64,000 nucleotides of DNA from Isoetes taiwanensis. Taxonomy: Eukaryota; Streptophyta; Lycopodiopsida; Isoetales; Isoetaceae. Below the pieces are notes generated by a model. That model did no database searches and was not told the DNA's origin. It saw nothing but the letters and a program-made list of their open reading frames with translations. Shown here piece by piece: positions 1-64,000 of the stretch. Numbering within the stretch: the stretch's first letter is position 1; each line of letters begins with the position of its first letter. The translations under genes and the position numbers were made by a program. Location of the stretch: positions 657,310-721,309 of the forward strand of contig JAJEKV010000127.1 of NCBI GenBank assembly GCA_021234155.1, in the 5' to 3' direction.

Positions 1-657
1 AAATGGAGTGTGTACTAGATGTAAAGATCAAATTTTATGGAGACACAAGTATCTTCTCCTATTTGGATTTAATTCGATCTTGACCTGCTTGATTATTGTG
101 AATGCACATCTTTATATCAATTGTAGATATGGAAAGTACAAGCCGCTGACCGAACCTGCAAAATGGTATGTTGACTTTCTGATAGAAAATTCATATAATA
201 TTTCTGTAAATATTTGTCATCCTGTCTGGCTCTAGATGTTCCTTGTAGAAATAGTGTAAATGATCTAGTTGGGGCTGCCAGTAGTACATGCGCCAGCTTT
301 GCATCCACCATACTACCATACGAATTTGAGATTCCAATTCCATATGCCCAAAGAAGGAATAAAGGCACCAATATTTGAAGGAATGTTCTATATGTGTATA
401 CATTTGTGCTGAGCTGCATCTCTTGTAGATTTCATGGTGCAATGCAATGCCACACAATTGTTGGCTGCCTTCTAATAGGAGAAATCTTACGTAGACATTT
501 GCAAAAGCACAAATATGTTTGCTGCATTTTAACAACTACTGAACAATATGATAATGCAAACAACAGATGGACACTCCACAGACCTCCACTTGTGTAGTTT
601 CATGCTCAGAATTTGGAGATAATGTATGGCATGCAGAAAGCCAAACACTTGTTGCAA

Positions 658-717
658 GCATGCTCAGAAGAAACAGCATGCTCGAAGAAACTGCATGCTC
701 AGATGGCGAAGAAACAT
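658..717. repeat. Short degenerate tandem repeat, 3 units
   Basis: GCATGCTC followed by GAAGAAAC-like sequence recurs at 658, 676 and 693, with spacing of 17-18 bp and a longer, diverged third unit. It has no associated gene. Confidence 0.6.
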
Positions 718-3053
718 GATTCTGCTCGGATCTCCATTCTAGGGTAAATGCGTTGCTGGCCATATTTTAACAGACCATTAGCAAAAAATGATAGCATGGT
801 ATTTCTTATGACCACTTTGTAGAATGTCATTTTGCAGCATGAACATTCAATAGAGTGAACTACGGGCAGAGCAAGGAGAGCTGAAAATATCAATATTAAT
901 GATTTTCTTGTTATAGATTGGCAAAATTTTATTGTGACAGCCTCTTGTACATGAAGCTTTTCTGGATTTTAAATATGGAGCTGTGCCTTGCTCTTGCTAA
1001 TAAAGCTCTTTGGATTAAAATATGGAGCTGATCCAACAATTCACATTTTGTACATTCTGGCCATAAAAACGTTCGTTTCTAGGCCATCAAATATTATACA
1101 GACATGATTATTTCACCTTAGAGCTTTGCTGTACATGTAGTCAGAAATGATAACATTAGTTTAGAAAATGCTAACGTTAAGTTACTTTATCTAGATTCTC
1201 TCCATGCACATACATTTGCTAGAAATAATGCAAGTCTTCATTTCCATCTTTTTCCTTTGCACATCATATGATTATAATAATCCAAGTTACCACATTTGGC
1301 ACTATACATTTTTGGTGCATCTGTTTAAATTCCAAGGCATGAAAGATGTTCATGCCTCATATATGCAGATACTTTTGAATTTCATCAAATCATAAGTCTT
1401 CCAACTTCTACATTTGGTTGATTGAATAAATGCAGGGCTTCGTTAATCCGCCTAGCAGAACATATGTTGCATTTATAATAGTCCAAGAAATCAGGTTCCT
1501 ATGGTAAAGGAACATCTTGAGAGTTACGTGCTCAAAAATAAATTTGCCACATATATATCCTGTTTAGAACCACTTTTCAAATGTGGGCATGTGCTGTCTT
1601 GCAATCTAATAGTGCCTTGGCACTGAAAGATCAATTATATGAATAATACAATTTTGAGTCAGGCAATTATTTGGGGATGCCTTTGTTCAACCATCCTGTA
1701 TAAAAAATGACACCAGCTAATGTATGCAGCCTACATCATATCATAAGTATGGCATCCACATCCATTCAGGTCCAGTAAACCTACATGCCTTATTCTCATC
1801 CAAGCCCAACTACCAGATCCAAGCCGGACCACACATTTTCACATCTTAATGCATCAATCGGCAAATGGGCCAAGTAATCAGGAAGCAGCATGATGTTGGA
1901 TTAAATTACTGAGTGCTTAGTAAAATATTTCACTTGGCATATAAACAAGAATTACTTGAGCAGAACTAACATTATGGACAATACAAAGCATGATTGAAAG
2001 GTAACTGAGGCTTGGTGTTTACAGAACCAACGCCGAAAAAAGCACGAATCTACTTCGAACCATTGGGGAGGGGGGGTTGTTGCAAAACCTACTTCGGACA
2101 CGACTGCCGCCCTCATTGCATTCTACTTCATGACAGCTTCTACTCCATTTAGGGCAACTAAAAGAAGTGCATGATGGTAAGATTGTTGCGGATGCAGTAA
2201 TTGAAATAGTTGAGGCAGAACATGCTAAAATATGTTCAAAACAACTCATTTGGACAACCATATACGACCGCAACTGAAGTTGGGCAAATGTCAAATCATG
2301 ATATAGCACTCAACAAACATGAAAGCGGCAGTCAAGGTTGCAAGGGTATAATCTAAGAATCTGCAAGGGAAGAAAAATACGTAGGCTGGAAGAAGTTGTA
2401 TGTAGACAGGGAGCTGCATAAAGAAAAGGAAAATTAACTCACCTTTAGAAATGCAAGCACTAATATGTTTGCATGGAGGGGCATCATTGTTAAGTGTCGA
2501 GAGCAATTGCTAATTTGCGGTTACTACTGGACTATTTATTTTTCTTCCCATTTCATCAAATGATGAAATATTTCTTTTGTAAAGTTCAAAAAATTCTAAA
2601 AAGCGTTTCCTTCACCATACACCTACTTTTGCATGTCCCTTTTGTCTGTCTTATCTTCCTAAATGATGTCGCTATTCATTGCTTACATTGGTCTCTTTTG
2701 TAGTCGAATAAACATTCAATATGGTCTAGAAATCATGATATTTCATTTATCGTCACGCTTTGGTGAAGCTATATAGTTGGTAGCAGTTTTCGCAACATGT
2801 ATAATGTAGTCTTTTTTGGGTTGCCACTAGGGGGGCAAACCCTCGTTTATGTGGGTTTGTGGGCATATCCAGGTATATGCCGGCATATGCCTAGCATATG
2901 CTGGGTACACTATGGCTTTATAAATCTTTAGCAAATATGAACAGAATAGTTCATTTTATATATTTGGTTGTTCGACCAATATTACAAATTGCGAGAAGAC
3001 TTAGTACATATTCCAATCTGATTGGTGTGATTTAAGCCATTTCACTCTCGGGT

Positions 3054-3074
3054 CACGGAGGGCAACCCTCCGTG
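3054..3074. repeat. Perfect 9-bp hairpin
   Basis: CACGGAGGG and CCCTCCGTG pair perfectly around a CAA loop. It lies about 560 bp upstream of the Helitron A coding remnant. Helitrons do carry a terminal hairpin, but at the 3' end, so this is more likely part of another decayed element. Nearby, GCATATGC-type words repeat at about 2,880-2,905. Confidence 0.6.
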
Positions 3075-3401
3075 CGCAGCACCTTGTTTTTGAAGCAGCA
3101 GGACTTCATCACAGCTACTAGACATTCCGACTATACTCGTTTTGTAGCTCTAGTGGAGATAATGCTTTCCCCTACGTCACTTGAATCTAGACCGTTGTTT
3201 GCTAGACTTGCTTTTGCTATGTAAAATTTATCGCATTACCCAAATGTCAAATGTACATGGGCTTCTTATTTGAATGTTTGACACCCTAAATGACAAAACT
3301 ATCAAACAGAGGGTCCAAGAATTTAAAACGGCTCTCTATATAATTGTTAGGGATTATTGGCCATTCAAACATATACCATACACGAATATAAAAATATACA
3401 T

Positions 3402-3433
3402 GAGCATCTGATGTAGTGAGCATCTGATGTAGT
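3402..3433. repeat. 16-bp perfect tandem duplication
   Basis: GAGCATCTGATGTAGT occurs twice in tandem, followed by a partial third start (GAGCAT). Confidence 0.85.
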
Positions 3434-3616
3434 GAGCATTGACATGTTTATGTTGTGTTTTGTTTTTAAGGAAATGGCTCCTAGCAGGAAGGATAGAAAC
3501 ATTATAAGAAAGTCAAAATAGGTCAGTTACTTACCTTCTCATGTTACATTATTTTAATTAGGTCTCAAAGTGTACACACCTCAAGATATAAAAAAAAATA
3601 TATATATAATTAATGG

Positions 3617-5895
3617 ATGATAATGATAGAGCGGCAGTCGATAGATATAGAGAGAGGCATCGTCACAGAGTTAGAGAATATTTACGCAAACTTGGCAGAC
3701 GAGGATAAAGAGAGGATACGGGAGAGAGCTAGAGAGCGTGCAAGACAACGTCGTGCTAGAATAGTGGAGAGGGAACACAGACAGACGATGGGCGGTACGC
3801 AAATTTGTCGGAGGAAGATAAGGAAAGGATACGATATAGGAGAAGAGAATGCTACGCCAATTTATCTACTGATGATAGGGAGATTGTACGACAAAGGGAA
3901 AGAGAATGCTACATAAACTTATCCGAACAAAATAGACTTAGAATGCGAGAAAGAGCTAGACAACGCTCGGGCCAATTCCATTCCACACCTGCAGTAAACC
4001 GAGATCCAACATTTGCACATGTAGATCCGGCAAGTGCGTCATCTAGTCAAGCACATGTGCTTGAAGAGAATAGCACGCAAGGAACAGAGCTACCAATTTT
4101 AAGTCATTGGCAAACTCAGGCACGTCAAATGAATTTAGCGATGCGTCAAAATTATACAATGTGTACATGGAACAAACGATGTTCATACTGTCAAATACCA
4201 TTGCTCAATGTCGAGCATGATGGATTCTGTTGCAATAAGGGGAGATGGTTATTACCACCTTTACCCGCCTTGCCTGTTGCACTAAACACCCTTTATAATA
4301 TGCAGGAGTTTGCAGAGCTCTCACGAAAAGTGAATAAACTATTTTGCTTTAGTGTTCTCGGAGTGACTGGTGGATTCGTAAATTTAGATTTTCCTTCTTC
4401 GGTAACTGGACGAACTTATTATAGACTACGTCCCACCACAGAGTCGGGATGCATTGGTATATATATACGATGTGGAGAATATTTAGTTGATATATATTCA
4501 AGGATCGAAGACGCGTGATTAAATTATTTCAAGACGGCTACGTTTCAGAATAGAAGAACTCAATATGATGAAGATTATTCGGAACAAGAAAACAATGATC
4601 GAAATGATGTTATATTGCCTGCATCATTTTTAGGTTCCCAAAGATGGTGTTCTGTACAGGTTGCTGATGCACTGGCGCTCTCTAGGTCAAAGGGTCGTCC
4701 TACTTTCTTCATCACGATGACAACAAATACGGATTGGCCAGAGATAAGGGCTGCCCTTAAACCAGGACAAAATGCATCTGATATACCTATGACTATTGTT
4801 CGTTGTTTTCATGGAAGATTGCAACGATTGAAGGAGTTATTACATAGATTCTTTCGACATGTATCATATCTGATAACAGTTATAGATTTTCAAAAACGTG
4901 GTTTACCGCACTCGCACCTTGTGCTCAGAACTGAGCCAGATATACCAATAGAGTGCATTGATGAAATAATATCAGCTGAGCTACCGAGCGATCTGATTCT
5001 TCGTGGTCAAGTCCAAAAATTCATGGTGCATAGACATTCTGATAGATGTTCTCCGCGTAATTCTTCTTGCTGCTACAAGTATCCGAAATCAATCAATCCT
5101 ACGGCATATCTTGACTCAAAGGGATACGTGCAATATAGAAGACGGAGTGTGGATGACATGTGGATGGTTCCATATAACGCATTCTTACTTCATGAACTCG
5201 ATTGCCATATTATGGTTGACGTCGCATCTACTGTACATGTTTTTTCTTATCTATATGGTTATATATACAAGGGTTTCGATACTGCAAAATTTCAAATAAC
5301 TCAAGAGAGACATACAGCTGTAGGGTCGCCGTTGATTTCTAACCAAGAAGGAGTTAGTATTCCACAAGATACACAGGTGACTAACGAACAACGTATAGAG
5401 AATGTTGCACAGCGTGAATCTGAGGATACTTCCCGTGAACATGCTCCGAGATCATGTCATAGGAATGAAATACAAGACTATTTAAAGGCACGTTACCTAT
5501 CAGCCATGGAAGCATCTTGGTGAATTATGTCATATGATATAACAAACAAATCTTCTGCTGTTAAATGCTTGCCTTTGCACTTGCCACGGTTAAATACGAA
5601 ATCATTATTAGATCGATACTTCTTACGACCTTTAGATTCAGTGTTTGATGCATGTACATACATTCAATATTATGAACAATATACATTAACACCACGTAAT
5701 TGTAGATTATTGCTAGAACCTGGAACTTACATGGAGCAAGAGCGAGAAGAGTTCACACAGAATGTCGTTAAGAAGAGGTTGAAGCAACAGTTGGTGTGTA
5801 GGATACGTTTACTGCTGCCTAAAGTCGGTGAGGCATTTTATTTAAGACAAATACTATTATACCGCTTTGCAAGGACATGGGATGAAAGATTGTAG
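3617..5895 (+). pseudogene. Helitron A Rep (N-terminal repeats, zinc finger, HUH endonuclease)
   Basis: The Rep part nicks DNA and joins it to tyrosine during rolling-circle transposition. It starts with about four 19-residue repeats of the form Y-x-N-L-S-x-x-[DN]-[RK], rich in Arg and Glu (3,670-3,960, with a frameshift near 3,790). A Cys-rich finger follows at 4,160-4,245. The HUH motif PHSHL is at 4906-4920 and the tyrosine motif YLYGYIYKG at 5248-5274. From 3805 to 5895 one frame runs through, stopped only by TGA at 4516 and 5521. Helitron B, or the family consensus, has Arg (CGA) at both places, so each is one C-to-T change. Compared with B, the segment containing EPLQYPLFYPHG is missing: GRTYYRL runs almost straight into GEYLVDIYSR. 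The gene is dead. The frame then shifts by one base near 5890 into the helicase. Confidence 0.9.
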
Positions 5896-7554
5896 ATAAC
5901 CAGCACTACGAAACATACCAATAGGCTGCAGAAGCAGAAGGTTTGCTTGCAGCACACAATGAGGCGATGCTAGTTATGGAGGAGGCAGTTTCTCTGTCAC
6001 TTAGTCCTACACAACTTCGTTTCCTTTTTGCAATGTTGTTACTTGACCAAGGATCAGCAATTGATTTATGGACCAAGTTTCAAGTATCTATGAGTCTTGA
6101 TTTGATGGATGAATGCCCAAATGATAATATAACTGCTTTCAATGAATCTTTGCATTTAATTAACAATATTTTGATACAACATGGCACTAGCATCACGGCA
6201 TTTGGTCTTCAATTGCATCGACACATTGCAAGAGACGTAATACGTGAAATGGAAAAATTTTCTGATTACGCATTATATTTAAGTGCCGCAATGCAAATGT
6301 CGAGTACCATGACAGATAATCAGCTAGATATATATAGGTTCTTAAGACAATGGCTAGAGTTTCCACAAATTAATGAAGCCATTTTCATTGATGGAAAAGC
6401 TGGTACAGGAAAGACATATCTCTTAAACTGCTTATGTTTGCTATTATGTGGCAACAAAAACATAGTTCTTCCATGTGCTACGACAGCACTTTCAGCACTA
6501 TTGTATCCAGGAGGACGAATAGCACACTCCCTAGATTCCTATGATTGAAAACAATGTTGGGATTCACTCAATGTTGGAGCAAGTTTCGGGAGCGGCACAA
6601 CTGCTCATCGAGGCAAAAGTTATTATTTGGGATGAGTTTCCAATGGCTAATAAAGCTGTCATAGAAAGTGCAAACTTTGCACTACAACGATTGTGTGGAA
6701 ACAATCTTCCTTTTGGGGGAAAACATTTCATAGCCTGTGGGGACTTTAGACAAGTTGCACCCGTTGTCAAGGGAGGAGGGAGAATTGCAGCATTTGATGC
6801 ATCTATAAAGTCATCATCATTGTGGAGGATTTTCCAAGTGTTGAGGTTGAACCAACCAGTACGCAATGCAGGAGATCTAGAACTCATGCAGTTTGTCGAC
6901 AATATTGGAGAAAATTGGGAACAAACCACGGTGCCGCTTGATATTAAAACATAACTACTAACATTAGAGATGCATCTGAGTTTCTTTATCCATCTAAGAT
7001 TCTGGCATACCCAAGTATATGTGAGAAATGAAATTTTATATTGCCAATCAATAAACTCGTTGACAATTTCAGTGATGGTATATTGAAAAAAGTTCCTAAT
7101 CCTGATAGGCCATATTACAGTCATGATCATATCACTGAGCAAGATGAGCCAATACATGATCATCCATATGCAACCTCGGATTTTTTGAATAACTTTACGC
7201 ACTCTGGATTCCCTAAGCATGAATTGAGGCTTAAAGTAGGGGCAATATGCCACATAATGAAAAGACTAGACATGTAAAAGGGTTTATTGAAGAATGCGAG
7301 GGTTGTAATTGAATCAATGCATGGAAAGTTCGTGGTGGTGAGAGTGTTGGGTGACACTCAACCAGAAGGGAACATATACCCGATTTCTAGAGAGATTTCT
7401 TCTATAAACCAGAAAACCGTCCATGGACTATTCACAGACGTCAGTTACCTCTTCGGCTATCATATTCGAGTACGTTTAATAGCTGCCAGGGTCTTACCTT
7501 AGATCGTATTGTCATTGATCTTCGTACGAATGTATTTGCACATGGTCAATTGTA

Positions 7555-7562
7555 CACGGCCT
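7555..7562. repeat. Target-site duplication, left copy
   Basis: CACGGCCT directly precedes the MITE and is repeated exactly at 8208-8215. In the helicase frame it encodes part of the QLYTAFTR stretch. Confidence 0.9.
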
Positions 7563-8207
7563 CTAAGTTCAAAAGCATCTTAAGAGAGATGCGTCAGATG
7601 CGACACATCGAAAGCATCTAAAGCATCGAAGCATCTAAGTTTTAAGATGCGGTTAAGCTGCGTTTGAAAAAAAATTAAATTGTCAAAAAATACCTTCACT
7701 CCATTGGAGCCTTAAACACCTTTGATCTATAGAGACTTTTAGAATTAAAATACAGAATATTTATGAATAATAGAAGAGAAAATTGTTACAGATCTTGCTG
7801 TTATAGGTTTCTTGCTGCAGATCCTTTTGCCTTGTTGCAGGTCTCCTGATCGGCTACAACATACCCTTTTTCTCTGTGGCTGACCTCTCAATCCAGATGC
7901 AAACTTCTGGCCCAACTCTCGACCTCCTTATAGACCCTACATATATAGACCCTACATGCCTGGTTTGTTGCTTGTCCCATCGTCAACAAAGAGCTTTGAA
8001 GAGAAAATGGTTACAGAAGGCCAAAGAGGCAACAAACTGCATCTATTTTAGGGTCATCGATATCAAGCAACCTAATCCAAGTGTTTTTGGCAAAAAAAAA
8101 TTTTTGAAAAAATAAGGTGAAGCATCTATGTCAAGATGCGGGTGTCGATGCGCACACATCTACATCTAAGCATCTTATTTTAAGATGCGCACATCTTACG
8201 AACTTAG
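7563..8207. mobile_element. hAT-like MITE inserted in Helitron A
   Basis: This 645-bp non-coding element has inverted ends CTAAGTTC...GAACTTAG. The 8-bp direct repeat CACGGCCT lies at 7555-7562 and 8208-8215 on its flanks. Both end regions are packed with GCATCT/AGATGC words in both orientations (7,575-7,650 and 8,120-8,190), like the subterminal binding sites of hAT transposases. An 8-bp target duplication is typical of hAT elements. No transposase frame is present. The short frame at 7876-8115 shows no transposase motif. An autonomous partner must be elsewhere in the genome. Confidence 0.88.
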
Positions 8208-8215
8208 CACGGCCT
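8208..8215. repeat. Target-site duplication, right copy
   Basis: CACGGCCT directly follows the MITE and matches 7555-7562 exactly. The helicase reading frame resumes from it. Confidence 0.9.
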
Positions 8216-8316
8216 TCACTCGTGTCCGAAATAGGGAAGATGTGTTAATACTTCTATCCCCAGAAAACACGGCCAAATCTACTGTGAACGTTGTGTATAA
8301 GGAACTTCTCTTATGA

Positions 8317-9034
<718 letters not shown>

Positions 9035-9262
9035 GGTTTCCCACATGCATGCAAATATTTTATCTCTCGTGCTATCAGTGAGAGAGATAAAATTTGTAAT
9101 GTATTTCATGAGAGGCATGAGAGATAATAATCTCTAATAATCTCTCTCAGGCTTAACCCCCTTAGTTAGCATTTTATTTCTACGGACGTATGCGGGCAGG
9201 TGCGGGCAGGCATGGGCAGGGAAAATTCGATGACCAGAGCTCTGTTAATCATGCTTTTCAAA

Positions 9263-9440
9263 ATCCATATCTGAGCTTTTCAAGCTCTGTTTTCAAGCTC
9301 TAAATCCGATCTAAATCCATATCCGAGCTTTTCAAGCTCTGTTTTCAAGCTCTAAATCCGATCTAAATCCATATCCGATGTTTTCAAGCTCTGTTTTCAA
9401 GCTCTAAATTTATATCCGAGCTTTTCAAGCTCTGTTATTC
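9263..9440. repeat. 52-bp minisatellite, about 3.5 units
   Basis: Units begin ATCCATATC at 9263, 9315 and 9367, exactly 52 bp apart, and carry TTTTCAAGCTCTG twice per unit. A decayed partial unit follows to about 9,460. It lies between two CT arrays upstream of the LINE. Confidence 0.92.
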
Positions 9441-9910
9441 TATTCAAGCTCTGTTATTCATATCTGTTATTCTAAACATAGGTTTTTATAAGTTCTGAGC
9501 AACGAATTTTACCTCTCTAAAAGGTGAACGACATGGCCAAGAGGAATGTTGCTTGCTACAAATGAGAATGAAAAATTTCCATTGTGTTTGTCCCAAGTGG
9601 CGCCTCTAGTCACAGTGCAACAGATTTTGAAGCCTTGGATAAACAAAACTTAATCCTATCAAAGGCTCAGGCCAACAAATTTAGAAGGAAGAAACCCCCT
9701 TCTTCATTTTTCCTCTGTAACATTGCTCCTTCTGGCCTCTGTATAAATTCGACAAGCAAACGTTTGTTCTCCATTTATAAAAATCAATTAAGCCAGTGAA
9801 AGCTGCAAATCCCATTTCATCTTCACAATCTGCGCAGAGAAAAGGCGGCTTCCGGCTTCATCTTTGCAATAAAATATACCTCGTCAGTTTTGTATTGTTT
9901 AGGAGCTGTA

Positions 9911-10190
9911 TAGCCATGCAAATCCGGCACTGCCATGCTCACAAAAGGGCAAATCGGTCTGTAGAAGCGGTGTAGCCATGCAAATCCGGCACTGCCATGC
10001 TCACAACAGGGCAAATCGGTCTGTAGGAGCTGCATAGCCATGCAAATCCGGCACTATAATGCTCACAAAAGGGCAAATCGGTCTGTAGGAGCTGCGTAGC
10101 CATGTAAATCCGGCACTACCATGCGCACAAAAGGGCAGAAGGGAAAAGGCCATGCAAATCCGGCACTGCCCTGCCCGCAAGAAGGAAAAG
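9911..10190. repeat. 62-bp minisatellite, 4 units plus a partial
   Basis: Units begin TAGCCATG at 9911, 9973, 10035 and 10097, exactly 62 bp apart, each with CAAATCCGGCACT. A truncated unit lies at about 10,149-10,190. It sits just upstream of the LINE, where some L1 elements of other organisms carry tandem promoter monomers. That role here is inference. Confidence 0.93.
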
Positions 10191-10361
10191 GGTAAGAGGC
10201 TTAACTATTTTGGGGCAATGCGAAATGGCCCACAGGCCAGTTAACCTATAAACTTTCTCTCACACACGAAAAGGTGAGAGTGGGTTTTCCCCTCTCACCT
10301 CTCTCTCCCCCCTCTCGCCCTCTCTCATGCTCTCTCGGATGAAAATTTGGAGCATGTGGGA

Positions 10362-10501
<140 letters not shown>

Positions 10502-10731
10502 ACGCTAGGGTTTCAGAGGTGAAAGTTCAACAGGCCATAACTCTCTCCCAGAGTGTCAGATTGGCACGTGCTTGGGCTCTTTGGAAAGCTGATTCCGAGA
10601 CCTTTCTAACAGTATATGGCATGACCAGGTTTGGATCTGTTTAGGTATCTGTAATTGTAATTTTCCGGTCGGGTATTTTCAGCAGTTGCTCTCCGGTGAC
10701 TTGGTTGCAAGTTCGTGGCTGCTACCCGACA

Positions 10732-11433
10732 ATGGCACGGAAGAAGCGGACTGCAGCAAAAGGCAGAGAGGAAGATTCCAACTCAGAGCAAGCAGAGGAA
10801 ATTTCGTTGAGTACTATTCTGAATGAACTCATAGCATTCAGGCAGGAGGCAGCATCTCGCGAGGAGAAATTAATGGCAGAAATCCAACACCTTCGGGCTG
10901 AGAATGAATCACTGAAAACAAACTTCCAGGAGATGCGAGCTGAGATTGACCAGGTAAAATCTGAAATTGTTGAATTACAGGAGACAAGAACTGAAGAACA
11001 GCATGCACCAGAGTTCTATGAATTAAAGCAAGCATTTGAATCATATGTGGAGACACAGGAAAGAAAGCAAAGGGCTTTAAATCTTCGAATTGTAGGCTTT
11101 CCGAAAGCGGGGACAAGGAGAATACTGAAAAGATGTAGTTTCAAAATTTTTCGGAAGAAGAAATGCAAGTAACAATTTGGATTTCTTTGAAGCTTTGAGG
11201 AATTGGTTCACGTGATCATGGAACAAAGCATATTTTGGTTAAATTTGTCAATAAAGAGGATAGGTTTCGTGTTTTAAAGCGAGAGGCATACATTGAAAGG
11301 CAAATTCATTTGGGTTAACGATGATCTTACAAAAGATCGAAGAGGAAAAAGAAGCGAGGAGTTGGCAAAGTTTAAAGAGGCAAAACAAAATAACCGAGAA
11401 GGTGAAATGGCTCAAAGGGAAGGTTGTTTTTAA
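10732..11433 (+). pseudogene. LINE ORF1 protein (coiled-coil RNA-binding)
   Basis: ORF1 proteins of L1 elements coat the element RNA. The frame opens with MARKKRTAAKG; the ATG at 10732 is chosen over the upstream one at 10696 because a basic start is typical. Residues about 25-125 are a long Glu/Lys/Gln-rich coiled coil (LMAEIQHLRAENESL). NLRIVGFPK follows, as at the start of the RRM-like region. A stop is met at 11,170. Past it, GTKHILVKFVNKEDRFRVLKRE and later FIWVNDDLTKDRRGKR continue the same domain across frameshifts, so the C-terminal part is present but broken. Confidence 0.8.
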
Positions 11434-11460
11434 TAGGTACTTGCGGGAGGCTTATGAATA

Positions 11461-12260
11461 GCGGTCTGGAATATTAACCGGCTGACTATTGACAAAGTTC
11501 TTAGCATGTATACAATTCTAGAGAAAGTGGATGTTATGTGTTTCGTGGAAACTAAGGAACATGATATGTATGCTCTTAGGATATTGAGGGATTCGAGATG
11601 ATATATTCAATGAAAAATATAAGATTAGGAGACACAGAATCGGGCAATGGTGGCCTAGCTTGCTTTGTAGACAAAGCATGCAAAGATTTAATCACGTGTA
11701 TTAGAAAGGATAAGAACCAACAAGTACATTTGGCTGGAAATAAAAGGATCACATATCCGTATTTCATGGCGGTATGTTATTTTGCTCCCAAGCACACAAA
11801 AACATATTGAATCGATGCATCTCGGGATGACTTGTTCTTTGATTTGGAACAGGACATCATGGATTTCCAAGCACGAGGCAAGATAATATTGGCGGGTGAT
11901 TTTAATAGTAGGATTGGCACTCTCTGATCGCTTCACTCCACGGGGATAAGGACCCATTGTGGCTGGAAGAGATGGGCCGATCATGATATGCAAATCTCGG
12001 GAAGGAGAAGACGGTCAAAGGATCTAACTGTCACTAAAAGTGGGGGCGGTTTCTCGGCTTATGTGGCACAATAAATTTGATAATATGTAATGGGCGGACA
12101 GATTTCCTCATTCCATGAATAACACTTGTCGAGCAAGGAGCATCGTAGATTATTTAGTTATGGCGGAAGAATCATTGTGTGGCGTCATCGATTTTCTGAA
12201 GAGGGAATGAAGAACTTGAATCGAGACCATAACCCATTGCATTTCTCTCTAAAGGTTAGT
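11461..12260 (+). pseudogene. LINE endonuclease domain
   Basis: This belongs to the exonuclease-endonuclease-phosphatase fold that nicks target DNA for target-primed reverse transcription. It starts AVWNINRLTI at 11461 and continues with a CFVETK segment. An open stretch at 11598-11810 contains GNGGLACFV and AVCYFAPKH. LAGDFNSRIG follows (from about 11,889), then SIVDYLVMAEES, and finally RDHNPLHFSL (from about 12,222), which matches the catalytic Asp-His region near the end of this domain. Several frameshifts and stops separate these blocks. Confidence 0.85.
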
Positions 12261-12609
12261 AGGCACATTATCAAAGATCAATATAAGCAAAAGAAATATT
12301 TTTTACAAGCCTCATCTCCATAATCGATTACCGCTCTTTGTGTTGAAGACAAGGCAGACCAATTTACAATGGGAAGGGGGTCTAAATGCCATGAGCGACC
12401 AACTAGTAAAGCTTTTAGAGGATGCGAAAGACAGAGATCTTTATCTCTCAAAGAGCACGCAGAGGCCTACCATGTAGAGCATGGTTCGACCGAGAATGCC
12501 GAGATGCTAAGCGTCAGTGGCAAACATGTGATCAGCATCTTAAAATGCACTATAAACAGCGCTATAAGCATGTTATAAGGTGTAAGAAAAGGCAATATAT
12601 CAAGCAAAG

Positions 12610-14599
12610 GCAGCAGATCTAGACGAGCCTAAACTTTTCTGGAATGGCCTTAAGAAGACTAAAAGCAATGATATTCCACTTGAAGCAGAGGAGCTATGGC
12701 AATATGTAATGGCTCTCTACCATAATGCAGCAACCAACACAAACATTGTGAGATCGACATTGGTAATTAAAGAGGAGGAGGTAAAGGACATCGTTATCAA
12801 ATGGTAAAGCACCAGATCTGAATTCTCTTAGTGCTGAACATCTAAAATGGGCAGGTCCAAGTGTTGTTCCTATCATTACTCGCATGTTTAACCTTGCATT
12901 GGCACAAGGCTTCCGTTTGATTGGTGCGAGAAAGCAGTGGTGCCGATATTCAAAGGGGGATCTAGACAAGATGCAAGTAACTATAGAACAATTCTGGTAA
13001 GTAATTTGTTCTCAAAACTTTTTGCATCTATTTTGGAGAAAAAATTGAGCTTATGGGCAGAAGTCAATCAAAAAAGGCAGTAACGCAAGCTGGTTTTAGG
13101 CCGGGCAGATCCACATTGGACCACTTGTTGGTGTTGAAAACGGTCTTTGATAATGTCAAAGGAACAAAAAAACCAGTGTATGTGGCATTCGTTGACTTTA
13201 AAAAGGCCTTTGATAAGGTTCCACGTGTGCAATTATGGGAAAGGCCACTTGAGCTTAGAACTGCAGTACAGGTGCTCTATGAGAAGGTGCTTGTAGAATT
13301 ATCACAACCTTTTTCATTTGATGTTTCAGCCCATGTAGAAAGTGACATTGGAGTGAAGCAGGGGTTGCCCCGATGTCTCCCACCTTATTTGGCTTGTTCA
13401 TTGATGGTCTAGAGGCTTGGCTACATAATAATTGCCCGGGAGGTACTGAAGTACATGGCTACATTGTACGCGATTATTGATGTATCGATGATGTTGTTAT
13501 ATTTGCAAGATCAAAAGAACACATGCAAAAACACCTAGATGGATTGGCGCATTTTGTGATCAAACAGGGCATGCAAGTGAACTTAGACAAGACAAGTGTT
13601 ATGACGGTTGGTGCTCTCAAACGGGAACCTATTTTTCAGATATAAAGGAGTCTTGTGAGTATATGTGATTCTTATAAATACTTGGGCCTTATTTTCAAGC
13701 AGGAATCATAGATGGAATATGTGTATTTCACAACGAGTTGATGGAGGGCAAAAGAGCCTTATATCGTTGCATAGCATGTGTAGGAGGTCTCATTTATGGT
13801 CTTGGAACCTTAAAGTAAAGCTGTATGAGTCACTTGTGCAAAGTGTAATCCTATATGGATCTGAAATTTGAGGGCCAAGCATTTCGCAATGTCTATGGGA
13901 TGATATAGAACAAGTCTTGAAGAAGTTCTTAAGGCTTGAGTTGGGAGTGAAAGCTCAAACACCTTACCCTATGATGTTGACGGAAAGTGGGCTAATGCCA
14001 CTTGAGGGAGAAGCTATTTTGAGGTGTATTATGTACCTCAAGAAGGTGTTGGCATTGGATGAATCTCGGCTTGCTCACAAAGCTTTGATATCAAGTAAAG
14101 AGAAAGGATTATTACATGATGTAATAAAATGGCTCCAAAAATGGGATATCCAATGGGAAGAAGTGATCTTGGTTGACTCGGATCTAAGACAATGGATCTC
14201 TAAGAAGATACTTATGAAGATGTGGAGGCAGCCCAAAACTAAGATGATCTTATACAAGCAAAGCATAAATCCGAATTTGACGCCATCTACACACTTACAG
14301 GGAAAATATTTCAATAAAAAGAGACATTCTATCTGCGAGGATCCGTCTTAGCTCCCACCATTTGGGAGTAGAAGTGGGGAGATGAGGGCATATCATACCA
14401 CGAGATCAAAGATCTTTGCAAGGTATGTGACTCAAACCGGTGGAGGATGAAGATCATACATTGCTTCGATGTAGGGCCTATGAAGCAATTCGAGATAAAC
14501 ACGGTATTCATTATAACGATCTACCCACTCTTTTTACACTTAATAGTGATATGTTGGGAAAATATTTGATTGAACTTCTCCAACATAGGGATACTTGAT
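12610..14599 (+). pseudogene. LINE reverse transcriptase and C-terminal region
   Basis: Recognisable blocks are PKLFWNGLKK, EKAVVPIFKGG near 12,940, then a 119-codon open frame (13053-13412). That frame has GFRPGRSTLDHL, VAFVDFKKAFDKVPR with the first catalytic Asp, and GVKQGLP. The usual YADD catalytic box reads C-I-D-D at 13481-13492 just after a TGA, followed by VVIFARSKEHM. Another open stretch at 13917-14351 belongs to the region after the polymerase. The C-terminal CRAYEAIRDK block runs to a TGA at about 14,597. Stops, frameshifts and the altered catalytic box make it inactive. Confidence 0.9.
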
Positions 14600-14753
14600 T
14601 AAGTTCTCACACTGCTGTTAATGTTGATAATTCAGATAGTTTGAGTGAGAGTGATGAGCTAGATGAGGATTTGGAAACTCATCTATTATTTTATGAAGAT
14701 GTTTAAGTGGTTTTGTCTAATAGGCCTTTGAGGCCTCCCATAGACATAATAAA

Positions 14754-14883
<130 letters not shown>

Positions 14884-14982
14884 AGCCCGTATGATAGATG
14901 GTTTGCTATTCAATTACCATAAGATTTCCCTCATCCATTTTTTATAAAATTGAAAGAAAAAAATAAATGAAAATGAAATGAT

Positions 14983-15353
14983 GTCCATCGCATTGATGGC
15001 CTAGTGGTCAAGCCATTGGTTATGGGCAGCCCCCATCCAGGCTCAAAACCCACTGACAATCATCGAGTGGTTAAGATAGAGAGAAAAAAAAAAGGAGAGA
15101 GACACATAGAGAAAGAAGGGAATGAACTTCGAACAAGATATCCATCGCGGTGACGGTTTAGTGCTCAAGTCATTGGTTATGGGCGCCCCCCATCCAGACC
15201 CAAAACCCACTGATTGTCATCGGATGATAAAAAAAAAATAAAAAAAATAAAAATGAGAGATGGAAAAGATGTCTATCGCGGTGACAGTCTAGTGGTCAAG
15301 CCATTGGTTATGGGCGGCCCCCACCCAGGCCCAAAACCCACTGACTGTCATCA
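14983..15353 (+). repeat. tRNA-like hairpin units, left array, copies 1-3
   Basis: Three units of about 82 bp lie at 14,983-15,065, 15,141-15,222 and 15,272-15,353, separated by A-rich spacers. Each carries an A-box-like GGCCTAGTGGTCAAGC (best in copy 1) and, about 45 bp later, a B-box-like GGCTCAAAACCC. This is the spacing of a tRNA gene promoter. The unit also folds as a whole: in copy 3 TGACAGTC-T-AGTGG (15282-15295) pairs with CCACTGACTGTCA (15338-15350). This looks like the head of a tRNA-derived SINE, but no named family was recognised. Confidence 0.7.
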
Positions 15354-15481
15354 GATGACCAAAGAAAAAGAACAAAAAATAAGGAGGAATATAAATCCAT
15401 CGCAGTTGAACAGTGGAAATCATATGGTCGTCGATTATAGCACCCATCTATCCTACGGGCACAAAAATACATGGCAATATT

Positions 15482-15496
15482 GCAGTCAACTCCTGC
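15482..15496 (+). repeat. T-arm-like hairpin, left array, first body
   Basis: GCAG-TCAACTC-CTGC is a short stem with a seven-base loop, preceded by CCTACGGGCACAAAA. The same block recurs at 16,190-16,240, so the left array is a tandem duplication of about 0.75-0.8 kb (three heads plus one body each). Confidence 0.55.
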
Positions 15497-15646
15497 ATAT
15501 TTTCAAGCTACGTTCTCAAATCGTTACCTGATCTAAGCATTTGTAGCATATAAGTGAAGATAAGAGGATTGAGACAGGTGCAGCTGGTTTCTTTGGGCCT
15601 CTTATGCACAGGGCACCATTATAAGAAGTTAATCAGACAAGGTACG

Positions 15647-15649
<3 letters not shown>

Positions 15650-15680
<31 letters not shown>
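15650..15680. repeat. Poly(A) tract, 31 nt
   Basis: An uninterrupted A-run separates the first and second halves of the left array. It may be the tail of a short retroposed sequence ending here. The 100 bp before it are not repeated elsewhere in the window. Confidence 0.9.
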
Positions 15681-15682
<2 letters not shown>

Positions 15683-15814
15683 AAAGCAAAAAAAACTCCC
15701 TTTTCTGCCCGCATGATAGATGATGTGCTATCTGATTACCATGGAATTCCCCTCGTTCATTTTTTTTCTTCGAGGAATTGAAAAAAAAAAGGTAATGAAA
15801 GAATGGAATAAATA

Positions 15815-16128
15815 ACCATCGTGATGCCAGCCTAGTGGTCAAGCTATTGGTAATGGGTGACCCCCATCCAGAGCCCAAAACCCGCTGACTGTCATTGGAT
15901 ACAAAGAACAAAATGAAATAAATGAAAAGAGTGGTAACAGCCTAGTGGTCAAGCTATTGGTAATGAGTGACCCCGTCCGAAGCCCAAAACCCACTGGCTG
16001 TCATCGGATGCAAGAATAAAATGAAATAAACGAAAAGAACATCCATCGCAGTAATAGGTGAGTGGTTAAGCGGTCGGTAATGGGCAATTCCCATCTAAGC
16101 CTAAAACCCACTGGCTGTCATCAGATGC
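15815..16128 (+). repeat. tRNA-like hairpin units, left array, copies 4-6
   Basis: Units lie at about 15,815-15,900, 15,930-16,010 and 16,041-16,128. Copies 4 and 5 keep CCTAGTGGTCAAGC; copy 6 reads GAGTGGTTAAGC. In copy 5 the arms are AACAGCC...GGCTGTCA, against ACAGTC...GACTGTCA in copy 3. The pairing is kept while both sides change. Confidence 0.7.
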
Positions 16129-16221
16129 CAAATGAACAAAGGGAAGAGACAATTACGGGAATCCCATGGTAGTCGGTTATTTCACCTATCTATCCTACGG
16201 GCACAAAACAAACGGCAATAG

Positions 16222-16238
16222 GCAGGTTCAATTCCTGC
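16222..16238 (+). repeat. T-arm-like hairpin, left array, second body
   Basis: GCAGG-TTCAATT-CCTGC has exactly the geometry of a tRNA T arm: a 5-bp stem and a 7-nt loop, with a perfect B box GGTTCAATTCC. A mirror copy with a different stem lies at 20,822-20,840. Confidence 0.65.
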
Positions 16239-16320
16239 ATGTTTTCTCGCATCTTAAGCATGACCAAAACTGAAATCTATTCAACTTATCACAAATTTCT
16301 TTTGCATGGGGTTGGACAAG

Positions 16321-16365
16321 AGAAATGTTCGCAGCGGCCTTGGCCGCCGCGATAAATTTCTTGTA
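16321..16365 (-). repeat. 45-bp palindrome-containing terminal repeat, left copy
   Basis: This block matches the reverse complement of 20402-20446 at 44 of 45 positions. It contains the self-complementary core GCGGCC-TT-GGCCGC. Its gene-facing edge, read on the - strand, is TACAAGAAATTT, like the inner part of plant CACTA termini. The edge faces the ARM gene, so the element body lies to the left. Confidence 0.8.
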
Positions 16366-16662
16366 TCATATAAATTAATTTGAATCACTTTTTTTTTCAT
16401 TTCACAAAGACACGTATCTTTCTTTCCACGTTCTATATAAATCATATGACATCAAAGGTGAGCTAATATGGGTTATCTAGATCTCTGTCCAACTATTCAA
16501 ATAAAGGGGGACACGTTATGCCACTATCTTATATGGGACGTGACTTGCAACAATTGCTACAAGAAGAAATTTTTGCATCAAATAGCAGAGAATGGGACCC
16601 AAGCAGATGTCAGACACCATGGATCTAAGTAAATAGAGAAAGTTGACTCGATTGGCGATCGA

Positions 16663-16668
16663 CACGTG
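16663..16668. promoter_or_regulatory. G-box CACGTG upstream of ARM gene
   Basis: A perfect CACGTG lies about 450 bp before the start codon, with a W-box core TTGAC just upstream (about 16,643). Such hexamers are common by chance, so function is not shown. Confidence 0.25.
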
Positions 16669-16780
16669 CAACAAACTAACTTGCACGCATGTTAGGACAA
16701 TAAAGCTTGAGATCGTCTTGGTGGCAAATTGATCGACACATACATTTGTTCTTTACTTTAGTTTAAAGATTGGCATAGAC

Positions 16781-16788
16781 TATAAAGG
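16781..16788 (+). promoter_or_regulatory. Candidate TATA box of ARM gene
   Basis: TATAAAGG about 340 bp before the ATG would imply a 5' leader of roughly 300 bases. It is the best TATA-like word in the 700 bp upstream. Confidence 0.35.
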
Positions 16789-17121
16789 CAAGCCTCTTGT
16801 TAGAGAAAGATAAAGAAGTGCATGTTCTATACAAGGTTTCTAAGAAGAAATAGACCATAGGGGTCATGTAGTTCTGAAACTGGAGTTGTTTGTGTGAGGC
16901 CATTATTATTATTTTGTCAAGTGGCCTAAGATGTATGTTTTCCTTTAGTTACAAAGTTCGATTCTGTGGTCCAAAAGTCGCAATGCCGAAAGCTGCAGGC
17001 ATCTTTTAGCTTGCCAATATGGTAACAGAGACGTTTTGCACAGGACATAGGGCAAGAGCAGACATCTGGCTTCTAAATCTCAAAAATTCATCCTCAGAGC
17101 ATCCCTGTCTTTCTTCCTTCC

Positions 17122-19752
17122 ATGCCTGAGCCCAACAACAGACTCATTAGGGTTCTTGGCATAGCAAAATTGTGGAAGCATGCATGTGGGACAATGCAGT
17201 CATTCCAGCAGCAGCCAGAAGTCCTTGCGGATCTGGAAATTCCAACACACGTCTTAAACCTCAATATCAAATCCCCATTCATGCCTGCTTATGGAGTTTT
17301 AAATTTCTCGGGATCTTCAAAAGGAGATCATTTTCCTCAGATTTCACAGAAAGCGGCAGAAGAAGAAGAGGGTGATCCGGTGGCCAAGAATTTAAAGGCG
17401 CCAGAACAGAAGCTAACTCTGGTGGCATTCAGGCTAGCCCTTCTGGAGAAATGTGCCTGTGCATTCGGCCAATTAGCCTTTATTTGGGCCACAGTTGTTC
17501 TCCTTGGTGGATTTGTTGGCACTTTGCAAGTTTTTGACTTTTGGCTCATATCTGCCCTGCTCATCACAGAAGGTGCAAGGGTATTTTGTAGAAGCCAAGA
17601 ACTAGAGTGGCAAAATGCTGCAACTAGGTCAATTTTTTCTAAGAATAGGCTCACAAAAAAAATCAAGGACAGTGCCGTTGCTAATAAAATAGCAACAGCA
17701 ACTCAAGAACATTGTGTGGATAATGATGGTAGTATGAAAGCCACTCCTATGATGGAAACCGCGTCCGAGCTTGGAGATGCAGAAGAGAGTCCAAGGGCAG
17801 ATAATGATGATAGTGATGCAACAATTCAAGAGATGAAGAAAAAGATTTTTGTCCTCCTCAACATCAAGAGGACATGGACCTTTGATGCCCTTCCATTTAT
17901 TCCCTATGCTAGTTTTCTCCTTGCAAAAAGGATCAGTGGTTTCCTTTATTTTATGCAACTCATCTCTGCAGTAGTCACCATAGGTTTCTCTTTAGAGCGC
18001 CTTTCCAGACAGAAATATGGAGAAGCTGATTCTGCTCAACCTAACAGAAACAATGCATTGAATGTTTACTATGCTCTCATGTTCACTGAGGCATTCGTTT
18101 TTTTGATTGAGAGGGCTTATTGGGAAATCAAGTTCACTTGGAAGAAGCTGTTAGAGGAAGTAACTGAGCAGTGCAACCTAAGTGAAGAACATTTTGACAT
18201 TGTAAGACAGTTCTTTTATGATGTCTATTCTTGCTCCTTGAAAGGTAGCATATTTGATGGAATAGAGAAGGATCTGGTATCATTTAGCATTGACAGGATC
18301 GAATCCAGCAGTGGCAAAGAGCAAATGGGGGGAGTTTGGATAATGTGTGCATTTGTGAAGCATGAAAGCTTTGCGGGCGATGCGGTGAGAAGGATAGGCA
18401 CTACACCAGGTGTGATTGAGAGGTTGCTAGACATGCTAACTTGGAAGGCTGATGAAGAAAGGGAGATCAGGAGGGCTACTGCATCTGTTATTTGCGAGCT
18501 CGCACATCATGAGAACAATTGCTTCAGAATGGTGGCTACAGCAGGTGGGTTAGAAGGAATTGTCTCACTTCTTGTTGAAAAAGACCAAGAAATCAAGCTT
18601 TTAGGCCTCAGAATTTTGAAGAGACTTGCAAGAGATCATAGGCATTGTGTGAAAATTGGGCAGACCAGGGGTCTGATTCTTCTTTTAGTTAATTGTTTAG
18701 ACATGAATGATGTTCTTAAGAATGACAATGAGATGAAAGTAATGAAACATGACATATTGAAGAAGTCTTTGCAGATATTGAAGATGTTGTCCGAGACTAC
18801 GGGCGGATCAGGAGAGCCAATAAGGAATGCCATAGCCAAAGCAGTGTTTGCATTGGGAAGGTTGAAGGACATAGCTGAGAGAGGAAGTCAAGATGTACAG
18901 AGGAGGGCTGTGGATATTTTAACGAGTCTTGCTTTGGAAGATGATATCAGGATGGCAATAGGCAACAGTGGTAATGCAATCAAGGTTCTACTTGATTTAT
19001 TCTTAAAGAGAAAAGACCCTTCTACTGCTGAACATGTTGTGAGTTTGAAGGCAGGAGAAGCCCTCAATCTCTTGGCACTTAATTGTCCGCGCAATTGCGT
19101 CCGAATCATCGGTCGTCGCCATAGCCATGATGAACCATGCTCCACCATTCTCAACTGCATACTTGTTCAACTTCAAGAAGAACCAAAAGTTGCCACATGT
19201 GCTGCCAAGATCCTTAGACATCTGTGTGATCATATTAATGAGCAAGAGAGAGAACTTCTTGCTTCTTACATGCCTGAACTTATTAAGATGATCATCCGCG
19301 GCCGCGACTCGAGGCTAGAGGCTGCTCTAGGCCTTGCTGCGAAAGCCATTCCTTTACTGCAGCCACCATGTTATGCATCTTTATTGGACACCATCAACAA
19401 GGATTTGATTGTGAAGGTGGTCATGAGATTGGTGTCTGGACCTGCCACTAGTCCTCCTTTAACAAGGTTGCCGCGGATCCGACGGCATACAGTGGAATTT
19501 GTCATGGAGCTCATGAAGGCAGATGAGTTCTTTGTGGTGGCCTTCAAAGAACATGATTTAGAAAGCAAGCTGACTCCAATGCTAGACTGCATCTCTGAAG
19601 TAGAGAATTTCTACACATTTAGTGGTGGTATGGGGGTTGCAAGACATAGGTATAGCATGGAAGATCTCATTGAAGCCACCCTCCACTACCTTCGAGATTC
19701 ATCATGTCCTCACCCGCTCCACCCGCTTGGATGTTTAGCACCCACAATGTGA
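17122..19752 (+). CDS. ARM-repeat membrane protein, plant BLE2-like family
   Basis: This 876-codon single-exon gene is the only long intact frame in the window. Residues about 100-155 hold hydrophobic segments (FIWATVVLLGGFVGTL, then FWLISALLI) ending in the conserved-looking EGARVF-RSQELEWQ. A second membrane block covers about 255-295 and a third about 313-330. From about 405 to 865 the protein is a series of helical armadillo-type repeats (such as RRATASVICELAHHENN). The layout matches plant multi-pass ARM proteins annotated as BLE2-like (brassinolide-enhanced 2 in rice), whose biochemical role is poorly known. An acidic low-complexity loop (about 195-235) separates the membrane blocks. 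The ATG at 17122 is first after an in-frame stop at about 17,077; Met25 is an alternative start. It has no introns and is flanked by mirrored repeat arrays. Confidence 0.85.
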   Translation: MPEPNNRLIRVLGIAKLWKHACGTMQSFQQQPEVLADLEIPTHVLNLNIKSPFMPAYGVLNFSGSSKGDHFPQISQKAAEEEEGDPVAKNLKAPEQKLTLVAFRLALLEKCACAFGQLAFIWATVVLLGGFVGTLQVFDFWLISALLITEGARVFCRSQELEWQNAATRSIFSKNRLTKKIKDSAVANKIATATQEHCVDNDGSMKATPMMETASELGDAEESPRADNDDSDATIQEMKKKIFVLLNIKRTWTFDALPFIPYASFLLAKRISGFLYFMQLISAVVTIGFSLERLSRQKYGEADSAQPNRNNALNVYYALMFTEAFVFLIERAYWEIKFTWKKLLEEVTEQCNLSEEHFDIVRQFFYDVYSCSLKGSIFDGIEKDLVSFSIDRIESSSGKEQMGGVWIMCAFVKHESFAGDAVRRIGTTPGVIERLLDMLTWKADEEREIRRATASVICELAHHENNCFRMVATAGGLEGIVSLLVEKDQEIKLLGLRILKRLARDHRHCVKIGQTRGLILLLVNCLDMNDVLKNDNEMKVMKHDILKKSLQILKMLSETTGGSGEPIRNAIAKAVFALGRLKDIAERGSQDVQRRAVDILTSLALEDDIRMAIGNSGNAIKVLLDLFLKRKDPSTAEHVVSLKAGEALNLLALNCPRNCVRIIGRRHSHDEPCSTILNCILVQLQEEPKVATCAAKILRHLCDHINEQERELLASYMPELIKMIIRGRDSRLEAALGLAAKAIPLLQPPCYASLLDTINKDLIVKVVMRLVSGPATSPPLTRLPRIRRHTVEFVMELMKADEFFVVAFKEHDLESKLTPMLDCISEVENFYTFSGGMGVARHRYSMEDLIEATLHYLRDSSCPHPLHPLGCLAPTM

Positions 19753-19878
19753 AAATACTCATTGGTTGTATAAAGAATGAAAATGTTAACATAGTATAAA
19801 AAGGTTATCCTTGAGGCGCTTACAATTTGAAGATGTTGTGTCAAATTCAAGTTTGCATCTTCACGTACGGCTTGTTAG

Positions 19879-19884
19879 AATAAA
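19879..19884 (+). terminator. Candidate polyadenylation signal of ARM gene
   Basis: AATAAA lies 127 bases after the stop codon. Plant polyadenylation signals are loose, so this is a weak call. Confidence 0.35.
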
Positions 19885-20222
19885 AAATTATATCCAAGAC
19901 CCCAAACATGAACCCAGAGTCTAAAGGCGAAGATGCACACTCGCGCGCAATACACACACGCATCACATATCAATGTGGCTAACATGATAGTAAGTGATAT
20001 ATCTTTTGACAAATTCTTACTTGGTTCTTTCCTTATGGTTAATTTTTAAGTCTATGTTGTAACCATGCCATAAGTCGTTCTTTTAATTACAAATGCATAT
20101 ATGTAATAAATATTTAGTTCTTATATATACTCTAAATCACATCCATAAGATCAGATCTTGAGGTGCTAAGATGAAGACAAAGGACTTCCAACAATCATTC
20201 ACGTGGTTTGCATGCGCTCGCG

Positions 20223-20352
20223 TATGCCCCAACAATATACAAATGCCTAATAGATATGTTGGGCCAGTTGTGGTTCAACATTATGCCCCAACAAAATCCA
20301 AATGCCTACATAGACATGTTGGACCACTTGTGGTTCAACACCTTATGCATCC
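20223..20352. repeat. 59-bp tandem duplication downstream of ARM gene
   Basis: TATGCCCCAACAA...TGTGGTTCAACA is present at 20,223 and again at 20,282, with a short partial third start at about 20,342. Confidence 0.85.
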
Positions 20353-20401
20353 CCAAATTGAGATATCCAAGCATGTATGTGTCAGCTAGTACCCTTAGCA
20401 T

Positions 20402-20446
20402 TACAAGAAATTTATCGCGGCGGCCAAGGCCGCCGCGAACATTTCT
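20402..20446 (+). repeat. 45-bp palindrome-containing terminal repeat, right copy
   Basis: This is the inverted partner of 16321-16365 with one mismatch. It contains a perfect 24-bp palindrome at 20415-20438 (TCGCGGCGGCC-AA and its complement). Its left edge, starting at 20399, reads CATTACAAGAAATTT, one base from the CACTACAAGAAA start of many plant CACTA transposons. The element body would then lie to the right, away from the gene. Confidence 0.8.
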
Positions 20447-20880
20447 TTAGTTCCAACTCTATAAAGTTGGACTAACCTTAAGTAGACCCTTCTTTATCTG
20501 ATAATAAATAGATACTCCTCCTTTATCTGATAGCAAATAGACATTCTAAATATTGCCACGATTGAATACAATAAATAGACTTTAACTACATCAATAGATA
20601 AAACATGAATTGAATCCATGTTTTTGCCTTATGTTTTGATGCCCATGGGATAAATCATTTTCTTAGTTCCAACTCTATAAAGTTGGGACTTACCGTAAGC
20701 AACCCTTCTTTATTTGACAACAAATAGAGATTCATTCCTTATCTGATAGCAAACAAACATTTTAAATATTACCATCATTAAATGCAATAACTAGACTTTA
20801 ACTAAATCAATAGAAAAATCACACAGGAATTGAACCTGTGTTATTGCCTTGTGTTTTAGTGCCCATGGGATAAAGAGGTG
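20447..20880 (-). repeat. 216-bp tandem duplication with T-arm-like hairpins
   Basis: Two units start TTAGTTCCAACTCTATAAAG at 20447 and 20663. On the - strand each carries CCCATGGGCA, GGCAA and a T-arm-like hairpin. These are ACATG/CATGT stems around 20,603-20,621, and CACAGG-TTCAATT-CCTGTG at 20,822-20,840. This is the mirror of the body block at 16,190-16,240, expanded by duplication. Confidence 0.8.
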
Positions 20881-20955
20881 TTGCTTTTAATTACCATGGA
20901 TCCCCACTCGCCTACTTTCATCCCCATCGTCTTTTATTCTTTATGTTTATTTATT

Positions 20956-21384
20956 TCACCCAGCGACTGTCAATGGGTTTTGAGCTTCGATGGGGACACC
21001 CCAGATCGATAGCCTAACCACTAAATAGTAACTGCGATGAGTGTTTTTTTCTCTTTTTTTGTTAAACATCCAGCGGTAGTCAGTGGGTTGTGAACTTTGA
21101 AGGGATATGCCCTGATTCAAAAGTCTGACCACTAGGCCAACACCGCGATGTTTACATCATTCTCTCCATCATCGTTCCTTTTTTTTTCTTACTCATTGCA
21201 CCCAGTGGCAACCAATGGGTTTTGAGCTTCGATAAGGGGACACCCTAGATCGATAGCCTAACCACCAAACAACCACTGCGATGAATGCCCCCCCCTTTTT
21301 TTACATCCAATGGTAGTCGGGTGGGTTGTGAACCGAAAGGGGATACCCGATTCAAAGTCGACCACTAGGCTAACACCGCGATGA
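20956..21384 (-). repeat. tRNA-like hairpin units, right array, 4 copies
   Basis: Minus-strand copies lie at about 20,956-21,041, 21,067-21,150, 21,198-21,286 and 21,302-21,384. The second reads TTGGCCTAGTGGTCAGAC, an excellent A box, with CAAAGTTCACAACCC in the B-box place. Copies 1 and 3 resemble each other, as do 2 and 4, so the array grew by duplicating a two-unit block. The orientation is opposite to the six copies at 15.0-16.1 kb. Confidence 0.7.
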
Positions 21385-21768
21385 TACAACATTTTGTTAT
21401 TTCTTGACATGTATATTTGCTTTTCTCTCCAACCCCCTCCCCCTCTCCTTCTTTTTGTTTCTATGTATCTCTTTTCATCATAGTAATAAAACAACAAACT
21501 ATTTATCCCATGGGCTGTAAGGACAGGGTTATTTACCTCATCAACGGAGAATCTCCTACACTAGTGTATTGCTGCACACGTGCACTATTACCTATAATAG
21601 CAAGTAGCTTAGGCAAAGTCCAGAATCTTACGAGAAGAATAAACTATTTTTTCCATTCCGTCTTTTTTGTTTGGAATAGAGCACATACCTTAGAGATTCC
21701 TTGATTTGTGTATCCTGCACATATGTACTAAACACAAAAGATAGTCTGAGCGAAAAGTATATACCTTT
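21385..21768. other. Spacer between right array and Helitron B, no gene seen
   Basis: Non-coding. CCCATGGGCTGTAAGG near 21,508 is a faint further copy of the body block. The Helitron B 3' end should fall here, but its terminus was not identified. Confidence 0.4.
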
Positions 21769-23455
21769 TCAACAAAGGAGTTCCTTATAGACCACATTTG
21801 TTGTTTGTCTCGTTGTGTTTTCGGGGCTGAGCAGGATAAGTGCATCTTCTCTTTTGAGTATCCGTGTAAGATCTATATACAGTTGTCCATGTGCAAAGAC
21901 GTTCGTGCGTAAGTCAAGAACAATGCGATCCAATGTTAGTCCTTGACAACTGTGGAAAGTGGTTGAGTATGCCAGTCGGAGAGGCAGTTGGCGCTTGTGG
22001 ATAGTCCATGGCCGATTCTCGGGTTGGTAGAAGAAATCTGTTCTAGAAATTGGATATACACATGTATCCGGTGCACCCAATACCCTTACCATTACAAATT
22101 TTGTATGCATTGATTCAATTATCATTCTAGCATTCTTGACGAGACCTTTATCCATATCGAGCCGTTTCATAAATATGACATATCGCTCCTACCTTAAGTT
22201 TTAATTCGTGATTGGGAATGCCAGAATGGGTGAAGTTGTTAAGGAAATCCGATGTTGCATAGGGGTGATCATGAATGACCTCCTCTTGTTCGCTAATATG
22301 ATCGTGACTGTAGTATGACTTGCTACTGTTGGGGACTTTAGTTAGTACACGTTCATTGGAGTTGTTGACATTCTTATTGATGGGTGTCAATGATGCTCTA
22401 CCTTCGCATTCGGGTGGATTTTTTAGGATATCAGGCGGATAGAGAAAATGTTCAGCCTCTACAATATTGGTAGTTATTTTGAAAATATCGAGTGACACCA
22501 ACGAACCGCATAAGTTCGACATCTCCTGGCTGATGTAACCTTAGCACACAAAAAGTTTGCCATAATGGCGATGACTTTATGGATGCTTTGATCCGCGGCG
22601 CTTTTTAAAGCCTCCTTTACGACGTAGCTACTTGTCTAAAATCTCCAGATGCTATAAAGTGCTTTCCCCCAAATGGTAGGTTATTTCTACACAACTGTTG
22701 TAATAAATAGTTCACACTTTCTATCACAGCTTTATTGGCCATTGGAAATTCATCCCAAATTATGGCCTTCGCTTCAATGAGCAATTGAGCTGCTCCAGAA
22801 TTTCGATCCATTAGTGAGTGTAAACCTGTATTACTTTCTGTGACAGGGATTTGAAAGAGTGAGTGCGCCGTTCGACCTCCTGGATATAATAACGCACAAA
22901 GTCCTGTCGTGCCGCATGGGAGTACTATATAACCTTTACCACGTAGAAATAGGCATACGCAATTGAGCAGGAATGTTTTACCTGTTCCTGCTTTTCCATC
23001 CACGAAAATTGGTTCCTCACTCTGTGGACGTTCTAATTGTTCGCATATATAGAGGTATATATCCGATTGGTTAGTGTTCATCATGCTTTCCATTCGCATG
23101 ACAGTATTTATATATGACGCATGATTTGGAAATCTGGCTAGTTCGTGCATGACGTCTCTTGAGAGGCGAGGCTGTAATTGCAAGCCAAATGCCATGATAT
23201 TGGTACCATGTTGTGTTAGTATGCTATTAATCAAGTGAAGAGACTCATTGAATGCAACTGACTCATCGTTTGAGTATTGATCCAATAAATCAAGGCTCAT
23301 AGGCGACTGGAACTTATTCTATATTTCAATTGCTAGTGCCTGATCAAGCAAAAGCATCGCAAATAAAAAGCGCAATTGTGTGGGACTTAAGGATAATGAT
23401 GTTGCTTCTTCCATAACTAATCTTGCCCTCGTTGTGTGCGACAAGTAGTCCTCGT
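21769..23455 (-). pseudogene. Helitron B PIF1-like helicase
   Basis: The open stretch at 22617-23300 holds Walker A GKAGTGKT, Walker B IIWDEFPMA and GGKHFIASGDFRQV. The frame then breaks near 22,617, and diverged sequence (22,500-22,610) bridges to the open stretches 22148-22522 and 21769-22170. The last one keeps SCQGLTLDRIVLDLRTNVFAH, GQLY and ALILLSPENT. The start region (LSPTQLRFLFAMLLLDQ, about 23,345-23,400) has TAG where Helitron A has Trp. The C-terminal part is continuous where Helitron A carries its MITE, which confirms that the A insertion is secondary. Confidence 0.88.
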
Positions 23456-23469
23456 GCCTCTACCATTCA

Positions 23470-25955
23470 CCACTTTGAGCTCTTCCCATGTTTCATGAGG
23501 TTGATGTAGTAAAATTTGTCTTAAATAGAATGCCTCCCTCACCCGAGGTAATAACAAACGTATTCTATATATTATAGGTTGTCTTGATCTTTTTTTAACA
23601 ATATTTCTAGTGAACCCTGTTCGCTCTTGTTCTAAGTAGCCAGTGAATTGCGTTCCTTGCGTCGTGCTATACGTTACTCAATGTATATTGTTCGTGGTAT
23701 TGAATATATGTAACGCTATCAAAAGCCGAATCCAAGGGTCGCAAAAAATAGCGATCCAAAAGTGACACGGAATTTGGCAAAGATAAATGCAATGGAAGAC
23801 ACTTGATGAGGGTGCCTTATCGTTATATGGTAGGACATTGTCCTCCGGGATGCTTCCGCCGGTGGACAGTGTATCGTGCCTTTATGTAGTCTCGTATTTC
23901 ATTCCTTGGCGCTGATCTTTCCTGCATTGTTGATTCATTTTCAGGTGTCTATCTCCTGTCGTGTATTCTCGGTTCACTAATTCCCAATGGGATTTGTGCA
24001 TCAACTGCATGCCTCTCTCGAGTTACTTGGAAATTGGTACTGTCGAATCCCTTGTATATGTATCCATAGAGATAAGAGAAGACATGAGCAATTGGATGCA
24101 ATATCCACCATAATATGACAATCTAGTTAGGTGGAGAAGAAAGGGATTATATGGAACAACCCATACATCATCGAGACCTCATACGTATTGTACATAACCT
24201 CTTGAGTCAAGATGGGTTCGTGGATTTATAGGTTTTGGATAGTCGTAAATGCAAGGTGTGTTATTTGCAGAGCATCTTTCTGTATGTCTATGTATCATAA
24301 ACTTTTCAACTTGACCTCGCAGAACTGGGTCTGTTGGAAGTTCAGCAGAGATATTTTGATCGACGCTGTCAATTGTATATCGGGTTTCTGTACGCAACAC
24401 AAGGTGAGCATGTGGCAATCCTCGTTTTTGAAATTCTATAACGTGTATCATATAGGACACATGCTGAAAGAATTTGTGGAGTAGCTCTTTTAGCCGTTGT
24501 AACCTTCCATGAAAGCATCGAACAACGATTATAGGCACATCGGCAGCGGTTTGTCCAGGGTTGAGTGCAAGTCGTATTTCCGGCCAGTCTGTATTTGTTG
24601 TCATCGTGATAAATAGCGTAGGGCGGCCTTTTGCTCTAGAAAGAGCAAGTGCATCTGCAACTTGCACAGAGCACCATCTCTTACATCCTAGGAATGATGC
24701 AGGCAAACATTAGGGATTTTTTGAGATCATAAAAGGGCCTTCTAAGAACTGCTGACTAAGCTATATGAACTACCAATCTAAAAGCGAGGCGGTAATCGGT
24801 CGGCCAAAGAAAAGTTATAACTAACTCCTTTGGATCATTTTTTCTAATATAAGTGTTGATAAAAAAAGTCCAAATGAGCTCTTGTTTGGTGCAATAGATA
24901 GATCTCATTGAGATCTTTCCAACCTTGGGTGGTTTGCATATCTTTTAACCCCGTAGGATAGTAAAAAATGGTAAAAACCATATTTTTTGGAGTTTTGACA
25001 ATCATAAGTAGTTAAAATATGTGCAAAGCACCTAAGATTGGAAAGATCTCAACGAGATCTATCTATTGCACTAAACAAGAGCTCATTTGGACTTTTCTAT
25101 CAAGAGTTATGCTAGAAAATGTGATCCGAAGGAGTTAGTTCTCAGCTTTTGAACTAGGACCTGAACTCGATTTCTGATTGGTAGTTCATTTATCTTCATT
25201 TGGCTTAGTTGGCATGTTTTGAAGGCCCTTTTTTAATCTCAAAAAAACCCTAATGATAGTATCATTCTGGTCATCATTTTCCCGCTCCGAGTAACCCTCA
25301 TCATACTGCGTCCTCCTATTTTTGAAAGCTAGTGTCCTAAAATAATTCAATCGTGCATCTTCTACTCTTGAATACATATTGACTAAATACTCTCCACACA
25401 AAGCGACCTAGATGTAAGAATCGATCTTCATGTAATAATCTTGCCCTATACCACTGCAATTGTGTCAACCCATGCTCATTTCCAGGCCCCCAACCTAATG
25501 TACCATGCGGATAGAAAAGCGGATATTGTAGCGGTTCATACATTGGATCAAGAATATTCATGAAGATCGGCTCTCCCTCGATTTCGGACCCAAAACCCGC
25601 AGCTTCGAGGTCTGATTTTGGCCGTATTCTTGACCTCTCGCAATGGCGGCAATTTCATGCCGCAACCGGCTCACGCGGTATATATATATATGCGATGGCA
25701 CGCGATGGTCCCCATAGTACGAAGGTTTTGAATAAATGGATTTATTTGGTTCGAGAACCGAACCAACTAATCCAATCCTTTCGAAAGGTACCTCCAAATG
25801 TCCAGCTCGTGTATAACGTTGCGACTCATCATAGACATACCAATGTATAGGATTTCTAGGGTCCGACATTGGGAGCAAAGCGGTGATATGTGCGTCTCGT
25901 GATAGTCACAAATGAAGGGAAATCTAAAGCGAACCCAAGTCAACTCCAAGCACAC
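23470..25955 (-). pseudogene. Helitron B Rep region
   Basis: Read from high to low coordinates, it shows an IHWYVYDESQRYTR stretch, then EPLQYPLFYPHGTLGWGPGN (25,450-25,550) and GEYLVNMYSRVEDARLNYF. After the foldback insert comes the Rep core, open at 24179-24706, with the HUH motif GLPHAHLVLRTE. Past a frameshift, YLYGYIYKG follows at about 24,045-24,073. The region connecting to the helicase (FTRNIVKKR, RIRLLLPRV) is visible to about 23,500. It is clearly non-functional, but it preserves the segment deleted in Helitron A. Confidence 0.85.
24708..25255. mobile_element. Foldback/MITE insertion in Helitron B
   Basis: This 548-bp insert is almost entirely an inverted repeat, with arms of roughly 240-270 bp and ends CATTAGGG...CCCTAATG. 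Both ends continue with a T-run, GAGAT and AAGGGCCTT. It splits the Rep frame just before PASFLG. Removing 24708-25255 joins the two sides in frame, matching Helitron A at the same place. No clear target duplication was found, so the superfamily is unassigned. Confidence 0.85.
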
Positions 25956-25981
25956 TAAAACAAAATAAATTGTTTACTCTC

Positions 25982-26703
25982 CTAGATCACGGTATTGAAA
26001 CTTGGGTCGTTATACAAATTGTTGAGTCTTTTTAGGCAAGGGGTAGCAATGGCAATAACCATCTCCCATTGTTGCAGCCAATACCCATTACGTTCAACAC
26101 CGAGGCAATAGAATATGGCAATATGTACATCTCTTATTCCACGTGGCCATAGCATAAGTGCGGCTTTATTTGAATTCATCGTTGTGCTTGAGCTTGCCAA
26201 TGCCTTGAAGATTGTTCTAAATCCTCTATTATACATTGTTCTCTTATGGGACTAGCGACTGAATTTACCGTTGTGTTGGATTTTGTGTGGTATCCATTCT
26301 AGTCCCATCTATAATCACTTGCTTGTTATGATTCACTTGTTCATCAACTCTATTCTTATCTCGATGCTTTCTAGCAATTTCTATCAATCTCTCATGCCTT
26401 CTCTCTCCAGTCACATCTGACAACACTCTAATAGTATGTGTGACATCTGCCTCATAGCATCTGAATTTAGTGAAGCATCACAAGTTGAAAAAGTACACGT
26501 TGACATCGGCATGGACATCTTTTTTGTGCATCGACCCTAGTAGAGCTGATTTTTAGTCTGCGCTTGATCGATTATTCTCAATTTGTGAGTGTTTGTATGT
26601 GCTAATACTTTCTGATGTTCTATTGGAGTATGCACCCATCGAGCTTGCGTCTGGTGTTACATTAATAACGGAACATGTTTGAGATGGATGAATATCCATA
26701 TGA
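25982..26703 (-). pseudogene. Helitron B N-terminal region
   Basis: The open stretch 25982-26236 ends WLQQWEMVIAIATPCLKRLNNLYND, which corresponds in place to the LPPLPALPVALNTLYN segment of Helitron A. Above it, a basic stretch with RRHERLIEIARKHRDKNR (about 26,340-26,400) and a 49-codon open piece starting MDIHPSQTCS at 26,703 are plausible N-terminal sequence. Stops separate the three, and the true start is not identified. Confidence 0.5.
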
Positions 26704-27080
26704 ACATAATTCATTCTTTGTTATTCGGGTATACCCTCTGAGGATATACATGTGTCTTGATTTGTAAATGTGTTAGTAGATGTGGATCCCCTACATTACT
26801 AAAAGTAGTACTCCTCATCTCGATTGTCGTCTTACATGTTATCTCGATCGTGTTCGCGATATCTCACTGTTCCTCGATCAAATTTGTATATCTTTGATTT
26901 TTAATTTGGATCGTGTTTGGCGCTTTCGGCGTTCTCTAATCGCATCTCTCTCTCTCACACACACACTCTCTCTCTATGTTCCTCACTCAAGTTTGCATAC
27001 CAATGTCTACGATATGCATTTCGATCTCGAGCTATGTCTAGTGAAAGAAAATTCACTTCTATATGAATCCCCTATTGCAA

Positions 27081-27861
27081 CCTCACTATAAAATGCGAGA
27101 GTTTGTGGTGTAATTAGATTACAAGTGTTTCTCGTGGTATTACATGCATAAGTGTTAAAGTTAGTGCATTGAAGTTATGCCATCCTTAATGCCCAAAGGC
27201 CTTTATTAGGGCAGAAGGACCAAATTTTTTTAGTAATATATAGCATAATAACAACCAACACATCACTACAATCAACATTAATTAACACAAACCATTACAT
27301 CCAATACATTTAAATTAACATCCCCCTAAAACCCCCTTTGGTTTGGGTGCATATTCACACGGGGGGTTACTCCAGGCATCGAGAGCTGTCGGATAGGCAT
27401 ATTTGCCCTATATTCCTTGATCACGGACCGTACATAGCGATCCTCGTTTGTGGGGTATGCATGTACAAGTTTTTGTATCTTGTATATTGAGTTTTGCAAA
27501 ATACTATAAGGTTTAAGGGAATGTACTTAATGGTGTTAATTTTGTACATGTATTGTAAGTTTTAGGGGCTCTCGCCCGTAACCCCGTGTGAATATGCACC
27601 CAAACCAAAGGGGGTTTAGGGGATGTTAATTTAAATGTATTGGATGTAATGGTTTGTGTTAATTAATGTTGATTGTAGTGATGTGTTGGTTGTTATTATG
27701 CTATATATTACTAAAAAATTTTGGGCCCGGAACTAATAAAACCTTTGGGCATTAAGGATGGCATAACTTCACGTACCAACTTTAACGCTTATGCATGTAA
27801 TACCACTTAGAGAAACACTTGTAATCTAATTACACCACAAACTCTGCATTTTATAGTGAGG
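27081..27861. mobile_element. 781-bp inverted-repeat element
   Basis: The left arm from 27,081 (CCTCACTATAAAATGC) to about 27,372 pairs with the right arm from about 27,572 to 27,861 (GCATTTTATAGTGAGG), leaving a spacer of about 200 bp. Arms of about 285 bp look roughly 90 per cent alike by eye, with several indels. There are no coding frames. It is foldback or MITE-like. No clear target duplication is visible, so its ends may lie a little inside or outside these points. Confidence 0.85.
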
Positions 27862-28756
27862 ATGAACAACCCAAAAATTGACCAAATGCGACAAATTTAT
27901 TTACCATTTATGTTCTGTGAAATAAAATTGAATCAAATAAAAAGCTTTTTGACATTGATATGCTCTACAATAATGTTTTATTCACAAACCATTGCATGGC
28001 GTTATCTCAAGCGGTAACAATTGGTGAGGTTCATAAAGAACGATAATAATTCTCTCGCGGGTTGCACGGCTTTGGTTTAACAAAGTGAAGAGAATCGGCC
28101 GGTTTGGTGATGTGGAGTAGGTCTCTGTGAAGCGATTCGGTGAAGCAAGATCAAAGGGTAGAGGTTTTGAAGCAAGCTTGCTCATTGGCGTTCCACATAT
28201 TGTTACCCATTTCTGACTATTTCTCTTTCACAATGAAACTATTGTTTAACAATCCATGTGATTTTTTGGATGGTCCATCTCTAGCTTAAAGATAATGCAT
28301 GATTCACTTTACAGTTCGATTAAAGTTCCAAACCTACAATATAAATGCATTCTTGTGGCCCTTTGTTTGACTAATCTGCATGATTGAAAAGGTGGAATAA
28401 TCCATGTTGTGTGCACAAGAATCCGTTTGTTGATTGAAGCTAAATGGCGGGCCGCTATGAACAATCCGGCGGGCGAGAGGAATATCCAAGAGTTGAAAGC
28501 AAGCAGAGGGCCTAAACTCTAAACTCTTTTTTTGAATTTGCGGCAAAATCTTAGAATAGCTAAAGGGAAGGAGACAAAGGTGAGTTTTCGCAAAGACTAC
28601 ATTTGTAGAACCGGGAAAACAATACCTTGTAAAAAAACCGTTATGCTAAGCGAAGAAACATTAAAAACAAATACCTTTGTAAGTGTGAGCAAAAAATCCA
28701 CATCGTGGTAGCAAAAAATCCACTCGGCAACAAGAATCCAAGAGGGCAGTACACAT

Positions 28757-28860
28757 CGCATGCACACATGCACACACACACATGAACTTGCACTTGCACA
28801 TTACATGCACATGCATACACATGCACATGCATACATGCACATGCATACATTATCGCATTG
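28757..28860. repeat. CA/TG-rich alternating purine-pyrimidine tract
   Basis: About 100 bp made largely of CATGCACA and GCATAC words. Alternation of purine and pyrimidine is nearly continuous, which can favour Z-DNA. The Cys/Met/His-rich frames across it are artefacts. Confidence 0.8.
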
Positions 28861-30581
28861 TTCATGCACAAAGACATGCAGAGAAAAGGCGACAACTTAC
28901 CGGATTGTTCCAACCACTTAAAATCAGCGGCCGTAAAGGGTGCACTCTAGAAATACTATTTAGTACACCTCAACGAATACAACAATGAAATCATAGAAAA
29001 ACCATGTGAAAAAGCGATATAAAATCTAAAAGTAACCCCTGTTATTATGCTAGATATGATAACTTACATGACCTTTTTCTTCTTCACGTGTATTGTCTTA
29101 CTTTGTTCTCTAGCTATTAGCACATAGTTGGACGTATAATTTAAACCATACATATCCTGAATACACAATAACATAATAAATCAAGGGAAAAGGCATCACT
29201 AGTAAAAGGTGAAACTATTTCTATAACATATCATAATTTTCACACCCCTAAATCAACATCTACTCTAGGAATGCTAAGTCCAATATTTTCTATTAGTATA
29301 ACATGGAGTCTAAGCCATGAACTTTTTGTTTTTGCTCCAACCATGTTCACTGGAATTATCACTAATGCCTAGCATTTGATATAATTTTGAATTAGATTTG
29401 CACGTGAAGTGGTTTTGTAACCACCTAGAGAAGTTCGCTAAAATGATGGCGATGGCGATAGTTCTACTATTAGCGGATATGAATCGAAAAGGTTCAGCGC
29501 TCTTAAATTGGCAAAATCATTATAGGAATAGGTAAAAAAGATTGCGTAATGATCATTTGATGAAACAAAGAGAATAGATGTCAATTTGGAAGAAAATTTA
29601 AGAAGGCTACATATGCACCACAAGAAAAATGGAGATTCACAAAAGGGCAAGGAAGCCAAGGAAAACAGGTCAAACACTCAATTAATGAAATGAAGCTTTA
29701 AATCCAACTATAATGTGCCACTAGACGGATTTTTTAGACATAAGCCAAATCGAGCTATGTCTCTTGCCTTTCCATATTCCAAAGCCTCTTTCTTTCCTTT
29801 AAGAACAACAAATATCTTTTATTTGGGCCAAAGATTGCTGGATAAACCTCACGAGAAACGAGGAATTGAAAAACATGTAGCGTTTTCTCTCGCTTATTCA
29901 TCATTGCACTAAGCTCCTACTCCACTTTGTAGCCTATATCATCAAAATTCTCAAGTCCTATGACCACGGGATTTGGTAAGTATATATAATGAGAATTTGA
30001 CAAAATTGGGTGCATGCAAAGCTTTTTATGAGCACTTTAAGTGTACTAAAGAACCATTCCAAACATTCTTCAAGAAGCAGAGAGAAGCATCTTTGGTTGC
30101 CGGCATCAACCCTTAAGAAGCGGATTTTGAGAGCCTCACATCACATGCTTGGCTTTGGTAAAGATAAAGATTGATATTGTTGCCTATCGGTTTCAATGTT
30201 CTTCCATATTTTTTTCTCTATAGACTACGGATACTTAAATGATAGGCCTAAATGTTAAAATGCAAGTTTCGGTTCACACAAAAATAACATGACTCATGTT
30301 TAACTTAGTTAGCAAACATCTCGAACAATATGAATTTGGCATTTCAAAATCTTGAGGACCCAAATTATCTACCTCAACGCTTGGTCTGTTATGAATATAA
30401 AAGAAACATCGATTCGATTTAAAATGTGGTACATATGAAACTAATTCGTTTTTTCTACACTTTGTAGTGGGAATCTAATTAATAGCTGTTCATGAGACTA
30501 GACTTCTATCTTTCACTGTTATACCTTTTATTTTAACATCTCACTTTCCTCCGCATGGCAATGCATGGTAGTGGCCTTTTT

Positions 30582-30740
30582 TTGCAAGTAGTTGGCTTTT
30601 TTGCACTATCATTTGGTGGTGTATACAAAAAGTGTACGTTTTTTTGTATGTCCATTTTGTTTTTGCAACTAGTTGGCTTTGTTTGCACTGTCATTTGGTG
30701 GTGCATTCACATACATAAGTGTATGTGTCTGTGTCTAGGT
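30582..30740. repeat. 81-bp tandem duplication
   Basis: TTGCAAGTAGTTGGCTTT at 30,582 recurs as TTGCAACTAGTTGGCTTT at 30,663, with the following TTGCACT-TCATTTGGTGGTG also shared. Confidence 0.85.
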
Positions 30741-31302
30741 AGAATGTATGTGAGCCCATTGTCTTGGTCTCCTTGGATCTAGTATACTTTTGCTCTACAT
30801 CTTGACCACTAGATCTTAGATATGGGCTAGTTTGAAGAATCCGGCTAATTAGTAGCTCCATTCAAATGACTATAATGGAAATGCAAGAGCACGGTGCCCC
30901 CTACCGACACGGGCACATTCTGCTGGGCTTCTAAAAAATGCCCTAGCATTTCTTTAACATGGCCTTGCATTTCTTTTCAATCTTCTTTCTTGAACAGGGG
31001 GCCTTGCAAGAGTAAAATCTAAAACCCTAGCCAAATGACACTCAGAGTACGAAAAAATATTTACATGGCACAAAATTGTCTCTACTATCTATAGTAGGTT
31101 CATTAGGGGTTGTGTAAGATAGCCCGTGCTATGGCGGAAGGATATGCACAAATGGCCGGTAGCCGGATCCCATACGGCGGGGCAAAAGAAATGCTATGTT
31201 AGATACCCCAAGCATTGAAGGCGGCTCGGGTTTTTGGTCCGCCATCGATCTCTGGATAACAAGAGTAAGATCCCTTTCCAAATATGCAGGCAAGCCAGAA
31301 AG

Positions 31303-31321
31303 TGGCGACTTCTAATGGGGC
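31303..31321 (+). other. Possible Ty3-type primer-binding site
   Basis: TGGCGACTTCTAATGGGGC resembles the TGGCGACTCC...TGGGG leader next to the LTR of plant Tat/Ogre-like Ty3 elements, as I remember it. No LTR pair, gag or pol was seen nearby, so this is a weak relic call. Confidence 0.25.
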
Positions 31322-31760
31322 TTTAGCATCTCCGTGATAATACCCATTGGTGAAAGGATTTTGTGGCGTCCCAAAGAACTATGGTAGCAATGTTTAAAAA
31401 AATCAAAGTAGAGTACTATTCTTCTTCTTATTACTTTTCGTCTTCTTCGATTAGATTAGTCCAAGAAAAAGCGAACCTCGCTTCTTCTCTTCTTTTTTGG
31501 GTCCCGACCGCCCTGATGCGTCTATGCATGTATTCGGGGTTCAAAGGGAGCATTTTTTCATTATTTTCTTCTAAAAGGTCAATGATGCGATTTGTCTTTT
31601 CGGGGATACTATGCCCGTCAGACAAACCATAAACGCACCATGGCTCAAGATCTTTGCCGATTATATGAGATGATTTTTTCTTGAGTTATTCCACATAATT
31701 CTTATTAACCACTAACACCTACAGGGTATCTTAAGAGCCTATTCAGATTCGTTTGTTGCC

Positions 31761-31872
31761 TCAGGCTTCCCATACAGGTTCTATTTCTATAATCTATACC
31801 GAGGCTTCCTATTAGAGGTTATTAATCTATCTCGAGGGCTTCCCTAGAGGTTCTATTTGATAATCTATCACC
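31761..31872. repeat. Degenerate tandem repeat, 3 units of about 32-40 bp
   Basis: GAGGCTTCC...AGAGGTTCTATTT.TAATCTATC recurs at about 31,761, 31,801 and 31,833. Confidence 0.65.
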
Positions 31873-32345
31873 AAATTTTGTTAGGTGTGGGGAATCCGGG
31901 ATAAGGCAGGTTTACAAGGCGATCCACATTGCCTATGAAGTCACCGTCGTGGGCTAAGGTCTAAGCATTCAGGAACAGATGAAGCAATTCGACACGAAAG
32001 AAATAGGATGTATACCTTATACCAAGAGGAATATGGAGCGGCATACACTGAGGCATACACTTTCGAAATGTAACGAGGAACCTCCGCCCTCTATCTCTAT
32101 TTATACCCGGAGGAATCCCAAAAAAAGCTTACGTAGAATGGAATCAAGCGAATCTCACGATAAATGAATTTTGGATCCTCTACATCTTACTTGGATTCAA
32201 CGAGAATCTTTGATAAATCATTTGGATCGAAGGTTTGAGCAGTTGTACCAGTAGGAACTAACTCGGCAGTGATCGTATTATTATCACATCACGAGGTTGC
32301 TGGCGCATCCGATTGATCACCGGATCTAAATCCGATTGTTTTTTA

Positions 32346-32530
32346 TTTGAACCACAAGTATTTGAGGACACGTGTTAAAAAATTAGCTTAAATGTGTTAC
32401 AAACAGATTTGAACCACAAGTATTTGAGGACACATGTTAAAAATTAGCTTAAATGTGTTACAAAGCGATTTGAACCACAAGTATTTGGGGACACGTGTTA
32501 AAAATTAGCCTAAATGTGTTACAAACAGAT
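32346..32530. repeat. 61/62-bp tandem repeat, 3 units
   Basis: Units start TTTGAACCACAAGTATTTG at 32,346, 32,408 and 32,469 and are nearly identical, each with a GGACACGTGTT-like word. The second has CATG in place of CGTG. Confidence 0.92.
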
Positions 32531-32757
32531 AAGCTAACGTGTCAATAAATCAAGTGAGAATTTGTATAGCATATTCCAAAAGAATCTTGCCTATCACAAT
32601 TATATAGTTTAGATAATGAACCTTGTTGTATTTAAATCCTACTAATCTTAAAGAAGCGGCAAACATTAGAGCGGCCAACCTTAGGGCCCACTTGCCAAGT
32701 GTCAAGACGTTACAAGACGATGTGGTGCAGTTCCAAGGCTAGGCCCCATTTTTATGC

Positions 32758-32783
32758 TATAAAAAAGGGGCCCTAAACCCTAA
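32758..32783 (+). promoter_or_regulatory. TATA box with adjacent telo-box
   Basis: TATAAAAAA at 32758 is followed by GGGGCCC and the telo-box AAACCCTAA at 32775-32783. This layout occurs in plant promoters and in LTR promoters. No gene starts convincingly downstream, so an orphan or LTR-derived promoter is most likely. Confidence 0.35.
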
Positions 32784-32789
32784 AACATT

Positions 32790-34273
32790 TTAGGTTGAAG
32801 GAGCTCCAAAGAGTTGGTTTTGTGAAGGGGAAGGAGAAGGGAGCTTGAGAGCTCAGTAGATCTTACCTAAAAGGCATCTTTGCCGTCTGCCGGTGTCTAA
32901 AGGGGTATTCGAGATGTCAGGTTCTTAGAGTGGAGATAGAGCTCATGGATCAGGTTAGTCATAGACTAATGTCCTAATCCTGGCATAACTGTGAAAATTA
33001 AACCTAAAATTGCCTCTTTATGTTAGTGTTAGATGCCCACTGACATTCTATTGTGATTATGATAGATGACCAGGGATGTTGCTCTAGTTCGCACCTCTTG
33101 TGCATGAGAGAAGGGGAGTAGAGACTTAGGAGCCATCATTAGTATGACTCTAGTAGTAGACCTCATTAATTCCCCCATTACGATTCAGCCCGTGCATAGG
33201 TCGTGGGCTAAGGGCCTTGACTGGCTTACAATAGAGGACTTGATTCAAGTCCAGAGGGGCCAACATTGTGCTGGTTTGCTATCCATAGCAAGCTAGACCA
33301 TTACTTTGCCACTGTGAGAGAGCAAAGTATGGGTTTGCCTCTCCACGGAAAGATCGTCACCTCCAAAGTTAGGTCGAGATGCAGTGGGGGCAACCTCGTC
33401 TCTCCAACTACTTTGCACAATAAGTCCAAGCCAATCGCAAATGGACTCCGGCCCCAGAGATTATGCACTTATGCAATATTTTACAATCTTCATTTTCTAA
33501 TTTATGCTTGCAATCTATGCAATATCCAATATGACCATAGTGATGATATCTACAGTTCAGATGTAATTTCCAAGCATTTCCCTAATATGTATACCACAAT
33601 AGAAATGTCAATTTAATATAAAGACCATATCATGCTTTCATTCAATGCATCTTATCTTCTTTCACAAAACACAATATTCACATCAACCATGGCATAAGGG
33701 ACATACAACAACCATGGTCAAGTATCTCATTTCCTATGGTTTATTAGGGAATCTCTAGTTAACCCTCATGCTCACGGATTCCATCCCTCAGTATTAATAT
33801 AATGTTTTGTATTTTCAGCTTAAGGTACACACGTACCAATTTTCATCTTATGTCGTTCTCGGCAAAGCTATTCTATTCACAACCCTCTTTCTCCCTATAG
33901 AGAAAGGTGCAACTTCTATTTTTCCTTTTTAACGTTATTACATTTACAACTACACTTTTATTATAAATAATCCCTACTGCTACCCTGGCCCATTGTTCAT
34001 GCTCCGCATGAAAACGTCCATCTTAGCATCTCAACATTTTTGTGCAACTTTTAACCAAGCTTAGCTCCTTGATGGACTGCATCATGGTAGCTTTTCTACC
34101 TTGCACAATACAGATGAACAATCAAAACTAAGATGTTATACCATAAGCTTCACATACCTTCTTTATTCTTCCTATGAGGCCGTCACCTCTGCACTTTCCT
34201 GAGGATTAACATTATCATCATACATCATCAACTTGAATCTATAATCCAATGAATACCCTTTGATCTAAACTAT
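32790..34273. other. Intergenic, no supported gene
   Basis: The longest frame (33266-33616 +, 116 codons) has no recognisable motif. Sequence downstream of the TATA/telo-box reads like a leader, but no coding region follows. Confidence 0.4.
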
Positions 34274-34285
34274 GCTCTGATACCA
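34274..34285 (-). other. Ty1/copia-type primer-binding site relic
   Basis: On the - strand this reads TGGTATCAGAGC, the standard sequence complementary to the 3' end of plant initiator methionine tRNA used by most Ty1/copia retrotransposons. It is preceded there by GGAGCA-TT, which would fit an LTR ending in CA. The LTR would lie above 34,288 and the internal region below 34,274, but no gag or pol remains. Confidence 0.45.
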
Positions 34286-34299
34286 AATGCTCCACCATT

Positions 34300-34709
34300 G
34301 TGGTGCATGGAAGCTGCACAAACTGGAGCCTAATTCGGCCCAGGGGGGTCTATATGCAGCTGATGATAAAAAAACTATCCAAAGTACTCCAAATTGAAGA
34401 CATATTTGCATCTTTTGCTGCTCCAAGGAAACATGAAAAAGTTCCATACTTTGTTCCCTTATGCGTGAAGGAGATGCACATTCTTCAGGAAGACGTGGTT
34501 GACGACTATGGAATAGAATGCTTGCTGGTGACAGGATTATAGCTGGTCATTACTATCGACTGCTGCAAGGCACAAACCACAAGTACAAGTTGTTGGATGA
34601 CAAAATAGTATTGATACTAGCAGAATCATGTAATGAGACAAAGTTCACCATGCAGCGGGTCAAGCATAAGTTGAAGGGGGGTGCGTACAACATACATGAT
34701 CACACTTAG
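34300..34709 (+). pseudogene. Unrecognised coding-like stretch with one frameshift
   Basis: Two adjacent frames (34300-34542 and 34518-34709) read as one protein if the frame shifts near 34,530: a segment ending VVDDYGIECLLV continues as GDRIIAGHYYRLLQGTN and then DDKIVLILAESC. Composition looks protein-like, with regular charged and hydrophobic spacing. I do not recognise the family. It begins within 15-20 bp of a copia-type primer-binding site on the other strand, so it may be sequence captured by, or next to, a retrotransposon. Confidence 0.3.
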
Positions 34710-36601
34710 AGGTGCATGACATGCTTATATCAAGCCTACCGAGATTATTGAGTGCATATGACTAAGTTACGTACAAAGGAACGTTCGTATTTGCTATCAT
34801 CTTCTATTAAGTTCAGAAAACTAGTCGATTGCTGCAAGTTTCTTCTTAGTTACTTATTTTTTAGTCTGAAGTGCATTTGTATACTTCAATTTCAGTATCA
34901 CACAATATCTTATATTTGCAAGCACAATGTAAATAAAAAAGTATGAAATTTTCATCAATTGTTGTATTAAAAAGTTAACCTATTCTGTGCACTTGTTCTG
35001 TTATAAAGGATATCAAAGGCTTTTCTTTTGATTCATGAAACAAAGCAGAAAGTGCAACATGTAGATCGATGTATGGAGACAAAAACTCTTGTATTAGATA
35101 TCACAAAGAAGATATACAACCAGGTCCAATGGGAGATGTGAAGCCAATATATACAAGTCTATTGTTCATGTTTCAAATTTATATTACATTACATTCAAAA
35201 TCTGGTCACAGCAGATGTGAAGCTAGTATACACTTTTTTGTTGTTTATGCTTCAAATTAACTCAAAATTACATTCAGTATATCACTTTCTTGCAGTTTTT
35301 CCACAATCTGCACAAGACATTTTATCTCAGATGAGAGCCCTCTAAAAACCATTTGCCTTTTAGACAATTTGTTCTTAGTATGTCGGTTGCATTGCGTAAA
35401 GGATTCTGCTTCATATACTGTTGCAGATCTACAACTGTCAACAGACCCTTTAGCTATGGTTGCAAAACTATCAAGAGACCTATGTCTTGCACATCTTTTT
35501 CATACCATGAAGCCGGGGGTATGCAATTTTCATTGGGATTGAAAAGCATCTTGTACTTCGAGCCGTCCTACTATAAGTGTGTTACTCTCATTCTCGTATG
35601 GATACTTCTTGTATATAAACTCAATTGACTTCATATACAAAGGTTTATCTTCAAAAGGTGCAACCCCGAAAGGCAGCTCCATACAGTTGCTTCCATCAAA
35701 GGTAGTACAAGTCTTCCATCTATATTGATATTACAACTTTTTCGCTCGGCAGTAGTTATGTTAGAAAAGAAGCTGAAGCAAGAAAAAAAGATGTTTATTT
35801 TAGGAACCTTTGCCGCTAAAAATTTTTTTCTACGTCGGCTTGCACTCAACTATAGTAATCTAGTGAAGGTCTAAGTTATCCGGTCAACCTTGATTTAAAA
35901 AAAAATATGATGATGTCCATTCTACATCAGCTTGCCATAATTGTACGGAAGGTTGCATTTCAAAAGTAAGGATTTGGTGTTAAATCCAATAGTATTAAGT
36001 TTCTTGCATGCAATCATGACAAGCTATTGAAATTATATAACTTTTGAAATGGAATGTGCACAAAAATCGGCCTCTTCCATAGTCATACGAAGTCAATCTA
36101 ACTCAAGGTGTAAGGCATTAGAAAATTGAATGCTTTGCACGCATTACAAGTCTCGGTCAAAGCACTCCTTTTAGAAATTAAAGATAAAAGCAAAAATCCA
36201 CGAATCCACTATTATTAATATATGCATTAAAATGTACTTGTAAGTGAAGTATACCTTGATTAGAAGAATGGCTAAGAAGCTATTGCACATGTCAAAAGCA
36301 AAGTTATCCCTTTGCAACCCTCACAACATGTATTGCATGAGTGATTATTCTTTCACATAAATCTTCTATGATCCTAAGACTATGTCTTTCAAAGTAAGTA
36401 GCAAAAAGGCACTTGGTTTATTAAATATCATGTGATTTGCATATTGATGCATGTGCGCACTTCCATGCCTTGCATTATGTACTCTTGTGGGATGCCATGG
36501 GTGTGTACACCAATTTCCCATTCCTCTGAAATCTTTTGGGAGGTGGCAGTAATCCGCCGATTGGTGGTTCCATCTAGGTGTGCCAGGGCAACTAGCTGGC
36601 T

Positions 36602-37045
36602 TCATAGCTCCACATAAGGCACTAACTTGTGAGGCCCAGTTATGCGTCTATACAACCAACTGCCAGAGTCTACATCGCATGCAAGTTCATCACAATATGC
36701 AGCCCACCGGTGCATTAGGCGGATATGGCTCTCGACATGGGCCCTGCCGCTTCTTTGCGGCATCGGGGGTAAGTGGGGATCAACATCACTTACTTCTGAT
36801 GGCATGGGAACATAGTGTTGCCTTAAGCACAACCTCATCAACCCATATGCAAACTGGTTGAATGCATAACCATTCCCAGACCTGGCACGAAGCCATTGCA
36901 CTGGGTCCAGGTAAAGAGCGGCCAATTCCTGTGCAAGTTGCTGGGGATCTTGGTTGGGAGCGATACTCGAGGTAACATGGGCACTTGGACTGCCAACATT
37001 GGTAATATTTTCCTCTGTTTCCTCCTCCGATGTGTTGCATCCCAT
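36602..37045 (-). CDS. Hypothetical protein fragment, about 147 residues
   Basis: I do not recognise this. The open frame can be extended upstream to about 37,084 (DFDENKSEYDIHDA precedes the Met) before an in-frame stop that lies just inside a possible intron acceptor. The start is acidic (SEEETEEN), followed by a helical stretch (DPQQLAQELAALYLDPVQWL) and a basic aromatic half with YGLMRLCLRQHYV, HIRLMHRW and ITGPHKLVPYVEL. Length and composition suggest the last exon of a larger gene or a transposon-derived protein. A perfect 14-bp hairpin lies about 40-70 bp upstream at 37,126-37,155. Confidence 0.35.
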   Translation of the reverse strand: MGCNTSEEETEENITNVGSPSAHVTSSIAPNQDPQQLAQELAALYLDPVQWLRARSGNGYAFNQFAYGLMRLCLRQHYVPMPSEVSDVDPHLPPMPQRSGRAHVESHIRLMHRWAAYCDELACDVDSGSWLYRRITGPHKLVPYVEL

Positions 37046-37125
37046 AGCATCATGAATGTCATACTCACTCTTATTTTCATCGAAATCTCACTAATTGAAT
37101 CATCGGGGCGTGGATGCCATGTCAT

Positions 37126-37155
37126 CGGGAGGATTCACTTGAGTGAATCCTCCCG
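37126..37155. repeat. Perfect 14-bp-arm hairpin
   Basis: CGGGAGGATTCACT, then TG, then its exact complement. Further GATTCAC, CCGAATC and GGAGGATTCACT words follow to about 37,195, so this is the edge of a small repeat cluster. Confidence 0.85.
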
Positions 37156-37454
37156 ATTCACTAAGCCGAATCGGAGGATTCACTCAGCCGAATCCTCTTG
37201 GCATCTCTAGTCAATTTAGGGAGCCAATAAAGTGGGCCTGAAAACATCCCCTAATTTCAAGCCATGTTGCTAATTAATCTTCTTCATCCATTGCATGTAG
37301 CAAGTCGTAATCTTGATATGCATAATTATGGGTACCAGAGTTACGCCAATAGATGTAGAAGCTTGGCGTAATGCGTGGCTTGGAATTGGGGATGTCTCAA
37401 GATTTGAAGTTGTAACAAATTGCATTTGGAAGTAACAAGAGTTTCTAAAAATTC

Positions 37455-37594
37455 ATTCTTATTCTTATTCTTATTTATTCTTATTCTTATTCTTATTCTT
37501 ATTCTTATTCTTATTCTTATTCTTATTCTTATTCTTATTCTTATTCTTATTCTTATTCTTATTCTTATTCTTATTCTTATTCTTATTCTTATTC
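37455..37594. repeat. (TTATTC)n hexanucleotide microsatellite
   Basis: About 140 bp of near-perfect TTATTC repeats with one short slip near 37,473. Confidence 0.97.
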
Positions 37595-38150
37595 TATTGT
37601 TCCTCCGAGAAAATGCAGGTTTAGTGGTTCCCTGCTAGGGCAAAGCAGGTTGGGACTCCACAATTGGGTCATTGCTTAGAGCAAAGCCGAAAGGTGGAGT
37701 AGTTGGAACTCCATCAATCGAGGTCATTGTGGGTGAGTATAGTGAGTATATAGTAAGCTTCTTGGAACAATTATTGTGGCTTTTGAAATCAATTTAGTGG
37801 AGAAATCGGTGGATATATTCCCGGAAGAAAGAAGGTTTTAAGGATTTTTTGATAAACTTAGTCTATCCTCTCCATTTTTAATGTCCATTTAACTTATGTT
37901 GTTGCCTCAGATTTTGACACTACCATGTTCTTCTACTTAGGCGCACTCATTCTTGCTTTAGGTGCGCGGAACAAGAGAATATCCTTAGCATGTTCTTGGA
38001 TCAAAATACACCAATTGTGCTATGTAAAAGGCATTTGTCCAAATGTTTTATAAAGTATTGTCGATTTACCCTATCATAGCATTTTGTCATGTGAATCCTA
38101 CATAATACACCAACCGTTAGATTCACAATAGCGAGGAAGCAAACAAAATT

Positions 38151-38315
38151 GCATCATACTAAATTTCTCAATGATGTAGTTGAGATTTGAAGTCTCTTTT
38201 ATGGGAATGTGCACAATGCTTCCTCCAATATAGCATCACACTAATTTTCCAATGCTGTAGTTCAGCCATTTGAAGTGTCTTTATGTGAATGCGTGCAATG
38301 CTTCCTTCAATATCT
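38151..38315. repeat. 82-bp tandem duplication
   Basis: GCATCA.ACTAA...TGAAGT.TCTTT...CAATGCTTCCT.CAATAT is present at 38,151 and 38,233. Confidence 0.85.
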
Positions 38316-38319
38316 GTTT

Positions 38320-41300
38320 AATAATCATGGTCAAACATTTCCAGCAAATCTTTATGGATTTCAAATACAGATTTAACGTTTAAGGTTCTGGCTCACGAAA
38401 ATGATAATAGAAGGCTATGTCCTATGCTCTATTTTCTGTAAGTGTGAAGAGGTTCCCATAATCCCTCTCTGTTTCTACAGATTTTTATGTTTCCGGTTGC
38501 ACTTTTTGTGCTAAAACTTAGATTGGTTGCAGTGCAACCCCGAGGTAGAGTTGGATTTATCATCTCTCTCGAAGCTAACAAATGTCGTAGTTTTCCTTGG
38601 TGTATTAATACTATTATTCAAGCACTTTCAAGGCGTGATGGTCGGGGATGAGTCATATGCAATGGGAGGTATTTCACCATAACCATCTCTTCCAGACAAA
38701 CATAGCTCTCACGAAGGTTCTATTAAGCACAGTGGCTATTCATTGAGGTCGCAAGCCCAATAACGTATGCTCTATTTAAATTTTGTATTTCTTTTCAAGG
38801 TCAAGTAGAGGCATGTATGCAAAAAGCATCAAAATATTTGGGCATATGGCATGCATGTGAACTTGAAACTTGTCTACATATACGAGTGCAAGGCGTTTCT
38901 TTTTTCGATTACTGCATTATGATCTACAAGCTGTCTTAGATCTACATTCAGACATCTTAAGGTCCATGCTAATGGAGGAATACATGGACTCAACTATGAG
39001 TAGTTGCAATAATAATAACAATATTTCTTTAAGAGCTCCCTTTATTAAAGTTTGAATTGCTTATGTTGATTATCTTCTTAATGGTACGCAACTATTTTGA
39101 GTTTTTGTTCATAGAATCCCGTTTTCTTCACATATGGTTCAAACTAAGTTTTTAGTAGCATATGCATATATGCAATAACAATAACAATATTTCAATGGTA
39201 AGCAACCATTTTCACACGTGGGGTCAACCTAATTTTGTAGTAGCATACTAAAAGCAAAATATTTCGAGGTTAGCATTCCATGGCTATTTCATTAGTTAGT
39301 TTAGCAAATGATGTATAATATGGTGGGCATTAATAAAAGTATGTGGATAATAATCGTACATTTTGATGCAAAGCAAACTGGATTTCACCAATTCCTATTG
39401 TTTCACTTGTATGGTGGCATGGCCACCGGGACCACATTCTGGTGTGGACCGGTGGGGCCTCACGACGGCACCTACCCACCGGAATGTGGGGCGGGGGCCA
39501 TGCCACCACATGGGAAAGTGGGAGCATTTTTTCTACTTTCATCTTCTTCTTTTTTGAGGTCGGGAGGAGTCCCGGCGACTCTTTTGCGGCTATGGAGCTC
39601 GGTGGCATGGCGCTCGCTCCTAGCTCTTCACTTTATTTTTGTTTCTATGGTGGCTTTACTAATGCTAACCGGTTGCAACCTGTAACTTTTATTGCGCACG
39701 GAATTAGCTTCCCACTTTTCCATTTCGGGATTGCAGGGATATGCCATGTGGCTGACCTGATTCATATTCGTGATAAAAATGCGACCCAGTTTCCATGTCG
39801 TAATGGAGTTTTGGCGTTACCTTGGACAGTCATTCGATATAATATGTGACCAAATGGTTCAAATTAAGCAATACGACCCCATAATATTTTTTATATCATA
39901 ATCACTACATTGACTATACAACCCCATAGTATTTGGTTATATCTTTCATTAAAAGTTCATTCAACGTGGATGCACAAGGTTGTTGTATGATTAAGTGCAT
40001 CTTGGGAAGGTTGAGTTTCATACTAATAACAAGATAAGGGCCGATTCCACCGGCGTTGAACCTCGCTTTTAGCAACAAGCCAATAAGAAAGTTGATTTCA
40101 AACTTCCCGTTGGAGTTTTGATTCCACCGGGGGTAGTTTAGGGCTAAGGATATGATGTGGATTGCCTAGGGAGAGGCTAGGAAGTAAAAAATTGCCAATA
40201 ATCGCCCAATGTCTTTCATTTCAAGTCGCACATATATGGACGCAAAGGCCGAGAGAAAATGCATGCCATGACATTAGCCCGCTAAATCTTTGGGCACCGT
40301 TCTTGCCCATTTAAATCTATGTCTCATCCCCAGTCTATGTGTGCATTATGGTTTTGGTGGATCCCTTCATATAGTTTTCCATTAAATGCATATATTTCTT
40401 TGAGGCGATGTTGAAATTGGATTTTTGAAGACATTCCCTCCATTACTTGACATAAATACTCACATGCTTATAATAGTAAAGGATCAACTGAGCCACTTAG
40501 AGGCATGTTTGTTCTAATTACCTAATGAGATGGGTTTGTCATGGCCTTATATGCTTCTGTAGGCCATGTGTCCTCATTGTATGTATGATTTATCCAGTAG
40601 ATGCTCTCTTTGCCCCAAATGCATGTTTGTTCCATGATGGGTAAACCCTTTTAGCTTGCCTCTGATGCTTCAGGTTACCTCCCCAGGTAGCGACACCCTG
40701 CTGAGTATCATGTTGAAGTTCCGGGTGTGCTTGTGTTACACCTTTTCCCGTAATGACCCTTCTATCAGAAAATGAGCCTGAAATGACTACTTCGTGTCAT
40801 TGTCTTGGGGCCAGCAAATTCAAATCAATTGTATTCTTTTGTTCTTTTTGAAAGTGCAATTTCGTAGGCTTGTATGCCCCAAACCGAGTTTCGTCCCCCA
40901 TATTGTGCCTTTACAGTCGCTCACCTTTCATGCCCTTTCGGAAGAATACCTTTTATTCTTCCCTTCAAGCTAGCGACCCCTTACAGGCGTGTTTGACCCT
41001 AATAGATGATGCAGGCCGGGTTTCTTCCGGCGTAGTTGCATGAACCAGCCATGAAGCTAAGTAAAGTTCTTGTTCTCTTCAAATTGAAATTTCGTGGGTT
41101 GTATGTTCCTAGCTTTCATAATTGCCTCTTTATCCTCCCTCATGGTGGACTCCGTGCAAAAGATTTTTAAGACATCGGACTGATCTTGTGTAAAAGTATT
41201 TTGTTTCTGGTCCTGGTAGAGCTGATCTTTATATGTTTTCAAGTATATTTACTTGGCGGGCCTTAGCTCTTGTTTTATTTTGTTTTATGAAATAATGTTG

Positions 41301-41600
41301 ATATTGTGTTTTGAGACCTATGGTCCGCCCTGTGTTGTGCATTTAAAAAATATTGCGTGACAAAGGAAACCTGGAAATACTAACAGAAATGGTGCATCGG
41401 AGAATCTAAAACGTAAATCACGTAAAATCTTGTACCTGAGTGTCATTTCGTGAGTTATTTTCATTAATCACTTAAAAATCAAATGGATCAACAAGAGCTG
41501 GATTACGGCGAAATCGAACTTATTAAATCCGTGGAAAAGAAGTGATGCCCAGGTTCGAATGACTCTGCAAACAGCCTTAAGTCTGTAACTGGCTCTTTCT
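38320..41600. other. Intergenic stretch, no supported gene
   Basis: Frames near 39.3-39.85 kb overlap on both strands in a short G+C-rich patch and carry no motif. The rest is A+T-rich without recognised elements. Confidence 0.45.
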
Positions 41601-44600
41601 GATCTACATCAGACTGACATTCTGTCTTCCAAATACCAAAACCAAAGCGTCCGCACCCTGCGCCTTCCAAAATACGCCTCGTAATTGCCCCTCTTCGAAA
41701 TCGCGGCGTTTCCCGGGGCGTTTGCAGAAAATATATAGCATTACTAGAATGATTCCTAACAAATATAGCAATATTTAAAAAAATAAAAGTGGCTGAATGT
41801 ATACTTTTAATTCCTAAGTTTTAAAGGAGTCAAAAAGTATCTATGCAGCGGCACCCTGAGAGATGGCCCGGCCGTGAATACGCTTTCCTCGCTAAGTGGA
41901 GTTGGCGGCTGCTGATCGTAAATCTGTGCGTGCATTTTCTGCTCAAATGCAGAAAGTCCATTTCCGTCTTTTGCAAATACAGCTCGCAGTTGTAATGCGC
42001 AATCTCGGTGGCCTGTCTGCTGTTTTGGTTCTTTTGAGTTATAGGTCATTGTTTGGTTGATAAAGCAATGCAAATGTGCGACCATCAAACAAATATGGCA
42101 TGAAATACGCTGAATTTATGGTAAATTCTTCCCAGGAGGAAATACTGGAGTACTCCTTCAAAAATAGAAACCTCCTACTCTCTGAGTACCTCCAAAATGA
42201 TGCCAGCCGCCACCTCCTGTGCCAGGACTCCAGTGCTGAAAAATTTGGCTATGAAAATGATGATTATGCTAGAACAAGTAAAACATTAAGAAATATATGC
42301 GGGAGTTTAGAGAAATCATGTATATACTTGTTTCCATGTTATATCTAAAGTGATGCATCAGTATGCAAAAGAAATTTATGATATGAAATGACGATTATGC
42401 AGTTAGAAACTTTGCTGCTGTGAGTATAAAGCTTTTCAAATTACATGCCAATTGTTTGCTGATCATCAGAGAGAAAAGTTGGTTGAAACTGCAAAAAAAA
42501 CAGTAGATAATGAAATTACATCGGCCAAAATATTCACCTGATTTAGTGATTGAAAGTGTGATCCCCAAAAACCTCTGCAAACTGGCGCAGTGAGAAAGAA
42601 GAGGCATCATTTTTGGCGGCAACGCACGGCTGCCAAATGTTTGTGGCCGCAGTGACCGCCGGAAAGTGTTACGGTTATGGTGCCGTTAGTGGAGAGAATT
42701 TCTAGCTGATTACCAAATGCAGAGTTGGGGCGTGAAGTCGCCGAGCGCGGCCGGATGCGCAGCGGATGGGTTGAGTCGTGCGGTCATTTCCTTCAGACAT
42801 GATACCATCAACCAGCAAGGCAGCCCTGGGCCAGCCTCGTGGAGGAGGAGTGGGCGGCGCAGGTGGAAAGTAAGGAGTGGCGGAGTGCTTTTGCCAGTGC
42901 TGGTGTGGCTGGCGTGGTGGGACTCCATGGGAGTAGGGCTGTGGACTCTTGGCGCAACCCGGCCACTGGAGGCGGTGTAATCTTACATTGGGTGTGAAGC
43001 GTGATGCCGCTGGAGAAGTAGGAGCGTTTCATGGGCGAGGTGGGATGGGTGTGGGCGAAGCTGGAGTAAATATATGGGCTTTTGTGGGGAGCGGCACCCC
43101 CTTAAGACAAGACAGAGTCTCATTCTCCGCCCGGTGCGTCGGCGAGCTGCAAAATGGAGATGGATGTATGCGGGCGTCGCTCTGGCGGTTTTTCAAGTGG
43201 TGGCGGTGGCGGTATTTTGCTGTTAAAGAAGCCGCTGCTGCCACCCCCTCACCTCCAGCTCGTGAGCTTCCAAAGTTAACTGACATCAGCTTAATTGCCT
43301 GCCGCCAGCCATAATAATTCTCCCCATTTTTTCAAGTAGCCCCGCACAAACTCAAAACAATGGCAGAACAAAGCAGATAAGTTAAGCTGATGTAACAAAG
43401 CTGAAACGCGCGCAGAAAAAGTGTTAAAAATCAAAATAAAGTGAAGCAGAAGAAGCAGAAAAAGTGCACGTTAAGAAATCAAAATAGTGGCAGAAGAAGC
43501 TATACTAGAAGGCTAAATTTATGCCAAAATGGAGAGAAGCCACAGCTTGAATGGTGGCACGCTGGCTTGATGATAGTCGGATGGCGCGCCCGTGACTGTG
43601 TGCAGCCGGCGAGAGGGCATGTGCTGTTTATAAGCGTTTCTCGTAGGGCCATGGCGCGCAAAAACGCAAGTCGTGTGACAGTTAGGGACTGCTTGTTAAG
43701 TCCTGGCCACCCCCTGAGAACTCGCACCTCCCTACATTTTCTGTCCACGTTTCAATAATATTTTGACTTATCCACCTTTCTCCTGCCGTCACTTCGCTTC
43801 TGCCCTTGCTGTTTAAATTTTAATTAGATTTAGACTAACTCTTGTTTTTTCCCCGAGAGTTCACTTTAAAGGAGCCCTTACGTTATGCCTTCCGGGCTTT
43901 CACCCTTTGTAATACAAAACTTAAGTTCCGTGGAATCGCCGTAACAGAATTTGAACCTATACGGCGATGTAAATGAAAAGTGTAAATATTCCATAGCATA
44001 GCCGTATGGTTCCTAAAAATGTAACAAAAATAGCGCCCGCCAAATTACTAAGCGTTTCCGCTTATGTATGCTTCTTCGCCAACACAAGTTCCCATTGTTA
44101 AGCACAAAAATCCCCATTCTGCTATGGCTCGTAAAAAGACGCTAAGATAAAAAGTACAATATATGCCGAAGCGGCTAAGGCTACGTGGTAGCCATAGTTA
44201 ATCATGGAGAAAGCCACCCCTAGTTTCGGCGGATACGCCCCACAAAGTGGTATCCGGCATTCCGCTAATCACGACAGGGTCAAAAATCTCCCCCAGGGAA
44301 TTGGCCCTGTCTCCCAAACCCATGAATCCCGCCACGCATTTGAGGTAGCTATTTGCCCTCTCCTTGTAAACTGAAGTTGGACCTGGACACCCGGTGGAGG
44401 ATATTTTTCTGGCTTCAGCGCGATCAACTCCCTCTCCCCACAGTGGGTGGTGCTGGCGTCGGGAAGTATCGTGCTAAGTCCTGACGCATGCTTAAAGCAT
44501 GCTTATAGCGTGGTTTTAGCCCGCCAGCACCCCCCATGCTTCTTAATTTGCGCCGGTGGCATTTAATCGCCCATTACATTTTTCCTTTCGGACGCTTCCT

Positions 44601-47600
44601 TTCATGTAAAATTCTAAGATCGTGGCCCCCTCACCAATCAACCGCAGGAAAATGATTGTTGATTTCGGGCGGATGCGCGCTGAATGGGGTAGTATCGTCA
44701 AGCAGGTAAATTGGGATCGCAGCCGCAATCCGTTCTTCACGCATCTCATGGGCTCACAGGTGTACTCTCCCTCCACCCTATCTCATGCTCCTCCCTCTCT
44801 GGGGAATTTCTTCCTGGAGCACGCGCCCTGGAGCAAGCAATCGCCATCGCGCACATTGGACTTTTCGGGGCCTCGGCCGGAAATTCCAATATATTATTTG
44901 CCCGCATTTGTTGGATGCCGGGCAATGCGTTACGAGGCTATCAAGGTGGAAGATCTGCATTTATAAGAAATTGGGATGCAAGAGGAGAAGTTGGTGCAAT
45001 AGCTGCATTGGCTGAATAAGATGAGGAAAGTACGCAGCGGTGGAACGTGGTGTAGAGGTGTAAGCGACGCTAGTAGTGTGTTAGGGCCAGCTAAGCTTCA
45101 GAAGCCGGACACCATTTGTATCAGTCACCAAAAGCATTCAATTCGAATCAGCGCCCAGGCACAGTGGATGGTAAGAGGGGTTGTTCATCACTCACTTAAA
45201 TGGCAAAAATCTTCTAACTGCGTATCTCCCGCCAAACTAAAGAGTGCTGCAGCTGGGCGTGCCGCTCAACAACTTGGAAACGTAAGCAACAAGTGTTCGG
45301 CTAAAGAGGTGCGCGAAACCAGATATTTCGGGAGAGCCGTAAACCCCGCCAATGCGATGGCTTCTTTTCCAGCCAAAATCGATGCAAATTCCACTATGGC
45401 GTGGCCGCAGTAGTACACTTAATTCTGTTTCTTATGCGCTTCTTCATGCTTTTAGCGCTTTTCTCATAGACCGCTTCTCGAGTGATGCCGTGGCCGTGGA
45501 TATGTTCAGCTGGATTGCATCGTGCACATTTCTTATGATAGGTTGCATGAGGTCAACAATTGTAACCGCCGCATTAAGAAAATCGAAGCCGCTCCTCGGA
45601 AAAAACGTCCGCGTCTACTAGCTTCCAAGCGCATTCTTCGTACCCTCAGCTTGCGCGTAAAGTACTGTATCTGGGAAACAAGCCAGCGTGCAGCTCCTCT
45701 GCGGCAAAGATGCAGCAGGAACACCCCAGCTGAGAGTCGCTTCCTAATTTATCCCTTGTAACCCCTTTTGGCGGGAGGCCGCCACTAGTATGGGCTCTAT
45801 ATCGTAATTTTTTCTTTTGCTTTGGTTGTATTGCATAAATATTTCAACCGAACCCGCCAAATTGTATCTCAAAATTCCGCGTTATTTTAAATAAATACAA
45901 AACCGGCGCATCCCCAACACCGCCAGAGCAAAGGCTTCTAAGAAGTTTGGAAGCTTCATTTTATGTAAAGAAAATCGCGGAAGTGAAACCTCTAAGCCGC
46001 ATATAAATTATATGAAGTTGTGGCGCAGCGCCGCTTCGTGGTGCAGCCCCTAATAGCATACAAGGTCAATAAAATCGATTACGGCAAGAGTAAAAGTGCG
46101 CGCAACTTTAGGCCCGTGGACCTGTGGAGAAGTGTCTCGCACCAACATACGAGGATCAAGGGAATCCAGCCGGAAGCCGCGGGCGTCCTGCGTGGCTGCA
46201 AATGGTTTGTAGGGTGAAGCATAAAACTACGGATCGCTGATGCAGAAGAGCGTGCCTGTAAGGGCACAAAACCCTTCTAAGGCGGCAAGTAAGAGTGGAA
46301 AGAGAGAATCTCATGAGTTTCGCTGAATGGAAGTATCGCTTTCGGTGTGTTGTAATACTCTCTTTACTGCACAACATGTCGGAAGGAGCAGGCCGCCATC
46401 CCGGCTTAGGGGCCATCATGCAGGCTTCAATCCCTGCTTTAATCTTCTGCTTTTATGCTACGCATCTTGTTACAGATTTCTGGAGATGTATGAGGCTTCC
46501 AGTGGAGTTGGCAAGACTATGCCACGGATGATGTTTATACAGTATAATGCAATTTCACTGCTAGGTTGAAACAAAAAGGAAGAACTGTATGTGAAGCTGC
46601 AGGGACATGTTCTGTTTCCGGGCAGCTACTTTCTGCCTAAAATAGCTGGGAAACAAAAAAAAGCAAGAGAAATCCAAGTGTGGTCAGGGATTTCACGCCC
46701 CAGCCTGCTTAATGCCGAGAGAAGAAGGGAAACAAAAGTAAGAAATCCATGAAGTCGGTGGGACAAAATGCACCTCGTGCTCGCAACCGTACACACCTTC
46801 CAGGTGACCTCAAATGGCGGGCGGAAAAAAAAAGAGCGACCAAAGCCGGGCCCCTAGATTCGCCTCATGAGAAACGCCAGCTGTGGCGGAAGGATTTCAT
46901 TTCATGGGCCCCCGCAAGCCCTGCCACTTAAAGACATTCTGCCACACAATTATGCAATGATTTTGGCAGCCATGCAAATCTCGAGCTTACCTTAATACCA
47001 TCCAAGATGGCACCATTGTTTCGTAATTGATTTTTGCGAGAATTACCAAAGATAAAAATACAAAAGTGGAGGTTCAAAGCTTCACGCACAATAATGACCG
47101 ATAACAATTCTCGGCCCACATCACCGCATACATTTTTAATGGACCGCCTCGGGAGACGTGAAAGCTATTGAAGGAAACTCACTTTTATTCTGAGCGACAC
47201 GCTCACGACACCTTGCTGACCCGCCCTCAAAAAGCATAATTCATGGTTTGTATCAGAAAAATTGGCGTAGATTCTCCTCCTAAAGGCCAGTAGCTCTGGG
47301 GTCGAGGGTTGTTCTAGCCAACTTCTCTCCATGGTTCTCCTACTTCCCAAGATATTCCACCCCAGCGAGCTGTAAAATGGAAATAGTATGGAATTTTCTG
47401 GGGATGTGCCCCCATGGTATGGCCACCCATGGCAAGGCGGCCCGGCAAGCACCTCACTCTCAAGCATGGATGGGTGAGATTGTGCGTCACGCCGCGAATT
47501 CGCAGAACTCGCTGGAATGAAGGTACCAAACAACGAGGATACCGCAAAGGTATTGGGCGCCGTAACCCGCCAGATATTCCTCGCTGAGCAGTGCCTGCAA

Positions 47601-50600
47601 ACCCGCCAGTACTGCGCCTGAATAGTGCGCTTTCATCTCGCTGGTGCCGGCCCTGCGTGAACCAGTAATGCATTTATAGGTGCTATATTATGTCGCTCAG
47701 TGAGAGCGCAACACTTGTTGTCTCCCTTGCGTGTACTTCGGGTAATCGAAAGGGAATGATGCCGGGACGCATCTCGACCGCGCCGCCACAGGCGGTAGCG
47801 ACCAAACACACAAGATCCGGACAATTTCGGGCCAAACCAGCGGCGGTCATAGAGGTTTGGGCGCAGCCAGAACGCTGGTATGAAACCTGTCATCTTAGGA
47901 ATAAGCACAAGTTGAAGGAATTGCAGCAAATATGTTTACACCCTAAAGCCACGGTAAGCTCCAACGCGGAATGCACCTAAGATCACCCCAAAATGGATGA
48001 TATACCTCAGCCGGTGATGAAGAATGGGTACGCCAGCGGAAAGTCCAGAGGAAGGCGCATGTAACCTCTGCTTGTTTGCCTTGCGAGTAAAAAAATCGAG
48101 AAACGCGTGATTTCGCGTGGTCAAATGTGTTAAGCCGAGGCATATCCTGATCGTAATCGTCAAGGATAGCCGGGTCGTGACTCGTGACGAACATGTTGGT
48201 TGTTTGTACTATGCTGCCCAAATTCATGGTAGTTGGTAGTTACTTGAAGACAAAAGTTCTGACTTTCCAAAGATGCAACATATCACGCATCGGGCCTATC
48301 AAGCTTCCTTCTTGAGATGAATCGATTCCCGCGGCACTGTAACGATTTTCCTCTCGAATGCTACTACCGATGATCCCTTGGATGGGCCCCGCCATATGAA
48401 GGTTGAATATGCTTCGGACTTAGTTGTTTTATCATTATAACAGGTCTATAGTTACTTGTACTTGTTCCCAAATTTTGATCATTGTATTGGGATGGGATGC
48501 AATGCTTTGTGAGACAATGTTTGTAGTATTGACTCAGCCAGATAGAGTATTTTAAAGTATTGGAAACAATGCTTGTAGTCGTAAGTAAGTTGTTTTCGCA
48601 TTTTCGCGACGCTAAATGCTAATAACGCGTATCGCTCGCATCTTAGAGAATATATATAAAGTACGCCTCAGATTTTAAGAATGAAGGGTAAAAAATTTTT
48701 TTTCTTTATGGGGTTTCAAAACTTCCATACACAGTGTAATTTCTCGCAGATTCCCACATTTTTGTGCCCTAAAGCTAGTAGCTAGTGACTGCGATTTTTC
48801 ATCTCTGCTCTTCCATGAATCGACATGTGAGAATCAAGAGGCCAATAGGAGATTCATGGCAGCAGGTGGGAGGCTTCATGAGGAATCGCCAAACACCTCA
48901 CTATGCTACTCTTCTTCATGCTACCTTGGATACCCTCCATCATTTTAGTAAAAGTAGTGTGAGAGGCTTCCTTTACGTTAGACAAAAATCTTGATGTGTT
49001 TGATTTTCTTTTCCCATTTCTTTATCTTTAAAATCGATTTAATCGCGAAGGTGTTCCGTGGTGTCGAAAGCAGGCGTGCATTTTCTCGGGAAAATGTAGT
49101 TTTGCAAAAGTATTTCTTTACTCACCTCCCCATCTTTATGGCCACCTATGGCAACATTTCTGGGCAATGGCGCTTTCAAGCAGATACCGATATAACTCTT
49201 CCTGCGCCATGCATCAGAATCTATTGATTTATCTTTTGTGTTTTGTTGCGCCGCAAACATATGGAGATTTAAAGATTTACCCAGCGGTGTCTGTACGAAA
49301 GGTGTATTTTCGAAATGAAAGGTGCGTGCATTTTTCTACTACCCTCTATCTTTATGTTATGACGTTAGGTTCTCGAATGGAGCACCCGCGGCAAAATGAT
49401 CCGTATGATATGCAAGTTCAAGAGCAGTGGATCGTGGATGTATTTCTATGTTCGGCCACCATCTTCTTCTTCTGTGAAATAGTATCCATTATCAATATGT
49501 ATTACGTAAAATGTGCCTTTACCATGATGAATGCAGCGCGAAAACTAGCAAACCAATTCCCGCTTACCAACTTGTCACGCGTTTGGGCCATATTTGACTT
49601 CATGGTTTCGTGATAGCTTCGTTCAACTACTCCCCGCTTTTGCATTTTGTGTAAGATCGCATTTTAACTCCCCATTCTTAGCGATAACATTTCGGTCTCG
49701 CAACGTCGTAAATCGCAGTAGACAGTTTTCTTTGGAGATAGCACAATTTCAACTCCTTCTTTTCAGTAAAAACACTCCCCCAAGATCTCGAAGCGATTGT
49801 TGTAATAAGATCACTTCTAAAGCCATCTTAAAGCGCAGCTCTGAAATTTCTTTTGGTAACATGCTTACAAGACTCAAAAGTAAGCCCTTATTAGCTCATT
49901 GTTTTGCAGTTCCACTGCTTCTCTCATGAATCTTTTGGGTGTGCTCTAACAAAAAATGTAAAACATATGAAATCCTGGGTGAGTTGTGGAGATGTGCGCA
50001 AGCTTAACTATTTGTAATGCATGTATTCAAGAAGAGTAGAAATTAAGGAAAACTAAAGATCATTTATCCAATGCGTATATCGTGGAATAAGATTCCCATT
50101 ACCTCAAGATATATATCATGCTCAGAAGTCCATCATGAGTTGGCCCCTCGCAAACGCACCTGGTGAATGTACCGGGTAAGCTTTTGAAACTTGCTAGCTT
50201 TTGCTATGCGACTGCAGTGCAAATTTCTGCAAGATATTTTATCAATTAGGTCCCCCACTTTGGTTATTATAGCGCATTCCTCAAGCCGCTGCGTGAGAAT
50301 CTATGCAAGCAGCACTTTCTTCATGTGGGCATCCTTCGTGGCTTCCCCCGATTTCAGTAAATATTTGCCTCTTCCAGAGCAGCACTTTAAAGGTAAACTT
50401 GCTCTTCGATGCATTTTCTTGACCTCAAAGAAGACTTTATAATGACTAATCAACCACAATACAAAGCATGGAGTGACATTCTTGGCGCGAAATGTTAAAA
50501 GCACGCAGCTCTTGTATTTCAACAAGGCGCATGCACCTCATGGCAATTTAATAATCTTTCTTGGCATAAATGTTGGTATTGATATGCGCTGTATGCATAG

Positions 50601-53600
50601 CTAATTGCATTGCTTACATTGTTACTATTGCATGTTCTGCCCGTGCTTGGCCTGTTTCATTGCACGTAGTTTCATGTTTCTAAGAGTTAAAGAAGGTATT
50701 GTGCTTCAAAAAGGATGAGGCATGTTTGCTGTATCTATGGGAGTGATCAGCCACGGGAGGGGAAAAGAATCGCACTCCGCACAAGTGTGAGATTGGCCGT
50801 AACTCCAAGCTCATATATCTCTGCCACAAGAAGAAGTTTGCAAGTGTGCAAAATTTGCATAATAAATTTGTAGCCATTTGCTCAAACCCTCACATAGGTT
50901 GTTAATGTAATCTTGTGGAATTGAATGGACCTCAGAGCAGCATTTCCTTTCTCTCTCCTGCTTTTTGCTAGGATGCGAAATGTATACGCTTATTAGCATG
51001 GAAAAATTAATTCCATTGGAGATACGCTCTCGTGTATATCTCGAGTCTCTTATGCTATAGCAAAACCAATCGTTCGCATATCTCTTGGAGCACTCATCTT
51101 AGATAGCTGAATGCTTATTAAACTTATCGACATGATTAGTAGATGGATTCCCTTTTGGTTTTGTTTTTAAGTAAAGTCTATGAATTAATGTATGAATAAG
51201 TAATATGCTTTATGTTTTTGCATCGTATATTACGATATTGGTACAAGAATGAAGCAAAGATGAATTCGCATATTGATGACATTTATTTACAACATGATGT
51301 ATGATGCGTATTGACATAGCACGGCAGCAATCTTAGAGTTTTGGGGGCCAAAGGCACAAATCAAAATATGTTTGAAGATAGTGTTTGCCTTTCTTGTGCT
51401 CTCTTATTTTGTCAAAAGATACTAATTTCTATTTTATGTTTCTCAATGCAAGTTGCAACAAAAATGCCGCGCAAAGGAATCTTTTCTTATTGAATAAAAA
51501 TATTGCATTAACGTTGGGGCCAATGTATGCTTATAGATGTTTCGGCGGCAAACAATCGCGACCGAACAAAACAAGGGATGGTTGGCGACCCTCTGTAAGG
51601 GAGACAAAGTGTATGGTGTTGAAGCTTAAGTCCTGCCAAGTGCCGAAGCCGCGGCGATAGAAGCGGTGGCAGAATCTGTTTCAATCAACTATTCCCAAAT
51701 GGAAGAAGCAGTTCTATTATGATGTGTGTGGACGCTTCCCGTACCTTTGATGAACCCCAGCAGCTAACCGCGCCGCTCGCCTCCTGGCGTCACCTTCGCC
51801 ATCGCGATGAAAGTTTTATCTTTCCCAGTAGTGCATGGTGCAATTGTTGTGAAGCAATCCCGCATTTTCAAGGCCACCATCATCATCAACATAAAACAAC
51901 AAACTCTAAAAGGTACCATATCATACAAATGCAAAGGAAGCAATTTCTGGCGCAAAACGCGGATGCGGAATGCGACATGCATTGCTGCTTAACTTGTCGG
52001 CTTAACTTGCTGCTGCAAAACCCCGGAAGCGTTAAGAAGTATAAGCCGGAAGCCTTTTCTCAAATAGAGACAAACATATAGTGGTGTCGCTATCAATACA
52101 TGCTAAACAAGGGCTTCCAAAACTTAAATGTACACTTTATACGGGCAAAACAAGAAAGATAGGCGTATATTCAAGTGGCCTGGCGGCGGGTGCGCGCCAA
52201 TTTTTAACGTATGGATGGTTGTGGGCGTGGCGCTGTGACAAATTTTGTTGCCACGTTTTAGCGTCAGTGGCGCCGCGCGGTAAAATGGATGTTTCTCGTA
52301 AAGTCCATCGATTGTAGCAAATGTCGTGTTATGCAAGAACCGATATAAAGTATGTATGGCCTTGCGGAAAGTGCCCTGGCGCAATTAAAGAGGTAGGCAG
52401 CGGCCAGCCCAGAGTGCGCAATTCCCTGCATAATGCCCCAATTGGCGCGCGGCGTGATGGGGTGCTTCTATTTCGGATGCGAGGAGTTTCCCCTTACCGC
52501 CTTGTGTGGATACCATGTGCATCTCATTGTTTGATCCCGTCATGCAAGATAAGTGGTGAGCTTCCATGGATGCGAAAGCATTGCGAAGCAAAGCGCCTAA
52601 ATTATTGTCCCGACTTCGCAAAAAAAGAAATGCAAGGGAAAATATTTGTATTCGCGGGCTAAGCCGCTCTTTCTTTGAAGCCTTGCAAGACAAGATTTGG
52701 GGTCACATACATTACCGCAGTTGGCACCTCCAAAGGTTTGGAAAAAGCAAAAAGCTCTCCTTGAGCAAAACCGTGGTGTGAGTGATCACGGGAGGAATCG
52801 GGACTTCGATAGCAGGGAAACCCATGCATTGAATGTGAAAAGTTTCTCATATTCTTGATCCACAAATACGGCCTCCTCCTTCAATATTGTCTTGAGGGTC
52901 ATGGACCCATTATATAAATGTGATTGCGGCTCCACCGATAAGGCCAACAATTGGGTTGTTGTACCTAATTCATGCGCTAGAGCAAAGATGTATTATCTAA
53001 GGATTGAAGAAGAAAAATGCCCATAAGTCCAAGTAAAAGTAATTAATTAGTTGTGGTTTCAGCTTCTGATTTTAGTACGCATTATAATTAAGTTGTAAAA
53101 CTATTGACTTTTGCACCGTTTTCGTAAATTGATATTGCTTTCATTTTTATTGAAATTGAAATTAAGCTGGTTTAGTTTTAATTTAGTTAAGTATATTAGG
53201 GCGGGCATGTGTTTTATGTAACCGTGATTTAAGGTTGTTATTCATAAGGCGCGGTAATCTTCCTTATTTACATCGCAGTTTGTGTTGATGTTCTTAAATT
53301 GTTCGACTTCAGCTTGGGAAAAATGGGCTTTAAAAGGCCCTACCATTCATCTTGTTGCAGCTATGTTTTGCACCCTTTGTGGAGAGAAGAAGCGTGCTCT
53401 TAGATCCCGATTTGCTTGGATGCGGCTAATGAAATATGTACACGCGTAAAGATTGTATTCAACCGGCGAGTGTGCGGATATTCTATTCCGCTAACTTCAA
53501 TGGTGCATCGCAATGCCGGAATCGATCCTTTAGCTATGCATTGGCAAAAGAGTGGAGATCCTCCCCAAATTCCCGCCAAGCCCTGGTGAAATATGTAGTG

Positions 53601-54117
53601 TAAAACTTTTGGTGGTAGGGACTCCAAAACTTCAAGCATTAGCCGTGAGAGTCTTGTCACAAAGTATGTAAATGAATACCCTATTTTATGATATTCTTCC
53701 CCGTAGGAATACCATTTATTTATTTCTGCTTAGGGATTGTTTTTCCTCTGGGCAGCAGAGAGAAATTGGAATGCTCATGCTCTTGCTCATACTAAAATAA
53801 GGAATAGTTGAAACCAGCTCAGCTTTGAACGCTTAGTGTATGTATGCGGAAAATTTGAGGTCAAGTCCTCGAAGTTTGAGACCTGCGGAACACATCACTA
53901 AATGCGGGATGTCACTTTCATCTATCTATTATATCTATTTCTACTATCGTGAGCTGATATTGCTATTTCAAAATTGATGTGAGCCGAAATGGTAGTAGTT
54001 TCTTCATATGTCAAGTGTACAGTTTTTCGGCTGAAATTCTGACTACTGAAATTGTAGAGCCAAATGCTTAAATTCATGTACTTTTTAGGCTGGTAAAGTT
54101 GGTCGCTGTACCTCTAT

Positions 54118-54355
54118 ATGTAAAGCTTTAAAAATGTACAGCTGAAATTAACGTGTTGTTTGGGATTAAAATCAGCCGCTAAAATTTATGTAAAGCTGAA
54201 ATTGTAGAGCTGAAATTAATGTATTGTTTTGGGGTTGAAAATTAGCCGCGCAGTTGAAATTTATGTAAAGCTCGAAATTGTAGTATACTGAAATTAATGT
54301 ACTTTTTGTAGTGCTTTCAGGTTAGCTGCGCTGTAAACCTTATGTAAAGCTGAAA
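54118..54355. repeat. Degenerate tandem repeat, 70-79 bp, 4 units
   Basis: ATGTAAAGCT recurs at 54,118, 54,188, 54,263 and 54,342. Between these lie CTGAAATTAATGTA and AGCCGC words. The increasing spacing shows indel decay. Confidence 0.8.
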
Positions 54356-55201
54356 TTGTGCTTCGTTCTATCGTATTTTCTGCTGAAAACTGGCCGCCAT
54401 TGGAATATTGATCATAATATGTCAAGTATTTGCGTGTGAATCCACTGAAGTGGATGCTGAGAGACTCCGTGCAGTTGCCTCCCTCCGGCAAGAAATCAAG
54501 TATAACATGACATAAAATAGAGAATTTTACCAAAACCTTATTCTTGAAGAGACAATGCATTTCCGTAGGAGAACCACAAAGGAGCCATGCTCCAGAGTAC
54601 CGCAAAGATCCACATCACAAGGTACATCTCGCCATCGAGAAGCGGCTGCAAGTAGTAGTGGGAGGTATTGTTGGGACAGTGCAGCCCTAGGAGAGTAAGA
54701 GTTCGGACAAGGTCCTGGGGAATAAGATCTACTCGCACGTAAATAGGGCTAGGTGGCAATAATGCTGAAGAAAAGAAGATTTGAGGAAGTTTTGGTGGTG
54801 GAAGAGTGTGGCCAGCTATGACGCTGAAGAAGATGACTACATATTGCAAGAATACAGATGGAGATAGTGGAGATAAAAAAGCTATGGAAATCCTCCCTCT
54901 CTAATCGGGGTAAAACGTAATCTGAAGAAGATGAAGAAAATGATGATGAAGTGCAATAAGTATTGGGACAAAACCAAGTCTATGGAAGTCATAATTTTGG
55001 AGAATTGTTGCGGCCAACTTTTACCGCCGGCCACTACTACATAAATGTCTTTTCGTAAAACTTATTCGCTTTTGTGCTCATGTATGTACACTACTATGTA
55101 TTTGCTGTAATGGTCTTAATTACTACTATGGTCTAAAAAAACTAAAAATACAATAAGTTTTTTATATGTGTATCATAAAGATAACGCTAATTACGTATTT
55201 T

Positions 55202-55336
55202 ACGCATCGCACGCCAAATAAGACAATCAAGTATTAACGCACTTAAAGTACGCAAAACCTTTTAAGGTACCTAATAACGACAAGACGTGAAGAAGACGCA
55301 TCGCACCCTAATCCAAGTATTAATTCACGTGACGTG
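55202..55336. repeat. Spaced direct repeat ending at a G-box pair
   Basis: ACGCATCGCAC followed by CAAGTATTAA occurs at 55,202 and again at 55,296. The second copy runs into CACGTGACGTG (55326-55336), an overlapping G-box and ACGT core. It could be a regulatory module, but no gene is identified downstream. Confidence 0.5.
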
Positions 55337-58300
55337 ATCATTAATCGCTAGTAGTATTGGAGAATAGTTTCTTGATATATATTACGTAAAAAATTGTACA
55401 CTCAAGATTAGAGACATCACCTTCAAGATCACCTTCGGTCACCTTCCATATTTCAAGACAAAGTAATCATACATATATACTACAAAAAAGTAGTACAATG
55501 TTGCCTCCTTCTACGAGTCATCGGTTCGCAGAGTCAAAGTGCTTGGTCGCCGTGAAGGATGCCCGTTAAATGCCTTTGTACTCTAATGGAGCATTGAGGA
55601 TATAGTAGGCCGAGACAAGATAGTTGTTGAGGCAAGAATCCAAAGATCAAGAACCTGCCTCTCCTCTTCCCAACCATGCATCGCTGATGTCAACTTGTGA
55701 GATCGCTCGTGACCGTATGAGAAGACAAGTATCTCCGTGGTGCCACACATGTAAACTTCTGTAAAAGTTGTCCTTTCCCTTGGAAGGCATAATGGGAAGG
55801 GTTGTGTGTGCAGGCCTAGGAAAACCCTCTCAGTAGGTTGTCATCAACCAAGAAAATCATACTACGATTTTGAGGAGAAAAAAAAATCCCCAAGTACAAC
55901 CTTCAACTCCTTGAAAAATTTGCTTTTCTGTTCAGATGGATGCTCGCGATGCATAAAAGCAATGCCTTTGAATCTATGGCACCTTCAAGAATCGTCTCCA
56001 AGTAAATCAGAACAATGCATCCACCCATATCCCTTGTATTCCGGCAGAGAAGCACTCCAAATCACAATATCAAACCTCTCAGCAGCGCCCACTCCACAAA
56101 ACTCATGCATACCCTAGTCTCCAGTAAATGAGGCACTTACTTGCGCTTTTACAACATGTTTCATTAGTGGAGGCAAGATTTTCTCCCCATTCATCTCCTT
56201 CTGTGTTCTGTGCTGTTATCAGATTTATCGCTGGCACCACCACCTCCGGCTCGTGTCTGGGTCCCCTGGACGCTTGCAACCATCACCGCCAGGCCGTGAT
56301 CGCGTTTCTTGTCTCCCGCGGTCATGCATGCAGCCGTGGACTCTGAAGCACGCAGAGGTGGCCGGACATTGCCAAGTAATTGGCCTGACTCGCTTTTATC
56401 TTTGCTTACCGATGATGGAGGCGCGCCGAGCTAGCCATAGTCGGATATATCCTTTAATGTAGTATTCCCCGCTCAATGTATGCGTTTCGCTAATGTTGAA
56501 TCTCTTTGCGCGTTTCGTCCTCGACAGGTATTCACGACCGCCTTTGTTCTCCTCTGCATGCAAGCGATGATCTTTTAAATTCGGACAATCAAATATGAGA
56601 ATACACATTCTAAATGTATCAGGATAATGCAAAGTAACCTTTTGTGGCGCAGCCCCCGCGTCGGTACCCCTTGGTCTGTCTTCTTTCATCGATTTAATAA
56701 GTATAACTGACATTATCTCTCTCAGACAAGTTCTTTACTTTCGTATTTCCAAGCTGGAAATTCCGAAATAATCCAAAACTTCAAAATTCTAGCCATTAAA
56801 GGTGTGGAAATTAAAAGTTAAAGTGACCAAAATTATATTACTTTGTTTGAAACAAAACTCTCACTGATGGTTTAAGTGGTTCAAAAATCCTCCGGCAGGT
56901 TTGCCTCGCCTCGAAATACATAAGGCAAAATTACATTAGCTTTCTACGTTTTTTCTTTCCAACATTACCAGTGGACGCCCTCATCAAGGGTAATTCCTCT
57001 ACCACCCTCACTTTCTTCCACAACCTTCCCCCGCCCCTCGACCGCAAATCGCTTCCACTGGCTTAACGATCAACAACAAGTTCTAACTGGACAAGCCACA
57101 GTCTTCGCTTATCGCCTTCCTCGTATATGCTCAGTATAGAGTGCTTCCCTTTGTAGAGGTAAAAACGCTGTAATTTGGAACTTATGCCTCATGAAATTTC
57201 ATGGGCGCACCATCGCATTGCTTGAATCACCCTTTAGCGGGATCGCCCCGCGATGTTTCGCGTTCTGATCAGCGGATACGCCGTGTGCCGCATACTTTGT
57301 GTCAGCGACTACTGGCAGTCTTGTCGGCCCTCGCCCATAAAGACCTTCTACGCGTCGCCAATTAAAACGTACCTGAAAACAAAGTGCATGCATTCTTTTC
57401 CTAAGGTTCGGGTCGGAGCGTGAACTCCGGTGGACTTAGGCTTAATAATCCCGTGGGTCCTTTTACTTTTGGTGTGCGCCGACCGGCTTCTTTTCCGCTT
57501 CATAATGCACCTCCGCGGTGCAGGGTTACATGCTCATCAACATCACCATTCTTCGGTTTTGTGAGCCGTTCCAAAGATGCGCGTAAATACCGCCTTTATC
57601 AGATGTTTTACCCGGCTATTTCCTGCGACTAACCTCGTAGGGAATGGTCTCTCGCGCACTCGAGGCGCTTATCCTTCCAGCGTGAGCAAATCTGGTGCAA
57701 ATGCTAATCTTGTGGATACGATGTCCACATTTCTATCCAGCTGCCCAGGCACCTCATCCCCGAATAGCAATCTCTTGGTCATCTCCTCACCGGGTGACAT
57801 CCCTGCAGTGCTCTGGCTGACTTTGCAGGTGGACTCAAGTGTTGATTGCAATCTCACAGCCATGCCTTAATCTTTCTTCTGCCATGTATGTGCTCTTGAT
57901 CTATTGGCCCACCCCCCATTTCAAGTGCAGTAGGGATCTCCCAGTATATGATATTCTGCCATATCTTTTCTCCCTCTCCAAAGAATGAATCTCAGACGTA
58001 CCGTGATTAGGATCCGGGCAAAGGTTTTGAAGACGTGGCTATCCCTGGCGACCTCGCAACCTCCTCAAGCAGCCCCCCCTTCTTTGCTCACGAGATCGCG
58101 CACGCGGTGCTCCTTTGATTTCACCTGTTTCAGCCCAAATTTTAGGGCTTCAAAAGCATGACCTGACTGCTGCTTTCCGTGACGTGGAAATATTTTTTCC
58201 CCATAAGCTTCGAGAATGCCGGGCCGTATTACATTGCTGCAGCATTCTGCAGGAATTTAATGTAACCTCTCCCTCTCTAATTTATGCCAGCGTTCACCGA

Positions 58301-61300
58301 GGCTGGGCTTATGTTTCTCGTGTGTGCCGCTGTTCCGTCAGGATTTTGCCGGGCTCCTGCGCTTAGGTTCATGTACGCCTCTGCGGCCGGGTTCACTTTG
58401 ACCTTGCCCCCCACAGTTTCCCGCTTTTTGCCGCCACCGCCGCATTGTAAATTGATCTTGAAATTTCTTCCTGACCTCTTTGCCCTCCTCGTATGTTGTA
58501 ATCGTCGCGAAAATAAAAAGTAAGTAAAACCGTCTTCCTTACTGTTTCAAACCCCTCTGTATATCTTGCTCAATACCTCACTAGAGCTTCAGCTGCCCCC
58601 GCACCTTTGTCGAATGATGATGGATGTCTTGAGTTGGGAAATGTACCCCACGGTGTCCCAAACCCCATTATAATTAAGGCAGAGACACATCCGCTCGAAA
58701 ATTGAGAGAGAGGGATGCACACTGCTGATGTGACCTTCACATGGAAGCATTTAAAAGCCTCCTCCCTGGGCCTCTGCACAAACCGGCCTTAGGAAAATGC
58801 CCAATGAAGAAATCAAGAAAAACAATTAAATGGCAATCACCAGGCATTTTTGCTTACCCCGCACATGGCATCCATTGAATTGCCTGGGGCTTCTAAAGCT
58901 TCTGCTGATTGTAACAACCTTCTCTGTATAGCTCTTTCTCTTTTTTGATACTTTGCCGAATCCTCGAAATTTCTGAAGCGCTTCTTCCTCCAGTATGCCA
59001 TTTGGCTTCTTTGAGTAGCAAAGGTGGTGTGTGTGAGCACGCTTGGGGTAAATTACAAATTCAGTTCCAGCGTATCTTCCTTTGTCACAAGCCATAGTTT
59101 CACTAGCTTTTAAAAAAAAAGTAAGAAGGTTGGTGATTGAATCCAAAATGCTTTTAAGGTGAACCTTAATTTCGCATAGTATAGGGTTACACTCTCAATT
59201 GGGTGGCGGGTGGGAGCGGGCCAGGCGCTGGTGTCGCGGTGCTTCCCGGTACTGGTTCGCTGCTTTTTTGCTACCCACTGCCATACTTTCAAATTTTGCT
59301 AACCATGATGTGGAAAGATGAGATATCCTTATATGCTAAAAATTGACTAATAAAATGGTTATGTAAAGTACGTACTGGCCAAGTGGATCAACAAGTGATG
59401 TAAGTTATCAAGGTGATTTTCTGGCATGGAATAATTTACTACTCCTATATTCTAGTGTAGCCAAATAAGTTTAGCTAATCGGGCTAGAAGTTTCTAACCG
59501 ACTTCTGGCCAAATCAAAATGATTTCTTTTCTCCATCACAGCCGCTTTTATTAAACGCTTTCATACAAAACAGTGGTAAATGTTTAGCCATCACACTATA
59601 GTACTTTTGATAAATTCAAGCATTTAGGCAAACATTACTGACCAATCTTGTTTCTACTGCAAAATATAGATAAAGTAATGACAATCAACATAATGTGTTG
59701 CATAATTTCCGATCGGTAATTATAATCAATAAGCTATGACTTCCTTGATATAAAGAAGCAACAAAGACATACAACGTGCACTCATAGGTTCGCTAGCTAA
59801 GGACTCCGTAGGAATACATGTAAAGGCAGATTTCCGGAGAAGGGTTTTTGAGTGCACGATACATGCGTGATTCTTGGCGCTTTGGCCGCAGTCGCTTTTG
59901 ATTTACCTGCCCGGAGGTGGTTTTCTTTTGGATCAGCCAAGGGGTTAGAATATGTTTTATGCGCCCGGAACTGGACACTTTGCCGCTAGATATATTGGCG
60001 GATTTGTGTTTTGGGAGGTAATCTTGGAGGCTTCTGTCCTGCTCCCTCGTCTCTATGCAAACTTTGTTATAGAGCCTTGGCGGTCCTCTGGAGGCTATAA
60101 AATTATGCAATGATTCTGGAGAAGCCCAATGCTTTATTTCATGGCTATTGATGCTGATAAATGTACCCTGGGAGCTATGCCCTAATGCCAAATGTTAGAT
60201 GGATCATCAACAATGCCGTGCTAACGCTGGACAATCTTGCCTCTCTGGAGGCTGACATACGTGTCTTGTGTTATTGTATATTTCTCTTAATACTGTTTAA
60301 ATGGATGGATAAATAAATCATCTTCCGCTAGAGTTGAAAATATCCGGAATAAGTATATTATAAGCATATCAAAAACTTGATATTTTCGTAGAAAGATGTA
60401 TATATCTCGCACTTTAATCGAATCCCCTATGCGGTGGCTTTATAGCTCCGATAGCCGCTAGGTGCAAATGTAAAGTTCAATATGCAGCTTTCCCCCTGCG
60501 GCTTTAGTCATCCTCATGAAGTTGCTTAGCGTCCTACTTATTTGGTGCAGTGTGTGTTTTTTTCTAAGTTTGGTAGATTAAGTGGTGGTGACAAGAAGTA
60601 AGATTTGTGTATAGATTAAATGGTGATGTAAGTCGGTTCAACAAGCTTCCTAGGCTGGCTTGCAGAGAAAGAGTCTCTTGAGGGTATCGCTAGATTGCGC
60701 GTACATTGATGTTATTTGGGTGGCGTTGGTGTTAGTGTTCTCGCCGGCATATTATTATACAATAAATGCATTCTCAAAGTGCCGCGAGTGATCAGCTCAT
60801 GTTCATGATAACCATTTCTGGACAGCGGGTAGCAACTAGTCGGATTATTTCCTTTTGCTCTTCATGAGTTCTAACCGCTGAATAATCGATGTCTTGCCAA
60901 ACCCAGGGAAGCGTGCTACATTATCACAATCCTAGCGCTTTCATCGCATGTAAATGGCTAATGTAGGAAGCCCCTACTCGTAAAAATTATATTCATGCTT
61001 TCAAAGTGCTTTGGTGTAGGCTTTCAAATAATAGTTATTCATGTTGAATTAAATTTGGGCTTTTACAAGCCTTTAAAATAGGTAAATCAGAAATGACAAT
61101 GGCGTACCATGTATGCTCTTTGTAGCTCGTTTTATTAGAGTGCTTGCATCTGATGGCATGTAATCCTTATGATTTATCTTAACAATCGTGAAATGATGAG
61201 CTCTTCATGTGTAGTTTAACAGTTTACCCTCGATGTCCTCCTGTAATCGCTACTACGGGTGCCAAGTTAACTAGTTGTATTGGTTGGGATACGTGTGCAA

Positions 61301-64000
61301 CTCCTCAACTACATCTTCTGGGGAGTTGAAGTGTTTGTTCTCTCATCAAGCATGCCAGTTGTACGCTTGGAGTTAAAAAACAAAGGAGATTTCAGACTTA
61401 CTATGTTATTTTCTGTAAGAGGCTTCTTTCGTTTTCTGAGCAAAATATAGCGCTGGGATATTTACAGTATTTCCAAATCATATTTCTGCTCTAGTGTATT
61501 TCGTGAAATGAAAAGCTCTGGATATTGGTTCCATAGCTCTCTTGGTAGTTGTAATATGAAGAGATTTTATATGTAAAGACAGCTTGTAGTAAGATGAAGT
61601 GTATATCATTTCCAAATATGTTGCCTTAAGGGATTATTCTTGTGGATCATGAAAGGAAAACACCTAAGATCTCCTCATCGTGATCTTGTGTAATCACTAA
61701 CATTTAAATGGAAGCTAGAATATTTTATGTATATGACATAGTTTTGATACAATTCATTGATTATATGTGGAAAACTAATTAGCCGCCAATGTTCTCTCAA
61801 GTGAAGAACAAGATCCAAAGTAACATATATCTCGTGATAAAACATATTGAATCACACGCTAGCAACCCCCAACCGGACCACTCGGCTAAGTGGCACTCAC
61901 AAGCTCTATAGCAAAATTAATCCCTCGATGGTCGGGAGCGTGCATTGCCCCGCTTTATAATTTACTCCATGTATTACAGATCAAGCCTTGCTGCGTTTGC
62001 TGAAAGGATTCGCGATATCGCCCAGCTCAAACTAAGATTCTCCGGGAATCGATCGAATTCCAACTCTTCATATAACTCCTCAATTGAAGTGCCCAAGCCG
62101 CATACCGCTGTAAGAGCGTACTCAATAATGGCTTTCCTGGATTGCCATGGCCACAGTATGCGTCATTGCCGGGCTGCCCAGACATCGTTCCATGTGTGCT
62201 TCGCTTCAAGTATAATCGGCGTACATCTCCCCCTCAAGCTAACGTGCCCATGCCCTCGTTATATAGATATTGAAGCTCACGCCCCCTTTTTTCCAAAGAG
62301 AGGCCTTCTTCAAATATTCCATTGTCCTTTTTTCCATAAATATATGGTATCACAGTTCTCTTCAACATCCTATCCTCTCCCTCCCTCTGTTAATATTTTT
62401 CCAATTATAATAGCCTCAAGCCCTCTTTTGCCACAATGATGGCCTTAGTTTAGTCATTAGTTCCACCTTTTTTCCAATGATAACTCTGCACAATTCATCT
62501 TTTGTTGTGCAACCACCAGTAACAAGAATAAAGGTCCCTAGGGTATATATGCAGCCTCTATCAATGCTATCCCTTTTGCCTTTGGGGTTATATAGAGCTA
62601 CAAACTTGGGAGCAAAATGACATTAAGATATAATATTTTGCCATATTTCTTTGCGCCATGCCTCATCACCCAAATGACGTGGACCACTCTCCCGCGTTTC
62701 AATTCTTACATCAATCCATCCCTTCTCAAAGACTGCCCGCTGATCGCCCAAGTATGACTCCAATATTTGGTCCATCCCTTCTTTCAAGTAGTTTTCGTCT
62801 GGATAATCAATCGCCTGCTCCACACCAAAAGAAATATAAGTTATCAGATTTCCGCATCACATATTCTTTAGTTTCACCTCCACGCCCCTATCCTTATCTC
62901 TCGCGAAAAAATCTAGAAATAATAATTATGGATATCCGGCTGCATTTCCAATAATAATATGATATTTCTGTACCTCTCATGCAGACATTATTATTATCTT
63001 CTCGTGACCTCCTGCGGGTGTTCACTTCTGACTGTATTCGGACATAATGTATCTTCGATAATTTTAACTTCTTTTGGAGTCAAGTTTCCATTATGCTTGC
63101 AATCGTACAATTGCTACTCTTCAAAAATATACATTTAATGCACTCTTATTCAAGTCATAGGCCGCAAACACAAATTGCCGGCTCCACTCAAGAGGCAGGC
63201 CGCAGTACCTTCAGCGCACCAAGCGGCGTTCCAGCCGCTTCTGCCGCCGGTAATCGAATTACCACCTACTATGGGTGCATGCTATTACTGTGAAATAAAA
63301 TTTTAATTTTGCCCGCGATAAAGAAAATCAACTGTTTTAATCCTACCCATAAGCCCTGCCTGAGTATGGAAGCAATTTGAGATTCCGCATCCGTAAATCC
63401 TCGCAGATCCATATATTCCTGTGAGTTTATTCATAGAGCCTTCTCCCCAATGCTTGATTAATTAAGCAAGCTCGTTAAATAAGGTCAAGTGCCATTATGA
63501 ATGACTTCCAGTCAAATATCTGGCGGCAGCAATGACCGCATTGCTAATCTACTTCTCGCGACAAGACGTAGCTTCCACTTCCTCTTCAAGTAGCCTCAAG
63601 CAAGATGCTTTTGTGGTTCTCATACTCGCACTTAAAGGTTGGTGCCACAAGCCTGTACCGATCAAACAGACTTCTAGAGGATGGCAAGAGGTCGCGGCGT
63701 GTAGTTCGGCGACATGCACAAAGCAGAGCCTTCATCGTTGTATTGCCTTGTGTCTCCAAAACAAGCTTTTTCCACGCATTAATCCAAAGAAGTCATTTTA
63801 TTATTCCATAATAATCCCCTAAGGATCATAGGAATTTCCCAATGATCCAAACTCGCTTCACAAAGAAGCTTCATATACTTCGGCATCTCTCCATGAAGTA
63901 CCCAGTTTCGCTAATGACTCCACCTCACTTCCTGGTGTTAGAATAGCTCTGGGTAATCCAATCTTTACTAGTAATACGTAACTGAACGAAGTACAATGCA

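Follow-up and report, generated by a model that had tools for sequence, protein, structure and literature searches.

Canonical Helitrons have TC at the 5' end and CTRR at the 3' end; their hairpin lies 10-12 nt from the latter, and they insert between A and T. In Helentrons, S replaces L before the P of the Rep motif. The canonical type (Helitron1) is represented, for example, by the bat element Helraiser, which encodes RepHel, begins with TC, has a GC-rich hairpin some 11 nt before its 3' end, inserts before T and makes no target duplication (PMC4778049). The 3' hairpin of Helraiser acts as a terminator, and CTTG ends were found at some insertions of hairpin-deleted Helraiser vectors as well as in maize Helitrons (PMC4778049). 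HELPO2, a fungal element from Pleurotus ostreatus, has a CTTG 3' end, a subterminal hairpin and A/T insertion (PMC4289320). The rice Helitron DHH_Mothra, a non-autonomous, AT-rich element with a CTAG end, carries two internal blocs of tandem repeats in variable number (PMC4683698). In Arabidopsis, a tRNA-Cys cluster overlaps annotated Helitrons, and the authors who described it speculate that a tRNA fold may serve as the Helitron 3' terminator or interfere with it; the cluster consists of tRNA genes, for which Helitron prediction tools yielded nothing reliable (PMC10701932).

A 64-kb stretch of the Isoetes taiwanensis genome (the window, i.e., all of the DNA analysed here) holds sequences of this kind. 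Outward from an ARM-repeat gene, the order on both flanks is palindrome, body, and then hairpin heads, six on the left (+ strand) and four on the right (- strand). Very probably, each set of blocks is the 3' noncoding tail of a decayed autonomous Helitron, and the two elements landed in separate events around a host gene, with their 3' ends facing it. The order and head counts had been given in a first-pass annotation and are confirmed by alignment of the two sides and by a head-model search; its view that the gene is framed by two copies of one complex element was also borne out, and the element proves to be recurrent. It had known no named family for the element and had the copies pointing away from the gene. 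The family is Helitron, with RepHel upstream of each array and a Helitron 3' end, and the 3' ends point toward the gene. Rep/helicase remnants carry the element beyond the interval 14983-21384 that had been delimited, by about 12 kb on the left and by at least 5 kb on the right. The pattern is real and its explanation ordinary, apart from the row of conserved hairpins in each tail.

The gene between the two insertions (17077-19752, +) is open for 891 codons from stop to stop and is the longest open frame of the window. Pfam matches to ARM_ARMC5 (E 3.4e-10) and ARM_PUB (E 4.5e-5) are both under the curated cut-offs.

The left Helitron (3115-16363, +) is decayed and carries later inserts; its 5' limit is approximate and comes only from comparison with one short copy elsewhere (L035), while its 3' end is CTTG followed by T, at 16363. 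The RepHel coding remnant (3683-8316, stop codon 8314-8316) was recognized from Helitron_like_N and PIF1 pieces (Pfam on 4519-5520 and 5925-6545) and from its likeness to the right copy. Another copy, L041, runs from the RepHel end through heads to the hairpin, and matches window positions 7403-7562, 8208-8917 and 14854-16373 (97, 89 and 95%) as adjoining stretches. It therefore lacks two inserts present in the window. One is about 650 bp long and lies in RepHel (7556-8207), with about 8 bp of target repeated; the two matches of L041 overlap by 8 bp at this place. The other (8918-14853) lies in the tail, has CT tracts at its borders and contains a decayed LINE (reverse transcriptase at 13005-13409, RVT_1 E 1.6e-7). 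Because of these later inserts the left side was less clear at first. The left head array (14985-16128, +) consists of two groups of three heads, at 14985-15070, 15142-15227 and 15273-15358, and at 15816-15902, 15926-16011 and 16043-16128. A unit of three heads plus body has been tandemly duplicated; the first body is at 15411-15510 and the second, which includes a short hairpin, at 16153-16252 (both +). Inverted body copies lie beyond the heads at about 14885-14929 and, ahead of the second head group, at 15701-15759 (-). The left palindrome (16316-16365, +) is the 3' terminal hairpin with the CTTG end.

On the right, all of the corresponding parts are on the - strand. The palindrome, again a Helitron 3' terminal hairpin, is at 20402-20451, with its CTTG end at 20404. 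The body together with a subterminal stretch (20440-20874) is tandemly duplicated (about 216 bp, 83%), the body copies being at 20805-20904 and 20585-20684. Four heads (21303-21384, 21198-21284, 21066-21151 and 20956-21040) make up the array at 20956-21384. Upstream of them, the left-right alignment places an inverted body copy at 21479-21520 (+). The RepHel remnant (21769-27000, stop codon 21771-21769) contains PIF1 and Helitron_like_N pieces (Pfam) and resembles the left copy to 26214, and weakly to about 26999.

The two flanks can be aligned from heads through palindrome in a single order and orientation. The palindromes are mutual inverted copies (94% over 50 nt), and their core, GCGGCCAAGGCCGC, has no other match in the 64-kb window; as many matches were seen in 0 of 100 shuffles. 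The ten heads are the sole head-model matches within the 64 kb (E 6.6e-12 or better, with a model built from these same ten). Further out, self-comparison detects colinear inverted stretches at 4094-7554 (+) and 26214-21878 (-) that are 66-76% alike. These lie in the coding remnants, where Helitron_like_N is matched at E 2.9e-27 (left) and 1.6e-27 (right) and PIF1 helicase at E 3.7e-12 (left) and 1.1e-37 (right, all Pfam). Both frames are interrupted by stops, and their ends, 8316 (+) and 21769 (-), lie in sequence that is alike on the two sides. Each set of heads, body and palindrome therefore lies 3' of a RepHel gene that has its orientation. The tail runs from the RepHel stop codon through an inverted body copy (in some copies), the head array, the body with a short hairpin and the GC-rich terminal hairpin to CTTG, before T.

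At the 3' end, the stem GGCCGCCGCGA is followed by TAAATTT and CTTG, which puts the hairpin 11 nt from the terminus. This is not a strict CTRR but the published variant CTTG. Over all loci read, 27 distinct 3' junctions were compiled after 7 of 34 rows, representing the mirror arm of the palindrome, had been set aside by eye. T comes next in 27 of 27; the element ends in CTTG in 26 and in CTTT in one, a count that is biased because the search pattern contained CTTG, so that only the flanking T is unbiased. The 5' end is visible in a headless family (L002, L003, L005 and L007, 90-95% alike) that has the same terminus; L003, for example, has only its last 67 bp in common with the right window copy. 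Three full-length copies of this headless family, about 2.65 kb long and 91-94% identical, begin with TC and end in CTTG before T, and no target duplication is visible at their ends. Their outermost 5' end follows A in all three; in L022 there is also an inner copy of the 5' end, preceded by C. The 5' TC and its A flank are known from these three copies, and the left window limit from L035; the base before the likely 5' start is not A either at that limit or in L035.

The window copies have in common with Helraiser the RepHel, a GC-rich hairpin at the same distance of about 11 nt from the 3' terminus and insertion before T, and the headless copies have in common with it the 5' TC and the lack of a target duplication; the window copies differ in ending in CTTG rather than CTAG/CTRR and in the head array of the tail (PMC4778049). 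The CTTG end, subterminal hairpin and A/T insertion are common to HELPO2, for which the portions of the report consulted do not mention a head array (PMC4289320). Tandem repeats in variable number are also found in DHH_Mothra, but here each array is located downstream of the RepHel stop and ahead of the terminal hairpin, and its units are conserved hairpins (PMC4683698). The Arabidopsis cluster is likewise a case of tandem units, tRNA or tRNA-like, associated with Helitrons; here, unlike there, RepHel and exact 3' ends are present, and the heads are not tRNAs by ARAGORN or Rfam (PMC10701932). No description of a Helitron with such a hairpin-head tail was found among the titles and abstracts listed by searches of an open-access library.

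Copies elsewhere were sought in the host genome assembly (1.658 Gb, 1110 contigs). The palindrome query, 68 bases covering the right palindrome and its neighbour, gave at least 358 candidates; full-length matches among the 40 that were scored are 94-100% identical. For heads and bodies, 40 of 598 and 40 of 260 candidates were scored, and the resulting counts are lower bounds. The head search led to eight loci, one of them the window. Four (L027, L030, L031, L032) run from heads through body to hairpin, one (L028) retains only 19 nt of the hairpin, one (L029) is without a body and one (L026) is without a visible hairpin. All eight loci of the body search (one the window, one the L027 place) have heads, body and hairpin in that order, with some hairpins truncated. 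The palindrome-body-heads order, for which a genome-wide search had been proposed, thus recurs at other loci. The first-pass annotation had held that its reading would be refuted if the blocks occurred independently all over the genome without this order. This is in part the case, since the palindrome also ends seven Helitron copies outside the window (L002-L008) in which no head is present within the stretch read.

With every place entered a single time, and both the window and its C952 duplicate excluded, there are 15 independent head loci (L034 and L041 represent the L027 place, L042 is L031, and L050 is L045). At nine of these 15 (L026, L027, L030, L031, L032, L036, L038, L039, L040), the RepHel C-terminus precedes the heads by 389-803 bp and has their orientation; it was not seen in the stretch read at the other six (L028, L029, L035, L037, L045, L048). 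The terminal hairpin is present downstream of the heads, at least in part, at 14 of the 15. L031 and L032 have a common 3' flank and may be products of segmental duplication, in which case RepHel is upstream at 8 of 14; L032 has no separate row in the junction survey. A copy of the right side on C952 (L043, L049, L051) has flanks and a frameshifted gene in common with the window (94%) and is taken as a duplicate of the window locus. In L042, an open PIF1 frame that runs to 7274 is followed by heads from 7836 onward, a body and the hairpin end at 8323. L035, about 850 bp long, joins 218 bp of the left 5' region (91%) to about 325 bp of other sequence, one head, a body and the hairpin, and so both element ends occur in one short unit.

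Other origins for the framed gene can be weighed against these data. Inverted similarity covers most of 4-26 kb around the gene, as expected if one element or segment had been copied in opposite orientation around it. However, the left tail is closest among the loci read to L041 (95%) and the right tail to L050 (94%), while the longest alignments between the two show only about 59-65% identity; the mirror is thus the outcome of two separate insertions. Moreover, the similarity ends at CTTG and there is no mirror symmetry between the tails, so that a single inverted duplication deserves hardly any credence. By these identities the flanking tails are of two subfamilies, inserted separately with their 3' ends toward the gene. 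L041 and the window copy are themselves separate insertions, since their 3' flanks differ after CTTG. No other convergent pair within 10 kb appears in the scored lists, where the window's own pair would not show either because its right heads are too diverged to be scored.

The palindrome could also be read as the end of a CACTA (TIR) transposon, with the gene between two such ends or inside one CACTA element. CACTA elements end in CACTACAAGAAA, from which the right block CATTACAAGAAA at 20399-20410 differs by one mismatch, and the two palindrome blocks are inverted to each other. Against this, identity among copies ends at CTTG and variable sequence follows, CTTGTAGTG is found in 0 of 27 junctions, the full-length copies begin with TCAAAAC rather than an inverted 3' end, and the coding part upstream is RepHel. 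The elements do not end in the CACTA...TAGTG inverted repeats of that group, and this assignment, dropped after the junction survey, is extremely improbable. Membership in the Helitron2/Helentron type, which has asymmetric terminal inverted repeats, is slightly less so, yet still very unlikely. It was suggested by AAATTTATCGC, the inverse of the 3' end, which is found in both 5' regions (3224-3234 exactly, 27888-27898 with one mismatch) and with one mismatch in L035; the window has five matches against 2.11 expected. However, the left match sits about 105 bp inside the 5' limit, and the three full-length headless copies carry AAATTTATCGC only at their 3' ends. With the headless copies lacking it at the 5' end and the left one internal, the idea of asymmetric terminal repeats was mostly dropped. 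The Rep motif is GLPHSH on the left and GLPHAH on the right; GLPH, in both, is the Helitron form and lacks the S before P that is diagnostic of Helentrons.

The heads, each about 86 nt long, are the unusual part of these Helitron tails. Each of the ten folds alone as a long tiered hairpin, and the consensus has 27 pairs. Fifty distinct heads, including 40 that lie outside the window, were aligned by sequence only, after identical matches and those under 75 nt had been dropped; their mean identity is 76%. Pairing is retained in 92.7% of cells (93.0% for the 40), as compared with 25-48% when the partners are slid by 1-3 columns. There are 1208 paired cells, whereas 500 shuffles gave 1167 on average and 1181 at most. 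The arrays grow by duplication and the copies are related, so that the cells are not independent. A Watson-Crick double change is seen in 9 of the 27 pairs, and departures at Watson-Crick consensus pairs favour G-U (97 cells) over A-C (37 cells). The pairing suggests, from the aligned sequences, a constraint on the sense strand.

The first-pass annotation had called these units tRNA-like. Their hairpins are real, and likeness to tRNA is weakly supported: ARAGORN finds no tRNA in the window and no Rfam tRNA match appears up to E 5. A scan for A-box/B-box pairs with 2+2 mismatches gives 20 in the window (control mean 10.55, maximum 21 in 20), and with 1+3 mismatches 14 (control mean 6.75, maximum 12). 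Six of the 20 pairs found with 2+2 mismatches are heads, i.e., six of the ten heads. The A- and B-box-like words in some heads are 43-44 bp apart, which we take to be near tRNA spacing, and the linkers between heads are A-rich. Such features would fit an ancestral Helitron that had taken up an array of tRNA-like units, or of a SINE family derived from tRNA, with the SINE as a passenger in the tail. That origin is unlikely, given that neither ARAGORN nor Rfam reports a tRNA match and that 10 of 10 heads fold as one long hairpin with no cloverleaf. Furthermore, the sequence-only head model (E up to 0.01), with 58 matches in 18 of 36 loci, has none in the 16 stretches without head-bearing tails (L009-L024). 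Our best guess is that the heads are tail repeats that keep their hairpin because the element is copied and transcribed as a single strand. It is a tentative and rather doubtful extension that the array is a working part of the Helitron, perhaps captured from a Pol III gene, serving just inside the 3' end as structure in a sense-strand transcript or as auxiliary pause or terminator hairpins in rolling-circle copying.

By analogy with the published Helraiser element, we infer that RepHel would nick the 5' end and then unwind the strand, that unwinding would pause at the terminal hairpin, which would have the role of terminator, and that RepHel would then cut after CTTG, with the strand joined to the target T.

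What had appeared to be an unnamed gene-framing element becomes a Helitron family with a defined 3' end. A family that ends in CTTG would be overlooked by a strictly CTRR-based search. Its RepHel-bearing copies, with hairpin repeats just inside the terminal hairpin, offer a setting in which the published idea of a role for tRNA-like folds at the 3' ends of Helitrons, so far a speculation (PMC10701932), could be tested.

The ARM-repeat gene and the right-hand Helitron beside it occur a second time in the assembly. Two loci at the end of contig C952, L049 and L051, together form a copy (94%) of window positions 16998-29684, flanks included. In this copy the ARM gene is frameshifted and the palindrome, the hairpin of the Helitron 3' end, carries mutations. 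It may represent a poor contig end, a homeolog or an allele.

An insert of about 650 bp lies at 7556-8207, inside the left Rep/helicase (RepHel) remnant. When the left Helitron is compared with L041, a copy elsewhere in the genome, the borders of the insert overlap by 8 bp, the pattern expected of a target duplication. The insert ends, TCTAAGTTC and GAACTTAGCA, look inverted. Within the right Helitron, foldback stretches at 24708-25255 (about 75% self-complementary) and 27078-27864 (about 92%) are probably nested inverted-repeat elements.

Copies at other loci have their own peculiarities. In L041, upstream of the RepHel end (reverse strand, about 260-4630), several open stretches of 144-204 aa have no match to the window's Helitrons and may be host, nested or captured sequence. 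From about position 1667 of L036 only half of the hairpin is left, joined directly to what looks like Rep coding DNA from another Helitron. At L022, the first 117 bp or so of a Helitron copy lacking the hairpin heads are tandemly repeated immediately upstream of its 5' end (7139-7255).

Three copies carry the 3' terminal stretch in inverted form, AAATTTATCGC, in their 5' regions, either exactly or with a single mismatch: at window positions 3224-3234 and 27888-27898, and in L035 about 105 bp inside the 5' limit. These occurrences may be due to chance or may mark a subterminal inverted repeat.
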